From contig DAIDMQ010000003.1 of the NCBI GenBank assembly GCA_027448945.1, forward strand, positions 1 through 64,000: 64,000 bases of DNA, in the 5' to 3' direction. A program made the translations under genes and the position numbers. The first letter of the stretch is position 1. Each line of letters opens with the position of its first letter. Below the pieces are notes generated by a model, which was given only the letters and a program-made list of their open reading frames with translations, made no database searches and was not told the DNA's origin. This DNA is from Gallionellaceae bacterium (GTDB lineage: Bacteria > Pseudomonadota > Gammaproteobacteria > Burkholderiales > Gallionellaceae). This document shows, one piece after another, positions 1-64,000 of the stretch.

Positions 1-241
1 CCAGGGCATCGACACTGGAATACTTCGCATCCTCGCGCAGTATCAGGCTGGCCCAGTCGAGCGCGCCGCGCAGTATCCATTGCTTCTGCAACTGCAGGCG
101 CTGGTTCTCGATGGAGCGCACCTGCACTTGCTGCTGCCAGAACAGGCTGGCGACGATGGTGATCGCCAATGTCGTCAGCAACAGCGCGATAATCACCGCC
201 ACGCCGCGTTGTCGCTGGCGGGTTGCGGTCTGTATTTTCAC
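1..241 (-). CDS. gspK: Type II secretion minor pseudopilin GspK (N-terminal part, runs off the window)
   Basis: GspK caps the tip of the type II secretion pseudopilus together with GspI and GspJ. Only the first 80 codons lie in the window. The start is a GTG whose last two bases and the next A form the TGA stop of gspJ (GTGA overlap), so translation is probably coupled. The N-terminus is a short basic leader ending RQRG followed by the hydrophobic segment VAVIIALLL. It lacks the Glu at +5 that the other pseudopilins carry, which is normal for GspK. The call rests on position after gspJ and this N-terminus; the rest of the protein is not visible. Confidence 0.8.
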   Translation of the reverse strand, partial: MKIQTATRQRQRGVAVIIALLLTTLAITIVASLFWQQQVQVRSIENQRLQLQKQWILRGALDWASLILREDAKYSSVDAL

Positions 242-882
242 ACTGCCCCCAGCATGAATATCTTCAACAAACCGGTATTGCGCCCGCGCAATTGCATCGT
301 AACTTCCAGCCCGGTGGGTGGCGAAATCGCTGTCGATGCCGCTTGTGCCGCCAACACGTCGAGGTCGGAGCGCCAACCGCCGCTGGTCCAAATGCGTATC
401 GACATACTGCTGACTTCAGGTTGCAGCACCACGCCACGGCTTGTGTCGGTGTCATTCATCTCAGCCTGCCATAAGACATCCAGTTCACGCAGGTCGCGCG
501 TCGCTACCGATTCGCGGCGCGTCAGCACGCCGTTGTCGACCCGATAGGAGATGATTTTCAGGCGGGTCGGCTGATTGTCGGCAAACACCGTGCGGATCAG
601 CGTGAGACGTTCCGCTGCCGCAGCAAACGATATCCGGTTGTGGAGCAGGCCGGCATCCGCAAGATGCGCGCAATCGTTCTGCATTTGCGCGAATGCAAGT
701 TGCATCCCGCGTGTCTGTTCAAGGTCGTGGGTCAGTGCGACGCGGGCACGCACAATGCTGTCGAGGCCACGCCACCCCAGAACTGCAACGAAGCCCAGTA
801 TGCTGATGGCGACCAGCAGCTCGACCAGAGTCAGTCCAGACTGCTTTGTGTTCCGCACTCTTGCGGCAGGCAAGTCAAACAT
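238..882 (-). CDS. gspJ: Type II secretion minor pseudopilin GspJ
   Basis: Minor pseudopilin of the type II secretion system, inserted in the inner membrane and processed by prepilin peptidase. The start at 882 gives a short leader ending KQSG before LTLVELLVAISIL, the class III signal with Glu at +5. An in-frame ATG at 942 would add 20 residues lying inside gspI and is less likely. The soluble part (VATRDLRELDVLWQ, VVLQPEVSSMSIRIW) fits the GspJ beta-rich domain. The start overlaps the end of gspI by 8 bases and the stop overlaps gspK, so G-H-I-J-K form one tightly packed operon. Confidence 0.88.
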   Translation of the reverse strand: MFDLPAARVRNTKQSGLTLVELLVAISILGFVAVLGWRGLDSIVRARVALTHDLEQTRGMQLAFAQMQNDCAHLADAGLLHNRISFAAAAERLTLIRTVFADNQPTRLKIISYRVDNGVLTRRESVATRDLRELDVLWQAEMNDTDTSRGVVLQPEVSSMSIRIWTSGGWRSDLDVLAAQAASTAISPPTGLEVTMQLRGRNTGLLKIFMLGAV

Positions 883-1276
883 TCGGCACCACCTGGGCCA
901 GCTTGATGATGCGCCTTCCACTCGCCTGTGCGTCGAGCACACTCACTTCGACGCGGCGGAAATACGGGTTGGGTGTGGAATAAACGTTCTCTTCGCATTC
1001 GAGGTGCAATTCGCCCTGGTTGCAATCAAATCTGCGCTGGCCCAAGGCCGGCCATTCATGGGCCAGACGGATCTGCGACAGCCGATTCTCGGCGGACCAA
1101 GTCGCCATCATCGACGCGCGCAGGTCATTGCTGTTCTGGGTCAAGCTGCCAATCGCACGCAGACTGGCACCCAGCGCAGTACCGACAATAACCAACGCGA
1201 CCAGCACTTCGAGCAGGGTGAACCCTGCGTGGTTATTACGGAACCGGTTCGGTGATGTGAGGGAATCGGTAAACAC
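875..1276 (-). CDS. gspI: Type II secretion minor pseudopilin GspI
   Basis: Minor pseudopilin that starts the pseudopilus tip complex with GspJ and GspK. The prepilin motif is NNHAG then FTLLEVLVALVIV. I chose the GTG at 1276, which overlaps the stop of gspH by a few bases and gives an 18-residue leader; the ATG at 1312 is an in-frame alternative that would reach further into gspH. The downstream segment NDLRASMMATWSAENRLSQ, with a mature length near 115 residues, matches the small GspI family. Confidence 0.85.
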   Translation of the reverse strand: MFTDSLTSPNRFRNNHAGFTLLEVLVALVIVGTALGASLRAIGSLTQNSNDLRASMMATWSAENRLSQIRLAHEWPALGQRRFDCNQGELHLECEENVYSTPNPYFRRVEVSVLDAQASGRRIIKLAQVVPNV

Positions 1277-1277
1277 T

Positions 1278-1802
1278 TTATTCCACCGCGAAATGGCCGA
1301 TGCCGTCGGCATGAATCACGACACGTACTGCGTCAACGGAAAGTGTCAAATTAAACGGAACACCGACCGGCTCGCGGCCGAAGATGATGCGCAACGGCGT
1401 GGTATGTTCTAAGCTGGGCGGATCGATCAGGAAGGTGACTGGGGCATGCTTGAATTCACGCTCGCGCAACAAGTCGTCATGCTCCAGCACATGCCATTTG
1501 TTATCCTCAAATATCAGGAAGCGGTAGCGATCTGCTTCCGCCTCGAATGCGACCGGACGGTTGCGCACGATTGCCTCGTCACGCGCCGACTGCAGCAATA
1601 GCGCGATACGTTGGGCGTCGCTCTGCAATATCTGGCGATTACTGGGCATCGCATTAAATGACACTGCGCCTAGCGTGATGCCGACAATCACCATCACCAC
1701 CAGTAATTCAAGCAGCGTAAATCCGCGCGACACTCGGGGAGACTTACCGCCTCGATGAGTTGAAAACGAACCGGGCGAAGTAGGTGTGATTACAGATCCC
1801 AC
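1278..1802 (-). CDS. gspH: Type II secretion minor pseudopilin GspH
   Basis: Minor pseudopilin, 174 residues, placed between the major pseudopilin GspG and GspI as in standard gsp operons. The leader ends PRVSRG before FTLLELLVVMVIVGI, with Glu at +5. The following SDAQRIALLLQSARDEAIVRN segment is typical of GspH/FimT-type N-terminal helices, and a beta-rich C-terminal domain follows. The start overlaps the gspG end by 13 bases. An exact start slightly downstream cannot be excluded because the leader is rather long (27 residues). Confidence 0.85.
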   Translation of the reverse strand: MGSVITPTSPGSFSTHRGGKSPRVSRGFTLLELLVVMVIVGITLGAVSFNAMPSNRQILQSDAQRIALLLQSARDEAIVRNRPVAFEAEADRYRFLIFEDNKWHVLEHDDLLREREFKHAPVTFLIDPPSLEHTTPLRIIFGREPVGVPFNLTLSVDAVRVVIHADGIGHFAVE

Positions 1803-2245
1803 GAGCCGATATCGGCATCATTACCCGCACCGCCGGGTTGCCCATCCGCACCCAGTGAGAACACATCAATTGCGCCCTTGATGCCGGGAGAAAGGTATTG
1901 ATACGGACTACCCCAAGGATCTTTGGGTAGCTTATCTATATAGCCACCGGCTTTCCAGCCAACGGCAGCAGGGCCGGCATTCGGTTTGACAACCAACGCC
2001 AGCAGGCCTTGTTCGGTGGTTGGATAACGCTGGCTGTCGAGCTTGTAAAGTTTCAAGGCCTGCATCACGGTGGCGATATCCTGTTTGGCAGCGATGATGC
2101 GTGCATCATCGCTGCGTCCCATCAATTTGGGTACAACCAGCGCGGCAAGTATGCCCATAATAACCACCACCACCATAATCTCGATCAGGGTGAAACCGCG
2201 TGAGCGCTTGAAGTGCCGATCCAAACTGGGGGAAGTGTTTTGCAT
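1790..2245 (-). CDS. gspG: Type II secretion major pseudopilin GspG
   Basis: Major subunit of the type II secretion pseudopilus, the piston that pushes folded exoproteins through the secretin. The leader ends HFKRSRG before FTLIEIMVVVVIMGILAAL, followed by the family hallmarks VPKLMGR, YPTTEQGLLALV, LPKDPWGSPYQYLSPG and a C-terminal FSLGADGQPGG calcium-loop region. The start at 2245 has GGAA about ten bases upstream; the ATG at 2269 is an in-frame alternative. It is the first gene of the visible gsp block. No gspC, D, E or F lies upstream here, so the system is split or continues past position 1. Confidence 0.93.
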   Translation of the reverse strand: MQNTSPSLDRHFKRSRGFTLIEIMVVVVIMGILAALVVPKLMGRSDDARIIAAKQDIATVMQALKLYKLDSQRYPTTEQGLLALVVKPNAGPAAVGWKAGGYIDKLPKDPWGSPYQYLSPGIKGAIDVFSLGADGQPGGAGNDADIGSWDL

Positions 2246-2626
2246 GAAAGGGAGTTCCGTATTTGTCATGGGGAGATTGTACCTCGAATCATAGTTGCAC
2301 CTGATTTGGCGTCCTTTTGTATCTGGGTAACATCGCCGCCAGCCTGAATCCCAACCACGTGGGGGTTTGCATTGGCCTGCGTCCAATCGACTACCCGCCG
2401 GATGCCGCAGGCGCGATGCCATTATCGATGCCTGTCCATCAAGATATGGGCAAAGAATCAGGTAACAACAAACCGTCACGGGCAAGTACTCGCGCCCAAC
2501 AGGGTGTTCCCCTTTTCATCGCCAACTTATCTGCACAACCCAAAGAAGGCACAGCAAAACCATTGCAAGCCTGCGTTACTATCAAACAGCGAAATTATCT
2601 CGAAAATTCAGACAGTCCCAAAACAA
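2246..2626. other. Intergenic region between gspG and the outer-membrane barrel gene
   Basis: About 380 bases without a convincing gene. It must hold the promoter of the minus-strand gsp operon. Short plus-strand open frames here have no ribosome site or recognisable product. I see no repeat or RNA structure apart from the terminator at its left-hand neighbour. Confidence 0.6.
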
Positions 2627-2652
2627 AGGCCCCCGATTCTTATCGGGGGCCT
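2627..2652 (-). terminator. Rho-independent terminator of the outer-membrane barrel gene
   Basis: Perfect 11-bp stem (AGGCCCCCGAT with ATCGGGGGCCT) around a 4-base loop. On the minus strand it is followed by TTTGTTTT. It lies 28 bases past the stop of the 2681-3397 gene. Confidence 0.9.
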
Positions 2653-2680
2653 CTTGTCTTACTGAACTACCGTTTTCTGC

Positions 2681-3397
2681 TTAGAAACGGAAACCCAGCT
2701 TTGCGCTATAAGAAGGCGCAGCACCAGTCTTGTCGTATTCGACTGCTATATTAGCCAAACCCAGATTCAAGTTTGCACCTGCGAAAATCTTATTCTGGCG
2801 AAATGACTCGGAAGCCAAGCCTGTACCCGTGGTTGAACTGTTGGTCCATACGCTACCCACGCCTGCATATGGCGTCAGCATCGCGAAACCTTTGGATATA
2901 GAAACATCCACGGCCTTGGTATCCAACGACCACGCGTTCACTCCGGACAGTTTGCTGAAGGAACCACGAATGCCGACGGCCGGCTCTGCGATACCACCAT
3001 CCAAGATGGCATAGCGCAATTCAGCACCATACAAACTAATGCCAGTGGTTGGAATCGCCGAGTAGAAACCGGCGATATCAAAACCCATAGGCAGACCCTT
3101 GGCGATGTGTAGCTTGGGCACGATCAAGGATGTGGTACTTGCATTACCACCCGCTTTGGTGAACAAAGCAGAATTTTGCAGTTGCGTAGAAGTCACTTCC
3201 ACGCCCAAATCGAAACCTGTCACGCCCAATGGTGCCGCGGGCGTAACGCCCTTATAACTCAGTGCTGAACCCATATCCTCGGAGAAAGCTTTGAATTGTG
3301 CTTGTGTAAAGCCTGCAGCGCCAAGATTGAGGGTTGCCGCCATCGCTGGTTGAGCGAAACAAGCCAATACGCATAACGCCGATAAACTCTTTTTCAT
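2681..3397 (-). CDS. Outer-membrane beta-barrel protein, function unknown
   Basis: A 238-residue protein with a clear Sec signal peptide (MKKSLSALCVLACF then AMA at the cleavage site). It has alternating hydrophobic beta strands and ends in SAKLGFRF, the C-terminal aromatic signature of BAM-inserted barrels. Internal strand-like segments such as YGAELRYAILDGG, VDVSISKGFAMLTPYAGVG and NKIFAGANLNLGLANIAVEYD suggest an eight- to ten-stranded barrel of the OmpW or generic small-porin kind. It has its own ribosome site (GAAAGG) and terminator, so it is monocistronic. I do not recognise the exact family and do not assign a substrate. Confidence 0.75.
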   Translation of the reverse strand: MKKSLSALCVLACFAQPAMAATLNLGAAGFTQAQFKAFSEDMGSALSYKGVTPAAPLGVTGFDLGVEVTSTQLQNSALFTKAGGNASTTSLIVPKLHIAKGLPMGFDIAGFYSAIPTTGISLYGAELRYAILDGGIAEPAVGIRGSFSKLSGVNAWSLDTKAVDVSISKGFAMLTPYAGVGSVWTNSSTTGTGLASESFRQNKIFAGANLNLGLANIAVEYDKTGAAPSYSAKLGFRF

Positions 3398-3500
3398 GTT
3401 CTACCTTTCAGTTGTTGATATTTCATACTACCTAGATGCCATCACAGCACCCGTGTCACGTGCTCTCAGAGCGGACATCCGTAAAAAGGTTCCCTGACAA

Positions 3501-4268
3501 TTAAATGGCCAGTTCCACTATCACCGGCGTATGGTCAGATGGACGTTCGCGTTTGCGTGGTTCTTTGTCAATCACGCAGCCCTTACATACTGGCACCAAG
3601 GGCTGACTGATGAGGATGTGATCTATACGCACACCGTGATTGCGGCGGAAAGCCATCATGCGATAGTCCCACCAAGTGTAGGATTTATCAGCCTGTTCAA
3701 ACAGGCGAAAACTGTCGTTCAGGCCTAATTTGATAAGCTGCCGGTACTGCAGACGCTCAGGCTCACTGACCAAGATATTGCCTTGCCACACTACCGGGTC
3801 ATGCACGTCGCGGTCTTCGGGCGCGATGTTGTAGTCGCCTAACAGCACCAGCTTGGGATAACGTTGCAACTCCGCCGCCAACCACTCGCGCAATGCCTGC
3901 AACCAGCCCAGCTTGTAGTAATACTTTTCTGATTCGACAGCCTGGCCATTGGGAATATAGACACACACCACACGGATGCCGTTGATGGTGGCGCTGATGA
4001 CGCGACGTTGTTCGTCCTCGTAGTTGGGGATGCCGAACTGCACATCCTCCAGCGGCATACGACTCAGAATAGCCACGCCGTTATAGGTTTTCTGACCGAT
4101 GAAAGCAGTGTGATAACCCGCCTCCAGCAGCGCTTGTTGCGGGAAGTCGTCATCCTGCTGCTTGGTCTCCTGCAAACACAATACCTCTATAGGGTTTGCC
4201 GCCAACCAGTCCAATACATGCGGCAAACGCACATTGAGCGAATTCACATTCCAAGTGGCAATCTTCAT
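3501..4268 (-). CDS. xthA: Exodeoxyribonuclease III
   Basis: AP endonuclease and 3'-5' exonuclease of base-excision repair, 255 residues, the usual length. The endonuclease/exonuclease/phosphatase fold motifs are all present: MKIATWNVNSLNVR at the N-terminus, LCLQETK with the metal-binding Glu, VYIPNGQ, LLGDYNIAPEDRDVHDP with catalytic Asp and Asn, and SDHTPVIVEL at the end. The start ATG shares bases with the stop of prlC (ATGA), so the two are co-translated. Confidence 0.95.
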   Translation of the reverse strand: MKIATWNVNSLNVRLPHVLDWLAANPIEVLCLQETKQQDDDFPQQALLEAGYHTAFIGQKTYNGVAILSRMPLEDVQFGIPNYEDEQRRVISATINGIRVVCVYIPNGQAVESEKYYYKLGWLQALREWLAAELQRYPKLVLLGDYNIAPEDRDVHDPVVWQGNILVSEPERLQYRQLIKLGLNDSFRLFEQADKSYTWWDYRMMAFRRNHGVRIDHILISQPLVPVCKGCVIDKEPRKRERPSDHTPVIVELAI

Positions 4269-6322
4269 GCAGCACTTCCCGCCAGACCGTTATGACGCAA
4301 CAAGGCGTCTATGCTGGGTGCGCGGCCACGGAAGGCGGTGAATGATTCCATCGCACCGCGTGAACCACCCATTGCCAGTATCTCGGCACGGAAGCGCGCA
4401 CCCACATCGGGGTTGAGCACGCCGTTCTCTTCGAACAAACTGTAGGCATCGGCAGACAGCACTTCCGCCCATTTGTAGCTATAGTAACCCGCCGCATATC
4501 CGCCAGAGAAGATGTGCGAGAAGCTGTTAGGGAAGCGGTTGAATTCGGGTGGTATCAGCACCGCGACTTCTGCACGCACCTCGTCCAACAGCTCGAGTAT
4601 GGAACGGTTGCCACCCGCTTCGAAGTTGCTATGCATCAACATGTCGAACAACGAAAACTCTATCTGACGCAGTGCGCCCAAACCACTCTGGAAGTTCTTC
4701 GCAGCGGTCATCTTGTCAAAAAGCACGCGTGGTAGTTTTTCATTGGTCTCGGTGTGTCGCGTCATACCTTGCAGCACGTCCCACTCCCAGCAGAAGTTCT
4801 CCATGAACTGGCTGGGTAATTCGACCGCATCCCATTCCACACCGTTGATGCCCGACACCGCCATGTCTTCGACTTCGGTGAGCAGATGATGCAGGCCATG
4901 ACCGAACTCATGGAACAAGGTGATGACTTCGTCGTGGGTGAATACGGCGGGCTTGTTACCCACCGGCGCGGAGAAATTGCAGTTGAGATAAGCGACGGGT
5001 GTCTGTATGCCTGTCGCCAATCGGCGACGCGTGATGACATCGTCCATCCATGCACCGCCACGCTTACTGTTGCGCGCATAGAGGTCAAGATAGAACTGGC
5101 CCACCAATTCATTTTGCGCATTGCGGATATCGAAGAAACGTACTGTCTCATGCCATATAGGTGCACTGGAAGCCTTTATTTGCAAGCCATACAGCGTTTC
5201 GATCAAACTGAACATGCCCTTAAACACAGCATCTTCCGGGAAGTATTGCTTCACTTCCTGCTCGGAGAAGGCATAGCGCTGCTCTCGCAACTTTTCACTG
5301 GCATAGCTCACATCCCATGATTTGAGCTCGCTCAAACCCAGTTCCTTGGCCGCGAATTCACGCAACCCCACCAGATCCTTTTCAGCATAAGGTCGGGCGC
5401 GCTGTGCCAGTTCTCGCATAAAGGTCACTACTTGTTCTGGTGTGTCCGCCATCTTGGCCGCCAAGGATAATTCGCCATAGTTGGCAAAGCCCAGCAAGCG
5501 CGCTTCTTCACCGCGCAGTTGTACGATGTCGTTCATCAGCGGTGTATTGTCTTGCTCCGCTTTACCAAACTCAGAGGCACGCGTGCTGTAGGCGCGATAT
5601 AGTTTTTCACGCAATTCACGGTTGTCGCAGAACAGCATGATGGGCATATAAGACGGCGCTTTCAGGCTAAATTCCCAGCCCGTTTTGCCAGCCTCAGTCG
5701 CCGCATCCGCAGCCGCTTGCAAGGCATCTTCGGGCAAACCGCTCAGCTCAGCCTTATCGGTGATAAATAGCGAGTAGGCATTGGTCGCATCCAACAGATT
5801 GTCGGAGAAGCGCGATGACAACTCTGACAAACGTTCCTGTATCTCCAGATAGCGCGCCTTCTTGTCGTCCGGCAACTCTGCACCACCCAAACGAAAATCG
5901 CGCAATTCGTTTTCAATGATCTTCTTTCGTGCCGCACTCAGACTTGAGTATTCAGGACTCGCGCGCAGCGCTTTATATTTCTGGAACAGTGCCAAGTTCT
6001 GGCCAAGCTCGGCATAGAAGGCGGTAATCTTAGGCAAGGTGGCGTTATAGACTTCACGCAATTCCGTTGAATTCATCACCGCATTCAAATGACCGACCGG
6101 TCCCCATGCACGTGACACGCGCTCGTTTGCATCTTCCATAGGCACGACAAAGTTATCCCAAGTGGGCGCGTTATCATCTGCCAACAAGCGTTGTAACAGA
6201 CTGCCGAATTCGGCCAACAAGTACTCTATCGCTGGCGCGACATGTTCCGGTTTAATCTCTGCGAAACGCGGCAGACCTGAGAAGTCCAATAAAGGATTGT
6301 TCAATGTGGCGTTGGTATTCAT
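4265..6322 (-). CDS. prlC: Oligopeptidase A (M3 family zinc metallopeptidase)
   Basis: Cytosolic thimet-type oligopeptidase that degrades short peptides, including cleaved signal peptides. It has 685 residues from the chosen ATG, which begins MNTNATLNNPLLDF; an upstream in-frame ATG at 6376 would add 18 atypical residues. The HEFGH zinc motif lies near residue 472, with the downstream Glu in VEDMAVSGINGVEWDAVELPSQ. MENFCWE and the C-terminal AGYYSYKWAEVLSADAYS are also characteristic of the M3 family. It is the upstream partner of xthA. Confidence 0.94.
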   Translation of the reverse strand: MNTNATLNNPLLDFSGLPRFAEIKPEHVAPAIEYLLAEFGSLLQRLLADDNAPTWDNFVVPMEDANERVSRAWGPVGHLNAVMNSTELREVYNATLPKITAFYAELGQNLALFQKYKALRASPEYSSLSAARKKIIENELRDFRLGGAELPDDKKARYLEIQERLSELSSRFSDNLLDATNAYSLFITDKAELSGLPEDALQAAADAATEAGKTGWEFSLKAPSYMPIMLFCDNRELREKLYRAYSTRASEFGKAEQDNTPLMNDIVQLRGEEARLLGFANYGELSLAAKMADTPEQVVTFMRELAQRARPYAEKDLVGLREFAAKELGLSELKSWDVSYASEKLREQRYAFSEQEVKQYFPEDAVFKGMFSLIETLYGLQIKASSAPIWHETVRFFDIRNAQNELVGQFYLDLYARNSKRGGAWMDDVITRRRLATGIQTPVAYLNCNFSAPVGNKPAVFTHDEVITLFHEFGHGLHHLLTEVEDMAVSGINGVEWDAVELPSQFMENFCWEWDVLQGMTRHTETNEKLPRVLFDKMTAAKNFQSGLGALRQIEFSLFDMLMHSNFEAGGNRSILELLDEVRAEVAVLIPPEFNRFPNSFSHIFSGGYAAGYYSYKWAEVLSADAYSLFEENGVLNPDVGARFRAEILAMGGSRGAMESFTAFRGRAPSIDALLRHNGLAGSAA

Positions 6323-6409
6323 ATTAAGTCCCGATGATTTCTTTGTGAACTTGCGGCGCGGGCATGACAAAGCCATGCCCTGATGCTAATGACTGATGTG
6401 TGACTGCTG

Positions 6410-7693
6410 CTAGGCGCCGTATACCAGCTGCCCATCCAGCAAGGTGTAACGTACCTTGCCTTGCATCTCGTAGCCGTTGAATGGCGTGTTCTTGCCCTGA
6501 CTCTTGAGGGCAGCTGGCTCCACCTTCCAGATAGCCTTCGGGTCGTATACGCATAGATCGGCATGTGCGCCTATGCTCAGGTGTCCCATCTTCACACCCA
6601 GCAATTGCGCGGGATGGATGGTGATACGCGACAACGCATCCGTCAGCGCGACCTTCTCTTGCTCCGCCCACTTCAAAACCAACGGTAACAGCAATTCCAA
6701 CCCGGTCGCGCCGGCCTCTGCTTCACCGAACGGCAGTTGCTTTGCATCATCATCCACCGGTGAATGGTTCGAGCATATGGCATCTATGGTGCCGTCCATC
6801 AGACCGGCGCGCAGTCCGGCCTTATCGCGCAAGCTGCGCAGTGGCGGGCTCAGATGACAGTTAGCATCGAAATAACCGATATCCATCTCGGTCAGATGTA
6901 TGTGGTTCATCGACACGTCGCAGGTCACGTTCAAGCCTTCACGCTTGGCCGCACGCACCATCTCTACGCCAGCGGCGCTGGAAATGCGGCAGATGTGTAA
7001 CAACACGCCCGTCTCACGTGCCAATTGCAAGGCGGTGTTCAACGCGATGGTTTCGGCAATAACGGGGATAGGGGGCAGACCCAAACGACTGGCGACTTCT
7101 CCATCATGTGCGACACCATTTTTAGCCAAGAAACTGTCTTGTGGACGCAACCAGACGCGATAGCCGAAGGTCGCTGCATATTGCATGGCACGCATCATCA
7201 CGCGCGTATCGGTTAATGTTGCATCTGCCTGACTGAATGCCTTACAGCCCGCCTCAGTGAGCTCGATCATCTCGGTCAGCTCGGCCCCTTTCAGGCCATA
7301 GGTCAATGCACCGATCGGAAACACGCGGGCTTGATTGAGCGAACGCGCGCGGTACTTCAGCATCTCGACTAGACCCGGCTCATCCAGCGGCGGATCGGTG
7401 TCGGGCGGACAGGCCAGCGAGGTCACGCCACCTGCGATGGCTGCACCCATTTCGGATTCCAATGTTGCCCTGTATTCGTAGCCCGGCTCGCGCAAACGTG
7501 CGGCGATATCGACCAAGCCCGGCATGACGATCATGCCGGTCGCATCTATCACCAGCTCTGCGACAAAACCCTGCGGTGCAGCGCCTATCGCCGAGATACG
7601 GCGTGCACTGATATAGACGTCCTGCTGCGCATCTATCTTGTTCTTGGGGTCTATCAAGCGACCGTTTTTGATGTGTATTTTCATAATCTTCAT
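6410..7693 (-). CDS. pyrC': Dihydroorotase-like protein without catalytic zinc ligands (PyrC'/PyrX)
   Basis: Amidohydrolase of the type I dihydroorotase family, 427 residues. The family signature DxHxHLRxPG reads [10 protein letters not shown] at residues 62-71, so both zinc-binding histidines are missing. The late Asp of the TDHAPH motif is Asn in [10 protein letters not shown]. The remaining fold motifs ([24 protein letters not shown]) are kept. In Pseudomonas and many beta/gammaproteobacteria such a copy is inactive and serves as the structural partner of aspartate transcarbamoylase. Its ATG overlaps the pyrB stop (ATGA), in line with a fixed-ratio complex. A true dihydroorotase must lie elsewhere in the genome. 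Confidence 0.9.
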
Positions 7694-8640
7694 TTAGCTC
7701 CAGCCAGAATGCTCATCACCGCCATACGCACGGCGATACCGAAAGTGACCTGAGGCAGAATCACCGAGTGCGAACCATCTGCCACACTGGAGTCGATCTC
7801 TACACCGCGATTCATCGGTCCGGGGTGCATCACGATGGCATCGCTCTTGGCGACGGCGAGGCGCTCTTGGGTGAGGCCGTAGTATTTGAAATACTCTTGC
7901 GCGGAAGGCAGCAAGGCACCCTGCATGCGTTCATTCTGCAAACGCAACATCATCACCACATCCACATCCTCCAGACCCTGTTCCATATCGTGATAGACCT
8001 GCACACCCAGTTTTTCCACATGGCTGGGCAGCAGGGTCTTGGGAGCTACCACCCTGACTTCGGGCACACCCAGTGTCGTCAGCGCATGTATCTGCGAGCG
8101 AGCCACACGCGAATGCAACACATCGCCCACAATGGCAACGCGCAAGTTGTGGAACTCTTTCTTGTAGTGACGGATGGTGTACATATCCAACAAGGCTTGG
8201 GTCGGATGCGCGTGGCGACCGTCGCCCGCGTTGATAACATGAATCTCCGGGGCCACATGTTGCGCGATTAAATGCGCCGCACCGCTGGTTGAGTGACGTA
8301 CCACGAACATGTCGGCATGCATGGCGCAGAGATTGTCTACGGTATCCAGCAGCGTCTCGCCCTTACTGGTAGATGACTGGCCGATATTGAGATTGACCAC
8401 ATCCGCAGAGAGTTTCTTCGCCGCGATTTCGAAAGTGGTACGGGTACGTGTGCTGTTCTCGAAGAACACGTTGAACACCGACTTGCCTTGCAGCAACGGC
8501 ACTTTCCTAATGTCTCCTTGCTCCCCATCCAGGAAGGTCGATGCCTTATCGAGGATGTCGCGCATGATGCGCACTGGCAGACCTTCTGTCGTGAGCAGAT
8601 GTTGCAGCTCACCATGCTTGTTTAATTGCGGATTGTTCAT
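7690..8640 (-). CDS. pyrB: Aspartate carbamoyltransferase catalytic subunit
   Basis: Condenses carbamoyl phosphate and aspartate, the first committed step of pyrimidine synthesis. The 316-residue protein has the carbamoyl phosphate motif [13 protein letters not shown], the [12 protein letters not shown] segment and the aspartate-loop region [18 protein letters not shown]. Its N-terminus ([20 protein letters not shown]) is extended, as in the long ATCases that assemble with an inactive DHOase. Start and stop overlap ruvX and pyrC' by four bases each. No pyrI is present. Confidence 0.95.
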
Positions 8641-9089
8641 ATGAGTATTCCCGAGGTGGGTTCATCAAAATAGGCTTGCAGTATCTGTTGTGCGGCATAC
8701 TGATCCAACACGGCTTTTTGCTTGCGTCCATGTATGCCCAGTTCATCCAGTGCACTACTCGCGGCGGCGGAAGTATAACGCTCGTCCACCAGCATCACAG
8801 GCAAATTAAACCGCCCCTTGAGGCGGTTAGCGAAGCGGCGCGACAGTGCCGTCATCTCATGCGGTGTACCGTCATCGTTGCAGGGCAGGCCCACCACCAA
8901 GCAGGCAGGTTGCCACTCGGCGATCAGTTCCGCGATGCGTGCGAAGCGGATATCGTTTTTTTCTGCATCTATGGTGGTTAACGGTGCCGCATTGCCAAGC
9001 AAGGAGCTGCCTTTTGCAATGCCTATGCGTCGAGTACCGAAATCGAATGCGAGCAGCGTCCCCTTTGGCAACTCAGGCGTGTCCTGCAT
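8637..9089 (-). CDS. ruvX: Putative pre-16S rRNA nuclease / Holliday junction resolvase-like protein
   Basis: YqgF/RuvX RNase H-fold protein, 150 residues. It is implicated in maturing the 5' end of 16S rRNA and named for similarity to RuvC. Motifs seen are [16 protein letters not shown] (first catalytic Asp), [17 protein letters not shown], and [17 protein letters not shown] with the acidic pair. It follows yqgE (17-base overlap) and precedes pyrB (ATGA), a conserved arrangement in Pseudomonas and betaproteobacteria. The pyrR gene often found between ruvX and pyrB is missing. Confidence 0.93.
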
Positions 9090-9633
9090 CTTCTACCAGC
9101 GATGCGTAGTCTATGCCTAACAAAGCCATCGCCGCAGGCAGACGTTCTTCGGGAGGCAATTCGAACAGAATATGTTCCGAAGCTTCCACTGTCAGCCAAG
9201 TATTCTCGCTGATCTCGTGCTCCAACTGACCAGGTTCCCAGCCGGCGTAACCCAGGCTAATAATCATATTGTGCGGGCCTTTGCCTACACCCATCGCTTC
9301 CAAAATATCCTTGGAAGTCGTGAGCGCCATGCTCTTGCCTATGCGCAATGTGGATTGCCAATCTTGCTGGGTATCGTGCAAAACAAAGCCGCGCTCGGTC
9401 TGCACTGGACCGCCAAAATGCACTGGCAAGCGCTCCAATTCAGGCTGATGCAAGGGAATGTTGATTTGATCGAACATATCCGCAACGGTAATGCTGGTGG
9501 GACGGTTCACCACGATGCCCAAAGCACCGTTCTCATTGTGCTCACAGATGTAAGTCAGCGTGCCGGCGAATATGCCTTCCTGCATAGCAGGCATGGCAAT
9601 CAGGAAATGGTTGGTGAGGTCTAGTTCGTTCAT
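9073..9633 (-). CDS. yqgE: YqgE/AlgH family protein (UPF0301)
   Basis: A conserved protein of uncertain biochemical role; the Pseudomonas homologue AlgH was first linked to alginate regulation. The 186 residues from MNELDLTNHFLIAMPAMQ carry the family segments GTLTYICEHNENGALGIVVN, VHFGGPVQTERGFVLHD and IISLGYAGWEPGQLEHEI. Longer open frames begin upstream, but this start matches the family and avoids overlapping the divergent phrB. It is the first gene of the yqgE-ruvX-pyrB-pyrC' operon. Confidence 0.92.
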   Translation of the reverse strand: MNELDLTNHFLIAMPAMQEGIFAGTLTYICEHNENGALGIVVNRPTSITVADMFDQINIPLHQPELERLPVHFGGPVQTERGFVLHDTQQDWQSTLRIGKSMALTTSKDILEAMGVGKGPHNMIISLGYAGWEPGQLEHEISENTWLTVEASEHILFELPPEERLPAAMALLGIDYASLVEDAGHA

Positions 9634-9696
9634 GAGCGCATTGTAGCTTTTGCAGTGAAGCCGCACAATTGATGCACTTAACTCTTTTAGCCCATC

Positions 9697-11127
9697 ATGA
9701 CTGCTTATAAAACCGCCCTTTGTTGGCTGCGCCGTGACCTGAGACTGCATGATCACGCTGCGCTATACCATGCACTTTGCACCGCACGTGCTGTTCACTG
9801 CGTCTTTGTCTTCGACACCGATATTCTTGATGGCTTGAGCAACAAGGCAGACCGGCGCGTGGAATTTATCTGGCATAGCATCGTAGAGTTAAAGCATGCA
9901 CTGCGAGAACTCGGTAGCGATCTGCATGTTTTGCACGGCAGTGCTCGTCAGCTAATCCCCGAACTTGCCTCACAACTGGACGCACAAGCGGTGTATTGCA
10001 ACCATGATGAGGAACCTGAAGCACGCTCGCGAGACGTCTCTGTCGCCGCACAGCTCAGTCAGAGGAACATCGATTTTTACGACTACAAAGACCATGTCAT
10101 TTTTGAGCGCGACGAGGTATTGAATGGCTCAGGCAAGCCCTACCACGTCTTCACCCCGTACAAAAATGCCTGGCTGAAGAAGGTCGATGATTTCTATCTG
10201 CGCCCCTATCCCACAGAACGTTACTTCAACCAACTGGCTAGGGTCTCCGCTACCGAAATGCCTGGCTTGGCATCACTAGGGTTCAGTCCGTCCAACCTCG
10301 CGCAACTCGCTATGCCCAGCGGCATGTCGGGTGCATCAGCGATGTATGAGGATTTTCTGACCCGCATCGAGCATTACCACGAAGCCAGGGATTTCCCCGC
10401 GCTCAGAGGTGTCTCTTATCTCTCTACTCACCTACGCTTTGGCACAATTTCGATACGCACGCTCGCGCGCCATGCTTTCCATAAAGGCGGGCAGGGCGCG
10501 CAAACTTGGTTATCTGAATTGATCTGGCGCGATTTCTATCATGCCTTGTTGCATCACACGCCCCACGTCGTAGGCCACGCCTTTAAACCGCAATTCGAGC
10601 ATCTTGCATTCGGCAACAACGCTGCTTGGTTAGCGGCTTGGCAACAGGGCAGAACTGGCTATCCGCTGGTCGATGCGGGTATGCGCCAACTCAATCAGAC
10701 CGGCTTCATGCACAACCGCTTACGCATGGTGACCGCATCTTTTTTAGTCAAAGACCTGCAAATTGATTGGCGTAGTGGGGAACGTTTTTTTGCGGAACAC
10801 TTGAATGATTTTGACCTTGCTGCGAATAACGGCGGCTGGCAGTGGGCAGCTTCCACAGGTTGCGATGCACAACCTTGGTTCCGCATCTTCAATCCTGTCA
10901 CTCAGTCTGAGCGCTTCGACGCTGCCGGAAAATTCATCAGGCGCTATGTACCCGAGCTTAAGAACTGTCCCGACAAATACATTCATGCCCCGTGGACGCT
11001 CCCTGTTTCCGAACAACGAGCACGACAGATTGTGATAGGCGAGGACTATCCCGCACCCATCGTAGATCATGCAGTGGCACGGGAGAAGACCTTGGCGATG
11101 TTTAAGAATGTGGCAGACATCTCCTAA
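9697..11127 (+). CDS. phrB: Deoxyribodipyrimidine photolyase (class I CPD photolyase)
   Basis: Light-driven repair of cyclobutane pyrimidine dimers using FADH- and an antenna cofactor. The 476 residues start with the N-terminal antenna domain (ALCWLRRDLRLHDHAALYHA). The FAD-binding helical domain carries TWLSELIWRDFYHALL, YPLVDAGMRQLNQTGFMHNR and the signature NGGWQWAASTGCDAQPWFR. It is transcribed divergently from yqgE and converges on chpA, leaving only 19 bases between the two stops. Confidence 0.94.
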   Translation: MTAYKTALCWLRRDLRLHDHAALYHALCTARAVHCVFVFDTDILDGLSNKADRRVEFIWHSIVELKHALRELGSDLHVLHGSARQLIPELASQLDAQAVYCNHDEEPEARSRDVSVAAQLSQRNIDFYDYKDHVIFERDEVLNGSGKPYHVFTPYKNAWLKKVDDFYLRPYPTERYFNQLARVSATEMPGLASLGFSPSNLAQLAMPSGMSGASAMYEDFLTRIEHYHEARDFPALRGVSYLSTHLRFGTISIRTLARHAFHKGGQGAQTWLSELIWRDFYHALLHHTPHVVGHAFKPQFEHLAFGNNAAWLAAWQQGRTGYPLVDAGMRQLNQTGFMHNRLRMVTASFLVKDLQIDWRSGERFFAEHLNDFDLAANNGGWQWAASTGCDAQPWFRIFNPVTQSERFDAAGKFIRRYVPELKNCPDKYIHAPWTLPVSEQRARQIVIGEDYPAPIVDHAVAREKTLAMFKNVADIS

Positions 11128-11146
11128 CGCCAGCCTGGGCTAAACG

Positions 11147-14100
11147 CTATGCAACGGCTTTGACGAAGTCGGCGATACGACTCAATAATTCTTCTTCCTG
11201 ATAGGGCTTACCCAGATAGGCATTCACGCCCAGTTGCATCGCATGATCACGGTGTTTATCCGCAGTCCGCGAAGTTATCATGATGATAGGCAGTTCTTTG
11301 GTCTTGCTGTCCTGACGCAGACGCTTGGTCAGTTCGAAACCATCCATACGGGGCATCTCCACGTCCAACAACATCACTGTCGGCGAGATGTCGTTAAGTT
11401 GTTCCAGCGCATCCACACCATCCTTCGCCGTCACCACTTCATAGCCTGCACGGGTAAGCATGCGGGTGGTGATCTTGCGCACAGTGAGCGAATCATCCAC
11501 CACCATGACCAGCGGCAATTTACGTGGTAACTCGGCATCAGACTTAAACGGTGCACTGACGAATACACTCTGCGAGATTTGCAAGGGATTAAGAATCAAA
11601 ACCACGCGACCATCACCACGGACGGTTGCACCGGCGATACCCGGCAGGCGGGCAAGTTGTGGCCCGATGTTTTTAACCACGGCTTCCTGGTTGCCCAGCA
11701 ACTCGTCTATGTGCAATGCCATACGCGCCTCACCGCTACGCAACAACAGCACAGAGTTACGCGCTTGATTTTCTCCGGCGGGAGCAGTGGCATTCAAAAG
11801 TTGCGGCAGATAATGCAAGGGATATTGCTTACCTTGCCATTGAATCAGACGAGAGCGATAGAGCTCTTCCATTTCGGCAGTCTTAACCTGACGTACTTGC
11901 TCCACCATGGCGGCTGGCAGCGCATAGATTGCCTCTCCGCAACGTATCATCAATACCTGCGTCACCGCCAAAGTCAGCGGTAAGTGGATAGTGAATTTTG
12001 TTCCTTTACCAGGATGCGAAGCCACGTCGATACGTCCACCTAAAGCAGTAATCTCGCTACGCACGATGTCCATGCCGATGCCACGACCGGCGACCTCAGT
12101 CACTTCTTTGGCGGTGGAGATACCCGAAGCAAAAATCAGTTGCGCGAGTTGATCATCTGTCGCCTCGTCCTGTGCTTGCAACAAACCCTGAGCCACAGCC
12201 TTTTCTTTTAGTGCTGGGAAATCCAAGCCTGCACCATCGTCACTCAAATCAAAAACAACCTCATTGTTTTCTTGGCGCAGATTGAGTCGAATTTCACCGA
12301 GAGGCTGTTTACCCAGGCTGTTACGATCTTGCTCGACCTCCAAGCCATGTGCCATCGCATTGCGCAACAAGTGTTCAAACGGCGCGGTCATTTTTTCCAG
12401 CACACTACGATCCAATTCGACCGAGGTACCCGACAATTCCAGGTTGGCACGCTTGCCCAGTTCTTTGCCTGTTTGGCGAACGATGCGATACAGACGATCG
12501 GTGATGCTATTGAACGGCACCATGCGCACATTCATCAGACTCTGTTGCAATTCGCGATTCAAACGCGCCTGTGCCGACATCGCAGATGTCGTCTCATCAA
12601 GGTTCTTAAGCAGGGCCTGCTGTACGGTCTGAACGTCATGCACACTTTCGTTCATGAAGCGCGTCAGCTCCTGCAAACGAGTGAAGCGGTCGAATTCTAG
12701 CGGATCGAATTGTTGGTCCTGGTCATGTATCAAGGACACGCGTGCCTGCATCTGACTTTCCGCTTGTATCTCAACTTCGCGCAATTGTTTGCGCAAGCGC
12801 ACCACACTTTCGGTCAATTCCAGCAGACCGTCTTTAAAGGCACGCAACTCACCGTCCATACGTGCGCGCGTCACGCTGATCTCGCTGGCTTCATTCACCA
12901 AGCGATCAATCACATCCGCGCGTACGCGCAACATATTGCCTTGTAGCGCACGTTCCGCACCGATTTCCAGCGTGCGTCTGTCTACTGGCGCATTCGTGCT
13001 GACTTTATCTGTCGCACGTTGACGCGCATCGGTCACATCGACTACCTGTGCTAATGGTTTACCCGTACGCAACTCTTCCAACAGTGCGGTGATGCGGTCA
13101 TAGTCATGCTCCAAGCCGTCCCAATAACCCTGCTGTTGCTCACGTGCTGTCGCTGCAAGCAACTCGTCTTCCATCTCATGTGCGACTTGACCGATACGCA
13201 TCGCACCGGCCATGCGCGCACTACCCTTGAGGGTATGCAGCAAACGATTAAGCATCTGCAAGTGCGGTCCATCGCCGGGTGCTTCCCGCCATGCGCGCAG
13301 GTTCTCACCCACTCTGGGCAGCAACTCGTCGGCCTCTTCCATGAAAATAGGCAGTAATTGTTCGTCGACTTCATCAAGCACTAAAGCGCTGTGCTCTACT
13401 TTTACCTCGGTAGATGTTTCGTCTGCAACTTCTTGTTTGGCACTCTCAACCGACACCATCTTCGGCAGAGCTTCTGTACTACTCACCAAAGTTAGATGGG
13501 GCGCGGCATTCGCGCCCTCATGCCCATTCTCCTCGGCATGGAATTTATCTACGTTGAGCAGATAGACCTGATCACTGCTTGCCTTGGGAAACTGTCGTGC
13601 AGACAAATCCTGAACCATGCGATCGAGTGTGGCGATGCTGCTGCTGAGCAGTTCGTACTGGCTGTCTTGCAACTGGAAGGTGGCATCCATACGCGCTTGC
13701 AGCCAGTTTTCCAGCGCAAACGCCAACTCGACGATGGCATTGAAACCCATCGCACGACTGACCCCGGCCAAGGTATGCGCAGCGCGCATGAAATCGTATC
13801 CGACACGCGTAGGTTCTGATGCTGCCATCATTGCAAGCTGCTGTTGCAGTGTTGCAACATGCTGAGTTGCCTCCTCGGTACCAATTTTGAACAAGGCACC
13901 GGACAAGGTGATTGCACCGATCTGTACCGGGCCCAGCACCTCGGGTGCTGCCATATTAACGGGCGCAGTTGACTCATCCGTTGCCGTACTAGTCAGCATG
14001 CCTTGATAGCTATCCACCTCCGGCGCCATCTCGACTTCGGATTCAATAGTTTTGATTAATTCAGCCTCTTGCGCGGCGATTTCAGCGGTGCGCGACTCTA

Positions 14101-16219
14101 TGCTTTGCGCTAGCGACAGCAGCTCGCCCGCCTCAAAATCTACAACTTCATTGTGTTGCAAGCCATCTACCCAAGTTTTGAATTTAGATATAGCCATCTC
14201 TATCATCTTGATGACGGGCTGGATAATCGGCTTGCCGTCTTGCAGCCAAGTATTCATCGCGCGCTCCAAGCCCCAGGCCACCTCACCCAACTCGTACAAT
14301 CCGACCATGCGCCCACTTCCCTTCAGGGTGTGGAAACCGCGCCTTATCGTGATCAAGGGTTCGTTACTTAATTCATGCAAGGTACAAAGCATGAGGTTCT
14401 CGCTCATAATGCCCAATACTTCGACAGCTTCTTCCAAGAAAATCTCAATCAATTCGAATTCTTCGCTAGACCGCACTGCCGGTGAAACGTAAACCTTATT
14501 CACCAGCGTGACATCCTTATCAAACGAGATGCCGGCCAGCAGATTTTCCAGTTCTGTGTTTGAAGCCACCACCGCATCCTCAATCGCCTGATTGGTGTGG
14601 GGAAGATTTTGCAAATAGGTTTCCAAGGCACTCAAGGCATTGGCAATCGCACGCGTCTGCACACGACTCGCAGGTTTGTCTGCGCCAGCCATCAGCTTCA
14701 CGGCCTCCTTGAAGGCATCTGTCAATTTGGCTGCAGCATGTAGCTCCAAGATCTGCAAGCTACCCACTATCTCGCGCAACTCTTTTATCAGTGGCATCAG
14801 AACTTCGCGTCTGTTGTCATCTGCGAAAAAGGTGTTCAGGCCTATCTCTACCCTTTGTAGATTGTTCAACATCTCTTTGCTCAGCAAAGATCTAACCAAA
14901 GCACTTTCCTGACCGCAATACAAAGCGACCAAGTCAGCCATAGGCTTGGTGTCAATTTGGGGAGATTGCAATGCCTCGTGCATGCGCTCGGCCAGCGCCA
15001 CGGATTGTTGCTGGAAGTCAGCTGGCAACTGGCGATAGCTAGACAAGCCCCTTGCCATCAGCAACAAGGCCATCGCCATATCCAGCGACAACGCTTGCAC
15101 ATTGCCATCCAGGTTCGCATGTACGGCAAATTTTGCGATTGCCCTTGCTAGCACTTGCAATGATCCGCGATCTAATTTCTCTGAATACTGTTCGATTAGT
15201 TGCGTCTGGTTGATGAAGTTCGCGCAATTTTCTTTACTGCCTCGCACGCACGCATCCCAACATTCTTCAGCTTGTTTGATATGCTCACTGATTATCGTCA
15301 ATCGCCTGCTCAGCAATGAAGTAGGAACGCTGTTTTCAACGGGGATATAACGTCGCAAAGCGTAGTGTTGCGAAACATCATTGGCTACTCTGCTTACGCA
15401 CAAAGCATTGCTAGCAATGGCGTACAACATCTGATTCAATTCCGGCTGCTCTTCAACGCTGCGCCCCTCAAGAATGGCGCGCATCTGATGATCGATACGC
15501 CCCAGCATCTTGGGCACATTCATATCATTGGAGGGTCTCTGACTGGACAGACTATCCATAAAACCTGCAGCCGCCCACCAGTATGCACGCTCCCTACCTG
15601 AAGGGACGGCCGACAACACACTCATCATCGCATCATGCATCACGTGCAAGGCCGCCCTTACATCGAGCTGGCGCAGATAACGTATCAGCGCTTGCTGAAA
15701 TTGCATGCGTGCCGCTTTTATTTGGGTCTGCGGATCCAGTGCCTGCGGGAACGCCAACACATTGGCTGGAAGTTCTATATTTACATTCGGGAAGAACAAA
15801 TCAAGCTCAAAGGACATCTCCAGTCCGCGCATATGCTGGAGTTCTTGATACAGCGGAAAGAGGCGCAAGGTGGCGTTATCTATGCCCTTGGCCAAGTCAT
15901 CCAAAAATTGCGCCATCGCTTGCAGACAGTTCTCCAACCCTTCTTGCTGCACTGGCGTGGCTGTATCAGGACGGCTGGCTAACTCAGCCATAACCGTCTG
16001 TATCTCGGCGCAGTAGACTGCCAGCCCATCTAGACCGACCATTCTGAACACGCCAACCATGCGCTTAGCTTCATTCTGTGCGGCGACCATCGCATCAACT
16101 TGGGCAACAGGTCCCGACCAGAATCGTTCCAGCAATGCTTGCAACTCGGACAACCCCCCTTCTATACCGGGCCTGACGACAGCAAGTGCTGCCCGATCGA
16201 ATTGTGCTGGATTCCCCAT
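11147..16219 (-). CDS. chpA: ChpA/PilL-type hybrid chemosensory histidine kinase for twitching motility
   Basis: Central CheA-like kinase of the Pil-Chp system, 1690 residues, cytoplasmic. The N-terminal ~600 residues are helical and FimL/Hpt-like without a clear phospho-His. Three Hpt-type segments follow: FHTLKGSGRMVGL near 631, AAHTLAGVSRAMG near 818 and LLHTLKGSARMAG near 995. Next come the CheA dimer/ATPase core (HLLRNAMAHGLE near 1287, GRGIGMDIVRSEI near 1380), a CheW-like domain and a C-terminal receiver (VMVVDDSLTVRKITTRM; phospho-Asp in MLLDVEMPRMDG near 1619). It is the last gene of pilG-H-I-J-chpA. The Pseudomonas homologue controls type IV pilus extension and cAMP level; that role here is inferred. 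Confidence 0.94.
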   Translation of the reverse strand: MGNPAQFDRAALAVVRPGIEGGLSELQALLERFWSGPVAQVDAMVAAQNEAKRMVGVFRMVGLDGLAVYCAEIQTVMAELASRPDTATPVQQEGLENCLQAMAQFLDDLAKGIDNATLRLFPLYQELQHMRGLEMSFELDLFFPNVNIELPANVLAFPQALDPQTQIKAARMQFQQALIRYLRQLDVRAALHVMHDAMMSVLSAVPSGRERAYWWAAAGFMDSLSSQRPSNDMNVPKMLGRIDHQMRAILEGRSVEEQPELNQMLYAIASNALCVSRVANDVSQHYALRRYIPVENSVPTSLLSRRLTIISEHIKQAEECWDACVRGSKENCANFINQTQLIEQYSEKLDRGSLQVLARAIAKFAVHANLDGNVQALSLDMAMALLLMARGLSSYRQLPADFQQQSVALAERMHEALQSPQIDTKPMADLVALYCGQESALVRSLLSKEMLNNLQRVEIGLNTFFADDNRREVLMPLIKELREIVGSLQILELHAAAKLTDAFKEAVKLMAGADKPASRVQTRAIANALSALETYLQNLPHTNQAIEDAVVASNTELENLLAGISFDKDVTLVNKVYVSPAVRSSEEFELIEIFLEEAVEVLGIMSENLMLCTLHELSNEPLITIRRGFHTLKGSGRMVGLYELGEVAWGLERAMNTWLQDGKPIIQPVIKMIEMAISKFKTWVDGLQHNEVVDFEAGELLSLAQSIESRTAEIAAQEAELIKTIESEVEMAPEVDSYQGMLTSTATDESTAPVNMAAPEVLGPVQIGAITLSGALFKIGTEEATQHVATLQQQLAMMAASEPTRVGYDFMRAAHTLAGVSRAMGFNAIVELAFALENWLQARMDATFQLQDSQYELLSSSIATLDRMVQDLSARQFPKASSDQVYLLNVDKFHAEENGHEGANAAPHLTLVSSTEALPKMVSVESAKQEVADETSTEVKVEHSALVLDEVDEQLLPIFMEEADELLPRVGENLRAWREAPGDGPHLQMLNRLLHTLKGSARMAGAMRIGQVAHEMEDELLAATAREQQQGYWDGLEHDYDRITALLEELRTGKPLAQVVDVTDARQRATDKVSTNAPVDRRTLEIGAERALQGNMLRVRADVIDRLVNEASEISVTRARMDGELRAFKDGLLELTESVVRLRKQLREVEIQAESQMQARVSLIHDQDQQFDPLEFDRFTRLQELTRFMNESVHDVQTVQQALLKNLDETTSAMSAQARLNRELQQSLMNVRMVPFNSITDRLYRIVRQTGKELGKRANLELSGTSVELDRSVLEKMTAPFEHLLRNAMAHGLEVEQDRNSLGKQPLGEIRLNLRQENNEVVFDLSDDGAGLDFPALKEKAVAQGLLQAQDEATDDQLAQLIFASGISTAKEVTEVAGRGIGMDIVRSEITALGGRIDVASHPGKGTKFTIHLPLTLAVTQVLMIRCGEAIYALPAAMVEQVRQVKTAEMEELYRSRLIQWQGKQYPLHYLPQLLNATAPAGENQARNSVLLLRSGEARMALHIDELLGNQEAVVKNIGPQLARLPGIAGATVRGDGRVVLILNPLQISQSVFVSAPFKSDAELPRKLPLVMVVDDSLTVRKITTRMLTRAGYEVVTAKDGVDALEQLNDISPTVMLLDVEMPRMDGFELTKRLRQDSKTKELPIIMITSRTADKHRDHAMQLGVNAYLGKPYQEEELLSRIADFVKAVA

Positions 16220-16240
16220 ATTTATTAATTCTTGCCCAGA

Positions 16241-18247
16241 TTATTGGAGCTTAAAGCCCGCTACCGATCCCTTCAGATCAGTCGCCAAGGCATTGATCTG
16301 CGCTACAGAATGCGCTGACTGACGGGTACTTTCGGTTGTTTGGTTGGTAATATTCATAACATCCTTCATCACCACCGACACCTCGCCCACCATGTCAGTC
16401 TGCACCTGCGTGGTCACCGAAATACTATTAATCAGCCGCGCCAATTCATCGGACACCGACTCAATCTCTTTGAGTGACTGACCCGCAATATCTGAAAGTT
16501 TCGCACCTTCGACCACACCGACGGTACTCTTTTCCATCGCCGCGACCGCATCATAGGTATCGCTTTGAATGGTCTTAACCAACGCACCGATTTGTTTAGT
16601 CGCTTCGCCTGAACGTTCCGCCAGTCGCTGAACTTCCTCCGCAACCACCGAGAAGCCTCGGCCCGCCTCACCAGCGGCTGCCGCTTGAATCGCCGCATTC
16701 AACGCCAACACGTTGGTCTGTTCGGTAATGTCCGAAATCAGATCCACGATCTCACCAATCTCCTGCGAGCTTTCACCCAGGCGTTTGATTCGTTTCGCAG
16801 TGTCCTGAATCTGTTCACGAATACCGTCCATACCTGCAATAGAGTTACGCACCGCATTCGCACCCTGTTCCGTTGCAGCCAAAGTGCGTCGACCCACTTC
16901 CGTGGCCTTGGCAGCAGAACTATCAACTTCCAAAATGGACTTCGCCATCAACTGGACCGACTCTTCCGCATCCTTCAACTCACTCACCTGTTTTTGGGTA
17001 GCGATCAGCAGTTCTTTGGAAATTTTATCCGCCGCTTCTGTCGCCACGCCCATTTTTTCAGAGGATTGCGTAATACCCAAAACCAGCTTGCGCAATTCCT
17101 CGGTGGTGTAGTTTACCGAGTCAGCAATCGCACCTGTAATATCTTCAGACACAGTCGCACGAATAGTCAGATCACCTTCAGCCAAGTCGCTCAACTCGTT
17201 CATCAAGCGCAAAATCGCGCTTTGATTCTGTTTGTTCGCCGCTTCCGCACGATCTGCCTGTTGTTTGGAGTTATCCAAGTTAGCTTTAAAGATAGCCAAC
17301 AGTAACAAGATTGATAACAAGCCAAACAGTACCGACATCCATCCCGTCACGGTTGCCAACAGGCCACCCTGATAAGCGCCGCGCAACGAGATACTGTGCC
17401 CGACCAAATCCTGCGTGCCTTTATCAATCGCCGCTAACGCTTCTTTACCCTCAACCAAGCTGCGAGACTGACCTACCAGCGTCTCAACACTGGAACGGTA
17501 AGGTTCGAAAAGCTCCATCGCACGCTGAGTCACCGCCTCACCCTTAGGCATGGCAGCCAAGGCTGTTTCAGCCGCGTAGGTATCGACACCCAGGCGCGCC
17601 ATCTCATCCAAACTAACTTGGGTACCCAACAGTACAGCCGTGTCACGCGCAATCCGCTCGACTGCCAATTGGAATGTGCCGGACAGATCGCGGCCCACGG
17701 TCGCGGTCAGTTGGTCGGATAACTGACGAAATTCATTATCACCCAAGTTAATCGCCGCAATGGATCGCGCCAGCGTCACCAAGGCCGCACGACCAGCTTC
17801 CAGTCGCTGCACATCTGCGACCGTCTGACTGACTGTCACTAATGCCGGATCAAGAAGATCACGCGCTTTACCGGTAGTCGCCGGAAAATCCGGCCCGCCT
17901 TTATCCAACTTATTTGCGCTGACCTCCAATGCCTGACGAACTGCGGTCAGTTGATCAAAGGCCTTACCGTCACCGGAAACCGCAAGCGCAGATGCATTGT
18001 TAATCTGGTTGGCATACAACTCGATATTAGAGGCCTCCAGCACATAACCCGTTCTGTAGCCCGCCTCTCTATCGTTGATAAACGCGGAGATCGCGGTCAC
18101 CGCCAATGTCACCGCAACCGCCACTCCCAGTAAATTGAGCTGCTTTGCGATTGGCAAATTGCCTATGAGCGGTAATTTAAAGTACGCACTGGACTGCTTT
18201 TGTCCCGCTTGCGGCTTTTTATTGGTTGATTTTTGTTCGCTTGCCAT
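16241..18247 (-). CDS. pilJ: Type IV pilus methyl-accepting chemotaxis protein PilJ
   Basis: Transmembrane receptor of the Pil-Chp system, 668 residues. A first membrane segment follows a Lys/Gln-rich N-terminus ([20 protein letters not shown]) and a second lies near residue 300 ([18 protein letters not shown]), enclosing a periplasmic PilJ-type helical domain. HAMP-like and signalling domains follow, with the invariant hairpin tip [20 protein letters not shown] and [18 protein letters not shown]. The gene sits between pilI and chpA, 21 bases ahead of chpA. In Pseudomonas it senses pilin and surface contact. Confidence 0.95.
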
Positions 18248-18265
18248 ACATTACCCCTGCGGCAC

Positions 18266-18748
18266 TTATGCGCCTATTTGCAAAAACTCCGGCTGAGTCA
18301 AAAGATTGCCGATATCAAGCTTGTGCCATACGGCATCCAGCTCATCCCTATACCCCGTTTGATCTTCTCGCCACTCACGCGCATCGCGAAGACCCAATAC
18401 CTTATCCACCAACAACGCCGCATTGAATGCATGGCGTTCGGACACTAACAACATTCGTTTCTCTGAAGAACTTTTTACTGCGCCCAGCCTCAAGTAACTA
18501 GCGATGTCGGCAACGCAATACAGGCTACCGCGCACATTGGTCACACCCTTTATCCAAGCTCTGGACATCGGCACGGGCTCAACTGCGAGCGGGGTCAAGA
18601 CTTCGCTGATGTCCGCCATATCAACCAGCCAGTTCTGTCCGGCAATACTCACACCCAAAGTCGATATTTGGCGCGCTTCGCCACCTCCGGCCTTGATGCG
18701 GTCACTTAGATTCTGTTGGAATTCACGCAGATTCAGATGCTGTGCCAT
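18266..18748 (-). CDS. pilI: CheW-like adaptor PilI
   Basis: Couples PilJ to the ChpA kinase. It has 160 residues with a single CheW domain: WLVDMADISEVLTPLAVEPV, the conserved ARG/NVRG element (WIKGVTNVRGSLYCVADIAS) and RMLLVSERHAFNAALLVDKVLG. Spacing to pilJ is 18 bases and to pilH 16 bases, consistent with one operon. Confidence 0.93.
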   Translation of the reverse strand: MAQHLNLREFQQNLSDRIKAGGGEARQISTLGVSIAGQNWLVDMADISEVLTPLAVEPVPMSRAWIKGVTNVRGSLYCVADIASYLRLGAVKSSSEKRMLLVSERHAFNAALLVDKVLGLRDAREWREDQTGYRDELDAVWHKLDIGNLLTQPEFLQIGA

Positions 18749-18764
18749 ATTCGCTTGCCACTAA

Positions 18765-19130
18765 TTATGCGAGTGCCGCGATCTTGCTGAGCAATTCAGC
18801 ACCATCCACAGGTTTGACTACATAGTCCTTGGCACCCTGGCGCATACCCCACACTTTGTCAGTTTCTTGGTCTTTGGTGGTACAGATGATGACCGGGATA
18901 TGAGCTGTTTCAGGATCTTTGGTGATCGCGCGTGTTGCTTGAAAGCCATTCAGACCCGGCATCACGACATCCATTACGATCAAATCAGGCTTTAAAGCCT
19001 TGGCTTGTGCCACGCCTTTTTCACCGTCTTCTGCCAAAAAGACTTCGAAACCCGCATTGGTCAATATTTCTCCAATAATGTGGCGCTCCGTAGCAGAATC
19101 ATCGACAAGCAAAATCCGTTTAATAGCCAT
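18765..19130 (-). CDS. pilH: Twitching motility response regulator PilH
   Basis: A stand-alone receiver of 121 residues with IKRILLVDDSATERHIIGEI, the phospho-Asp in LIVMDVVMPGLNGFQ, Thr in VIICTTKDQETDKVWGMRQG and Lys in KDYVVKPVDG. In Pseudomonas, PilH opposes PilG and influences pilus retraction. Its start overlaps the end of pilG by 11 bases. Confidence 0.93.
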   Translation of the reverse strand: MAIKRILLVDDSATERHIIGEILTNAGFEVFLAEDGEKGVAQAKALKPDLIVMDVVMPGLNGFQATRAITKDPETAHIPVIICTTKDQETDKVWGMRQGAKDYVVKPVDGAELLSKIAALA

Positions 19131-19533
19131 AATTCTTTTCCTCTTGTTTACGTGTGTGTGCCAGCACAGTATCGACTATGCTTTTTTTATTGAAGGGTTT
19201 GATGAGATATTGATCGGAACCGACCAATCTGCCACGCGCCCGATCAAACAGAGTGTCTTTGCTGGTCAGCATAATTACCGGTATCGTTCTGAATTTATTG
19301 TTATTTTTAATCAACGCACAAGCTTGATAGCCATCCAAGCGCGGCATCATGACGTCGATGAAAATCAAGTCAGGATGATGCTCCACCACCTTGGAGAGCC
19401 CATCAAAACCATCTTCAGCCAACACCACATCACAGCCCGCTTGTTTTAAAAATATCTCGCCGCTACGGCGTATGGTATTGCTGTCATCTATCAGCAATAT
19501 CTTAAGTCCTGCTAGTGGTTGTGCATCTTTCAC
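19120..19533 (-). CDS. pilG: Twitching motility response regulator PilG
   Basis: A stand-alone receiver of 137 residues and first gene of the Pil-Chp operon. Motifs are LKILLIDDSNTIRRSGEIF, LIFIDVMMPRLDGYQ with the phospho-Asp, VIMLTSKDTLFDRARG and DQYLIKPFNKK. The start codon is GTG, preceded three bases upstream by a run of eight G on the coding strand (19537-19544). That run is the only Shine-Dalgarno-like sequence. In Pseudomonas, PilG promotes pilus extension. Confidence 0.93.
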   Translation of the reverse strand: MKDAQPLAGLKILLIDDSNTIRRSGEIFLKQAGCDVVLAEDGFDGLSKVVEHHPDLIFIDVMMPRLDGYQACALIKNNNKFRTIPVIMLTSKDTLFDRARGRLVGSDQYLIKPFNKKSIVDTVLAHTRKQEEKNYGY

Positions 19534-19626
19534 TGTCCCCCCCCATTGCCGCTCGCGCGTCCCCTTATCCTTGCATTAGCAAGACCCAAGATACTAACCA
19601 ATTTACCTACTTTTGTCATAGCAAGT

Positions 19627-21087
19627 TTATCGACGCCAGAACTGCGGCGTGAACAAAATCAATACAGTAAATATTTCCAAGCGACCAATCAGCATGGCGA
19701 ACGTACACATCCAGGTCTGAAAATCGCTGAGTCCCTGATAGTTCAAGGCCGGCCCCACATTACCCAAACCCGGGCCGCAGTTATTGATAGATGCCAATAT
19801 CGCTGTTAGGGCGGTCAGGAAGTCCAACCCACTAATCAACAATACAAAAGTCAACGTAACGATAGTCATGAAATACAAGAAAATAAAGCCCAATACCGAG
19901 AAAACGATGTTATTTGACACCACATAGCCACCTATTTTCATAGGATTGACGATACTGGGATGTAACAACTTGAGGAATTCCCTGCCTGCCTGTTTTACTA
20001 AAACCAAGGTCCTTATCATCTTGATGCCGCCACCGGTTGAGCCAGAGCTTGCCGCGATCGCGGTCAAAAACATCATCCACAACGGCGCAAAGATCGGCCA
20101 CTGCGCATAATCGGTGCTTGCATAACCCGAACTCGTGGCGATGGATACCAGATTGAAACTGGCATAACGCAAAGACGTCCAAAAATTGGAATATACGCCC
20201 GCCCACTGCAAATACAGTGTGATAGTCACGCAGCTACCCAAGATCAGCCCCAGCGAGGCGACCGCCTCCGCATCACGCAGATAGACCTTCAGCGTGCGTC
20301 CACGCCAAGCCAAAAAATGCGTCGCAAAGTTTACGACTGCAATCAGCATGAACACGATCATCACGAACTCAATCTTGGGCGAGTTGAAATATCCTATGCT
20401 GGCGTCGTGCGTAGAGAACCCACCCAAGCCCATCGCGGAGAACGCGTGGCAGACGGAGTCCAGCCAATCCATCCCGGCCCATTTCAACGAAAGCACACAG
20501 ATTAAAGTGATGACGACATACACTACCCACAAGCTACGCGCAGTCTCTGCGATACGTGGCGTAAGGGCAGAATCCTTCATGGGCCCCGGAGTCTCCGCCT
20601 TAAATAACTGACGACCACCGATGCCCAATAATGGAAGTACCGCCACAGCCAGCACGATGATACCCAGACCGCCCATCCAATTCAGCTCATGCCGCCACAC
20701 ATTGATCGCCGGTGGCAGATAATCCAGGCCCGTCAATACAGTAGACCCAGTGGTAGTAAGTCCTGACATTGTCTCAAAATATGCGTCAGTAAAAGACAGC
20801 CAGGGCATAGTCATCATCAACGGCAGCGTTGCAAAGGCAGGCATCGCCGTCCACATCGCGACGACCAATAAATAGCCGTGACGAATGGACAACTCCCCCT
20901 TATAACGGCGCGACAACAACCACATCAAGATACCGGCAGATGCGGTCCACAGCATCGCAACCAAGAAATCCAACACCATAGGCATATCACTGTAGATTAC
21001 CGCCGTCAGCAAAGGTAATAGATAGGTCAAGCTGAACACCACAATCAGCAGACCCAGTGCGTGAATAACAGTGAGTGCGCGCTTCAT
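19627..21087 (-). CDS. trkH: Trk potassium uptake membrane subunit TrkH
   Basis: K+ channel-like subunit of the Trk/Ktr transporter, 486 residues with about ten to twelve hydrophobic segments. The four selectivity-filter repeats are recognisable by elements such as ETMSGLTTTGSTVL, CHAFSAMGLGGFSTHD, SIATSSGYASTDYAQWP and ASINNCGPGLGNVGPA. The ATG follows the trkA TAG directly (TAGATG), so the pair is co-translated. Confidence 0.95.
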   Translation of the reverse strand: MKRALTVIHALGLLIVVFSLTYLLPLLTAVIYSDMPMVLDFLVAMLWTASAGILMWLLSRRYKGELSIRHGYLLVVAMWTAMPAFATLPLMMTMPWLSFTDAYFETMSGLTTTGSTVLTGLDYLPPAINVWRHELNWMGGLGIIVLAVAVLPLLGIGGRQLFKAETPGPMKDSALTPRIAETARSLWVVYVVITLICVLSLKWAGMDWLDSVCHAFSAMGLGGFSTHDASIGYFNSPKIEFVMIVFMLIAVVNFATHFLAWRGRTLKVYLRDAEAVASLGLILGSCVTITLYLQWAGVYSNFWTSLRYASFNLVSIATSSGYASTDYAQWPIFAPLWMMFLTAIAASSGSTGGGIKMIRTLVLVKQAGREFLKLLHPSIVNPMKIGGYVVSNNIVFSVLGFIFLYFMTIVTLTFVLLISGLDFLTALTAILASINNCGPGLGNVGPALNYQGLSDFQTWMCTFAMLIGRLEIFTVLILFTPQFWRR

Positions 21088-22461
21088 CTAGAAAAAACCG
21101 ATATTGACTTGGAACAGCTTTTCTACCTTGCCGACCATGGCTTTATTGATGACAAAGACGATTACATGGTCATCTGCCTCTATGACCACGTGACGGTGAC
21201 CCATGATGACTTCTTCGCCACGCACTATGGCGCCTATAGTCGTACCTGCAGGCAGTTCGATCTCATCAATACGGCGGCCGACCACTCGCGAAGACTTACG
21301 ATCACCGTGTGCAACCAGTTCTAGCGCCTCAGCCACACCGCGTCGCAAGGAGTGCACTGCAGCAACATCGCCTTGGCGCACATAGGCAAGCAAAGAACCG
21401 ATGGTGACATGGGCAGGTGATAACGCGATGTCTATTTTGCCGCCCTGCACCAGATCCACATAGGCACTTCGATTGATCAGGGCAATCACCTTGCGCGCTC
21501 CGCCCTGCTTGGCGAGCAAGGCGGACATGATGTTATTCTCATCATCATTGGTCAGCGCACAGAACACATCTACATCTTCGACGTGCTCCTGCTGCATCAA
21601 CTTCTCATCGGTACCATCGCCATGCAACACTAAAGTATGGGTGAGATCCTCGGCCAACTTTGCACAGGCTTTTTTGTTGTATTCGATGAGTTTGACTTGG
21701 TAGTCTTGCTCGAGCGCCTTGGCCAAACGTTTACCGATGTTGCCGCCGCCGACAATCATTACACGCTTGCTGGGTTTGTCCATGCGGCGCATCTCGCTCA
21801 ACACGCTGCGGATATTCTTAGTCGCGGCAATAAAGAATATCTCGTCACCATCCTCCACTACAGTATCGCCTGTCGGCATGATGGCGCCATCCTTGCGAAA
21901 GATCGCGGCGACACGCGTCTCGATCTGAGGCATGTGGGACTGGAGGAACTTAAGCGGCTTGCCAACCAAGGGGCCGCCCTCAAAAGCACGCACCGCAACA
22001 AGTGAGGCTCGCTTGCGTGAAAATTCCAACACTTGCAGCGCCTCGGGAAATGCGATCAGCTTGGTAATGTATTCGGTCAGGATCTGCTCGGGGCAGATGG
22101 AGAAATCGACACAGAAATTATTGCTATTGAATACCTCGGGACGCTCCAAGAAATCGGTAGCACGGATACGGGCGATACGGGTAGGGGTGTTATACAAGCT
22201 GGCCGCCAATTTACAGGCCAACATGTTGACCTCATCACTTTGCGTCACCGCCAATAACATATCGCTGTCCGCGATACCCGCCTGCTCCAACACCGAAGGA
22301 TGCGAGGCATTGCCCACCAGGGTGCGCAAATCCAAACGATCTTGCAGTTGCTGCAACTTCACGCCGTCAGAATCGACCACCGTGATGTCATTGGCCTCGC
22401 TCACCAAACTTTCGGCAACCGTAGAACCCACTTGCCCCGCACCCAAAATCAAAATTTTCAC
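21088..22461 (-). CDS. trkA: Trk potassium uptake regulatory protein TrkA
   Basis: Peripheral NAD(H)-binding gating subunit of the Trk system, 457 residues. It consists of two RCK_N-RCK_C units. The first Rossmann motif is MKILILGAGQVGSTVAESL and the second VMIVGGGNIGKRLAKALE near residue 234, each followed by a TrkA-C domain (DGDEIFFIAATKNI; ADDHVIVFVINKAM). It lies directly upstream of trkH. Confidence 0.95.
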   Translation of the reverse strand: MKILILGAGQVGSTVAESLVSEANDITVVDSDGVKLQQLQDRLDLRTLVGNASHPSVLEQAGIADSDMLLAVTQSDEVNMLACKLAASLYNTPTRIARIRATDFLERPEVFNSNNFCVDFSICPEQILTEYITKLIAFPEALQVLEFSRKRASLVAVRAFEGGPLVGKPLKFLQSHMPQIETRVAAIFRKDGAIMPTGDTVVEDGDEIFFIAATKNIRSVLSEMRRMDKPSKRVMIVGGGNIGKRLAKALEQDYQVKLIEYNKKACAKLAEDLTHTLVLHGDGTDEKLMQQEHVEDVDVFCALTNDDENNIMSALLAKQGGARKVIALINRSAYVDLVQGGKIDIALSPAHVTIGSLLAYVRQGDVAAVHSLRRGVAEALELVAHGDRKSSRVVGRRIDEIELPAGTTIGAIVRGEEVIMGHRHVVIEADDHVIVFVINKAMVGKVEKLFQVNIGFF

Positions 22462-22521
22462 GGCCGCACCCTGATGATTAATGACGCCAATTTAACGCAT
22501 AAACGACTGTATGGGCGAGAC

Positions 22522-23556
22522 TCACTTCCAAACAGGCGCGCCCGCATGACTGCGGATCTGCGTCTTCCAGGCAGCACGCACCTGATCTGCAACACTGTCT
22601 GGCAAAGGCACATAGTTGAGATCAATAGCAATCTGGTCACCGTTTCGATAAGCCCAGTCGAAGAACTTCAGCGACTCATATAGGTTCTCAGTCACGCCAG
22701 GCGTATGCTCCACCAAGACAAAAGTGGCCGAGGTGATGGGCCAACTTTCCTTGCCGGGCTCATCAGTCAGAATTTCATAAAATCCGTTCGCGACATTCCA
22801 CTTGGCTGCGCTTGCAGCTGCAGAGAACGAACTGACCGAGGCGCTAACGAAGACACCTTCATGGTTCTTCAACATCACATCCGTCAGTTGATGCCTGTGG
22901 AGATCCGCATAATCCAGGTAGCCTATGGCGCCATTGGTCGTGGCAATCTTTTGCGCCATTGCTTCCGAGCCGGCAACGCCCATGCCCACCTTCCATGCAA
23001 CTGTAAAACCCTCACCTAACACTGCCTTCCAAGTCGGGCTGACTTTACTTAAATAATTGCTCAGGTTGAAAGTTGCACCCGATTTATCCTCACGATGAAT
23101 GACACTGATTGCGTCATTCGGCAGATTAAGTCCCGGATTAAGAGCGACCAACGCTGGATCGTTCCAGCGTGTAATCTTGCCCATGTAGATCGCGGCCAGC
23201 GCCATGCTATCGAGATGAAGCTGATCTTCGGAAATCCCTTTGATATTGACTGCCGGCACCACGCCGCCAATCACAGTGGGGAATTGCATCAAACCATGCT
23301 TATTTAATTCTGCTATTTCAAATGGCATATCGGATGCCCCAAAGTCTGTACGTGCCGCCAATATCTCAGCCAATCCCTTGCCGGAACCGACTGCGGTATA
23401 AATCAATACCCCATCAGACTGCGCGCGATAAGCCTTGCCCCACGCCAGATAGACCGGCTTGGGAAAGCTTGCGCCCGCACCGAAGAATGTCCCAGCCTGT
23501 GTATATGTAGACAACGACAACCCTACTACCAGACCCAGCAGCTTAACGAAACGCAT
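22522..23556 (-). CDS. pstS: Phosphate ABC transporter substrate-binding protein PstS (copy 1)
   Basis: Periplasmic phosphate-binding protein, 344 residues, with a Sec signal peptide (LLGLVVGLSLSTYTQAG). Phosphate-site motifs are FGAGASFPKPVYLAWGKAY, AVGSGKGLAEILAARTDFG and HREDKSGATFNLSNYLSK. It is a close paralogue of the next gene (shared YLDYADL/YLDMADL, WPITSATFVLVEH and FDWAYRNGDQ elements), so this is a tandem duplication. No pstC, pstA, pstB or phoU lies next to it. Confidence 0.92.
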   Translation of the reverse strand: MRFVKLLGLVVGLSLSTYTQAGTFFGAGASFPKPVYLAWGKAYRAQSDGVLIYTAVGSGKGLAEILAARTDFGASDMPFEIAELNKHGLMQFPTVIGGVVPAVNIKGISEDQLHLDSMALAAIYMGKITRWNDPALVALNPGLNLPNDAISVIHREDKSGATFNLSNYLSKVSPTWKAVLGEGFTVAWKVGMGVAGSEAMAQKIATTNGAIGYLDYADLHRHQLTDVMLKNHEGVFVSASVSSFSAAASAAKWNVANGFYEILTDEPGKESWPITSATFVLVEHTPGVTENLYESLKFFDWAYRNGDQIAIDLNYVPLPDSVADQVRAAWKTQIRSHAGAPVWK

Positions 23557-23611
23557 ATCCCACTCCCTAAACTTGTTACCGACTGATTATTATTGTTTAT
23601 AATTCTTATGG

Positions 23612-24652
23612 TTACTGCCACAACGATTTTCCCGCGTCACCCTTTACTTGTATCGTCCATGCCTGACGCACACTATTCGCAACAATCTCCGGCAAAGGCA
23701 CATAGTGTAAAGAAGTCGCCATTTCACCACCATTGCGATAAGCCCAATCATAGAAACGCATCACTTCTGCGACGTGTTCTGGCAACGCCGGGTCACGTTC
23801 GAGCAGAATAAAAGTCGCGGCGGTAATCGGCCAGCTGTCTTTACCCGGCTGATTGGTCAATATCTCGTAGAACCTATTTTCTGCCGACCATTTTGCCGAT
23901 GCCGCAGCAGCAGCAAAACTCGCGCTGCTTGGACTGACGATGTTACCGTCGCGATTCTTCATGCGCGCGTAGGTCAATCCCTTTTTTTGCAAATCCGCCA
24001 TATCCAAATAGCCTATGGAATTGGGCGTTTCAGCCAATCGCTTGGCCAGCCCCTCGGTTTGTGCGGCGCCCACACCGGTTTTCCACGCCACACTTAGACC
24101 TTCGCCCACAGTAGCTTTCCATTCGGCACTGGCTTTGCTCAAATAATTGGTGAAATTGAAGGTCGTACCAGATTTATCGGAGCGATACACCACGACAATC
24201 TCGGCATTCGGCAGCAACACGGCGGGATTCAGGGCTTGCAACTCTGGCGCATTCCAGTGTGTAATCTTACCCAGATAGATGCCCGCCAAAGTATTCGCGT
24301 CCAACAATAACTGGCCGTCTGCGATGCCCTTGATATTAATCGCAGGCACCACTCCCCCGATTACGGCGGGAAATTGCATCAACTTGAGCTTATCAAGTTC
24401 ATCCGGTTTAAGGGGTTTGTCCGAAGCACCAAAGTCAGTACGTGCTGCCGAAATCTCGGCGATACCCTTGCCCGAACCAACTGGCGTATAAATCAGGGTG
24501 GTATCGGTCTGTGCCTTATATGCCCTGCCCCAAGCTTGATAGATAGAGTTAGGAAAGGTCGCACCCGCCCCAAAAATCGCATCGGCCTGCACCGCACACG
24601 CACACAAAGCCGACGTCAACAACGCCAAGCGCAACATATTTTTTAACGACAT
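23612..24652 (-). CDS. pstS: Phosphate ABC transporter substrate-binding protein PstS (copy 2)
   Basis: Second tandem PstS of 346 residues, with a signal peptide (LALLTSALCACAVQADA). It has the ligand motifs FGAGATFPNSIYQAWGRAY, PVGSGKGIAEISAARTDFG and YRSDKSGTTFNFTNYLSK. Its ATG shares one base with the TAA of the upstream phosphatase-like gene (TAATG), so it is likely co-translated with it. Fifty-five bases separate it from copy 1. The two copies differ throughout, suggesting an old duplication, possibly with different affinity. Confidence 0.92.
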   Translation of the reverse strand: MSLKNMLRLALLTSALCACAVQADAIFGAGATFPNSIYQAWGRAYKAQTDTTLIYTPVGSGKGIAEISAARTDFGASDKPLKPDELDKLKLMQFPAVIGGVVPAINIKGIADGQLLLDANTLAGIYLGKITHWNAPELQALNPAVLLPNAEIVVVYRSDKSGTTFNFTNYLSKASAEWKATVGEGLSVAWKTGVGAAQTEGLAKRLAETPNSIGYLDMADLQKKGLTYARMKNRDGNIVSPSSASFAAAAASAKWSAENRFYEILTNQPGKDSWPITAATFILLERDPALPEHVAEVMRFYDWAYRNGGEMATSLHYVPLPEIVANSVRQAWTIQVKGDAGKSLWQ

Positions 24653-25470
24653 TACTTATTTGCCTCACGTATCCAATTCTTCCATTCTTCGACCAAGGCC
24701 GCATCGCGTCCGGCGATCACCGAACGCTGCCAGATGTCGCCCTGCGCAAAATCGTCGTGCTCAATACAACTCGCGAGCGCACCCGTTTCACGCAAGATCA
24801 ACTCACCTGCGGCGTAATCCCATAATTTTTGCCCGCCATGCAGGTACACATCGTAGCGACCTGCTGCGGTATAGCACCAGTCCAGCGCGCTGGCACCAAA
24901 GTTACGTTGCGAGGCATAAGGAGGTTTGCTGGCCAATTTTTTTAACAGCTTGGCTGGCAGGCGTTTCAGATCGACACAAGCCAGCGCCTGTGCAAGCGGC
25001 GTAGAAAACTCCCTCACCAGCATCTTTTCGCCATTCATGAATGCCCCCTTGCCCGCTTCGGCAGCGAACAGCTCGTCGGACACGGGGTTATACACCACAC
25101 CCATTACAGATTTATGTTCGCGCAACAGAGCGACCGAGACCGCGAAATAGGGCAGGCCACGGGTGAAGTTAGAGGTGCCATCTATGGGGTCTATGCACCA
25201 CAGACCTTCATGACCGGCATCCCACAAAGCATGTTGCTCGGCTTCGCCCATCTCTTCACCGAGTACCGGCACGTTGACAATGGCTTGTAGCTTCTTGATC
25301 AGGACGGTTTGGGCAGACACATCCGCTTCGGTACACAGGCTGCCGTCATGCTTGTGCTGGTGCGAGACTTTCAGGTAACGCGGCATAATCTCTTCCGACG
25401 CAACCAACTTAACGGCAGCAACCACGGCTTTCAGAACGGCACTCATGCCGCGTGGTGCGGGATGATTCAT
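24652..25470 (-). CDS. Inositol monophosphatase / SuhB-like family phosphatase
   Basis: Mg-dependent, Li-sensitive sugar phosphatase fold, about 272 residues. Motifs are the metal site DPIDGTSNFTRGLPYFAVSV, GEEMGEAE, and the C-terminal WDYAAGELILRETGA. The ATG at 25470 overlaps the stop of the thioredoxin-like gene (ATGA); an ATG four codons upstream is an alternative. The family includes inositol phosphatases, fructose-1,6-bisphosphatases and PAP/CysQ-like enzymes. Its position next to two pstS genes hints at a role in releasing phosphate, but the substrate cannot be read from sequence. Confidence 0.85.
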   Translation of the reverse strand: MNHPAPRGMSAVLKAVVAAVKLVASEEIMPRYLKVSHQHKHDGSLCTEADVSAQTVLIKKLQAIVNVPVLGEEMGEAEQHALWDAGHEGLWCIDPIDGTSNFTRGLPYFAVSVALLREHKSVMGVVYNPVSDELFAAEAGKGAFMNGEKMLVREFSTPLAQALACVDLKRLPAKLLKKLASKPPYASQRNFGASALDWCYTAAGRYDVYLHGGQKLWDYAAGELILRETGALASCIEHDDFAQGDIWQRSVIAGRDAALVEEWKNWIREANK

Positions 25471-26024
25471 TCGTTTTTCCATTTAATTGAGCACCCCATG
25501 CTGGCGATTTGTTCACGCGGGCCATTACCCGTTTGCGCAACTTGCAACATGGCATTAAACAAATCGCGCTGCGCATCGGGTGCGGCTTCTTTGCGGGACG
25601 CATCCAGACGACCACGGTATTGCAGCTCCAACTTGGAATTGAAACCAAAGAAATCGGGCGTGCAGACCGCGCCATAATTCTTGGCTATCTGTTGTGTCTC
25701 ATCGATCACATAGGGGAAAGGGTAGGCGTACTGCTGCGCAATCAACTTCATATTTTCGAAGGAGTCTTCTTCGTAATCGGCCGGGTCATTGGACATGATG
25801 GCAATGCAATTGATGCCGTGCTGCTTGAGTTCCAGCGCATCGCGGATGATGCGGTCGCGGATAGATTTGACGTAGGGACAGTGATTGCAAACAAACATCA
25901 CCAGCAAACCATTTTTACCACGGGCGTTAGCGAGGTTGTAACGTGTGCCATCGACACCGAGCAAATCAAAATCGGGCGCATTCCAACCAAAGTCGCACAA
26001 AGGCGGCTGTAAACTAACCATCAC
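25467..26024 (-). CDS. Thioredoxin-fold (AhpC/TSA-like) protein
   Basis: A 185-residue cytosolic redoxin without a signal peptide. It contains NAPDFDLLGVDGTRYNL, the active-site CxxC in VMFVCNHCPYVKSIRDR, and the cis-Pro region YGAVCTPDFFGFN. This matches the conserved redoxin family often annotated as thioredoxin family protein, of unknown substrate. It is translationally coupled to the following phosphatase gene. Confidence 0.85.
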   Translation of the reverse strand: MMVSLQPPLCDFGWNAPDFDLLGVDGTRYNLANARGKNGLLVMFVCNHCPYVKSIRDRIIRDALELKQHGINCIAIMSNDPADYEEDSFENMKLIAQQYAYPFPYVIDETQQIAKNYGAVCTPDFFGFNSKLELQYRGRLDASRKEAAPDAQRDLFNAMLQVAQTGNGPREQIASMGCSIKWKNE

Positions 26025-26125
26025 GACTCTCCTAAAAGAAAACGGGAAAACTTTCTATAAACGATTTTTTTATCCCGTTATATTATCACGCTCATTCACG
26101 ATTACTTTAGCAATCCTTACGCCAT

Positions 26126-26857
26126 ATGCCTCGCTTCTACTGCACCGCCCCATTGCCAACCGATGGCGATTTTGATCTTCCGCCGGATGCCGCACATCAT
26201 GCCTCGCGTGTCTTACGCCTGCGTGTGGGCGAAGAATTGCAAATGTTCGACGGCGAAGGCCATGAATGTCATGGTGTGATTGCCGACCTCAGCGGCAAGC
26301 GTGTATTGGTCAGCAACATTAAGCAGGTAGATGCGCTTAGAGAATCGCCTTTGCATACCGTTTTAGCCCAAGCGCTATGCAGCAGCGAGAAAATGGACTG
26401 GATAATCCAGAAGGCCACCGAACTGGGTGTGACCGAAATCCAACCGCTGGACACCGAGCGCAGCGTCGCAAGACTCTCCACCGAGCGCGCCGAAAAGCGC
26501 ATGGCGCATTGGCGGCAAGTTACCATCTCGGCCTGCGAACAATGCGGTCGCAACACGCTGCCGGTTATTCATCCGCCCATAGATATCATGGCTTGGCTGC
26601 GTAAGTTGCGCGAACAAACGGGCGGCAAATTCATCCTGCTTCCCGAAGGTGCGACAGCACTAAGCGCGCAAGCTCGTCCTGCCGGCCCGGCCGTATTGAT
26701 GATAGGTGCAGAGGGTGGCTTCTCTCCTGCCGAATCTGAAACAGCTTTGCTTTGCGGCTTCACACCGATACGGATGGGTGCGCGCGTGATGCGCACCGAG
26801 ACCGCCGCCATCGCCGGCCTGACGGCCTTGCAATTACTGTGGGGAGATATGGCATGA
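26126..26857 (+). CDS. rsmE: 16S rRNA m3U1498 methyltransferase
   Basis: SPOUT-family enzyme that methylates U1498 of 16S rRNA, 243 residues. The N-terminal PUA-like part (PRFYCTAPLPTDGDFDLP, HHASRVLRLRVGEELQMFDG) is followed by the knotted domain: KMDWIIQKATELGVTEIQPL, LMIGAEGGFSPAESETA and RMGARVMRTETAAIAGLTAL. Its stop overlaps the start of the phytochelatin-synthase-like gene (ATGA). Confidence 0.95.
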   Translation: MPRFYCTAPLPTDGDFDLPPDAAHHASRVLRLRVGEELQMFDGEGHECHGVIADLSGKRVLVSNIKQVDALRESPLHTVLAQALCSSEKMDWIIQKATELGVTEIQPLDTERSVARLSTERAEKRMAHWRQVTISACEQCGRNTLPVIHPPIDIMAWLRKLREQTGGKFILLPEGATALSAQARPAGPAVLMIGAEGGFSPAESETALLCGFTPIRMGARVMRTETAAIAGLTALQLLWGDMA

Positions 26858-27558
26858 GGCCGACTTGCGCATTTCTAATTTTGACCTGCTTCTTGGGAAC
26901 CTCCACAGTGCACGCCGAGGCGCTGCCTAACGTTGTTTATTGGGACAGCCCGCAAGGTAAAACTCTGCACAAGCGCATCAGCAACGATGCCGACTACTGG
27001 CAGCTTAGTCCGCACTTCACAACGCAAATCAGCCAAAGTTATTGCGGCGTCGCCAGTGCCACCACCGTGCTCAACTCGCTGCCTATCAACAAGCCCGTCG
27101 ATCCGCGTTACGAGCCTTATGCCTATTTCACGCAAAGCAATTTCTTTAGCCCGGCGGTGAGCAAGATCATCAAAGCGCAGACGGTGATGGCGATGGGCAT
27201 GACCCGCGAGGAAATGGTCAAAACACTCAATGCCAGCGGCGCACAAGCCAGCTCCATCGCGGGTGATTTTTACAACGAAACCTCGCTGCGCAACACACTC
27301 AAGCGCGCACTCGGTGACGATGGTCAATTTGTGCTGGCCAACTATCTGCGCGCCGAACTCGGCCAAGTGGGTGGCGGACACTGGTCGGTACTCGCCGCTT
27401 ATGATGCCAAGTCCGACCACGTGCTGATACTCGATGTCGCCAAGTACAAATATGCGCCGTCATGGGTGAGCATCGCGTCCCTGCTGCGTGCGATAGCCAC
27501 CACGGATGAAACTAGCGGCCTGCCGCGCGGACTGGTCTTCGTCAACGCACCCGAATAA
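26854..27558 (+). CDS. Secreted phytochelatin synthase-like cysteine peptidase
   Basis: A 234-residue protein with an N-terminal signal peptide (CAFLILTCFLGTSTVHAEA). The rest matches the N-terminal catalytic domain of phytochelatin synthase. The papain-like triad is visible as Cys64 (SQSYCGVASATTVLNSL), His176 (GGGHWSVLAAYD) and Asp194 (HVLILDVAKYKY). Bacterial one-domain forms mainly hydrolyse glutathione to gamma-Glu-Cys, with weak phytochelatin synthesis at best. Export to the periplasm and coupling to rsmE are notable. A gshA gene for glutathione synthesis lies ten kilobases away. Confidence 0.88.
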   Translation: MRPTCAFLILTCFLGTSTVHAEALPNVVYWDSPQGKTLHKRISNDADYWQLSPHFTTQISQSYCGVASATTVLNSLPINKPVDPRYEPYAYFTQSNFFSPAVSKIIKAQTVMAMGMTREEMVKTLNASGAQASSIAGDFYNETSLRNTLKRALGDDGQFVLANYLRAELGQVGGGHWSVLAAYDAKSDHVLILDVAKYKYAPSWVSIASLLRAIATTDETSGLPRGLVFVNAPE

Positions 27559-27568
27559 AAGAGTACAC

Positions 27569-27754
27569 ATGCCCTACGTCAATATTCGCATCGCTGGCAG
27601 CCTGACCCGCGAACAGAAAGCCCGGATCGCCGCCGAAGTGACCGACACCCTGGCGCGCATCGCCCACAAACCGCCCTCCTACACCTATGTCGTGTTCGAC
27701 GAGGTCGCCGAAGAGAACTGGGCGATCGCGGGTAAGTTGCTGGATGTGGAATAG
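27569..27754 (+). CDS. 4-oxalocrotonate tautomerase family protein
   Basis: A 61-residue small tautomerase. Removal of Met exposes Pro1, the catalytic base (MPYVNIRIAGSLTREQKARI). The beta-alpha-beta pattern (AAEVTDTLARIAHKPPSYTY then VVFDEVAEENWAIAG) is typical. The start lies 10 bases after the preceding stop. The substrate is unknown; many such genes are not linked to aromatic catabolism. Confidence 0.85.
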   Translation: MPYVNIRIAGSLTREQKARIAAEVTDTLARIAHKPPSYTYVVFDEVAEENWAIAGKLLDVE

Positions 27755-27786
27755 CGCGGCATGATGCACGCACAACAACAAGAGGA

Positions 27787-29121
27787 ATGAATATGCCGAT
27801 CAAAACCGCCCCCACCGACTTCGTCGCCTGGTTCCGCTCGGTCGCACCTTACATCAACGCCTTCCGTGGCAAAACTTTCGTCATCGCCTTCGGCGGTGAA
27901 GTGGTCGCGGACGGCAAGTTTGTCGAGCTCACACACGATTTCAATCTGCTCGCCAGCCTGGGTGTGCGTTTGGTATTGGTCCACGGCGCGCGTCCGCAGA
28001 TCGAGCAGCATCTTGCAAAGAACAACATCAGCGACAGCTATCACCAAGGCATACGCATGACAGATGCGGAGACCATGCAATGCGTGAAGGAAGCTGTGGG
28101 ACGCGTGCGCCTAGAGATCGAAGCGCTACTGTCTATGGGCTTGGCAAACTCTCCCATGGCGAATGCAGACATCCGTGTCGCAGGCGGCAACTTCATCACC
28201 GCACAGCCCATAGGTGTCATCAACGGCGTGGACCTGATGCATACCGGCAGCGTGCGCAAAGTCGATGTAGCCGCACTCAATGACCGCATGGAATTCGGCG
28301 AAGTCGTACTGCTCTCACCCTTGGGTTACTCGCCCACCGGGGAGGTGTTCAACGTCACGCTGGAAGACATCGCCACCTCAACCGCCATCGCACTGGATGC
28401 CGATAAATTGGTGTTCCTGATGGACACCGATGGTGTGCAAGACAAGAAAGGCGCTTTGCTAAAAGAACTCACCGTCGCCCAAGCGCAAAGCGTGTTGAAC
28501 AATAGTAACAAACGCAAACAGCCCGATGACGTGAGCCTGTTCTTACCCTGCGCCATCAAGGCCTGCGAAGCAGGCGTGGCGCGCACGCACCTCATCAGCC
28601 GCCACACTGACGGTGCGGTGTTGCAAGAACTATTCAGTGACGAAGGCATAGGCAGCATGGTGGTCGAGTCCACCCTCAACACCCTGCGCGCAGCTGACAT
28701 CGACGACATAGGCGGCATCTTGGAATTGCTCAGGCCGCTAGAGGAGCAAGGCATCTTGGTCAGGCGTTCACGCGAACTGCTGGAGCGCGAGATCACCAGA
28801 TTCGTGGTGCTGGAACACGATCACCGCATCGTGGGGTGCGCCGCGCTCTATCCCTTCCCGGATGAAGCCGCCGCCGAACTCGCATGCCTGGCTATTGATG
28901 CGCAATACCGCGACCACGGCTACGGCGAAGCGGTGCTCAATCACATGGCCGCCCTCGCAAAATCACAAGGCATGAAACAACTTTTCGTCCTCACCACACG
29001 CACAGCGCACTGGTTTTTAGAACGCGGCTTCGTCGAAGCCGATGTCACAGCTTTGCCTGCGCAGAAGAAAATGCTGTACAACTATCAGAGGAAGTCCAAG
29101 GTTTTCGTCAGGAAAATTTAG
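27787..29121 (+). CDS. argA: N-acetylglutamate synthase
   Basis: First step of arginine synthesis: acetyl-CoA plus glutamate gives N-acetylglutamate. The 444 residues have the classical ArgA two-domain layout. The amino acid kinase-like domain (FVIAFGGEVVADGKFVEL, LVLVHGARPQIEQHLA, VFLMDTDGVQDKKGALL) covers about 1-285. A C-terminal GNAT domain carries AELACLAIDAQYRDHGYGEA and LFVLTTRTAHWFLERGF. Arginine feedback acts through the kinase-like domain in this family. Confidence 0.95.
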   Translation: MNMPIKTAPTDFVAWFRSVAPYINAFRGKTFVIAFGGEVVADGKFVELTHDFNLLASLGVRLVLVHGARPQIEQHLAKNNISDSYHQGIRMTDAETMQCVKEAVGRVRLEIEALLSMGLANSPMANADIRVAGGNFITAQPIGVINGVDLMHTGSVRKVDVAALNDRMEFGEVVLLSPLGYSPTGEVFNVTLEDIATSTAIALDADKLVFLMDTDGVQDKKGALLKELTVAQAQSVLNNSNKRKQPDDVSLFLPCAIKACEAGVARTHLISRHTDGAVLQELFSDEGIGSMVVESTLNTLRAADIDDIGGILELLRPLEEQGILVRRSRELLEREITRFVVLEHDHRIVGCAALYPFPDEAAAELACLAIDAQYRDHGYGEAVLNHMAALAKSQGMKQLFVLTTRTAHWFLERGFVEADVTALPAQKKMLYNYQRKSKVFVRKI

Positions 29122-29255
29122 GGCCGTACTCATTTATGCGGTGATACATTGGAATACGACAAAATTCTCGCGGAATATTCATCGCCCAGCGATGATGTTG
29201 CACGCTGCTATCATCCCAGCTTGGGATGTATAAACCATTTATTGAAAGGATTGCC

Positions 29256-29414
29256 ATGAAAAAATTATTGCTGTTACTTTGTATCGCAAGCTTGATGTCC
29301 GGTTGCCTATATTGGCCTCAAGAGCGCGGGCATGGTGGATATTCCCGTGATGATGGCGGCCATCGCGGCGGCACGCATGGTGGTCACGGTGGCGAACATG
29401 GTCACGATGATTAA
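29256..29414 (+). CDS. Small Gly/His-rich lipoprotein
   Basis: A 52-residue protein with a lipoprotein signal (MKKLLLLLCIASLMSGC, lipidated Cys17) and a tail made almost only of Gly, His, Asp and Arg (GGHRGGTHGGHGGEHGHDD). GAAAGGATT supplies the ribosome site. The His-rich tail suggests metal binding in the cell envelope, but this is inference from composition. I do not recognise the family. Confidence 0.7.
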   Translation: MKKLLLLLCIASLMSGCLYWPQERGHGGYSRDDGGHRGGTHGGHGGEHGHDD

Positions 29415-29600
29415 TATCGTGTCCGCTCGCATGCGTCGGTTAATAGATTTTGCAACCGAACCCTGGGGACATAAAAGTTACCATTGTCCGCATTGAGTGC
29501 TTCTGATGTCTGCTTCAGAAAAGTCGTTATGACAAGATTTTGCACAAAGCACCCTGTAGAACGAACCTTAATATCGAATTAACTTCTTCGTTTGATACCC

Positions 29601-29632
29601 AAAACAATGCCGCAGTTACGCGGCATTGTTTT
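29601..29632. terminator. Bidirectional hairpin terminator
   Basis: A perfect 13-bp stem (AAAACAATGCCGC with GCGGCATTGTTTT), loop of six. A and T tails on the two sides let it work in both directions. It separates the plus-strand lipoprotein from the minus-strand ampG. The remaining spacer from 29415 to 29710 shows no gene. Confidence 0.85.
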
Positions 29633-29710
29633 AAGTGCAGTTTTTTGAATTTCGTCCCTTGTGGCATTAGCCAAACAATTAAGTCTGCATTGCGCAGCCT
29701 GATCTGATCT

Positions 29711-30967
29711 TCATTGCTTTTCTGTATCCAATGCATTCCACGGTGCAACCTTGAGCAGCAACACCATTCCCGGTATCGCCAACAACGCACACAAGTAGAA
29801 GAATCCCGTCCATCCCAAACTCTCAACCAGCCAACCCGTGGCAGCGTTGGCGAAGGTACGGGGAACGGCCATTAAGCTGGTGAACAAAGCGAACTGGGTG
29901 GCGGTATAAGCCGGATGCGTGGTGCGGGCGATGAAGGCCACAAAAGCGACCGTGCCCAGCCCCACCCCCAATGCTTCCAGGCCTATAACGACGGCGAGTT
30001 GCGCGAGTTCCACGCTGGAAATCGTGTCGTGGTGTCCTGCCGATGCCAGCCAGGCAAAACCAAAGATGGAGATGACTTGCACCACGCCGAACAGCCACAG
30101 CGCACGGTTGATGCCGATCTTCACCATCCACAATCCGCCCGCCATGCCGCCGATGACGGCCGGCCATAAGCCTGCGTTCTTGGCGATGAGGCCGATCTGC
30201 GTCTTGGAAAAACCCATGTCCAGATAGAAAGGCGTGGCCAGCGCGGTGCACATGCTGTCGCCGAGTTTGTAGAAGAACAGAAATGCGAGGATGAGCACGG
30301 CACTGCGCCATCCTTGCCGCGTGATGAATTCGTGAAAAGGCTCGACCACAGCCTCGCGCAAGGTCTTCGGCGGGGTGGCGCGATGCGGTTCTTTGATCAT
30401 CAGCGTCATCATGATGCCGGGCAACATAAACAGCGCGGTGAAGATGAACACCACGTTCCAGGACATAAAGTCTGCGAGGATCAGCGATAGCGAGCCTGGC
30501 ACCAAGCCCGCGATACGATACGCGTTCACATACACCGCATTGCCCAAGCCAAGCTGCGCATCCGCCAACAACTCGCGTCTATACGCATCCAGCACAATGT
30601 CTTGTGTCGCGCTCAAAAATGCCAACAACGTGGCAATCATGGCGATGCTGTGCAAATCACTTTGTGGCGAGAACGCCCCCATGGACGCGATTACGACCAG
30701 CAAACCGACTTGCGTGAGCAACATCCAGCCGCGCCGCCTGCCGAATGCGGGTAAGGCGTAGCGATCCAGCAGCGGCGACCAGAGAAATTTCCAGGTATAG
30801 GGAAACTGTATCAGCGCGAACAAGCCGATGGTCTTGAGATCGACGTTTTCGCTGCGCAACCACGCGGGCACCAGATTAAATAGCAGATACAGGGGCAGGC
30901 CTGATGAAAAGCCTATGAACACACAAATCGCCATGCGGCGGGTGAAGAGTTGTTGCCACACCGTCAT
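29711..30967 (-). CDS. ampG: AmpG-family major facilitator (muropeptide permease-like)
   Basis: Inner-membrane MFS protein of 418 residues from MTVWQQLFTRRMAICVFIG; an upstream in-frame ATG at 31102 lies inside metW and is unlikely. AmpG features are FSSGLPLYLLFNLVPAWL, KFLWSPLLDRYALP, ATQDIVLDAYRRELL and FYKLGDSMCTALATPFYLD. The family imports GlcNAc-anhydroMurNAc peptides for cell-wall recycling. It follows metW by 58 bases on the same strand. Confidence 0.88.
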   Translation of the reverse strand: MTVWQQLFTRRMAICVFIGFSSGLPLYLLFNLVPAWLRSENVDLKTIGLFALIQFPYTWKFLWSPLLDRYALPAFGRRRGWMLLTQVGLLVVIASMGAFSPQSDLHSIAMIATLLAFLSATQDIVLDAYRRELLADAQLGLGNAVYVNAYRIAGLVPGSLSLILADFMSWNVVFIFTALFMLPGIMMTLMIKEPHRATPPKTLREAVVEPFHEFITRQGWRSAVLILAFLFFYKLGDSMCTALATPFYLDMGFSKTQIGLIAKNAGLWPAVIGGMAGGLWMVKIGINRALWLFGVVQVISIFGFAWLASAGHHDTISSVELAQLAVVIGLEALGVGLGTVAFVAFIARTTHPAYTATQFALFTSLMAVPRTFANAATGWLVESLGWTGFFYLCALLAIPGMVLLLKVAPWNALDTEKQ

Positions 30968-31025
30968 AACGCACCCCGCAATGTTGCTCGTTGGGTGGTG
31001 CGCTGTGCTGGCGTGTGTAGATGCA

Positions 31026-31637
31026 TCAGATCGATGACTGAAAGCGGTACACCGCTGTGCTACCGAACAGATTCGGCAACACCCTGACTTCACGCTCGCC
31101 ACACATCACACTGCGCTCGGTGATGCTCACCGAGCAACGACGGCAGAAGTCCTCGAAGTCATGCAGGGTGCACAGATGCACATTGGGTGTGTCGTACCAC
31201 TGGTATGGCAATTCACGCGACACCGGCATCTTGCCATTGAGGATGTTGAGACGATTCTTCCAGTAGCCGAAGTTGGGGAAGCTGACGATGCCCTCGCGAC
31301 CGACGCGTAGCATTTCTTTGATAATCGCCTCGGTATGTCGCGTCGCTTGCAAAGTCTGCGACAGAATCACGAAGTCAAATGAGTCGTCCTCGAAATCCGA
31401 GAGTCCGGCATCCAGATCGTTCTGTATCACGTTCACGCCATTGAACACGCAGGACACGATGTCGAGATCGTTGATCTCCACACCATAGCCACGTACACCG
31501 CGTGTCTCTTTAAGGTAACGCAACAAACTGCCATCACCGCAACCCAAGTCCAGCACCGAGGAACCCTTGGGTATCCAAGCGGCAATGGCGGCGAAGTCGG
31601 GACGTTCTGCTTCGAATTGCGCGCTGAATTGACTCAT
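31026..31637 (-). CDS. metW: Methionine biosynthesis protein MetW
   Basis: A methyltransferase-fold protein of 203 residues that acts with MetX. Motifs are [36 protein letters not shown] and [17 protein letters not shown]. The ATG at 31637 overlaps the metX stop (ATGA), arguing for a stoichiometric complex. In betaproteobacteria the MetX partner usually needs MetW for acyltransfer. The catalytic role of MetW itself is not settled. Confidence 0.92.
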
Positions 31638-32767
31638 CTTGCACACTCCTTGGCGACGTTATCGAGATAGGCGCGCATCACATCCATGTATTGCGGCTCA
31701 TCCATCAGGAAGGAATCATGGCCGTGCGCGGAATCGATCTCGGCATAGCTGACGTTGCGACGATTGTGCAACAGCGGCTGCACGATCTCGCGCGAACGTT
31801 GCGGCGAAAAACGCCAGTCGGTGGTAAACGAGATCACCAGAAAGTCTGCCTGGGCACGCGAGAAGGCCTTGTTCATATCGCCGCCGAAATCATGCGCGGG
31901 GTCGAAGTAATCCAGCGCCTTGGTCATCAACAGATAGGTGTTGGCATCGAAACGTGCCGCGAACTTGTCACCCTGATAGCGCAAATAAGATTCGATCTGA
32001 AACTCGACTTCATAGCCATAGTTGAGCTGGTCGGTACGCAAGGCCCGGCCGAATTTGTCAGCCATCACATCGTCGGAAAGATAAGTGATGTGACCCAGCA
32101 TGCGCGCCAGCCGCAGGCCGCGTGTTGGCACCACACCGTGCTGGTAATAGTTACCGCCGTGGAAATCCGGATCGGTCAGGATAGCGTTGCGCGCCACGTC
32201 GTTGAAAGCGATGTTCTGCGCGGTGAGGCGCGGTGCGGAAGCAATAGCCAGCACATGCGCGACCCTTTCTGGATACGCCAGCGACCATTGCAAAGCCTGC
32301 ATCCCGCCCAGACTGCCACCAATCACGGCGGCGAATTTTTTGATACCCAATAAATCCGCGAGACGCGCTTGTGATTCGACCCAATCTTGTACGGTGATGA
32401 CAGGGAAACTCGCGCCATACGGCTGGCCAGTCAAGGGGTCTATGGAAGCAGGGCCGGTGGAACCGTGGCAGCCACCCAGATTATTCAGGCCAACCACGAA
32501 GAATTTATCCGTATTGATGGGTTTGCCCGGCCCCACCATGTTGTCCCACCAGCCCAGGTTTTTTTCATCGCCCGCGTAGTAACCGGCGACATGATGATTA
32601 CCCGACAAGGCATGACAAATAAGGATCGCGTTACTACCCTGGGCATTCAATGTGCCATAGGTCTCATACACCAATTCATAGCGCGGCAACACCGCGCCGC
32701 TGCGAAACGTCAGCGGGGTATCGAACCAGGCGCATTGCGCGCTAACGATGCCTACACTCTTATCCAA
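31634..32767 (-). CDS. metX: Homoserine O-acyltransferase (MetW-dependent type)
   Basis: Activates homoserine for methionine synthesis, an alpha/beta hydrolase of about 377 residues. It shows [16 protein letters not shown], the nucleophile elbow [28 protein letters not shown] and the catalytic His in [15 protein letters not shown] chose the TTG at 32767 because GGAG lies six bases upstream and the protein then begins (M)[11 protein letters not shown]; the longer frame opens with another TTG at 32779. Proteobacterial MetX paired with MetW often uses succinyl-CoA, so the donor is left open. It is controlled by the SAM-II leader directly upstream. Confidence 0.93.
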
Positions 32768-32777
32768 TGCACACTCC

Positions 32778-32828
32778 AAAATGAAAAACCCAGTCGGCTA
32801 AAGCGGACTGGGTTCGAGTCGCTTTAGC
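32778..32828 (-). terminator. metX attenuator with mutually interfering hairpins
   Basis: Minus-strand order: arm A GCTAAAGCG (32828-32820), spacer, arm B AACCCAGTC (32814-32806), arm A' CGCTTTAGC (32805-32797), arm B' GACTGGGTT (32795-32787), then TTTCATTTT. A-A' and B-B' are both perfect 9-bp stems but interlock, so they should not form freely together. Arm A is also the 3' strand of the SAM-II pseudoknot. SAM binding would hold arm A and leave B-B' with its U-tract as terminator; without SAM, A-A' would block it. The mechanism is inference from pairing. Confidence 0.75.
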
Positions 32829-32873
32829 TGGAATCTTTTACGTGCCCCGCAAGCTGAGTTCAAATCGGCACGG
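32820..32873 (-). promoter_or_regulatory. SAM-II (SAM_alpha) riboswitch aptamer
   Basis: Read on the minus strand, P1 is CGTGCC (32872-32867) pairing with GGCACG (32846-32841). The SAM-II invariant GATTTGAAC opens the loop, AGCTTGC follows, then after P1 TAAAAGATTCC and AGCTAAAGCG. The last element pairs back on GCTT to make the H-type pseudoknot. This order and spacing match the SAM-II class known upstream of metA and metX, as I recall it. It ends directly against the terminator/antiterminator arms before metX. Confidence 0.82.
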
Positions 32874-33080
32874 CGCAGAGTTTCCGTGATTTGGCTGTGA
32901 CTGTCAATTAACCGCCAACTGTGATGTAGAGGCCTCGTGATGGCAATGAGGCCGATCCTTTCGTTACTGCCACAGTGCAGCGAGACTCCCCAAACTAATA
33001 AACGCCAAGAAGTTACGCGCCGCCAAAGAAGGCCGCTAGTTTTCATGCGCCGAAGCGTCATCTTTTTTGGTACGCCCAGA

Positions 33081-34805
33081 TTAAGCGTTAAGTTTGTCCA
33101 GCAATTCGCGGATTTTGAGTGGATCATCGGCGCGCAAAATCTTCTGCGTGATCGCGGCAATCTCGGTCAAGCTGGTGGTGAGCACGCGCTGCTTGATGGC
33201 GGGCACTTGCGATGAGGACATCGAGAACTGACGCAATCCCATACCCAGGAACAATCTCGTATAAGCCAGCTCGCCCGCCATCTCACCGCACACCGAGACT
33301 GGCACATCAAGTTTATTGGCCGTACTGATGACGTGTGACAGAAGGTGCAGCACGGCAGGGTGCAAGGGGTCGTACAGATGCGCGACCTCCTCGTCGGTAC
33401 GGTCAATGGCGAGGGTGTACTGGATCAAGTCGTTGGTGCCTATAGAAAGGAAGTCCAACTTCTTGGCGAACACGTTCAATGCCAGCGCAGCGGCGGGTAT
33501 TTCTATCATGCCGCCTATTTTTACATCACGGTCATAAGGAATGCCTTCATCGTCCAGGGCTTGCTTGGTAACAGCGATAAATTGCAGGGTCTGGTTGATT
33601 TCGGCAGCGCCCGACAACATCGGTACAAGAATTTTCACGTTGCCATAATGCGTGGAGCGCAACAAAGCGCGTAACTGGGTACGGAACAATTGCGGCTCGG
33701 CCAAGCACAAACGTATGGCGCGCAGACCCAAGGCGGGATTATTGGCGACACGCTCCGCACCCTTGATCTGTTTGTCCGCACCCAAGTCGAAGGTACGGAT
33801 CGTGACGGGCTGACCGTCCATACCTTCCGCCACCGCTTTGTAGGCGATGAACTGCTCTTCTTCATCCGGTAACACATCGCGATTCAGGAACAGGAACTCA
33901 CTACGGAACAAGCCTATACCGGTCGCGCCGTTCTCTTTGACCTCAACCATATCTTCGGGCTTTTCGATATTGGCATGCAGCTCGATGACGCTACCGTCCA
34001 AGGTATTGGCCTTGGCACCGCGCAGACGTTTAAGCTTTTTGCGATCCAAATCCAATTCGCTCTGGCGTAGCTTGTATTCCGCCAGTATCGCCTTGTCCGG
34101 ATTGACTATAATCACACCCTGCTCACCATCCAGGATGAGCAAGTCGTCTTCATTTATCAGTTCGCGTGCATGATGAAAACCGACCACGCAAGGTGTATTG
34201 AGACTACGCGCAACAATCGCGGTATGCGAGGTCGCACCGCCCACGTCGGTGATAAAGGCCGCATATTGCTGCGGCTTGAATTGCATCAGATCGGCGGGGC
34301 TCAGATCATGCGCGACCAGTATGGTGTCCACATCATGGCGATTAGGTGAGGGCTGATGGCCGGGTTGGCCGAGCAACTGCTTGAGCAGACGTTCCGCCAC
34401 TTGGGTCACATCGGTCTGGCGTTCGCGCAGATAAGCGTCCTCGAACTCGTCGAACTGTGCGACCAATTTCTCAGTCTGCGTCTTGAGCGCCCATTCTGCA
34501 TTGCAGTGTTCGGCTTCTATCATTTCGCGCGGCGCCACACTCAGCAGCGGGTCGTCGAGGATCATCTGATGCAATTCCAAAAAGGCATCAAACTCGGCAG
34601 CGGCATATTGCGGCGGATTACTTCTCAGGTTGGAGAACTCGTTACGCGTCGCCAACAACGCGGCATCGAATCGCGCGATCTCTTCAACGATTAGCGGCTT
34701 GGGCAACACATAGTGCAAGACCTCCAGTGAGGTGTGGGAAAGCAGATGTGCGTGTCCAATCGCAATGCCGCTGGAGACGGCGATACCGTGCAGAGAAAAA
34801 CTCAT
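33081..34805 (-). CDS. ptsI: PTS enzyme I
   Basis: Phosphoenolpyruvate-protein phosphotransferase, 574 residues. The N-terminal domain holds the active-site His in VGGATSHTAIVARSLNTPCV; the PEP-binding barrel shows GIGLFRSEFLFLNRD, FDLGADKQIKGAERVANNP, DFLSIGTNDLIQYTLAIDR and VSVCGEMAGEL. It passes phosphate to HPr (ptsH), whose gene overlaps its start. No EIIB or EIIC is in the window, so this PTS probably regulates rather than transports sugars. Confidence 0.96.
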   Translation of the reverse strand: MSFSLHGIAVSSGIAIGHAHLLSHTSLEVLHYVLPKPLIVEEIARFDAALLATRNEFSNLRSNPPQYAAAEFDAFLELHQMILDDPLLSVAPREMIEAEHCNAEWALKTQTEKLVAQFDEFEDAYLRERQTDVTQVAERLLKQLLGQPGHQPSPNRHDVDTILVAHDLSPADLMQFKPQQYAAFITDVGGATSHTAIVARSLNTPCVVGFHHARELINEDDLLILDGEQGVIIVNPDKAILAEYKLRQSELDLDRKKLKRLRGAKANTLDGSVIELHANIEKPEDMVEVKENGATGIGLFRSEFLFLNRDVLPDEEEQFIAYKAVAEGMDGQPVTIRTFDLGADKQIKGAERVANNPALGLRAIRLCLAEPQLFRTQLRALLRSTHYGNVKILVPMLSGAAEINQTLQFIAVTKQALDDEGIPYDRDVKIGGMIEIPAAALALNVFAKKLDFLSIGTNDLIQYTLAIDRTDEEVAHLYDPLHPAVLHLLSHVISTANKLDVPVSVCGEMAGELAYTRLFLGMGLRQFSMSSSQVPAIKQRVLTTSLTEIAAITQKILRADDPLKIRELLDKLNA

Positions 34806-35071
34806 TCGCCTTCTCCAAAATAATCGTTAATAAGTGCAATCAAGGCCTGCATCGCGGCTACTTCGCCTTCGCCATTGGTCTCGATGTTGATGGTAGTTCC
34901 CTTGGCGGCGGCCAACATCATCACGCCCATAATGCTTTTGGCATTCACGCGTCGGTTGTTGCGCGACAACATGACTTCACATTTGAAGCCGGATGCGAGT
35001 TGGGTGAGTTTGGCGGAAGCGCGAGCGTGTAGGCCCAGCTTATTGATAATGAGTACATCTTGTTGCAGCAT
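34802..35071 (-). CDS. ptsH: PTS phosphocarrier protein HPr
   Basis: An 89-residue HPr. The phosphorylated His lies in INKLGLHARASAKLTQLAS and the regulatory Ser region in VNAKSIMGVMMLAAAKG. The start at 35071 (MLQQDVLIINKLG) follows the EIIA stop by two bases; its stop overlaps ptsI (ATGA). Confidence 0.95.
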   Translation of the reverse strand: MLQQDVLIINKLGLHARASAKLTQLASGFKCEVMLSRNNRRVNAKSIMGVMMLAAAKGTTINIETNGEGEVAAMQALIALINDYFGEGE

Positions 35072-35073
35072 GA

Positions 35074-35466
35074 TTAAAGATCCGAATTCATATATACGAT
35101 GCAATCACGACCGCCATCGACGGCCAGTTTAGCCAAGGCGGGCAGGGTGATGGCAGGTTGGCAGATAACCCGAAGCAGCATGGGCAGATTCACGCCTGCC
35201 ACGCCGACGACGCGCTCGGCATGGCATAACTGCCGGCCGATATTGCTGGGCGTGGCGCCGAACACATCGGCGAGGATTAGCACACCGCTACCGTTGTCCA
35301 GTTGCTTGATGAGCTCCTGACCCTGCCTCAATTTAAGCTGCGTGTCTTCGTCTGCCAAAACCGACAAGACCTTGAGATTGTTGGGCACCGAGCCCAGTAC
35401 ATGTTTGACGCAATCGACCAGGCTATCGCCCAAGCCGTTGTGTGTGACCAACAAGATGCCGACCAT
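35074..35466 (-). CDS. PTS EIIA component, mannose/fructose family
   Basis: A stand-alone EIIA-Man domain, 130 residues. The phospho-His is in MVGILLVTHNGLGDSLVD; LADVFGATPSNIGRQL and NLPMLLRVI are typical. In betaproteobacteria this single-domain EIIA receives phosphate from HPr and acts as a regulator, since membrane components are absent. It lies between a small membrane protein gene and ptsH. Confidence 0.93.
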   Translation of the reverse strand: MVGILLVTHNGLGDSLVDCVKHVLGSVPNNLKVLSVLADEDTQLKLRQGQELIKQLDNGSGVLILADVFGATPSNIGRQLCHAERVVGVAGVNLPMLLRVICQPAITLPALAKLAVDGGRDCIVYMNSDL

Positions 35467-35672
35467 TAAAACACCCCCAAAAAATGTGCCGCAACAGTCG
35501 CCAGCAATAGCAGCGACACGATACCATAACGCAGTACCCAGGCTGAATATCTGTCCCGAGTCTGGTCTAGCTGATTCTCAGCCGCCACGATATCGGCAAT
35601 CTTGTGCAGCGCGTTATTTGCCGCCGCTTTGCGTATCTTGTGCTGAATCACCTCGTTCACGTCCGTCATCAT
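35466..35672 (-). CDS. Small single-pass membrane protein, unknown function
   Basis: A 68-residue protein with a charged N-terminal helix (VNEVIQHKIRKAAANNALHK, ENQLDQTRDRYSAW) and one C-terminal membrane helix (YGIVSLLLLATVAAHFLGVF). It is translationally coupled on both sides: ATGA with the apbE stop and a shared base region with the EIIA start. The tail-anchored layout suggests a cytoplasmic helix tethered to the inner membrane. I do not recognise it. Confidence 0.75.
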   Translation of the reverse strand: MMTDVNEVIQHKIRKAAANNALHKIADIVAAENQLDQTRDRYSAWVLRYGIVSLLLLATVAAHFLGVF

Positions 35673-36703
35673 TCCACCGTGATATTTTCATTTTTGTCGG
35701 TGAATTCCAGCCGCTTCTGCATAGTCGCCGTCAGATGCACGCGTCCCTGTTCATCAATCAACATGGTATCGCTGACATCCATCAATTTTGAGGCATTCAC
35801 CCATCCCCTCACACCCGACATGAAAATGGGCTTGGAGGCAACATCGGACATCACTCCGGCATGCGCGCCATGGGTCAACACGGTCACTGCCTGAACTGCT
35901 TGCATGGGATAACCGGTATAGGGATTGATAAGATGGCAGTAACGCACCGCACCTATCATAAAATAACGCTGGTAATCACCCGAAGTACCGATGGCTTCGC
36001 CATCATGCAGCACCAGACTTGCGATTGCGCCGGACTTGCGGGGGTGTTGCACACCCACACGCCAAGGGCGTTCGCCATGCGTACCCAGCGCGATGATGTT
36101 GCCACCTATATTGACCAACGCATTGTTGATGCCCAGATCATGCAAAATGACGACTGCCCTGTCCAGTGCATAGCCCTTTGCGTACCCCCCCAAATCAATT
36201 TGCACAGCGGGATTTTTACTCTCCACGCGTCCCTGATTGATGGATAAATCACTCATCAGCGGCTTTGCTTCCACCCACTTGGCAATCTCTTTATCATCCG
36301 GCTGCACAGGCTTAAACTCATCCGCGTGAAAACCCCACAAACCCACCAGCCCGCCTATCGCGGGGTTGAACATATTGTGGGATAACTTGGAGAGTTGTGC
36401 CGCATCCTTGAGGATAGCCACCATCTCATCCGAAACCGCCATGCTGCCGCCATTGGCAATCTCGGTGTTCAACTCACTCAATTCACTCGGTTGCCAAGCA
36501 TGCAACATGGTGTGCAGGCGTTGGAATTCTTGCATCACCGCGGCCACACCGGATTTGGCTTGATCTTCCGGTGTGCCGTAGATGCTGATCTCCACCAGCG
36601 TGCCGAACACATAGCCTTGCTCCTGATAGAGCGGCTCTTTCTCTTTACTGCACCCGCTGAACAGACAGACAGTGATGAATATGAATAATAATTGGCGCAG
36701 CAT
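35669..36703 (-). CDS. apbE: FAD:protein FMN transferase (ApbE), lipoprotein
   Basis: Attaches FMN covalently to Thr/Ser of periplasm-facing flavoproteins such as NqrB, NqrC and RnfG. It has 344 residues with a lipoprotein signal (QLLFIFITVCLFSGC, Cys18). ApbE motifs include VFGTLVEISIYG, VQIDLGGYAKGYALDRAV, INNALVNIGGNIIALG, IGTSGDYQRYFM and HLINPYTGYPM. The start at 36703 follows the gshA stop by two bases. Its flavoprotein target is not in the window. Confidence 0.92.
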   Translation of the reverse strand: MLRQLLFIFITVCLFSGCSKEKEPLYQEQGYVFGTLVEISIYGTPEDQAKSGVAAVMQEFQRLHTMLHAWQPSELSELNTEIANGGSMAVSDEMVAILKDAAQLSKLSHNMFNPAIGGLVGLWGFHADEFKPVQPDDKEIAKWVEAKPLMSDLSINQGRVESKNPAVQIDLGGYAKGYALDRAVVILHDLGINNALVNIGGNIIALGTHGERPWRVGVQHPRKSGAIASLVLHDGEAIGTSGDYQRYFMIGAVRYCHLINPYTGYPMQAVQAVTVLTHGAHAGVMSDVASKPIFMSGVRGWVNASKLMDVSDTMLIDEQGRVHLTATMQKRLEFTDKNENITVE

Positions 36704-36705
36704 GA

Positions 36706-37977
36706 TTAGTTTTCGGCATCCTCGATTTCCAATGCCGCCGCCAGCAAGGCCAGTCGTGCGATCACACCATAAGCGTAGAAACGATTCGGTGTATCGTCGG
36801 GACCGCGCTCCGGATTGGGCAGCGAGCAACTGGAATCAAAAGCCAACGGCACGAAATGCATGCCCGGTGCATTGAGATTTTCGTCTATGCCACGGTCGGT
36901 GTGCACACGATAAAAACCGCCCACCACATAGTGATCGATCATATAGATCACAGGCTCGGCAACCGCTTCGTTGATATTCTCAAAGGTGTACACACCCTCT
37001 TGTATCAACACATCGTTGACTTCCTGACCTTCTTTGATAACGGCCATTTTGTTGCGCTGCTTGCGATTGAGCGCGGTAATCTCCGCCGCGTCTTTCACCG
37101 TCATAATACCCATGCCATACGTGCCCGCATCGGCTTTAACAATCACAAAAGGCTCGCTCTTTACACCATACTCGGTATATTTGAGGCGCATCTTCTGCAG
37201 CGTCATATCAACCTTCTCTGCCAGGCATTCCAAGCCCAGACGCTCCTGGAAATTCACCTTATTGCAGGTATCAAAATACGGATCTATCAACCAGGGATCA
37301 ATGTTGATCAACTCGGCGAATTCCGTCGCCACCTTGTTGTAATGCGCGAAGTGCTCGGACTTGCGGCGCGTGTACCAGCCCACCGAAAGCGGCGGATAGA
37401 TTTCCTGCTCGATATTTTTGAGTATCTCCGGCACACCCGCCGACAGATCGTTGTTGAGCAACACCACGCAAGGGTCGAAGTCTTCGAGGCCGAGACGGTT
37501 GCCGCGTTTAACCAACGGCTCCAGCATCAATGTGCCGCCGCCAGGCAGCACAATGGGTGTGGGCTGCGTGATCTCGGGCAACAGCGAACCGACCCGCACA
37601 CGCATCCCGGCCTGCTTGATGATGGTCACCAACTGCGCCACGTTCTGCAGATAAAACATATTGCGCGTGTGATTCTCGGGTATCAGCAACACCCCCCGCG
37701 CTTCGGGACAAATCTTCTCCACCGCGCTCTGCATCGCCTGCACGCACAAGGGCAAAAAATCGGGGTTGAGGTTGTTAAAGCCGCCAGGGAATAGATTGGT
37801 GTCCACTGGCGCCAGCTTGAAACCGCTGTTACGCAGATCGACGGAAGCATAAAAAGGCACAGGGTGGTCCTGCCATTTGGAACGCATCCAATGCTCGGTG
37901 GTCGGCATGGAAGACAACAACCTGCGCTCCAAATCGAGCAGCGGGCCTTTAAGTGCAGTGGTGAGATTCGGAACCAT
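36706..37977 (-). CDS. gshA: Glutamate-cysteine ligase, Acidithiobacillus-type
   Basis: First step of glutathione synthesis. The 423-residue protein belongs to the distinct proteobacterial gshA family first described in Acidithiobacillus, not the E. coli type. Features are PVPFYASVDLRNSGFKLAPV, PGGFNNLNPDFLPLC, VIVKADAGTYGMGIMTVKD and FYRVHTDRGIDENLNAPG. It heads the operon gshA-apbE-membrane protein-EIIA-HPr-EI. In many relatives gshB follows gshA at this point; here it is absent and apbE takes the place. Confidence 0.92.
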   Translation of the reverse strand: MVPNLTTALKGPLLDLERRLLSSMPTTEHWMRSKWQDHPVPFYASVDLRNSGFKLAPVDTNLFPGGFNNLNPDFLPLCVQAMQSAVEKICPEARGVLLIPENHTRNMFYLQNVAQLVTIIKQAGMRVRVGSLLPEITQPTPIVLPGGGTLMLEPLVKRGNRLGLEDFDPCVVLLNNDLSAGVPEILKNIEQEIYPPLSVGWYTRRKSEHFAHYNKVATEFAELINIDPWLIDPYFDTCNKVNFQERLGLECLAEKVDMTLQKMRLKYTEYGVKSEPFVIVKADAGTYGMGIMTVKDAAEITALNRKQRNKMAVIKEGQEVNDVLIQEGVYTFENINEAVAEPVIYMIDHYVVGGFYRVHTDRGIDENLNAPGMHFVPLAFDSSCSLPNPERGPDDTPNRFYAYGVIARLALLAAALEIEDAEN

Positions 37978-38136
37978 ATCGCCTTAATTACTGAATGTTA
38001 AGTCAGCGCATTCTAGCCGATACGCGCGAGCAAAACGAAACCGCCACCCTGCACACGTTGCACTCAATGGTAGAATGCGCGCCTTTAATTTTATTGACTC
38101 TCGCCATTTTTACGGCCGGGGCACGCAAGGCACACC

Positions 38137-39735
38137 ATGTTATCTACCGCAAATATCACCATGCAGTTCGGCGCGAAGCCGCTTTTTGAAAATGTCTCTG
38201 TCAAATTCAGCGACGGTAACCGTTACGGCCTGATCGGCGCGAACGGCTGCGGGAAATCCACTTTCATGAAGATCTTGGGCCGCGACCTGATGCAGACCTC
38301 GGGCGAGGTGATGATCGATAAAAACGAACGTCTGGGTAAGTTGCGCCAGGACCAGTTCGCCTACGAAGAGAATCGCGTGCTGGACGTGGTGATGATGGGC
38401 CACACCGAGATGTGGGCGGCGATGTCGGAACGCGATGCGATCTACGCCAATCCGGATGCTTCCGAAGAAGACTACATGCGCGCCGCCGATCTAGAGGCGA
38501 CCTTCGCCGAGTACGACGGCTATACCGCCGAGGCGCGCGCCGGTGAATTGCTGTTGGGCTTGGGTATCGCAATCGAGCTGCATCACGGCAACATGAGCGC
38601 GGTGGCGCCGGGCTTCAAACTGCGTGTGCTGTTAGCACAAGCGCTGTTCTCCGATCCGGACATCCTGCTGCTGGACGAACCGACCAACAACTTGGATATC
38701 AACACCATCCGCTGGTTGGAGGACATCCTCAACGCGCGTACGTGCACCATGGTCATCATCTCGCACGATCGACACTTTCTGAACAGCGTATGCACCCATA
38801 TGTCCGATCTGGACTACGGCAAGATCACCACCTACCCCGGCACCTACGACGATTACATGATGGCATCGGCGCAAGCGCGTGAACAGCAGTCTGCCGACAA
38901 CGCCAAGGCGAAAGAAAAAGTCGCCGAACTGAAGGCCTTCGTGGCACGCTTCTCGGCGAATGCGTCCAAGGCCAAGCAGGCAACCTCGCGTGCACGCCAG
39001 ATCGACAAAATCAAGATCGAGGACATCAAACCTTCCAGCCGCCAATATCCTTTCATCCGCTTCGAGTTCGACGAGCGCGAGAAACTGCACCGCACTGCGG
39101 TCGAGGTGCAGCACATGGCCAAGGGCTATGACAAAGTGCTGTTCTCCAACGTCAACCTGCGCGTCGATGCGGGCGAAAAGATCGCCATCATCGGCCCCAA
39201 CGGTATCGGTAAGACCACGCTGCTGCGCTGTCTCGCGGGCGACCTGACACCCGACACCGGCACCATCAAGTGGACCGAAAAGGCCAAGATCGGCTACTAC
39301 GCTCAGGATCATAGTCACGACTTTGAAAAGGACCTGAGCATGACCGACTGGATGACCTACTGGCGCGGCCCGCATGACGATGACCAAACCGTGCGTGCTA
39401 CCTTGGGCCGTTTGCTGTTCTCCGGTGATCAGGCCCTCAAGCAAGTAAAAGTGCTGTCTGGTGGTGAGAAGGGCCGCATGTTGTTCGGCAAGCTGATGCT
39501 GCAAAAGAACAACGTGCTGCTGATGGACGAACCGACCAACCACATGGACATGGAGTCCATCGAGTCACTCAACACCGCCCTGCTGGAATACAAGGGCACA
39601 GTGCTGTTCGTCAGTCATGACCGCGAATTCGTTTCCTCCTTGGCGACACGCATCATCGAGATCACCGAGAACGGCGTGAACGACTACCACGGCACTTACG
39701 AAGAATATTTGCGCGATCAAGGCATGGTTGGCTAA
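38137..39735 (+). CDS. ABC-F family ATPase (YbiT/EttA-like)
   Basis: Cytosolic protein with two ABC domains and no membrane part, 532 residues, of the ribosome-associated ABC-F family. Walker A sites are [17 protein letters not shown] and [17 protein letters not shown]; Walker B/signature regions are [20 protein letters not shown] and [17 protein letters not shown] followed by [15 protein letters not shown]. The linker between the domains ([20 protein letters not shown]) is the P-site-binding arm. Its length and [20 protein letters not shown] start are closest to YbiT. It is divergent from gshA. Confidence 0.92.
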
Positions 39736-39804
39736 CTGCCCAATCATCTCCACCCCGGCAAGGGGTAAAAATTGCTTAGCGGCATCGTTCAATCAGGAGC
39801 GGCA

Positions 39805-40611
39805 TTGGGCATCAGCAGAACCATCGGTGTATTCGATTCGGGTGTGGGCGGTCTCTCCGTGCTGCACCACATCCGCGCCGCCTTGCCTGATGCCCGCCTC
39901 ATCTACATCGCCGATTCCGCCCATGTCCCTTATGGCGATAAACAACCCGCCTATATCGAGCAACGTTCGCACACCCTCACGCGTTTCCTGATAGAACAAG
40001 GCGCTGATGCCATTGTCATCGCCTGCAATACCGCGACGGCTGCGGCTGCGGCGAGCCTGCGCGGTCGTCATCAATTACCCATCATAGGCATGGAACCCGC
40101 CGTCAAACCGGCCGTTGCCGCCACCAAGAGCGGCGTGGTGGGCGTACTGGCGACAGTGGGCACGCTGGAGAGCGCGCGTTTCGCCGCGCTGCTGGAAAAG
40201 TATGCCGGCAACGTGAAGATCGTCACGCAGGGTTGCCCCGGCCTGGTGGAACTGGTCGAGCGCGGCGACCTGCACAGTGCCGAAGCGCGCCGTTTGGTGG
40301 AGCGCTATACCGCCCCGCTGCTGCAAGCGGGCGCAGACACCTTCATCCTCGGTTGCACGCACTATCCCTTCCTTGCACCGCTGATCGGCGAAGTGGCGGG
40401 CGGACATATCTCATTGGTCGATACCGGTACTGCCGTCGCGCGCGAACTGAAGCGCCGTGTCGATACCGAGCTGCCGCCGCACGTGCGGCTGGGCATGGTC
40501 GGCAGCGAAAACTTCTATACCAGCGGCGATGCCGGGCATGCCACGCGCATCGTGTCTTCGCTGTGGGGACGGTCAATCACGGTACAGGTTCTGCCATCCC
40601 AATTCAGTTGA
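39805..40611 (+). CDS. murI: Glutamate racemase
   Basis: Makes D-glutamate for peptidoglycan. It has 268 residues from a TTG start at 39805 that follows AGGAG by five bases; an upstream in-frame TTG at 39772 has no such site. Motifs are IGVFDSGVGGLSVL with the N-terminal Asp/Ser, YIADSAHVPYGDK, IVIACNTATAAAAASLR (catalytic Cys) and FILGCTHYPFLAPLI (second catalytic Cys). Confidence 0.94.
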   Translation: MGISRTIGVFDSGVGGLSVLHHIRAALPDARLIYIADSAHVPYGDKQPAYIEQRSHTLTRFLIEQGADAIVIACNTATAAAAASLRGRHQLPIIGMEPAVKPAVAATKSGVVGVLATVGTLESARFAALLEKYAGNVKIVTQGCPGLVELVERGDLHSAEARRLVERYTAPLLQAGADTFILGCTHYPFLAPLIGEVAGGHISLVDTGTAVARELKRRVDTELPPHVRLGMVGSENFYTSGDAGHATRIVSSLWGRSITVQVLPSQFS

Positions 40612-40663
40612 AGACGGTCGCGCTGGGGGTACAATCCGCGTATCGCACTACCCGTTCCCCAGC

Positions 40664-42562
40664 ATGATCTCACCGAAAATACCACGCACTTCTTCTGCCT
40701 TCTCCCTCTGGCTGATGATGGTCCTGTTTCTGCTGGTACTGCTCATCGTCATGGTGATCGGGCTGTATCTGGAACATGACGGGATAACGGCGCGCGAACA
40801 AGACAGGCTGTTGAGCCAGACCCGGATCATCGCCGAAAACATGGAGACAGGTTTGGCCGCTGCCAATCTGGCACTTGACGATATCCGGAACCAGTATCTC
40901 TCGGAGCGCCGGCATGGCGTCAGGCCGGAGCTGGCCATCCATCTCCCATTACTGGTACGCGTGATGCCGGGTGTGCGCACCATCAACATCCTCGATGCAC
41001 GAGGCATATTAATCGCCTCGAACCGCACCGATTTGATCGGCACCGATCTGGGCTTCCGTGACTATTTCAAGCAGGTGCAGGCACAGCCCGATTTTTCTAC
41101 GCTCTACGTTTCGCCGCCGTTCGAGACCCTGTCCGGTGTGTACGCCATCAATCTTTCGCGCGCAATCATCGGTCCAAAAGGCGAATTCGCCGGCATCGTC
41201 ACGGCCACGCTTGACCCTGACTATTTCCGCAGTCTGATGGATTCCGTGCTGTATACGCCGGATATGTGGGATGCCATAGCCCACGGTGATGGCACACTGT
41301 TCATAATGCAGCCGGAGCGCGAACCATTGCGCGGTATGAGCCTGGCGCAGCCAGATTCCTTCTTCATGCAGCATCGCGAGAGCGGCGAGAAAGCCACGGT
41401 GCTGAGCGGCAAGGTGTATTCAACGGGCGAGATGCGCATAATGGCGCAGCACACAGTGAACCCAGCGGCACTCAAAATGGATCAGCCGTTGGTGGTGGCC
41501 GTAAGCCGCGACCTCGATGCACTCTATCAACCCTGGCGGCAGCAGGTCGAGTTCCAGATCACATTGCTCGTCGTAATCGCAGGGCTTTCCGTCTTCGGCA
41601 TGTATGCCTATCAACGTCATCGCCACCGACTGGAGCGACAGGTGGCAATGGCGCGTGAACAGGCCGACCTTTTTAGTATCGCGCTGGACCATCTCCCGAC
41701 CTATATCTATATGAAGGATCACCACCATCGCTATGTCTATGCCAACAAGCCGACGCTGGAACTGTTCGGCTGCACCGCAGAGGATCTGGCCGGCAGTCCC
41801 GATAGCCGTTTCTTCCCGCCGGAAGCGGTCGCGCGGCTGCACGAGATCGACTCGCGTGTGCTCGAACGCGGCGAAGATACGGCCGAAGAAGTGGTCGTGC
41901 CCGGCGAGGGCGGACAGATGCGTGTGTACTGGGAAATCAAGACACCGGTCTACGAAGACGGTGACCGGACGCGCATCTGGGGATTGTGCGGCATCTCCAC
42001 CGACATCACCGAGCGCAAAGCGCTGGAAAACAAATTCGAACGTCAGGCACATCTGGATTATCTGACGGGGCTGAACAACCGCCGCCATTTCATGGAATTG
42101 GGCGAGAGCGAGTTGGCGCGCGCGCAGCGTTACCAAACTGCGCTGTCGATATTCATGCTCGATATCGACCACTTCAAGCGCTTCAACGACCACTACGGCC
42201 ACAAAGCGGGCGATCTGGTGTTGCAAAAACTGGCCGAGGTGATGCAGGGCACTCTGCGCACGGTGGACATCGTCGGGCGTATCGGCGGAGAGGAATTTGC
42301 GGTGCTGTTGCCAGAGACCGGATTGGCGCAGGCGACCGAGGTGGCGGAACGCCTGCGCGAGCATGTGGCACAGGCGGCACTTGTGTTCGATGCCGGCCAG
42401 TCACAGCATTTCACCGTTTCCATCGGCGTCACCACAGTGCTGGAAAAAGAAACTAACCTTGATATTTTGCTCAGCGAGGCGGATCGCGCGCTGTATGAGG
42501 CAAAGGAAGCGGGCCGCAACCGCGTGGTTGCGGCGGGGCATGAAAGTGATGACGCAGCATGA
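40664..42562 (+). CDS. Membrane diguanylate cyclase with Cache, PAS and GGDEF domains
   Basis: Makes c-di-GMP in response to a periplasmic and a cytoplasmic input. It has 632 residues from MISPKIPRTSSAF. An N-terminal membrane helix (LMMVLFLLVLLIVMVIGLYL) precedes a periplasmic dCache-like domain (MPGVRTINILDARGILIASN, GTDLGFRDYFKQV). A second helix lies near residue 300, then a PAS domain (DHLPTYIYMKDHHHRYVYAN), and a C-terminal GGDEF domain with LDYLTGLNNRRHFME and the active signature GGEEF. RTVD stands five residues before GGEEF, so the product-inhibition I-site is intact. The ligand is unknown. Confidence 0.92.
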   Translation: MISPKIPRTSSAFSLWLMMVLFLLVLLIVMVIGLYLEHDGITAREQDRLLSQTRIIAENMETGLAAANLALDDIRNQYLSERRHGVRPELAIHLPLLVRVMPGVRTINILDARGILIASNRTDLIGTDLGFRDYFKQVQAQPDFSTLYVSPPFETLSGVYAINLSRAIIGPKGEFAGIVTATLDPDYFRSLMDSVLYTPDMWDAIAHGDGTLFIMQPEREPLRGMSLAQPDSFFMQHRESGEKATVLSGKVYSTGEMRIMAQHTVNPAALKMDQPLVVAVSRDLDALYQPWRQQVEFQITLLVVIAGLSVFGMYAYQRHRHRLERQVAMAREQADLFSIALDHLPTYIYMKDHHHRYVYANKPTLELFGCTAEDLAGSPDSRFFPPEAVARLHEIDSRVLERGEDTAEEVVVPGEGGQMRVYWEIKTPVYEDGDRTRIWGLCGISTDITERKALENKFERQAHLDYLTGLNNRRHFMELGESELARAQRYQTALSIFMLDIDHFKRFNDHYGHKAGDLVLQKLAEVMQGTLRTVDIVGRIGGEEFAVLLPETGLAQATEVAERLREHVAQAALVFDAGQSQHFTVSIGVTTVLEKETNLDILLSEADRALYEAKEAGRNRVVAAGHESDDAA

Positions 42563-42578
42563 TGGAAAGGGTGGCGAG

Positions 42579-42746
42579 ATGCCGAACTGCAATGCCTGCC
42601 GCCATTTTTATGTCACGTGGGATGCGCATTTTCGTTACGGTTGCCGCGCTTTGGATTTCAAGAGCCAGCGTTTGCCCATGCTGAATGTGTTGGACGCTTC
42701 GGGTCAACCCTGCCAGTTCTGCCAAAGCAAACCACGCCGGTCTTAG
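42579..42746 (+). CDS. Small Cys-rich (putative zinc-binding) protein
   Basis: A 55-residue protein with two CxxC pairs (NCNACRHFYVTW at the start and PCQFCQSK at the end) and a further Cys in RYGCRALDF. This is the pattern of a zinc-ribbon-like fold. The ATG at 42579 follows GGTGGCGAG; an upstream ATG at 42549 would overlap the cyclase gene. It follows the diguanylate cyclase by 16 bases and may be co-transcribed. I do not recognise a named family. Confidence 0.7.
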   Translation: MPNCNACRHFYVTWDAHFRYGCRALDFKSQRLPMLNVLDASGQPCQFCQSKPRRS

Positions 42747-42809
42747 CAGTCGATATCTTCCGGCTAGGGTTATCCGTTAGAATCCTCGCACTGATACGAG
42801 GAGTCCCGC

Positions 42810-43667
42810 ATGAGCACCACCCGCCGCTATACACTGACCATCTCCTGCCCGGATCGCTCCGGCATCATTGCCGCAGTTACCAGTTTCATCGCAGAGCATG
42901 ACGGCTTCATCACCGAAGCGAGTTACCACACCGAGCAGGAGGCACAGCTTTTTTTCATGCGCCAGGAAATGCGCGCGGACTCGTTGCCGTTCGATGCGGC
43001 GACGTTCAGCGAGAAATTCAAACCGCTGGCCGACAGATTCGACATGACCTGGCAGCTGACCGATTCCGCCGACAAGAAGCGGCTGGTGATGTTGGTGAGC
43101 AAGCAGGATCATTGTCTGGATGATCTGCTGCACCGCTGGCGCAGCGGCGAGTTGCAGGTGGATATCCCGTGCGTGATCTCCAACCACGAGGACCTGCGCA
43201 GCTTCGTCGAATGGCACGGCATCCCATTCATCCATGTCGACATGCGCGGTGACAAGGAAGAAGCGTTCCAGCATATCGCCGCCCTGTTCGATAAGCAACG
43301 CGGCGATGCCATGGTGCTGGCGCGCTTCATGCAGATCCTGCCGCCCTGGCTGTGCCAACGCTATCCGGGCCGTGTGATCAACATCCACCACAGTTTCCTG
43401 CCCTCTTTCGTCGGTGCCAAGCCTTACCATCAGGCCTACCAGCGCGGCGTGAAGCTGATCGGTGCCACCTGCCATTACGTCACCGACGAGCTGGATGCGG
43501 GGCCTATCATCGAGCAGGACACCGTGCGCATCGACCACGGCGACACCCCTGATGATTTGGTGCGTTACGGCCGCGACATCGAGAAGACAGTGCTATCGCG
43601 CGGCCTGCGTTACCACGTCGAAGATCGCGTGCTGGTATGCGGCAACAAGACCATTGTGTTCAGATAA
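42810..43667 (+). CDS. purU: Formyltetrahydrofolate deformylase
   Basis: Hydrolyses 10-formyl-THF to formate and THF, balancing the one-carbon pool. It has 285 residues: an N-terminal ACT domain (YTLTISCPDRSGIIAAVTSF) and a formyltransferase-like domain with INIHHSFLPSFVGAKPYHQA, GVKLIGATCHYVTDELDAG and EDRVLVCGNKTIVF. The start has GAGGAG upstream. Confidence 0.95.
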   Translation: MSTTRRYTLTISCPDRSGIIAAVTSFIAEHDGFITEASYHTEQEAQLFFMRQEMRADSLPFDAATFSEKFKPLADRFDMTWQLTDSADKKRLVMLVSKQDHCLDDLLHRWRSGELQVDIPCVISNHEDLRSFVEWHGIPFIHVDMRGDKEEAFQHIAALFDKQRGDAMVLARFMQILPPWLCQRYPGRVINIHHSFLPSFVGAKPYHQAYQRGVKLIGATCHYVTDELDAGPIIEQDTVRIDHGDTPDDLVRYGRDIEKTVLSRGLRYHVEDRVLVCGNKTIVFR

Positions 43668-43705
43668 AGAAGGCTGGTGTGTATGCCACGCCAATCTAAC
43701 CATAG

Positions 43706-44656
43706 ATGCCTGAAGCCACTATCCCCTTACGCCTAGGCCGTTACTCCATCGTCGAACAAATCGGCGTAGGCGCGAGTTCCAACGTCTATCTGGCTATTGA
43801 GGACAGTAGCTTCATCTCAGTCGCCATCAAACAACTGCGCCACTCCCCCAGAATGGAAGCTTTCAAACGTCTGCTGGCGCACGAGGTGGAATTGGCCGGC
43901 AAGCTGCACCACAAAAATATCGTGCGCTTCATCACTGCCGACATGAATGAAAAGAGCGGCGCTTACACGGTGATGGAATACATCAAAGGTGTTTCGCTAG
44001 ACACTCACCAGCATACCGAGACCTTGCTTCCCATCAACAAAGTGCTGGCCATCATCGAACAAGTCGCCAACGCCTTGCAACACGCGGCCAGCCAGCACGT
44101 CGTACACCGCGATGTAAAGCCGGAAAATATTTTGCTGATGCCGAATGGCATGACCAAGCTCACCGATTTTGGTTGTGCAATCGCTACCGGTGAGCACGGT
44201 GCGATGGTGGCCGGCAGTCTGGCATACATGTCGCCCGAACAATTGGACGGTTTAGCTTTGGATGAACGTGCTGACATCTATTCTCTGGGCGCGACCTTGT
44301 ACCGTTTGTTGACCGGCAAGAACACCTTCACTGCCGACAATGAATTCGATGCGCGTATCGCTGTGCTGAACTATCCCGCTTATCCTATACGCAGCTATCG
44401 TCCAGAGTTGCCGGACAAGTTGGTTGAGGTCATACAACGGGCTCTACTCAAAGATGTGGAGCGCCGCTACCCGAACTGGGAAGCCTTCATCCATGCCTTC
44501 GGCAATGCCGCGCATGAAGTCCGCATGTCGCATATAGACTACGACGTGTATCGCGGTTTCAGTCCGAATACCCAAAGACGCATCTCGGATCAACTCTCCG
44601 CTACGGGTCGTTTCTCCTTGAGTGATCTTTCGCGCAGCATCATGCCAAGAGAATAA
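43706..44656 (+). CDS. Hanks-type Ser/Thr protein kinase
   Basis: A soluble eukaryotic-like kinase of 316 residues. Subdomains are complete: glycine loop IGVGASSNVYLA, ATP Lys in VAIKQLRHSP, catalytic loop VVHRDVKPENILL, metal-binding DFG in LTDFGCAIATGE, and SLAYMSPEQLDG. The ~50 residues after the kinase domain (VYRGFSPNTQRRISDQL, ATGRFSLSDLSRSI) are rich in Ser/Arg and may be a self-phosphorylated tail. There is no membrane segment and no PP2C phosphatase beside it. The substrates are unknown. Confidence 0.92.
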   Translation: MPEATIPLRLGRYSIVEQIGVGASSNVYLAIEDSSFISVAIKQLRHSPRMEAFKRLLAHEVELAGKLHHKNIVRFITADMNEKSGAYTVMEYIKGVSLDTHQHTETLLPINKVLAIIEQVANALQHAASQHVVHRDVKPENILLMPNGMTKLTDFGCAIATGEHGAMVAGSLAYMSPEQLDGLALDERADIYSLGATLYRLLTGKNTFTADNEFDARIAVLNYPAYPIRSYRPELPDKLVEVIQRALLKDVERRYPNWEAFIHAFGNAAHEVRMSHIDYDVYRGFSPNTQRRISDQLSATGRFSLSDLSRSIMPRE

Positions 44657-44700
44657 ACCGCACCGCGTTGGTCACGATGTGCGCCAGGCTGGTGCGTTTC

Positions 44701-44972
44701 TCAACCTCTGGAACTGTACAGGTAGGGCGTAGAACTGGTTACCACAGGTTTGTTTTGCTTCTGGGTAACCGAGTCCGGCAAGATGCCCAAATCGACTTTC
44801 AGATTCAGACATAGCAACAGCAATCCTCGTCATCAAACGACTCTAGATGGCTCAGCAGCTGATTTGCATATGCACCATCCGTCAGCAAACGATTGAAATC
44901 TAGCTTCGTCACACCCTGTTTACGCGCCAACACGCCCAGCTTGGCCACCTTCTTCAATATCTCGTTATCCAC
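44701..44972 (-). pseudogene. Small protein gene split by a -1 frameshift
   Basis: A GTG at 44972, preceded by AAGG at nine bases, opens a 55-codon frame (VAKLGVLARKQGVTKLDFNR, LLTDGAYANQLLSHLESF) that stops at 44805 after three Cys codons. A -1 shift at the GAGGATTG stretch continues smoothly as DLLLLCLNLKVDLGILPDS and ends KPVVTSSTPYLYSSRG at 44701. Joined, it is about 90 residues and reads as one coherent protein. It could be a true pseudogene, a sequencing error or a programmed shift. I cannot name the family. Confidence 0.55.
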
Positions 44973-45135
44973 TTTTTACTACCTTATAAGTTACTGGTAG
45001 CTGTACTAAAGCAGGATACATGCCACAACTTCAGTTTCGTCTGTAAACATCGGCGCGCATGCCACATCGAGTCCTGGCGAGATTGTGTTGCGGCTTAATC
45101 ATATCGCCTCACTATTCAGATGTTTTAATCGAAAA

Positions 45136-45157
45136 AAGGGCACCTTGCGGTGCCCTT
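45136..45157 (-). terminator. Rho-independent terminator of the glnK-amtB operon
   Basis: A 9-bp stem AAGGGCACC/GGTGCCCTT with TTGC loop (GCAA on the minus strand), followed on the minus strand by a T-run. It lies 40 bases after the amtB stop. Apart from this and the split small gene, the stretch 44657-45197 shows nothing else. Confidence 0.92.
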
Positions 45158-45197
45158 GAAACTGAAGCGGGGAGCTTCAGGGGAGGAGACGAATTAT

Positions 45198-46661
45198 TTA
45201 GATGTTGTAAGCACGTTCGCCGTGTGCCGCAGTATCCAGACCTTCGCGTTCAGCTTCTTCAGGAACACGCAGACCCATCACCATATCGATCAACTTGAAC
45301 AACACGAAGCTGACGATACCAGACCACAAGATAGTCACACCCACACCCCAAGCTTGGCTGACCAATTGGCCAGAGATTGAGTACTCGGCGACCTTGCCGG
45401 CGGCGTAGTCGTAAACACCCGTACCGCCCAAACTAGGTGAAGCCAATACACCAGTTGCCATCGCACCCAAGATACCGCCCACACCGTGTACACCGAATAC
45501 GTCCAGTGAGTCGTCGATACCGAGCAATTTCTTCAGGCCTGTCACACCCCACAAGCACAGTACACCGGCAAGCAGACCCAACACGATAGCGCCCATCGGT
45601 CCGATAAAACCACACGCTGGCGTTACAGCTACCAGACCTGCTACCGCACCAGAAGCCAGACCCAACATGCTAGGCTTGCCCTTCAACATCCATTCGGCCA
45701 TCATCCAAGCGAACGCTGCTGCAGCTGTCGCGACAACGGTGTTCACCATCGCCAATACCGCTGTACCCGTTGCTTCCAAGTTGGAACCCGCGTTGAAACC
45801 GAACCAACCCACCCACAACAGAGATGCGCCAATCATGGTCATGGTCAGGCTATGAGGCGCCATAGGCTCCTTGCCGTAACCAATACGCTTGCCCAATACA
45901 ACCGCACCCATCAGAGCCGCCATCGCAGCATTGATATGCACTACGGTACCGCCTGCGAAGTCCAATGCACCCTTACCGAACAAGAAACCAGACGGATCAG
46001 CATACGCAGATGGACCACCCCAGTACCAAACCATATGTGCAATCGGCAGGTAGGAGAAAGTGAACCACAGTCCACAGAACACCAACAGGGATGAGAACTT
46101 GATACGTTCAGCAAAACCACCAACAGTCAGTGCCACAGTGATCGCCGCGAAAGTTAATTGGAACACCATGAACAACATCTCAGGAATCACTACGCCTTTG
46201 CTGAATGTCTCAGCCACTGCATCTGGCGTCACGCCCGCCAAAAAGGCCTTAGAGAATCCACCGATGAAATCACTCATGCCGCCACCAGTGAACGCCAAGC
46301 TGTAACCGTAAGTCACCCACAAGATCGCGATCAAACAAAAGATTGCGAAAACTTGTGCCAACACGGACAGCATGTTCTTAACGCGAACCAGACCACCGTA
46401 GAACAGTGCCAGACCGGGCAATGTCATCAAGATAACCAAGATGGTCGCGACAATCATCCAAGCTGTGTCGCCCTTGTCTGGAACAGGTGTGGCGGCAACC
46501 GCCGCAACCACTTCCGCTGCAGCGGGTGCTGCCACTTCTGCTGTCGCCGCCACTTCTGATGTCGCTGCCGATACAGCTGCAGCGACTTCCTCGGCATACG
46601 CGCCAGCGGTGAGTCCGCAAAGCACTGCCAGTAATGCGAATAAAGCAAAGAACTTCTTCAT
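45198..46661 (-). CDS. amtB: Ammonium transporter AmtB
   Basis: Inner-membrane ammonia channel, 487 residues. It has a signal-like N-terminus (KKFFALFALLAVLCGLTAG), a long Ala/Val-rich periplasmic lead, then eleven hydrophobic segments. Family motifs are DKGDTAWMIVATILVILMTL, GLALFYGGLVRVKNMLSV, the pore His in GGTVVHINAAMAALMGA and the twin-His partner in FGVHGVGGILGAMATG. It starts 10 bases after glnK, whose product blocks the channel when nitrogen is ample. Confidence 0.96.
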   Translation of the reverse strand: MKKFFALFALLAVLCGLTAGAYAEEVAAAVSAATSEVAATAEVAAPAAAEVVAAVAATPVPDKGDTAWMIVATILVILMTLPGLALFYGGLVRVKNMLSVLAQVFAIFCLIAILWVTYGYSLAFTGGGMSDFIGGFSKAFLAGVTPDAVAETFSKGVVIPEMLFMVFQLTFAAITVALTVGGFAERIKFSSLLVFCGLWFTFSYLPIAHMVWYWGGPSAYADPSGFLFGKGALDFAGGTVVHINAAMAALMGAVVLGKRIGYGKEPMAPHSLTMTMIGASLLWVGWFGFNAGSNLEATGTAVLAMVNTVVATAAAAFAWMMAEWMLKGKPSMLGLASGAVAGLVAVTPACGFIGPMGAIVLGLLAGVLCLWGVTGLKKLLGIDDSLDVFGVHGVGGILGAMATGVLASPSLGGTGVYDYAAGKVAEYSISGQLVSQAWGVGVTILWSGIVSFVLFKLIDMVMGLRVPEEAEREGLDTAAHGERAYNI

Positions 46662-46671
46662 TTCTTTCTCC

Positions 46672-47049
<378 letters not shown>

Positions 47050-47055
47050 TCAGTT

Positions 47056-47835
47056 TTAGAACGAGTGAGTCAAAGATGCTGCAACTGCGCTTGCACCCCA
47101 GTTCTTGCCTGCAAAAGTGTAGTAACCACCTTGAACTGCATTGGTGTTGGTATAAGCCAGACCCAGCACATAACCAGAGAAGTCCTTGCTCACACTGACT
47201 TTGTAGTCAGAATAAGTCGCGCTAGTACCTGCGGCGGCTAACGCATCGGCAGCAGTACCCTTGTAAGTTTGTTTGCCGTAGTGCGCACCCAAAGTCACAC
47301 CCGTATCTGCCAGCGTGTAATTCGCATTCACTTCCAAATAGCTGGTACCAGATGCCTTCGGTACAGTCAGGAAGTCACCCAAGCTGTAGGAATACTTTGC
47401 GCTCAACCATTGGTAAGCGATAGAGCCATATGCTTCGGAGGTATCTGCTTTTACATAGCCAGCTGGCGGTGTGTAGTTACCCAAGTAGTTGTAACGGACA
47501 GCACCCACGTCGTAGCTAATATCTTCTGTTGCCTTGCCCCTGTAGCCTGCGTATGTATCCATCTCCATGCTAGCAGTACCCACTGAACCACTGGCCAAGA
47601 TCCAATCTACGTTCGAACCCCATACACCTGCATACAAGCCGCTTGAGTGAGACAAATCCATACCGCCTTGGATAGCCGGTTTACCTACAGTTTGTGTAAT
47701 ACCACGGAACACGTAGTTGCTAACCAAACCCACGTTAGAACTGATTGTAAAATCAGATGCAGCATCCGCTGCCATTGCTGCACCAGGCATTACCAAAGCT
47801 GCCAAGATCAAACCATTCAACAGATTGCTTTTCAT
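47056..47835 (-). CDS. TorF-family putative outer-membrane porin
   Basis: A 259-residue beta-barrel with a Sec signal peptide (LILAALVMPGAAMAADA) and a C-terminal barrel end SAVAASLTHSF. The conserved opening SNVGLVSNYVFRGITQTVGK and VWGSNVDWILASGS mark the TorF/Gcw_chp family. It is the first gene of the nitrogen-regulated operon, 45 bases before glnK. That implies a role in letting nitrogen compounds across the outer membrane, by position only. Confidence 0.85.
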   Translation of the reverse strand: MKSNLLNGLILAALVMPGAAMAADAASDFTISSNVGLVSNYVFRGITQTVGKPAIQGGMDLSHSSGLYAGVWGSNVDWILASGSVGTASMEMDTYAGYRGKATEDISYDVGAVRYNYLGNYTPPAGYVKADTSEAYGSIAYQWLSAKYSYSLGDFLTVPKASGTSYLEVNANYTLADTGVTLGAHYGKQTYKGTAADALAAAGTSATYSDYKVSVSKDFSGYVLGLAYTNTNAVQGGYYTFAGKNWGASAVAASLTHSF

Positions 47836-47895
47836 GTTATTTCCTTTACGTAGTTAAAATTGAGTTACGGGATTTAAGTTTCCGTGCATTACCTA

Positions 47896-47912
47896 AAGCA
47901 GCAACCGTGCCA
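47896..47912 (-). promoter_or_regulatory. Sigma-54 (-24/-12) promoter of the torF-like-glnK-amtB operon
   Basis: The minus strand reads TGGCACGGTTGCTGCTT: GG and GC exactly ten bases apart, and the -24 box TGGCACG is perfect. Transcription would start about 50 bases before the porin gene. NtrC-like half-sites with TGCACC/GGTGCA lie further upstream around 47975 and 48004, but their spacing is not canonical. Confidence 0.78.
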
Positions 47913-48051
47913 AAGTTTTTTATTAAATATTTACAATGAGTTATGGCATCACTGAGAATCTCTTTATTTTGTCGTGCACCATTAGCAAGCGTATTTCCAT
48001 GTTGGTGCACTACCTTCGAGCAAGTTTTAGTGCGTGAATATAGTAAGAGAG

Positions 48052-48117
48052 ACGCTGAATAAGTCGGCGAGCGGGATGCAGTGCAAGGCGCACGGAGCGC
48101 AGACACTTATTCAGCGT
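48052..48117. repeat. 66-bp element with perfect 13-bp inverted ends
   Basis: ACGCTGAATAAGT (48052-48064) and its exact reverse complement ACTTATTCAGCGT (48105-48117) enclose 40 bases rich in GCG. It lies between the nitrogen operon promoter and ubiK. It could be a REP/MITE-like unit or a large hairpin terminating leftward or rightward transcription. No T-run follows either arm directly. The rest of 47836-48174 holds the sigma-54 promoter. Confidence 0.6.
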
Positions 48118-48174
48118 TTCCCCAAGGTGTTTTTTGCTACACTCTCGTCACATCTATAGAGAAGGAAATCCATC

Positions 48175-48411
48175 ATGCTAAACGCCAATATCTTTAATGA
48201 CTTGTCAGAAAAACTGCATCAAGCTGTGAACAATAGCCCTGCTAAAGATGTAGAAAAAAATGTGCGCGCACTGCTGGCGCAAGGATTTTCAAAACTGGAT
48301 CTGGTCACACGTGAAGAGTTCGATGTACAGGCACAAGTGCTGGCAAGGGCACGTGAGCAACTCACAGCCTTGGAAGTACGCATTACCGAGTTAGAAGGCC
48401 GCAACAAATAA
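48175..48411 (+). CDS. ubiK: Ubiquinone biosynthesis accessory factor UbiK (BMFP family)
   Basis: A small coiled-coil protein, 78 residues, that forms a complex with UbiJ and supports the Ubi enzyme assembly. The BMFP pattern is NDLSEKLHQAVNNSPAKDVE, then KLDLVTREEFDVQAQVLARA and a C-terminal coil (EQLTALEVRITELEGRNK). GAAGGA precedes the ATG. It sits just before comM, as in many betaproteobacteria. Confidence 0.93.
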   Translation: MLNANIFNDLSEKLHQAVNNSPAKDVEKNVRALLAQGFSKLDLVTREEFDVQAQVLARAREQLTALEVRITELEGRNK

Positions 48412-48430
48412 TCATGTATCACTACTATCC

Positions 48431-49285
48431 ATGAGCCTCGCCGTCCTCTATAGCCGCGCACTGTCCGGCATGGAGGCTGAGCTTGTGACCGTGGAAGTTC
48501 ATCTGGCGAATGGCCTGCCCAGCTTCACCATCGTTGGCTTACCCGAGACCGAAGTAAAAGAAAGCAAAGATCGCGTGCGTGCCGCACTGCAGAACTGCAA
48601 TTTTGAATTCCCCGCCCGCCACATCACGGTCAACCTCGCTCCCGCCGATTTACCCAAAGAAAGTGGCCGCTTCGATTTGCCTATCGCGCTGGGCATACTC
48701 GCTGCGACAGGCCAGATTCCTAAAGACACATTGACTGACTATGAATATGCGGGCGAGCTTGCGCTAACAGGTGAGTTGCGAGCGATACGCGGTGCCTTAG
48801 CGATGACTTATCGTGCTGCCAATTCTGGGCGTGGCTTCATCTTGCCTGCTGAAAACGCAGCAGAGGCTGCATTGGTTGATGATGCCGTGGTTTATGCAGC
48901 TCAATCGCTATTGCAGGTCGCAGCGCATCTAACTGGCCGCGAGATTTTGCCCCGCTATATATCTGATGCGCCACAGCTCACCCCGCATTATCCAGACATG
49001 CGCGAAGTGAAGGGGCAGGGGCAAGGCAAGCGAGCATTGGAGATTGCTGCAGCTGGCGGCCACAGTGTGCTGATGTCCGGTCCACCCGGCACGGGTAAGA
49101 GTATGTTGGCTGCGCGCTTCCCTAGCATTTTGCCGCAAATGACGCAGGCCGAAGCGCTCGAAAGTGCTGCCATGCAATCCTTAGGCGGCATGTTCAAAGT
49201 GGAGAACTGGCGGCAACGTCCTTACCGCGCCCCCCATCACACTGCCAGCGCAGTGGCTTTGGTTGGCGGTTGTAAGCTCCAATAA
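48431..49285 (+). pseudogene. comM: ComM/YifB AAA+ helicase gene, truncated by insertion
   Basis: ComM is a hexameric branch-migration helicase for natural transformation, usually about 500 residues. Here the native frame runs 280 codons. It has the Lon-like N-terminal domain (GLPSFTIVGLPETEVKESKD, INVL-type ChlI segment to residue ~170) and Walker A GPPGTGKS at 217-224. The conserved RPYRAPHHTASAVALVGG then stops abruptly at 49270. After it only four foreign codons (CKLQ) remain before TAA. Walker B, sensor motifs and the C-terminal domain are lost. The missing 3' half is not elsewhere in the window, so it probably lies beyond 64000. Confidence 0.93.
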
Positions 49286-49350
49286 TATTTGCGTCCATAC
49301 ATAATTTTATGCGACCCTACATATTTATTTGCGGATGAAATGTATTCTTA
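49271..49350 (+). repeat. Transposon end with 20-bp-period repeats (TnsB-site-like)
   Basis: After the terminal TGTAAGCTCC, units starting GCG stand at 49291, 49311 and 49331, exactly 20 bases apart. Unit one (GCGTCCATACATAATTTTAT) and unit two (GCGACCCTACATATTTATTT) agree at 15 of 20 positions; unit three keeps only the GCG and an AT-rich tail. Arrays of ~20-22-bp transposase sites are the normal end structure of Tn7-like elements. Confidence 0.65.
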
Positions 49351-49384
49351 GTGTCACGCATCCCAATAAGTACGGGGTTTCTAT

Positions 49385-51127
49385 ATGGATGATGCGAAGA
49401 GTTATAAAGTCTCAACTTTCCCTACTGATGGAAAACTTTGGCGTATAGATTGGATGCATGGCATCCGCATTAATCCAGCGGCAATTAGCGAACAACTCAT
49501 CAAGGTTTTTCTTACACGCCTTAATACCTCGAATGACTTCAACTCGATAAACCCTCTTAACAATCTGAACCTCTCGAAAAAACGATGCAGCGCAGATATA
49601 GGCGTGGGCTTACTACCGTTGGTTTGGACTGGTTCTGTATGGCGAGATGGGCATTTGATAGAAAATGGCATTGAGCACCAAACTCGTACCTTTGCGATCG
49701 ACACAACGCAAGCCCATTTTATAAATTTTTCCTCAACTACCAATAATGGCGCAGCGCCCTGCAGAATAATTCCAGCCTTTCAATATCCGGTGGGATCTGA
49801 AGCTTGGGCGTGTATTAGCAGATCTCCATTAATTGCGCTTCCATATAACAACGATCCACACGGCCTACTTATACCGGCAATAGAAGTAATTCGCTTTTAC
49901 TACATCTATTCTTCGTACTCAGCTAGAGCACTATTCTTTCGCCAGTATGACAAGCTTCTCCGAGAGCCGACAACATTCGATCCTGTCTCTAAAGTTGTAA
50001 AAGTGTTTCTTCACTGGTTCTGCTTGCAGTCTGATGCATGGGTTTTGGCAAGATATAAAGCGTCACCTTTAATGCAAGAAAGGGTGAAGAATATTTACGA
50101 ATGGATTCAACTTGAAAGCATCAATAAATTCGATTCTATGCCGCATGGCAACTCATTTTTTCCATTCGATGGCCTTTCTAAGCTGTCGGCACAATTCAGA
50201 CCGATTATCGGAGAGGATGGAGTAAAAAGATTTCTCGCTGTTAGGTTACTAAATTGCACAGCCGCTATGCCATTTTCAGATGTTGTACTAGAGGTCAAGA
50301 AAAAACCAATCGCTCCAGATGAGGCAAAGGAACTTAAACCAATATGGGGGAGAGTCTTGCCATACGGTTGCGATGATATTCCCAAAATCTTCAATCATAG
50401 TGGGGAGCCAGACAAAAGCTACTTCCCAATTAAGTTAGGGGTCTTTGAAGATAGGTTTGCTGCTCTTGAAGGAAAGAGGCTGCAAGTAATTTATAAGTCT
50501 TCGGACAAGTCTAGCGGCAATGCTGTTGTCAAATCACCGGACAGTCCTAAAATTGGAGTTGGTACGTCTGGCGGCACCTATGGTGAAAATAACACGGCGA
50601 AAGCCAATGTAAGCCTTGATGTCACAACGCGGGCTGACAATAGCCTTCTTGATGACTTTCTTAAGGCGCTAGAATACTTGCGCAAAATTAAAGGTTTTAA
50701 CGTTATTACTATACCAGTAGGTGGGGGCTCCTATTCACATAGGAACGAAACCATCAGTTTTTTCCCGCCTGGCCAATCTGAGCATCGATGGTCAAGCGTT
50801 GGTGTGGGAATTGCCGAGAATGGCAACAAGCGTATCTTGCCAAGAAGATTGATTGTTGCGGAATTGCAATTCACTGGAAAGATATTTTATGCAATGGAAA
50901 TGGAACGAAAGCCCGGTAATGACGAAAATTTCTCTGTCCTAATTCTTGCTAAGAGCGACCACACAGTTATGACACCGGCAGAGTTAGAGGGATTCATCAA
51001 GCAATGTATGGTCCATAATCGCTGGCCCCCTAAAAGTGAAATGCGCAACTACCGAAGAAGCTCAGTCTCGCATATGGCTGGACTAGGTGATCGGATAGCA
51101 TCTGCGCTAGTCGAGGTTGGAGTGTAG
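49385..51127 (+). CDS. TnsE-like transposition target-selection protein (proposed)
   Basis: A 580-residue protein with no signal or membrane segment, from an AT-richer stretch than the core. I recognise a TnsE-like order of elements. A helix IPAIEVIRFYYIYSSYSAR resembles the TnsE IPQLELARSLFLINSY segment; VVKVFLHWFCLQSDAWV follows; then FFPFDG and FLAVRLLNCTAAMPFSDVV. A C-terminal domain holds FYAMEMERK, NRWPP and SVSHMAGLGDRIASAL, parallel to the TnsE LLEVDAS, LNWP, NHPKGL and WAERV series. The comparison is from memory, not an alignment program. TnsE steers Tn7 to replicating plasmids by binding the sliding clamp. Adjacent 3' genes lie 4 bases away. Confidence 0.6.
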   Translation: MDDAKSYKVSTFPTDGKLWRIDWMHGIRINPAAISEQLIKVFLTRLNTSNDFNSINPLNNLNLSKKRCSADIGVGLLPLVWTGSVWRDGHLIENGIEHQTRTFAIDTTQAHFINFSSTTNNGAAPCRIIPAFQYPVGSEAWACISRSPLIALPYNNDPHGLLIPAIEVIRFYYIYSSYSARALFFRQYDKLLREPTTFDPVSKVVKVFLHWFCLQSDAWVLARYKASPLMQERVKNIYEWIQLESINKFDSMPHGNSFFPFDGLSKLSAQFRPIIGEDGVKRFLAVRLLNCTAAMPFSDVVLEVKKKPIAPDEAKELKPIWGRVLPYGCDDIPKIFNHSGEPDKSYFPIKLGVFEDRFAALEGKRLQVIYKSSDKSSGNAVVKSPDSPKIGVGTSGGTYGENNTAKANVSLDVTTRADNSLLDDFLKALEYLRKIKGFNVITIPVGGGSYSHRNETISFFPPGQSEHRWSSVGVGIAENGNKRILPRRLIVAELQFTGKIFYAMEMERKPGNDENFSVLILAKSDHTVMTPAELEGFIKQCMVHNRWPPKSEMRNYRRSSVSHMAGLGDRIASALVEVGV

Positions 51128-51131
51128 TCTC

Positions 51132-51563
51132 GTGCCTGCTATCGGTTCTCTCATGCTGTGCCTTGTAATCGGTATATCTGATGGCGATACGCTTACGGCC
51201 CGTTGTGACACCGATCAATTGAAGGTACGTCTGGCAGAAATTGATGCTCCTGAAAAACGTCAGGCATTCGGAACACAATCCAAGCAAGCTTTATCGGATA
51301 TGTGTTTTCAACGTATTGCCGAGTTACGCGTCGTTGCTCATGACCGCTATGGCCGGACTGTTGCGAGAGTGGAATGTGACGGTGTTGATGCCAATGCTGA
51401 GCAAGTAAGGCTAGGCATGGCTTGGGTATATGACAAGTACGTTAAGGATACCAGCCTGTACCAATTGCAGGATGAGGCGCGCGTTGCAAGGCGTGGTTTG
51501 TGGACGGACTCTGCCCCAATAACGCCTTGGACATTCCGATTAAGATCTAAGGGAAAACTATGA
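51132..51563 (+). CDS. Staphylococcal-nuclease-family (SNase/TNase) protein
   Basis: A small nuclease of about 143 residues with a hydrophobic N-terminus (AIGSLMLCLVIG) that may be a signal peptide. Catalytic elements are ISDGDTLTARC, VRLAEIDAPEKRQAFGTQ (Arg, Asp and Glu of the active site) and HDRYGRTVARVECDG with the second Arg. NAEQVRLGMAWVYDKYV and ARVARRGLW are typical of the family. I chose the GTG at 51132, ten bases after GGAG; the frame is also open from a TTG at 51117. It starts four bases after the TnsE-like stop and its stop overlaps the next ATG. Confidence 0.88.
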   Translation: MPAIGSLMLCLVIGISDGDTLTARCDTDQLKVRLAEIDAPEKRQAFGTQSKQALSDMCFQRIAELRVVAHDRYGRTVARVECDGVDANAEQVRLGMAWVYDKYVKDTSLYQLQDEARVARRGLWTDSAPITPWTFRLRSKGKL

Positions 51564-53533
51564 GCACCCCTCGCTACCTAACCAAATCCCGCTTCAAGCT
51601 TGCTGTTGAGTGTCCGACCAAGCTCTTCTATACCGGCAAGATCGAGGAATATCGCGATACTATGGTTGAGAATGATTTTCTCGCCATGCTGGCCGAAGGA
51701 GGTTATCAAGTTGGCACGCTCGCCAAGTTGCGCTACCCCGGCGGAATTGAAATCGAAGGGCTGAACCACGCGGCGGCTGAAGCGCAAACCAGCGAATATC
51801 TCAAGCGCGACAATGTGGTGCTATTTGAGCCAGCCATCCGCGTGGCTGATTTCTTTATCCGCATTGATGTATTGATCAAGACAGGCAATCAGTTCGAGCT
51901 GATCGAGGTAAAAGCTAAGTCGTATAACTCGATTAAGCCAGAAATCGAGGGAAAGCGCGGAGGAATCAATTCCGACATGCTGCCCTATATTCAGGATGCA
52001 GCTTTTCAAACTTGGGTGTTGCGGCAGGCGTTCCCAGGTGCTCAGATTACTACCGCGCTGATGATGCCGGACAAGGCGCAACTCGCGCCGGTGGACGGAA
52101 TAAACCAGATGTTTAAGACCAATGGTCGCTCAAGTGTCGAGGTGCACATCCCACAAGGCATTGATATGAAGGCACTGGCTGAAACATTGCTTGCCAAGGT
52201 GTGTGTCGATCGCTATGTCGAACAGGTACTCAACCAATCAATTGATTTTCCCGGAGGCCCCGCCACGTTGGACGATGCTGCGGCGGCTTGGGCTGAGGCC
52301 TACCGTAATGACCAGCGCATTGTTCCCGTTATCGGCGCGCAATGCGGCGGCTGCGAGTTCAAGTCAGCACCTGGCGATGCTCTCAAGAGTGGTTTCCACG
52401 AATGTTGGGAAATTGCAAACGGCTGGGTAGCTCAAGACTTCGATGCCGGTACGGTACTGGATTTATGGAATTTCCGTGGCAAGCAGAAATTGATTGACCA
52501 AAGCATACTCAAAATCAGCCAAGTCACGCGCGATGACATTGGTGAATTCGATGATGAGCCGAATCCTGATGGTCTTAACCGTAAGCAGCGCCAGTGGCTA
52601 CAAGTGGCCGGCATTCCGGCCGATTATGATGGCGGCGGTTATTATTTCGACCGTGCGCTGGCATCTGTTGAAATGTCGCGTTGGCGCTTTCCCTTGCACT
52701 TCATTGATTTTGAAACTTCTACCGCAGCGTTGCCATTCTACAAGGGGATGCATCCCTATGAGCCGGTGGCATTTCAGTTTTCGCATCACATTATGGAGGC
52801 TGATGGCAGCGTGCGACATGACGGGCAGTTTTTGTGTGTGGAGCCAGGGGAATTTCCGAACTATCGATTTGCACGGGCACTGAAAGATGCGCTAGAAGGA
52901 GATAACGGCTCTGTGTTTATGTGGAGCCACCACGAAAATACCATCCTCTCCAAAATCATTGAGCAGCTTGCCAAAGACCCAAATAGGCCTGTAGACGCTG
53001 ATGCATTGACCGACTTCATCAAACACCTAATCAAGGGTGGAGATCGTGCCATGGTTGACTTGTGTACGATGGCTGAAAAATCTTTCTTTCACCCCGACAC
53101 CAACGGCGGTAATTCGATTAAAGCCGTGCTTCCTGCGATTCTCAAGGTTTCAGAAGTGCTTCGCGAAATATACAGTAGGCCAATATACGGCGCACCTAAC
53201 GGAATCGTCAGCCTCAATTTTTCCTCACCTAATGGGATAGCCTGGATAGATATTGAAGCAGATGGAACTGCCAGTAATCCTTATGCCAAGCTCAAGCAAT
53301 TGGCAATTGGCATGATTCCCGACGAGGCCAAGGATTTCGAGGGGAATGTTAGTGCCATTGCCGAGGGCGGCGCAGCAGCAACCGCTTACGCGCGGCTTCA
53401 ATTTGAAGATATGGATAAGCAAACGCGGGAACGAATCTGCGCTGCGCTGCTGCGTTACTGCGAACTTGATACTCTGGCGATGGTGATGGTGGTCCAGGCG
53501 TGGCAGGTAATGAAAAATGAGGCTCTTGCCTGA
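51560..53533 (+). CDS. DUF2779 protein: Cas4-like PD-(D/E)XK nuclease fused to a DEDDy exonuclease domain
   Basis: 657 residues, cytosolic. The N-terminal half looks like Cas4/RecB-type nuclease: RIDVLIKTGNQFELIEVKAK supplies Asp103, Glu116 and Lys118. Cys18 (AVECPTKLF) with Cys262, Cys265 (QCGGCEF) and Cys282 (HECW) fits a four-Cys iron-sulfur site. The C-terminal half carries HFIDFETSTAALPF (Asp383, Glu385), FMWSHHENTILSKI, MVDLCTMAEKSF (Asp500) and RYCELDTLAMV (Tyr633 and Asp637), the DEDDy 3'-5' exonuclease pattern. It closes a three-gene operon (ATGA overlap). Its biological role is unknown; a DNA-processing or defence role is inference. Confidence 0.85.
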   Translation: MSTPRYLTKSRFKLAVECPTKLFYTGKIEEYRDTMVENDFLAMLAEGGYQVGTLAKLRYPGGIEIEGLNHAAAEAQTSEYLKRDNVVLFEPAIRVADFFIRIDVLIKTGNQFELIEVKAKSYNSIKPEIEGKRGGINSDMLPYIQDAAFQTWVLRQAFPGAQITTALMMPDKAQLAPVDGINQMFKTNGRSSVEVHIPQGIDMKALAETLLAKVCVDRYVEQVLNQSIDFPGGPATLDDAAAAWAEAYRNDQRIVPVIGAQCGGCEFKSAPGDALKSGFHECWEIANGWVAQDFDAGTVLDLWNFRGKQKLIDQSILKISQVTRDDIGEFDDEPNPDGLNRKQRQWLQVAGIPADYDGGGYYFDRALASVEMSRWRFPLHFIDFETSTAALPFYKGMHPYEPVAFQFSHHIMEADGSVRHDGQFLCVEPGEFPNYRFARALKDALEGDNGSVFMWSHHENTILSKIIEQLAKDPNRPVDADALTDFIKHLIKGGDRAMVDLCTMAEKSFFHPDTNGGNSIKAVLPAILKVSEVLREIYSRPIYGAPNGIVSLNFSSPNGIAWIDIEADGTASNPYAKLKQLAIGMIPDEAKDFEGNVSAIAEGGAAATAYARLQFEDMDKQTRERICAALLRYCELDTLAMVMVVQAWQVMKNEALA

Positions 53534-53918
53534 TCTAACTGCGTATTCCGGTGAAAAAAGCCACCTACAATGTCCGCAAACCCACCGTCAATAATGCCCG
53601 CAATGCAGCCACCTAAAATGGAGTAATAGCGCCGCCTGATGTATGAGTTATTTGAACTGCATACTCTCTTTGGATAGATCAGATAGTCGCTAACTTGATA
53701 TGCAGTGAATTTATTAGTTGGCCACGGAATACTGATCTGACCAAAATCGCGCTAAATTCAGAACGTAAGCGGTTCGAATCAGAACATTTGGTACCCGATA
53801 CAAGTCGTTCACGAAGTATCACAAACGAGACATTGGAGTCGTTCACGACAGGCAGCTATATGGCAGGCAATTCAGCTAGAAAAACCTCTCAAAAAGTGAA
53901 GAAAATGGTGTGAATGCG
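53534..53918. other. Gene-free stretch with a possible IS21-family end remnant
   Basis: Starting at 53540, TGCGTATTCCGGTGAAAAAA and two copies of a GCCACCTA motif (near 53570 and 53613) resemble the repeated end sequences of IS21-type elements as I remember them. No istA/istB fragment is present. A 72-codon frame at 53695-53913 has no ribosome site and looks random. This is a likely scar between the nuclease operon and the metal cargo. Confidence 0.4.
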
Positions 53919-54539
53919 TTAGCTATTGCCCTTGCGGCAGTAACAATAAACAAATTGCTGATCGGTGCCAAACGGCGTGTGATGCACCTCCTTCTCATGC
54001 GCGACCAGCAAAAAAGCATCACCAAATTCCGCGTGCAGACTTTCTGGCTGGTATCGCATCACGGGTAGGCCGCTGCATTTTTCCGGGCCATCTGCGGCAA
54101 AGGTGGCAACAATCACATGCCCACCCGGGCGGACTGCATGCATGACCCGCTCGACATAAGCGTGACGGTCAGCCGGGTCAGTCAGAAAATGGAATACCGC
54201 ACGGTCATGCCAAATATCGAAGCGATGTTCGGAAAATTCTGCACGGGTAATATCGCCTTCCATCCAGTGTACGGCGTCCGCCTGTTTTCCCAAACGCTGC
54301 TTTGCGACCGTCAGCGCCGCTGATGACAGGTCGAGCACGGTCAAATCGGTATAGCCTTCCGCCACAAGGTCATCCACCAAGTTAGATGCTCCTCCGCCCA
54401 CATCAATGATGGCCGCATCTTTACCCAGCCCCGTGTTGTGGATGAGCCGCAAAGATTGATCGGCATGTTCCTGAAACCAGCTGACCGAATCAGATGGCTT
54501 GGTCGCATAAACCTGTTCCCAATGTTGCTTGCTATCCAT
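53919..54539 (-). CDS. Class I SAM-dependent methyltransferase
   Basis: 206 residues. Motif I is AAIIDVGGGASNLVDDLVAE, followed by TVLDLSSAALTVAKQRLG, VHWMEGDITRAEF and VRPGGHVIVATFAADGPEKC. The N-terminal HWEQVYATKPSDSVSWFQEH is common in small methyltransferases annotated as TehB- or thiopurine-like. The substrate cannot be read from sequence; in this metal island a metalloid or thiol substrate is a guess. It is 10 bases after the DsrE-like gene on the minus strand. Confidence 0.85.
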   Translation of the reverse strand: MDSKQHWEQVYATKPSDSVSWFQEHADQSLRLIHNTGLGKDAAIIDVGGGASNLVDDLVAEGYTDLTVLDLSSAALTVAKQRLGKQADAVHWMEGDITRAEFSEHRFDIWHDRAVFHFLTDPADRHAYVERVMHAVRPGGHVIVATFAADGPEKCSGLPVMRYQPESLHAEFGDAFLLVAHEKEVHHTPFGTDQQFVYCYCRKGNS

Positions 54540-54549
54540 ACTTGCCCCC

Positions 54550-54870
54550 TTAAAAACTCAACACTTTGTCCGAATCACGGATCAGCGCATACAAATCCTG
54601 CATAGTGGAAACCGGGCAAATGTCCGATCCCTCAGACTGGCGTAATTTCAGACAAGTACCACAAGCCAAAATTGAACCACCTAGTGCCGAAAAACTGCGC
54701 ATTTGCCCAGTGACATCGAACTTTTCGCTAACCAGCGATTCGGCCTCTACGCCCTTGCCAAGCAAAAAGACTGAAACCGCATCCCCTTGCTTGCGGGAAA
54801 AAAAGCCGAGTCGAAAAGCGTTCCAGACGGTTTCCGGGTCGTTTGAATAAATAACAATTCCAAGTTTCAT
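54550..54870 (-). CDS. DsrE/DsrF-like family protein
   Basis: A 106-residue cytosolic protein of the DsrE fold. MKLGIVIYSNDPETVWNAFR is followed by VSVFLLGKGVEAESLVS, and the Cys pair LACGTCLKLRQSEG corresponds to the conserved reactive Cys region of sulfur-carrier relatives. It has its own ribosome site (GGAGGCACC) and probably shares a transcript with the methyltransferase. A role in sulfur transfer or thiol stress is possible but unproven. Confidence 0.82.
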   Translation of the reverse strand: MKLGIVIYSNDPETVWNAFRLGFFSRKQGDAVSVFLLGKGVEAESLVSEKFDVTGQMRSFSALGGSILACGTCLKLRQSEGSDICPVSTMQDLYALIRDSDKVLSF

Positions 54871-55003
54871 GGTGCCTCCTGCATGTTAATTTTCAAGCAA
54901 TGAAGGGTAGTAGAAAAATTTACACGACGTCAATCATACTCTTCAGGCATGCCTGCTTCGATCAATTTCAGAAAGAGACATTTCAAAACCTGAATGCAAT
55001 TTT

Positions 55004-56068
55004 CTAATGCCTATGCTGATGATGCGCATCCGGAAAATGTCGATGAGCATGCGTCAGTGGTTCATGACGATGCAAATGGCGATGTTGGCTACCCGGTGTT
55101 GTCTGGGAATCGTGTTCATGCTGGTGATGTTCGTCGTGAGTATGATCATGGTCATGCATCAACTCCGCATGTATATGCCGGTGTTCATGGTACTCGGTCA
55201 GATGCAGCCAAGTACCTAGCGCCATAAGTGCCCCAGCCAAGAGCAGTGGTGACGTGACCGGCTCACCCATCAGCACAGCAAGCAAAGCACCGAAGAACGG
55301 CGCAATTGAAAAATAGGCACCCGTGCGCGCCGTGCCCAGATGACGTAGCCCCACTACAAACATTGTCAAACTTACGCCATAAGCCAGCAAGCCAACCAGC
55401 ATTGCGCCTGCCAGTTGCGGGAGTGCCGGTATTGAAGCACCCAACCATAAGGCCAACGTCAGGTTGACACCTCCCGACACCAAACCTTTTACCGAAGCGA
55501 TCCATGTAGCGTCGGTGAGCGATACTTTACGCGTCAGGTTGTTGTCTATGCCCCATGCCAGGCATGCGCCCAGAATTGCCAGCATCGGCCATAACCCGGC
55601 TATATGTGCGTCTCCTGACCAGCTTAACACCACAGCACCAGCCACAATAGCAAGCATACCTAACGCGATGCGCCTATCAAAGTTTTCTCTGAAAACGAAC
55701 CATGCCAGTAGCGCGGTAAATACACTTTCAGCATTCAGCAAGAGAGAGGCGGCAGATGCTTGCATACCGGTCAGGCCGATCATCAACAGCACAGGCCCGA
55801 CGATACCGCCCGCCAGAATTGCTCCGGCAAACCAGGCTATTTCCCTGCGTGGAAGCTGTACGGCAGGCGCGTGGCTCAGACGACGATACAGTAGCAGACC
55901 AATACCTGAACCCGAATAGAGCAATCCCGCCAACAGCCACGGATCGACAGACTCAAGCAGCCACTTCGCTAAAGGTGTTCCCGTGCCAAATAACAAAGCT
56001 GCCCCTATTGCTGCGGGTATGCCCGGTTGGCAAACTGCTTCTTTCCAGTTCATCTGTTCCGCTTTCAA
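55004..56068 (-). CDS. DMT-superfamily (EamA) transporter with a histidine-rich C-terminal tail
   Basis: Inner-membrane protein of 354 residues with two EamA repeats, about ten helices (AAIGAALLFGTGTPLAKWLL, ASAASLLLNAESVFTALLAW, GTARTGAYFSIAPFFGALLA). After the last helix comes a 63-residue cytoplasmic or periplasmic tail with 23 histidines (HDHDHTHDEHHQHEHD, HRHLHRHEPLTHAHRH). Such tails bind Zn, Ni or Co in other exporters. DMT proteins normally move metabolites or drugs, so metal export is inferred from the tail and from cadA upstream. Confidence 0.88.
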   Translation of the reverse strand: MKAEQMNWKEAVCQPGIPAAIGAALLFGTGTPLAKWLLESVDPWLLAGLLYSGSGIGLLLYRRLSHAPAVQLPRREIAWFAGAILAGGIVGPVLLMIGLTGMQASAASLLLNAESVFTALLAWFVFRENFDRRIALGMLAIVAGAVVLSWSGDAHIAGLWPMLAILGACLAWGIDNNLTRKVSLTDATWIASVKGLVSGGVNLTLALWLGASIPALPQLAGAMLVGLLAYGVSLTMFVVGLRHLGTARTGAYFSIAPFFGALLAVLMGEPVTSPLLLAGALMALGTWLHLTEYHEHRHIHAELMHDHDHTHDEHHQHEHDSQTTPGSQHRHLHRHEPLTHAHRHFPDAHHQHRH

Positions 56069-56228
56069 ACAATGTAACGTTTAGTACATGGGTTGGCGAA
56101 GATAATTATGTTCAATCAGACATATAGCGGGCTCATGAGTAAGAATTGATGCCTGAAATTCCATACAGTTTCCGCTGCCTTGATAACCAGCCTCTTGGTT
56201 GCCGTGATTCGGATGCCGTACCAAATAT

Positions 56229-58412
56229 TCATCTCGTATGGCCAGATTTTATGTGGTCGCGTTCAATACCGCCCTTAATACGGAGCAAGCGCATCCCATT
56301 AAATACCACGATCAGGCTGGCCCCCATATCGGCAAAGACCGCCATCCAGAGCGTGGCTTTCCCTGCCAGAGCCAAAGCGAAGAATATCGCCTTGATGCCG
56401 ATGGCCAGCGTGATGTTTTGTTTGAGCACACGGGAAGTATTTCGGCTTAGCTGGATGAAGTGTGGCACTTTGCGCAAATCGTCATCCATCAGTGCAACAT
56501 CGGCGGTCTCGATGGCAGTATCTGTACCGGCGCTGCCCATAGCAAATCCTATAGATGCCTTGGCTAACGCAGGCGCGTCGTTGATTCCATCACCCACCAT
56601 GCCGACATGATCGTAACGGTTCATCAACTCATCGATTACTGCCAGTTTTTCTTCCGGCAGCAGATTGCCGCGCGCATCGTCTATGCCCACCTGGGCAGCG
56701 ATGGCGCTGGCCGTCGTCTGGTTGTCGCCGGTCAACATCACTGATGCCACACCGAGAGCATGAAGTTGGCGGATAGCCTCCGCGCTATGGCCGCGCACCG
56801 TGTCGGCCACACCGATGACGCACAGCGACTCGGTTGCCGTAGCCAGCACCACGGCTGTCTTGCCTTCCTGCTCCAGACGATGCAGAGCCTCTTCGACATG
56901 CACTCCGCAGATGCCCAGTTCTTCGATCTGCCGATGGTTGCACACATAGTAAAGTTGCCCCTCGACAACCGCTTTGGCACCGCGACCTGTGAGGGACTCG
57001 AACGAAATGGCGGGTAGCAACGAACGCGGCGTTCCGTTCCCGTCGGCAGGCGTCTGCCATGCCGATACGATGGCAGACGCGATGGGATGTTCGGAATGCA
57101 CGTCCACGCTGGCGGCCAGTTGCAGCAGGCTGTCGGCAGGCAACTCAACCAGCGGAACCACATCGGTCACGACAGGCTTGCCGTGCGTGAGCGTGCCGGT
57201 CTTGTCCAAAGCTACGGCTTTTATCAGGCGTCCGTTCTCCAGATGCACGCCGCCCTTGATCAGTATGCCCTGCCTTGCCGCAGCGGCAAGCCCGCTCACC
57301 ACGGTAATGGGCGTGGAGATTACCAGCGCGCAGGGGCAGGCGATCACCAGCATGACCAGCGCCTTGTAGAACCATGGCTCGAACGCGGCACCGAACAGCA
57401 ACGGAGGAACGGCCGCCACCAGAACCGCGAACACCACCACGGCGGGGGTGTAGTAACGCGCGAACTGGTCGACGAAACGTTGCGTCGGCGCGCGTTGGCC
57501 TTGCGCCTCTTGCACCGTGTGGATGATGCGATCCAGCGTGGTGTTGCCCTTGTTTGCGGTGACGCGAAACTCCAGCATACCGCGCTCGTTCAGCGTACCG
57601 GCGAACACCGGATCGCCCGCCGCTTTCAACACGGGCATGCTCTCCCCGGTAATCGGCGCCTGGTTCACCGAACTGCCGCCCGCCGTGACCACGCCGTCCA
57701 GCGGAATACGCTCTCCCGGTTTGACGCGCACCACTTGCCCAACCTGCACGTCGGTTACTGCTGTCTCGCGCCATTCGCCGTTGTCGAGTTGCACGGTGGC
57801 GACCTCGGGAGTCATCGCCATCAGCCCCTTGATTGCGTTCTTGGCCCGCTCCAGCGAGAGCGTTTCGATCAACTCGGCCAGCGCGAACAGGAAAATCACC
57901 ACCGCAGCTTCCGGCCATTCGCCGATGGCAAGCGCACCGATGACGGCGATGCTCATCAGGAAATTCATATTGAGGGCGAAGTTCTTGAGCGCGATCCAGC
58001 CTTTTTTCAGAGTGCTGAGGCCACCGGTGACAATGGAGAGCAAGGCCAGAGCGATCACCGCAACCGATTGCTCGCTCGCGCCGTTCCACGCGACGATTTC
58101 CGCAACCATGGCCGCAGTACCGGACACCGCCATCAGCGCCCATGTCCGGCGCGATACCACGGGGGATTCCGCTTCGCAGCTCGAACAGGAGCCGGACTGG
58201 CATTGCGGCTCGGGGTCTGTCTTCATACCTATCTCGCGCAAGGCATCGAGGATAGGCTGTTCATCGTCCAGTGTATGCGTGACGGCAAGACGGCGGGTTA
58301 TCAGGTTGAACGACAGCTCGCCGATGCCGGGCATCGATCCGAGACGCTTGCGGATCAGTGCCTCCTCAGTTGGACAGTCCATGTTACGAATATTGAACAT
58401 TGAGTGTTTCAT
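56229..58412 (-). CDS. cadA: Heavy-metal P1B-type ATPase (Zn/Cd/Pb exporter, CadA/ZntA type)
   Basis: 727 residues. The N-terminal HMA-like domain has one Cys only (FNIRNMDCPTEEALI) followed by a Cys cluster (CQSGSCSSCEAE). The membrane part contains the transport motif VIACPCALVISTPITVVSGL near residue 359; cytoplasmic motifs are VALDKTGTLTHGKPV near 404, the TGES actuator in ITGESMPVLKAAGD, and MVGDGINDAPALAKA. CPC with this context marks the Zn/Cd/Pb subgroup. No MerR- or ArsR-type regulator is adjacent. The ATG at 58400 is an alternative start. Confidence 0.93.
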   Translation of the reverse strand: MKHSMFNIRNMDCPTEEALIRKRLGSMPGIGELSFNLITRRLAVTHTLDDEQPILDALREIGMKTDPEPQCQSGSCSSCEAESPVVSRRTWALMAVSGTAAMVAEIVAWNGASEQSVAVIALALLSIVTGGLSTLKKGWIALKNFALNMNFLMSIAVIGALAIGEWPEAAVVIFLFALAELIETLSLERAKNAIKGLMAMTPEVATVQLDNGEWRETAVTDVQVGQVVRVKPGERIPLDGVVTAGGSSVNQAPITGESMPVLKAAGDPVFAGTLNERGMLEFRVTANKGNTTLDRIIHTVQEAQGQRAPTQRFVDQFARYYTPAVVVFAVLVAAVPPLLFGAAFEPWFYKALVMLVIACPCALVISTPITVVSGLAAAARQGILIKGGVHLENGRLIKAVALDKTGTLTHGKPVVTDVVPLVELPADSLLQLAASVDVHSEHPIASAIVSAWQTPADGNGTPRSLLPAISFESLTGRGAKAVVEGQLYYVCNHRQIEELGICGVHVEEALHRLEQEGKTAVVLATATESLCVIGVADTVRGHSAEAIRQLHALGVASVMLTGDNQTTASAIAAQVGIDDARGNLLPEEKLAVIDELMNRYDHVGMVGDGINDAPALAKASIGFAMGSAGTDTAIETADVALMDDDLRKVPHFIQLSRNTSRVLKQNITLAIGIKAIFFALALAGKATLWMAVFADMGASLIVVFNGMRLLRIKGGIERDHIKSGHTR

Positions 58413-58464
58413 GATCTACCTTGGCTTCACTAGGTTTCTGTGGCTTGAAAAATTCTGAGTTTCT

Positions 58465-59045
58465 TTAGAACTCGTACTCAATCTGCATCCTGAAGGTGTG
58501 ATTGGGCCTGTCTTGCTTGTCACTGATAGGTCAAATTGGTGCCGTATGGCACACCACTTTTATCGGCCTTTTCAAATGCGCGTTCAAAAAGCAAATTGCC
58601 ATTCATCTGGAGCTTGCCGGAGTCTGTCTGAAGCAATGACCCCAGCTTGAGCTCCCACGGCGCATCGCCTTTTAACGGGGCTTCCGTTTCGATGACAAAG
58701 CCAAGATCAAGCGGATATTACCAGTCTCGGTGTGCTGGAACTTGTTCACCCATTCAGCCAGCGTGACCTCTGTGTTTCCGCTACGAACCTGTTTTAAATA
58801 TATCTCTGTGAACCAATATTCCTTTGCGCCGAAACCTAATCCGATACTGGCAACTTTTGCGGGATTTCCGGCTTGTGACGAGGCTGTGCCGTACTTGATA
58901 TCAATTTCCCGCTCACCATATTCGACTGCGGGGTATAGACATAATCCGCAGCACCGGCAAAAGCATCCTGCGCTCCGACAATTCCGCAGAGCAGGATGCC
59001 CAGAGAAAATAAATTAGCAAACGAAAATGCGAAATAATTTTTCAC
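58465..59045 (-). pseudogene. Degraded outer-membrane protein gene of the FTR1 iron locus
   Basis: Reading the minus strand from a GTG at 59045 there is a signal peptide (FANLFSLGILLCGIVGAQDA) and GAADYVYTP. The reading frame then shifts to AVEYGEREIDIKYGTASS and GAKEYWFTEIYLKQVRSG, shifts again to TEAPLKGDAPWELKLGSLLQ and NGNLLFERAF, hits a stop after NLTYQ, and resumes only at the very end with NHTFRMQIEYEF before TAA at 58465. At least two frameshifts and an internal deletion are needed. It starts 5 bases after the FTR1 gene, so it was the third gene of that operon. Confidence 0.8.
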
Positions 59046-59050
59046 GATGA

Positions 59051-59875
59051 TTATTTTCGTACCGTGGTTGGCTGCGAACGAGCAGCCCATTTCATGCCGA
59101 TGAAAATGACAATCAGTGCAGTAAGGTAAAAAATGATCTGCATTCCTGCCGGACGTGAGTCATAGCCAATCAGACTGTGCAGTAATATGCCGGTTAGTCC
59201 ACTTTCCGGCAGTAGCGCAGACGTGTCCCATAGCGGCGAGGCGAGGCTGGGCAACAAATCGGCTTGAATCAGGAAATGCGCAGCTTGCGAGGCCATGCCT
59301 GCTGCTAATAGCAACACCAATATGCCAGTAGCAGCAAAGAACCAGCGCATCGGCACGCGCAGCAGCCCGGCAAATATTGTGTAACCAACCACAATACCGA
59401 GCAGCATGCCAACCATGCCGCCGAGCAGCATTGAAGACTGTCCGCCCTCACCAGATGTTGCGATGCCATAAAGAAACAGCACAGTTTCTGAACCTTCTCT
59501 GAGTACAGCCAGCCCGACGATAACAAATAGCACCGAACACTCGCTGTTTCCGTCACGAATGGCACTGCCCACTAAACGAGCGTTGGCCGCCAGCGCAGCA
59601 CCGTGAGACGCCATCCAAATGTTGTGCCATGCCAGCATCAGCACCGCGATGCCGAGTACGATGGTGTTGAAAATTTCTTGACCGATGCCGCTGGCCAGCG
59701 ATCCGATCACGTCGGTTGAAGCTGCGACCAATCCCGAACCCACTAATCCAGCCACCAGTCCAGCGGCCAACCAGCGTTTGCTGCCGTGAATGCTGCGCGT
59801 CGCGGCAGTGAGAATCCCGATGATGATGGAAGCTTCCAATACTTCCCGAAAAACAATGATGGCAGTTGCGAACAT
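59051..59875 (-). CDS. FTR1-family high-affinity iron permease
   Basis: Inner-membrane permease of 274 residues with seven predicted helices. The two iron-binding REXXE motifs are visible: FREVLEASIIIGIL near residue 10 and LREGSETVLFLYG near 129. It is preceded by a periplasmic cupredoxin, the FTR1-P19/EfeO-like arrangement. No EfeB peroxidase or multicopper oxidase is present in the window. It is expected to take up iron across the inner membrane. The cupredoxin start and a Fur box lie upstream. Confidence 0.92.
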   Translation of the reverse strand: MFATAIIVFREVLEASIIIGILTAATRSIHGSKRWLAAGLVAGLVGSGLVAASTDVIGSLASGIGQEIFNTIVLGIAVLMLAWHNIWMASHGAALAANARLVGSAIRDGNSECSVLFVIVGLAVLREGSETVLFLYGIATSGEGGQSSMLLGGMVGMLLGIVVGYTIFAGLLRVPMRWFFAATGILVLLLAAGMASQAAHFLIQADLLPSLASPLWDTSALLPESGLTGILLHSLIGYDSRPAGMQIIFYLTALIVIFIGMKWAARSQPTTVRK

Positions 59876-59884
59876 GATATTTTC

Positions 59885-60202
59885 CTATTTTGCGACGATT
59901 GAACCTTGGGCGGTTGCTGCGTGAAATTCGCCGGTGAAGGCGTAGCGTCCGGGCGTAAGTGGGCCGATGTAAATCGTCGCGGCGCCACGTCCGGCAATCA
60001 CTTTTTCCCGGTTTAGATCGTGGCTATCGAATTCCTCGGGGGTGGCATCCTGATTCTCAACCAAGAGCTTGATTTTCTTGCCTGACGGGATGGTTAACTC
60101 AGACGGCTGGAAGCTGTGATCCTTGATGATCAGCGTATAGTCGGCATCGGCTGCATAGGCAGCGAATGGTAGTAGCAGGAAAATAAGTGAAAGACGTTTC
60201 AT
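59885..60202 (-). CDS. Periplasmic cupredoxin-like protein (EfeO/P19-type partner of FTR1)
   Basis: 105 residues with signal peptide RLSLIFLLLPFAAYAADA. A cupredoxin fold follows: YTLIIKDHSFQPSELTIPSG, KIKLLVENQDATPEEFDSHD and YIGPLTPGRYAFTGEFHAA. It has His and acidic residues at the metal end but no Cys, so not a classical blue-copper site. Nine bases separate it from the FTR1 gene, so it is co-transcribed. It probably delivers iron to, or oxidises iron for, the permease. Confidence 0.88.
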   Translation of the reverse strand: MKRLSLIFLLLPFAAYAADADYTLIIKDHSFQPSELTIPSGKKIKLLVENQDATPEEFDSHDLNREKVIAGRGAATIYIGPLTPGRYAFTGEFHAATAQGSIVAK

Positions 60203-60226
60203 GGCGAACCCCGTAGTTAACTAGTC

Positions 60227-60247
60227 ACAAATGATAATCATTCTTAT
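60227..60247. promoter_or_regulatory. Fur box between the divergent iron operon and fur
   Basis: The core TGATAATCATT at 60232-60242 matches the Fur consensus, with 14 of 19 consensus positions by my alignment. It sits between the cupredoxin start (60202, minus) and the fur start (60303, plus), so one site can repress both. Confidence 0.78.
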
Positions 60248-60302
60248 TTGCAATTACAAGTATTTCCTGACATGATGATTCAAAAATCTAAAAGGTCTTG
60301 AT

Positions 60303-60734
60303 ATGCACCAACCTGATCACCTAAAAACTGTCGGTCTAAAATCCACCTTGCCACGGCTCAAGGTGTTGAGCCTGTTCGAAGCTAGCAAGCAACGACATCT
60401 GAGCGCGGAGGAGGTATACAAGCTGCTGCTCACCAGCGGTGACGATGTCGGCCTAGCGACCATTTATCGCGTGCTCACCCAGTTCGAGCAGGCTGGTCTG
60501 CTGATGCGGCACCATTTCGAGGGCGGCAAATCGGTGTTCGAACTTAATCAGGGCGAACACCATGATCACATCGTGTGTATGCAATGCGGCCATGTCGAAG
60601 AGTTTTACGACGCAACTATTGAGGCACGCCAGAAAATAGCCGCCACCGATCGCGGATTTACCATTCACGACCACTCTCTCTATATCTACGCAGACTGTAA
60701 CAAGCCAAAATGCCCCAATAAAATACAAAGCTGA
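60303..60734 (+). CDS. fur: Fur-family ferric uptake regulator
   Basis: 143 residues. The winged-helix part (LKSTLPRLKVLSLFEASKQR, HLSAEEVYKLLLTSGDDVGL, ATIYRVLTQFEQAGLLMRHH) is followed by the metal sites HHDHIVCMQCGHVEEFYD (HHDH and CxxC) and a C-terminal CNKPKC pair. A second genomic fur is likely; this copy is a local regulator carried with the FTR1 genes. It is autoregulated by the adjacent Fur box, by inference. Confidence 0.92.
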   Translation: MHQPDHLKTVGLKSTLPRLKVLSLFEASKQRHLSAEEVYKLLLTSGDDVGLATIYRVLTQFEQAGLLMRHHFEGGKSVFELNQGEHHDHIVCMQCGHVEEFYDATIEARQKIAATDRGFTIHDHSLYIYADCNKPKCPNKIQS

Positions 60735-60774
60735 AAATTCCCTCGTCAAATGTTTCATTGTCTGAATCTCCATG

Positions 60775-60811
60775 CCCTGTGGGCTTGAAAAAACCACAGG
60801 GTTCTTTATTT
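60775..60811 (+). terminator. Terminator after fur
   Basis: An 8-bp stem CCCTGTGG/CCACAGGG with an 11-base loop, followed by TTCTTTATTT. It lies 40 bases past the fur stop. Confidence 0.65.
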
Positions 60812-60892
60812 CCGCTTGTCAGTTATCATTTTGGAGCTGGCTGAGGCTGACCCATCCAGCAACAGCACTGGACACAGGCATATTCCTAAAGA

Positions 60893-61288
60893 TTAAGGCA
60901 AAGCAGCCAATACCCGCTCCAGCCGCTGACGTACCTCAATCGCCAGCAGGCTGATCTCAGGTTTGTTTACCAAATCCAGTACGGCGGCTGGATCCATGAA
61001 TTCCACATGCACCGAGCCTTCCTCATCCTGGCGCACGACCACGTTACAGGGGAGCAGCAGACCGATAGACGGCTCAGCCTGCAATGCACGATGAGCCAGC
61101 GGGGGATTGCAAGCACCGAGAATGCGGTAAGGTGGCATCTCAGCATTGAGTTTCCTTTTCATCGTGGCAGCCACATCGATATCGGTCAACACACCAAAAC
61201 CCTCGGACTGCAAAGCACGTACCACTTGTTCCAAAGCACTGTCAAAATCTAGTACAGCTTTCTTGCCAAATCCATAACGAATTTCCAT
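60893..61288 (-). CDS. DUF302 domain protein
   Basis: 131 residues, cytosolic. DUF302 hallmarks are FDSALEQVVRALQSEGFGVL, DIDVAATMKRKL, YRILGACNPPLAHRAL and IGLLLPCNVVVRQ. AAGGAG lies seven bases before the ATG at 61288. The family is common near thiosulfate, copper and heavy-metal genes. The Cys in GACNPP and LPCNV are conserved in many members. The function is not established. Confidence 0.9.
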   Translation of the reverse strand: MEIRYGFGKKAVLDFDSALEQVVRALQSEGFGVLTDIDVAATMKRKLNAEMPPYRILGACNPPLAHRALQAEPSIGLLLPCNVVVRQDEEGSVHVEFMDPAAVLDLVNKPEISLLAIEVRQRLERVLAALP

Positions 61289-61359
61289 GTTGTTCTCCTT
61301 GAATTGCATTTATAACCAAGCCATGCCGCACAAACGCCCTAGCGGCCAAAAACTTCCTG

Positions 61360-61581
61360 CTAAATCCCCTTCATATCATCCCGCCTTTTCAGATACTCAT
61401 CACGACCGATTTCGCCTCGGGCATACCGCTCATCCAGCATCTCTAGCGCTTTGGCGGGTTCACTACCGCCCCCATTCTTACCAGCAAGATATTTGACCAC
61501 CGCCAAAACCAGAAAAATCAGCAGCAGCCAGAACAACGCCATGCCCAGCCATCCACAGCCCATCCCGTATTCCCACATCAT
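61360..61581 (-). CDS. SHOCT-domain small membrane protein
   Basis: 73 residues. One membrane helix (LGMALFWLLLIFLVLAVVKY) sits between a Met/Trp/Gly-rich start and a short C-terminal SHOCT helix pair (AKALEMLDERYARGEIGRDE, YLKRRDDM). Such proteins often accompany metal efflux genes but have no defined activity. GGAGG precedes the ATG. Confidence 0.85.
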   Translation of the reverse strand: MMWEYGMGCGWLGMALFWLLLIFLVLAVVKYLAGKNGGGSEPAKALEMLDERYARGEIGRDEYLKRRDDMKGI

Positions 61582-61684
61582 AATTTCCTCCTTTTTGCGT
61601 TAATTACGTACACACCTGCTTCGTTCGTAAGGTGACAAGCGCAATGTATAAACACAAGAATTCCGGCTAATTGGCGCATTACGT

Positions 61685-62041
61685 TCAAGTTTTGGATTGC
61701 CAACCAGCTATCGGAACTGCCTGGATGATGTCGCTGATGTAAATCCAGCCAGCCTCGGCTTGGCCGGTGCGGGCGGCGTGCCCGATGATGGCCACTAGCT
61801 CGTCCACCTGGAGATCCTCGCAAACCAGTTCCAGCTTCGATTCGTTGATAACTGTCTCGGCCAATTCGATGGAATAGTGTTGCTCCTTGGCGTCCACCGC
61901 CTTCAGTAGGCTTTGCACCGGGATGACGGCAAGATTGCGGCAGCCAGGCGTTCCGTCCGTGTTGCACAGCCCTGATTCTTTTACGGCGCGAATCACATCG
62001 GCGATGCGGTGGTTGTGGATATAAGCCTTGATTTCTTTCAT
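61685..62041 (-). CDS. P-II-like signalling protein beside CzcA
   Basis: 118 residues with the P-II ferredoxin-like fold (MKEIKAYIHNHRIADVIRAV, ESKLELVCEDLQVDELVAII, GQAEAGWIYISDIIQAVPI). It lacks the Tyr51 T-loop sequence of GlnB/GlnK, and has a Cys-containing loop (GLCNTDGTPGCRNLAVIP) instead. Similar non-canonical P-II proteins are known next to CzcA/CusA pumps in proteobacteria. It may gate or report on metal export; this is inference. The gene is 57 bases after the czcA stop, same strand. Confidence 0.82.
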   Translation of the reverse strand: MKEIKAYIHNHRIADVIRAVKESGLCNTDGTPGCRNLAVIPVQSLLKAVDAKEQHYSIELAETVINESKLELVCEDLQVDELVAIIGHAARTGQAEAGWIYISDIIQAVPIAGWQSKT

Positions 62042-62098
62042 GCGGATTCTCCTGATTTAGTGATTGCGTGCGGCCCGGTCAGGCCGCACGCTACTGGT

Positions 62099-64000
62099 TT
62101 ACTTCGCTTGTTTGCGTTCGCGGCGTGTCTCCACCCACTCGTACATCAACGGCAAAAGCAGCAACGTCAACGCCGTAGAGGTAAACAATCCGCCCACCAC
62201 GACCGTCGCCAGCGGGCGCTGAGTTTCCGCGCCCACACCCGAAGACAAGAGCATCGGCACCAGACCGAAGATGGCGATGGAAGCCGTCATCAAAACTGGT
62301 CTTAATCGCAATGCGGCACCTTGCTTAACAGCTGCACGCACCGACAAGCCCCGTTCACGTTGATCATTTAAAAAAGTCACCAGCACGATGCCGTTCAGCA
62401 TCGCAACACCAAATACGGCAATAAATCCGATGGCCGATGGTACAGACAGGTATTGTCCGGTAATGAATAGCCCGATCACACCGCCGATAGTGGCGAACGG
62501 CACGTTGGCAATGATCAGCGTGGCGTAGGTAAGCGAATTAAATGCCGTATACAACAGGATGAAGATCAGCCCGATGGTGAGCGGCACGATCAGCGCCAGC
62601 TTGGCCATGGCGCGCTGCTGGTTCTCAAAGGCGCCACCCCACTCGATCCAGTAGCCGGCTGGAATCTTCACTTCGCTCTTGATCCTGGCCGCTGCCTCCT
62701 TCACGAAGCTGTCCACGTCGCGCCCTTTCACGTCCATCTGGATCACAGCGTAACGTTGCAGCTGTTCGCGCCGGATGAAGGAATAACCTTCATCCAGTTC
62801 CACCGTGGCGACTCTGGAAAGGGGAATCAGCGCGCCGCTCTGGGTGCGAATCGGGATGTTGTTGATGGCTTCCACGCTGTTGCGGAAATCGGGCGCGAGC
62901 CAGACCTGGATGTCGAAACGCTTGACCCCGTCGATCAGCGTACTCACCGCCTTGCCGCCGATGCCGGCCTGCACCACCTCAAGGATTTCGTCGGCGTTGA
63001 TGCCGTAGCGCGCCGCCTCATCCCGGTTCACCTTGACCACCATCTGCGGCTTGCCTTTGTTCGCTTCCAGCGACAGATCCGCGACGCCCGGCACTTTCTC
63101 CAGAGCGGACTTAAGCTCACCGGACAGGCGGTCAAGGGTAGTCAGGTCTTCGCCGTAGAGCTTTAGCGCGAGCGTGGCGCGTACCCCGGAAATCAACTCC
63201 TCGACGCGCATCTGGATCGGCTGGGTGGCCGAAATCACCGAGGTCGGCACGACCTGTTCCAGCTTGTCCTGCATCTCCCTGGAGAGATCGGGGAAGGAAA
63301 TGGCTTTGGGCCACTGGTCGCGTGGTTTGAGATTCACCAGGATTTCCATGTAGTTCACGTCCGCGGTTTCGCCCTTTTCCGCGCGCCCGATCATGGCTAT
63401 GGCCGAAGTGGTTTGCGGGAAGGTTTTCAGTGCAGCTTCGAGGCGCTCGGAGATGCGGATGGATTCGTCGAGCGAAGTGGAAGGGATACTGGTCACCCGG
63501 AACATGATGCCGCCCTCCTGCAGGGTGGGCATGAATTCCTTGCCGAGGAAAGGAATCAACGCGACGGACGCCACCAGCAGCACCCCTGCACCGGAGAACA
63601 CTTTTTTCTTGTTCTCCAGTGCCCAGTCGAGCAAGGGCAGATAGAGCTTTTTCGCCCACCTGACTATAAAGGTGTCTTTCTCCTCCTTGGGCTTCAGGAT
63701 CAGCGCCGACATGACCGGCACCAGCGTCATGGTCAGCACCAGCGAACCCACCATCGCGAAAGTGATGGTCAGCGCCATCGGCTTGAACAGCTTGCCTTCC
63801 AGCCCGGTCAGGGAAAACAGCGGCAGGAACACCACGATGATGATCAGGATCGCGAACGCGGTCGGATTGATCACTTCCCGCGCCGCTTCCAGGATCACGT
63901 GCGTCTTGTTCACCGCCGCCTTGCCGGCCTGGTGCGAAAGCAGGCGGAAGCCGTTCTCCACCATCACCACGGCGCCATCCACCATCATCCCGATCCCCAC
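62099..64000 (-). CDS. czcA: CzcA/CusA-type heavy-metal RND efflux pump (C-terminal 633 residues; starts outside the window)
   Basis: Inner-membrane proton-driven pump of the HME-RND family. About the last 60 % of a normally ~1030-1060-residue protein is present. TM4 region GIGMMVDGAVVMVENGF is at the window edge. Then come NPTAFAILIIIVVFLPLF, the periplasmic DN/DC loops (MFRVTSIPSTSLDESIRISE, YGINADEILEVVQAGIGGKA), GYWIEWGGAFENQQRAMAKL, VFGVAMLNGIVLVTFLN and a final helix ending YEWVETRRERKQ. The substrate (Co/Zn/Cd or Cu/Ag) depends on TM4 residues just out of view, so czcA is used in the broad sense. Confidence 0.92.
   Translation of the reverse strand: MGIGMMVDGAVVMVENGFRLLSHQAGKAAVNKTHVILEAAREVINPTAFAILIIIVVFLPLFSLTGLEGKLFKPMALTITFAMVGSLVLTMTLVPVMSALILKPKEEKDTFIVRWAKKLYLPLLDWALENKKKVFSGAGVLLVASVALIPFLGKEFMPTLQEGGIMFRVTSIPSTSLDESIRISERLEAALKTFPQTTSAIAMIGRAEKGETADVNYMEILVNLKPRDQWPKAISFPDLSREMQDKLEQVVPTSVISATQPIQMRVEELISGVRATLALKLYGEDLTTLDRLSGELKSALEKVPGVADLSLEANKGKPQMVVKVNRDEAARYGINADEILEVVQAGIGGKAVSTLIDGVKRFDIQVWLAPDFRNSVEAINNIPIRTQSGALIPLSRVATVELDEGYSFIRREQLQRYAVIQMDVKGRDVDSFVKEAAARIKSEVKIPAGYWIEWGGAFENQQRAMAKLALIVPLTIGLIFILLYTAFNSLTYATLIIANVPFATIGGVIGLFITGQYLSVPSAIGFIAVFGVAMLNGIVLVTFLNDQRERGLSVRAAVKQGAALRLRPVLMTASIAIFGLVPMLLSSGVGAETQRPLATVVVGGLFTSTALTLLLLPLMYEWVETRRERKQAK

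Follow-up and report, generated by a model that had tools for sequence, protein, structure and literature searches.

A divergent tnsE gene followed by two nuclease genes at the end of a probable Tn7-like transposon in comM of a Gallionellaceae bacterium

Three closely spaced genes, encoding a TnsE-like protein, a staphylococcal-type nuclease (SNase) and a DUF2779 protein, lie just inside one end of a putative transposon in the window, the whole 64,000 nt stretch of DNA that was analysed. The features of this region are:

48431–49285, plus strand: 5′ part of comM/yifB (TIGR00368, E 1.1e-101; PF13541/PF01078), native to about 49270, its final codons being transposon DNA
49266–49270, no strand: target-site duplication GCGGT, the same 5 bp as ACCGC beside the other end (L004:1900-1904)
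49271–49298, plus strand: transposon end on the tnsE side, an imperfect terminal inverted repeat starting TGTAAGCTCC, 22 of 28 bases matching the end at L004:1905
49385–51127, plus strand: tnsE of a divergent branch, 580 aa; a mosaic whose final ~80 codons most resemble a second lineage
51132–51563, plus strand: SNase-family nuclease, 143 aa from GTG (PF00565, E 6.5e-21)
51560–53533, plus strand: DUF2779 protein, 657 aa (PF11074, E 2.3e-22), with Cas4-like PD-(D/E)XK and DEDDy-type exonuclease parts by motif
53534–53918, no strand: intergenic DNA beyond the nuclease block, bearing short imperfect repeats and no listed ORF of at least 80 aa

The tnsE stop and the SNase GTG are separated by 4 bases (51128–51131) and the SNase/DUF2779 junction is an ATGA overlap; thus, the three genes are probably co-translated. 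The coordinates agree with the preliminary description, which had reported three coupled reading frames, and its placement of them at the end of an island holds as well, with the transposon end at 49271 located 114 bp ahead of the tnsE start codon.

The comM gene is split inside its Mg-chelatase domain, with the 3′ part located on contig C41 (L004:1249-1944, minus strand). The element has inverted repeats ending in TGT/ACA and a 5-bp target duplication in comM. On L004, tnsA, tnsB, tnsC and tniQ follow in that order (PF08722/PF08721, PF09299, PF05621 and PF06527, all above cut-off), and tnsE is near the opposite end, facing inwards on the other strand. Assignment of the C3 and C41 ends to one element is made from sequence and rests on the matching ends and target-site duplication, the intervening contigs being unjoined. 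The tniQ frame reaches the contig end; its residues 331–556, considered as a candidate TnsF target selector beside tniQ, matched nothing significantly in Pfam or among PDB sequences and are tyrosine-recombinase-like by eye only. A comM-plus-TGT pattern occurred in 6 of 13 scanned loci (the window, L046, L047, L048, L077 and L039) and was absent from the other 7; the L039 match falls within a tnsE-like frame and was discounted. Two loci, L030 and L046, are single contigs bearing comM, tnsE and convergent tns genes (phmmer E ≤ 1e-3).

The AbaR target duplication is the 5-bp ACCGC, and this duplication as well as the cut in the Mg-chelatase domain are common to the window and the AbaR/Tn6022 resistance islands, whereas the cargo seen in the window element includes a heavy-metal ATPase, an AcrB-family efflux gene and a type II CBASS. 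An excerpt of PMC11472951 likewise describes AbaR/Tn6022 islands as interrupting comM in this domain.

Sequence searches with the first protein alone were uninformative: no significant family was found in Pfam, NCBIfam, PADLOC or PHROGs, and searching PDB sequences with this protein or with A1 brought up no credible relative. Within the narrow 22-member family, Pfam TnsE_C was missing in 21 members and matched 1 at E 0.058, below cut-off. Profile comparison of the same 22 sequences was also weak (E 0.013, prob 3.3), and divergent members from the genome search were therefore added. With the family so widened, profile-profile comparison of A3 against A2 matched at prob 97.6 and E 2.6e-12 over 377 columns. 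Structure prediction recovered the TnsE C-terminal domain fold: seven TnsE chains topped the Foldseek list and scored well above the next row in VIA-align, and the explanation that the match reflects a common fold only was rejected. Profile and predicted structure thus bear out the earlier identification, and the product of 49385–51127 is a real but divergent TnsE relative. No TnsE match was found by plasmid tblastn with the window protein, and no TnsE relative in the viral-contig scans.

Compared with canonical Tn7 TnsE (PDB 5d16, 5d17) and Thiopseudomonas TnsE (9d5l), the window protein is 16–18 % identical and below the Pfam cut-off. Its PAIEVIRFYY aligns with canonical PQLELARVLF, which we take to be the TnsE beta-clamp interaction motif; P, E and R are kept, but the Gln is not. 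That TnsE possesses a beta-clamp interaction motif is stated in an excerpt of PMC5371812. In the portion of Faure et al. (2023; PMC10293859) drawn on here, canonical tnsE shares one operon with the core genes, whereas Tn6022-type TnsE is remote, near the far end, on the opposite strand from tnsABC-tniQ, and has a PriB/OB-like N-terminus. The window tnsE is likewise apart from the core genes, at the far end, on the opposite strand and within an element in comM; an OB/PriB-like N-terminus is a hint only. This likeness is by the description in that excerpt and not by the AjTn6022 TnsE sequence. The window differs from the Tn6022 type in its occurrence in a Gallionellaceae genome, in its mosaic tnsE and in the coupled nuclease genes that follow.

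The second gene had been called a staphylococcal-type nuclease, and its PF00565 match of 75.2 bits against a cut-off of 21 confirms this. Its catalytic residues look intact as read from the sequence. There is no space for a normal signal peptide in the window SNase, whereas relatives of this nuclease in L047, L030 and L040 have signal-like N-termini. The SNase ORF extends over 51117–51563 when begun at an in-frame TTG, which adds 5 residues before the GTG at 51132; a start farther upstream with a signal peptide is impossible because of an in-frame stop at 51108–51110. An 86-base stretch of the SNase gene is matched in the 10 listed of 229 plasmid records, of which 227 are typed conjugative.

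For the DUF2779 protein, residues kept among 38 aligned homologues are C18, D103, E116-V117-K118, C262, C265 and C282, as well as D383-F384-E385-T386 and Y633xxxD637, which we take to be Cas4-like and DEDDy motifs. The protein shares its family match and its exonuclease-type and PD-(D/E)XK-type residues with the DUF2779 family (PF11074) of RNase H-like clade F.17, but a position adjoining tnsE was seen only in the window. An excerpt of PMC3985635 places DUF2779 among presumed 3′-5′ exonucleases, with a PD-(D/E)XK-like DUF83 domain, and this family description together with the kept residues supports the earlier Cas4-DEDDy designation. The viral-contig scans gave one DUF2779 relative, L078, and a gene on plasmid pPAES01 shows 41.9 % identity across 97 % of the query. 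No family member of tested function was found in the literature searched.

A neighbourhood survey did not find recurrence of all three genes together. At phmmer E ≤ 1e-5, with gene calls by longest ORF, DUF2779 was present in 1 of 29 tnsE loci and an SNase in 4; these 29 exclude an 88-aa fragment (G139:C32) and repeat copies of L046–L048 (L088–L090), include two loci each from G506 and G514, and are in some cases cut by contig ends. Among the 21 closest TnsE relatives, the loci covered are those of P0002, P0006 and P0016 (L046, L047 and L048). Conversely, all 8 other DUF2779 loci from the 399-genome search lacked a tnsE or SNase match (E ≤ 1e-3) in the DNA examined, some stretches being short (L066, 3.3 kb; L070, 9.5 kb; L072, starting at the gene). 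The longest contig given for P0007 (tnsE) and for P0161 (DUF2779, 93 % identical) is 99,171 bases in each case; with this equal length the two may lie on one contig, and the tnsE-DUF2779 link may then be older than the window.

The final ~80 codons of tnsE, adjoining the nucleases, come from a lineage other than the rest of the gene. In the mosaic test, whose controls carried no shuffles, breaks were also obtained when P0009 was replaced by P0003 (chi2 18.4, 2/2000) or by P0008 (chi2 30.5, 0/2000). Since breaks also appear with these two, an unusually divergent P0002 tail may explain part of the signal. The mosaic tnsE has its break beside the cargo.

Very probably, a Tn7-like transposon of the Tn6022 kind sits in comM and this locus is its tnsE end, where the SNase and DUF2779 genes occupy the first inner slot as cargo. 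From known biology, TnsABC would move the element by cut-and-paste, TniQ, aided by a putative TnsF-like partner, would direct it to comM, and TnsE would provide a second route by binding replication-fork structures, for example those of conjugating plasmids. The nuclease block and the last ~80 tnsE codons were probably imported together by homologous recombination with another element, the donor and direction being inferred. Both nucleases probably degrade DNA independently of TnsE, the SNase as a non-specific enzyme and the DUF2779 protein as a Cas4-like nuclease and presumed 3′-5′ exonuclease, rather than as effectors recruited by it. The two genes look like exchangeable passengers, not parts of one new machine. 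Observations that count against the cargo reading are the probable co-translation with tnsE, a trait that juxtaposed cargo need not have, the possible older tnsE-DUF2779 link of P0007/P0161, and the excess of small nucleases directly after tnsE.

The preliminary description was right about the TnsE and the island end, but its proposal of a single three-gene targeting or defence system is unsupported. A scheme in which replicating plasmid or phage DNA is flagged by TnsE and then destroyed by the two nucleases is highly improbable: the coupled frames, TnsE homology, intact-looking SNase residues and possible second tnsE-DUF2779 contig speak for it, yet DUF2779 adjoins tnsE in that single locus of 29, the reverse survey yields 0 of 8, the tnsE adjoining the nucleases is mosaic, and the SNase relatives look exported (by eye), which would keep them from meeting TnsE in the cytoplasm. 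It is also quite improbable that SNase and DUF2779 work as a two-gene unit, in defence or DNA processing, that moves between elements without TnsE. The ATGA overlap fits such a unit, as does the pPAES01 DUF2779 gene 1.7 kb before a thermonuclease-family gene, but on that plasmid another gene intervenes and the thermonuclease-family protein is short (122 aa). Additionally, the DNA examined around the other 8 DUF2779 loci yielded no SNase match, plasmid pB1A has none annotated close to its DUF2779 gene, and the plasmid context comes from 2 of 26 records with DUF2779.

A refinement compatible with the cargo reading, though a somewhat unlikely one, is that small non-specific nucleases beside tnsE protect the comM-inserted element from removal by transformation. 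Disruption of comM would lower recombination of taken-up DNA, an exported nuclease would destroy incoming DNA, and the window SNase would be a copy without its former export signal. A small nuclease or remnant is the first gene after tnsE in 5 of 29 loci: an SNase in the window and L047, an Endonuclease_NS in L046 (PF01223, E 1.9e-42), a frameshifted, weak Endonuclea_NS_2 match in L048 (E 0.0011, below cut-off) and a 52-aa Endonuclease_NS remnant in L091. Two of the reference nucleases were chosen from the same loci, which biases this count, and related loci cannot be treated as independent. Leaving the window out, 3 SNases were counted over 0.519 Mb where 0.12 would be expected (Poisson P 2.9e-4); with small nucleases following tnsE more often than expected, a functional tnsE-nuclease link is possible. 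By eye, signal peptides are apparent in L046, L047 and L048 (in L048 in another frame than the domain) and in the distant SNases of L030 and L040, but the window SNase lacks the room for one. The varying nuclease types, one a remnant and one frameshifted, resemble ordinary cargo turnover, and the SNase stretch on largely conjugative plasmid records makes plasmid-derived cargo a possible alternative. ComEC was found in the host; however, ComEC-family matches also occur in 10 of 14 control genomes, so this match alone does not establish competence. Precedents in an excerpt of PMC11472951 are comM disruption by AbaR and mobile-element-encoded DNases that block transformation, in a V. cholerae ICE and a C. 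jejuni prophage. By analogy, the shared trait would be a mobile-element nuclease gene with a suggested anti-transformation role, although the element type differs and the families here are SNase and Endonuclease_NS beside tnsE.

More generally, and unlikely as it is, comM-inserted Tn7-like elements could keep a ‘nuclease slot’ inside the tnsE end for exchangeable, mostly exported nucleases (SNase, Endonuclease_NS and HNH type), forming with comM disruption a two-layer transformation block against curing, with the 3′ part of tnsE as a homology port for swaps that leaves a mosaic gene. No published account of such a slot was found among the matches listed. It is a testable idea that comM-targeting elements act against transformation in two ways, through the broken comM and through the nucleases they carry. 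Assigning what looked like a new three-gene system to a transposon of known kind removes a false lead, and the locus adds a divergent TnsE branch in a lineage that is probably iron-oxidising.

The three genes studied, all on the plus strand, are separated by a 4-base gap and then an ATGA overlap, at the positions assigned in the preliminary description:

49385–51127 (+), tnsE, TnsE-family protein
51132–51563 (+), SNase-family nuclease
51560–53533 (+), DUF2779 protein

The identities proposed for the second and third genes held, and the TnsE call for the first was right, though made without tools. Searches of Pfam, NCBIfam, PADLOC and PHROGs gave nothing significant for the first protein; among 7997 candidates scored in a protein search, 21 relatives and the protein's own entry reached E ≤ 0.001. 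As the claim of an island end had implied, this gene adjoins the end of a transposon. comM is interrupted, its 5′ part stopping at 49270 and its 3′ part lying on contig C41 (L004:1249–1944, minus strand). GCGGT/ACCGC is present at both comM junctions, followed by an element end beginning TGTAA, and the two ends agree at 22 of the first 28 bases. Inside the element, tnsA, tnsB, tnsC and tniQ follow on contig C41. Tn6022-type elements in comM are described as carrying tnsABC, tniQ and tnsF, with tnsE set apart from these, close to the other end and on the opposite strand (Faure et al. 2023, PMC10293859); in tnsABC, tniQ and the distant tnsE, the window element follows this architecture, already in print there. 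The locus is ordinary in kind: it belongs to the Tn7-like group of Tn6022-type elements in comM that is already published, and it carries nucleases as cargo. The same paper reports a PriB-like N-terminus for TnsE and two TnsE branches less than 10 % identical. One other genome (G143) holds a canonical TnsE on contig C28 (L008) and a divergent-family TnsE on contig C19 (L051, L075).

Thirteen loci were scanned for a comM-plus-TGT junction. The window, L046, L047, L048 and L077 share a TGT-starting end at one position in comM, give or take a few bases, and 7 of the 13 have no such junction; the match in L039 was discounted because it falls inside a tnsE-like frame. At L095:8283–13231 a tnsE-like gene sits between comM 5′ and 3′ matches only ~3.6 kb apart, a short and perhaps remnant element. 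The tniQ frame on contig C41 (L004:5419–7086) has a TniQ domain at 12–154 and extends well past it to the contig end. Part of this extension looks tyrosine-recombinase-like; it is without a database match, and TnsF is not established in the window element; the frame is perhaps a TniQ-TnsF fusion, of a kind reported once (Faure et al., PMC10293859). At L030:16693–17886, the gene overlapping the tniQ end matches PF14236 (E 2.5e-67), which identifies it as DruA (Druantia defence group) and not a recognisable tnsF.

The proposal that TnsE, SNase and DUF2779 form one composite system is unsupported, as the triad does not recur. TnsE-family relatives occur in 15/399 genomes of the order, 4/369 of the class and 10/158 of the family (own genome counted in each). 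Among 29 distinct tnsE loci, the window included, 17 have a comM fragment, 9 have TnsA/B/C/TniQ matches, 4 have an SNase (window, L030, L040, L047), 3 have an Endonuclease_NS-type match (L044, L046, L091) and only the window has DUF2779. In L046, the closest relative among the loci compared (72 % identical), an Endonuclease_NS gene follows tnsE. Conversely, DUF2779 was found at E ≤ 1e-30 in 8/399 genomes (own counted; 9 loci), and a tnsE or SNase match was absent from the DNA examined, some stretches of it short, at all 8 loci outside the window. Two plasmid neighbourhoods were examined from 26 records with a DUF2779 match: pB1A has no annotated thermonuclease-type nuclease near DUF2779, and in pPAES01 one gene separates DUF2779 from a short thermonuclease-family gene.

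Judged by its sequence relationships, the window tnsE is a mosaic. Residues 1–490 are closest to the relative P0002 (77 %; P0009, 56 %), and residues 501–580 to P0009 (94 %; P0002, 51 %). The best breakpoint, 498/500, gives chi2 95.7, reached by 0/2000 shuffles; to its right 35 informative sites agree with P0009 and 0 with P0002. Replacing P0009 by P0007, P0010, P0011 or P0012 gives the same break (chi2 60.2–77.3, 0/2000 each). The break is weaker with P0003 (chi2 18.4, 2/2000) and P0008 (chi2 30.5, 0/2000), so that unusual divergence in the tail of P0002 may also play a part. Four control triplets, run without shuffles, gave chi2 2.9–18.5. Over the closing part of tnsE, DNA identity to the P0002 element drops, and it stops at the gene end, where G+C climbs from 0.40–0.45 to 0.46–0.54. 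P0161, a DUF2779 protein 93 % identical to that of the window, and P0007, of the same tail group, each have a recorded longest contig of 99,171 bases, from which common figure, rather than from direct sight, we infer one shared contig. In the simplest reading, the tnsE end and the nuclease genes would have arrived together from a P0007/P0161-like element; this direction of exchange is suggested by the likeness of the tail to several tail-group members and was not itself seen.

In 5 of the 29 loci (window, L046, L047, L048, L091), tnsE is followed directly by a gene for a small non-specific nuclease or by what remains of one; that of L048 is frameshifted with a weak family match (E 0.0011), and that of L091 is a fragment only. 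Read by eye, the nuclease genes of L046, L047 and L048, and also the SNases of L030 and L040, which are more distant, appear to start with signal peptides. With the window left out, the loci (0.519 Mb) contain 3 SNases where 0.12 would be expected from the density in 17 genomes (14 SNases, 58.8 Mb; P 2.9e-4); in the 19 loci belonging to those 17 genomes, the count is 2 where 0.087 would be expected (P 0.0036). These counts are exploratory, since loci that are related are not independent of one another and two of the reference nucleases came from the loci themselves. DNases encoded by mobile genetic elements that prevent transformation are known, and comM disruption lowers transformation (PMC11472951). 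A ComEC-family gene is present in the host and in 10/14 control genomes. The window SNase has no room for a signal peptide, which is evidence against an anti-transformation role of this copy. The features that may yet prove unusual are the nuclease slot beside tnsE and the mosaic structure of tnsE itself.

Further genes lie in and to the right of the window on the same contig (C3; L005 is the stretch right of the window):

Window 53919–64000 and L005:1–3763, heavy-metal-themed genes (methyltransferase, DsrE-like protein, heavy-metal P-type ATPase, FTR1 iron permease, AcrB-family efflux pump)
L005:6697–9176, IS21-type transposase and IstB pair, within probable cargo
L005:9572–13952 (G000 C3 73572–77952), type II CBASS by PADLOC (phospholipase effector, cyclase, E1-E2, JAB)

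The CBASS is probably further cargo of the transposon, and the heavy-metal-themed stretch is likewise probable cargo. A Fur-like regulator and other pump genes were also read by eye in the latter.
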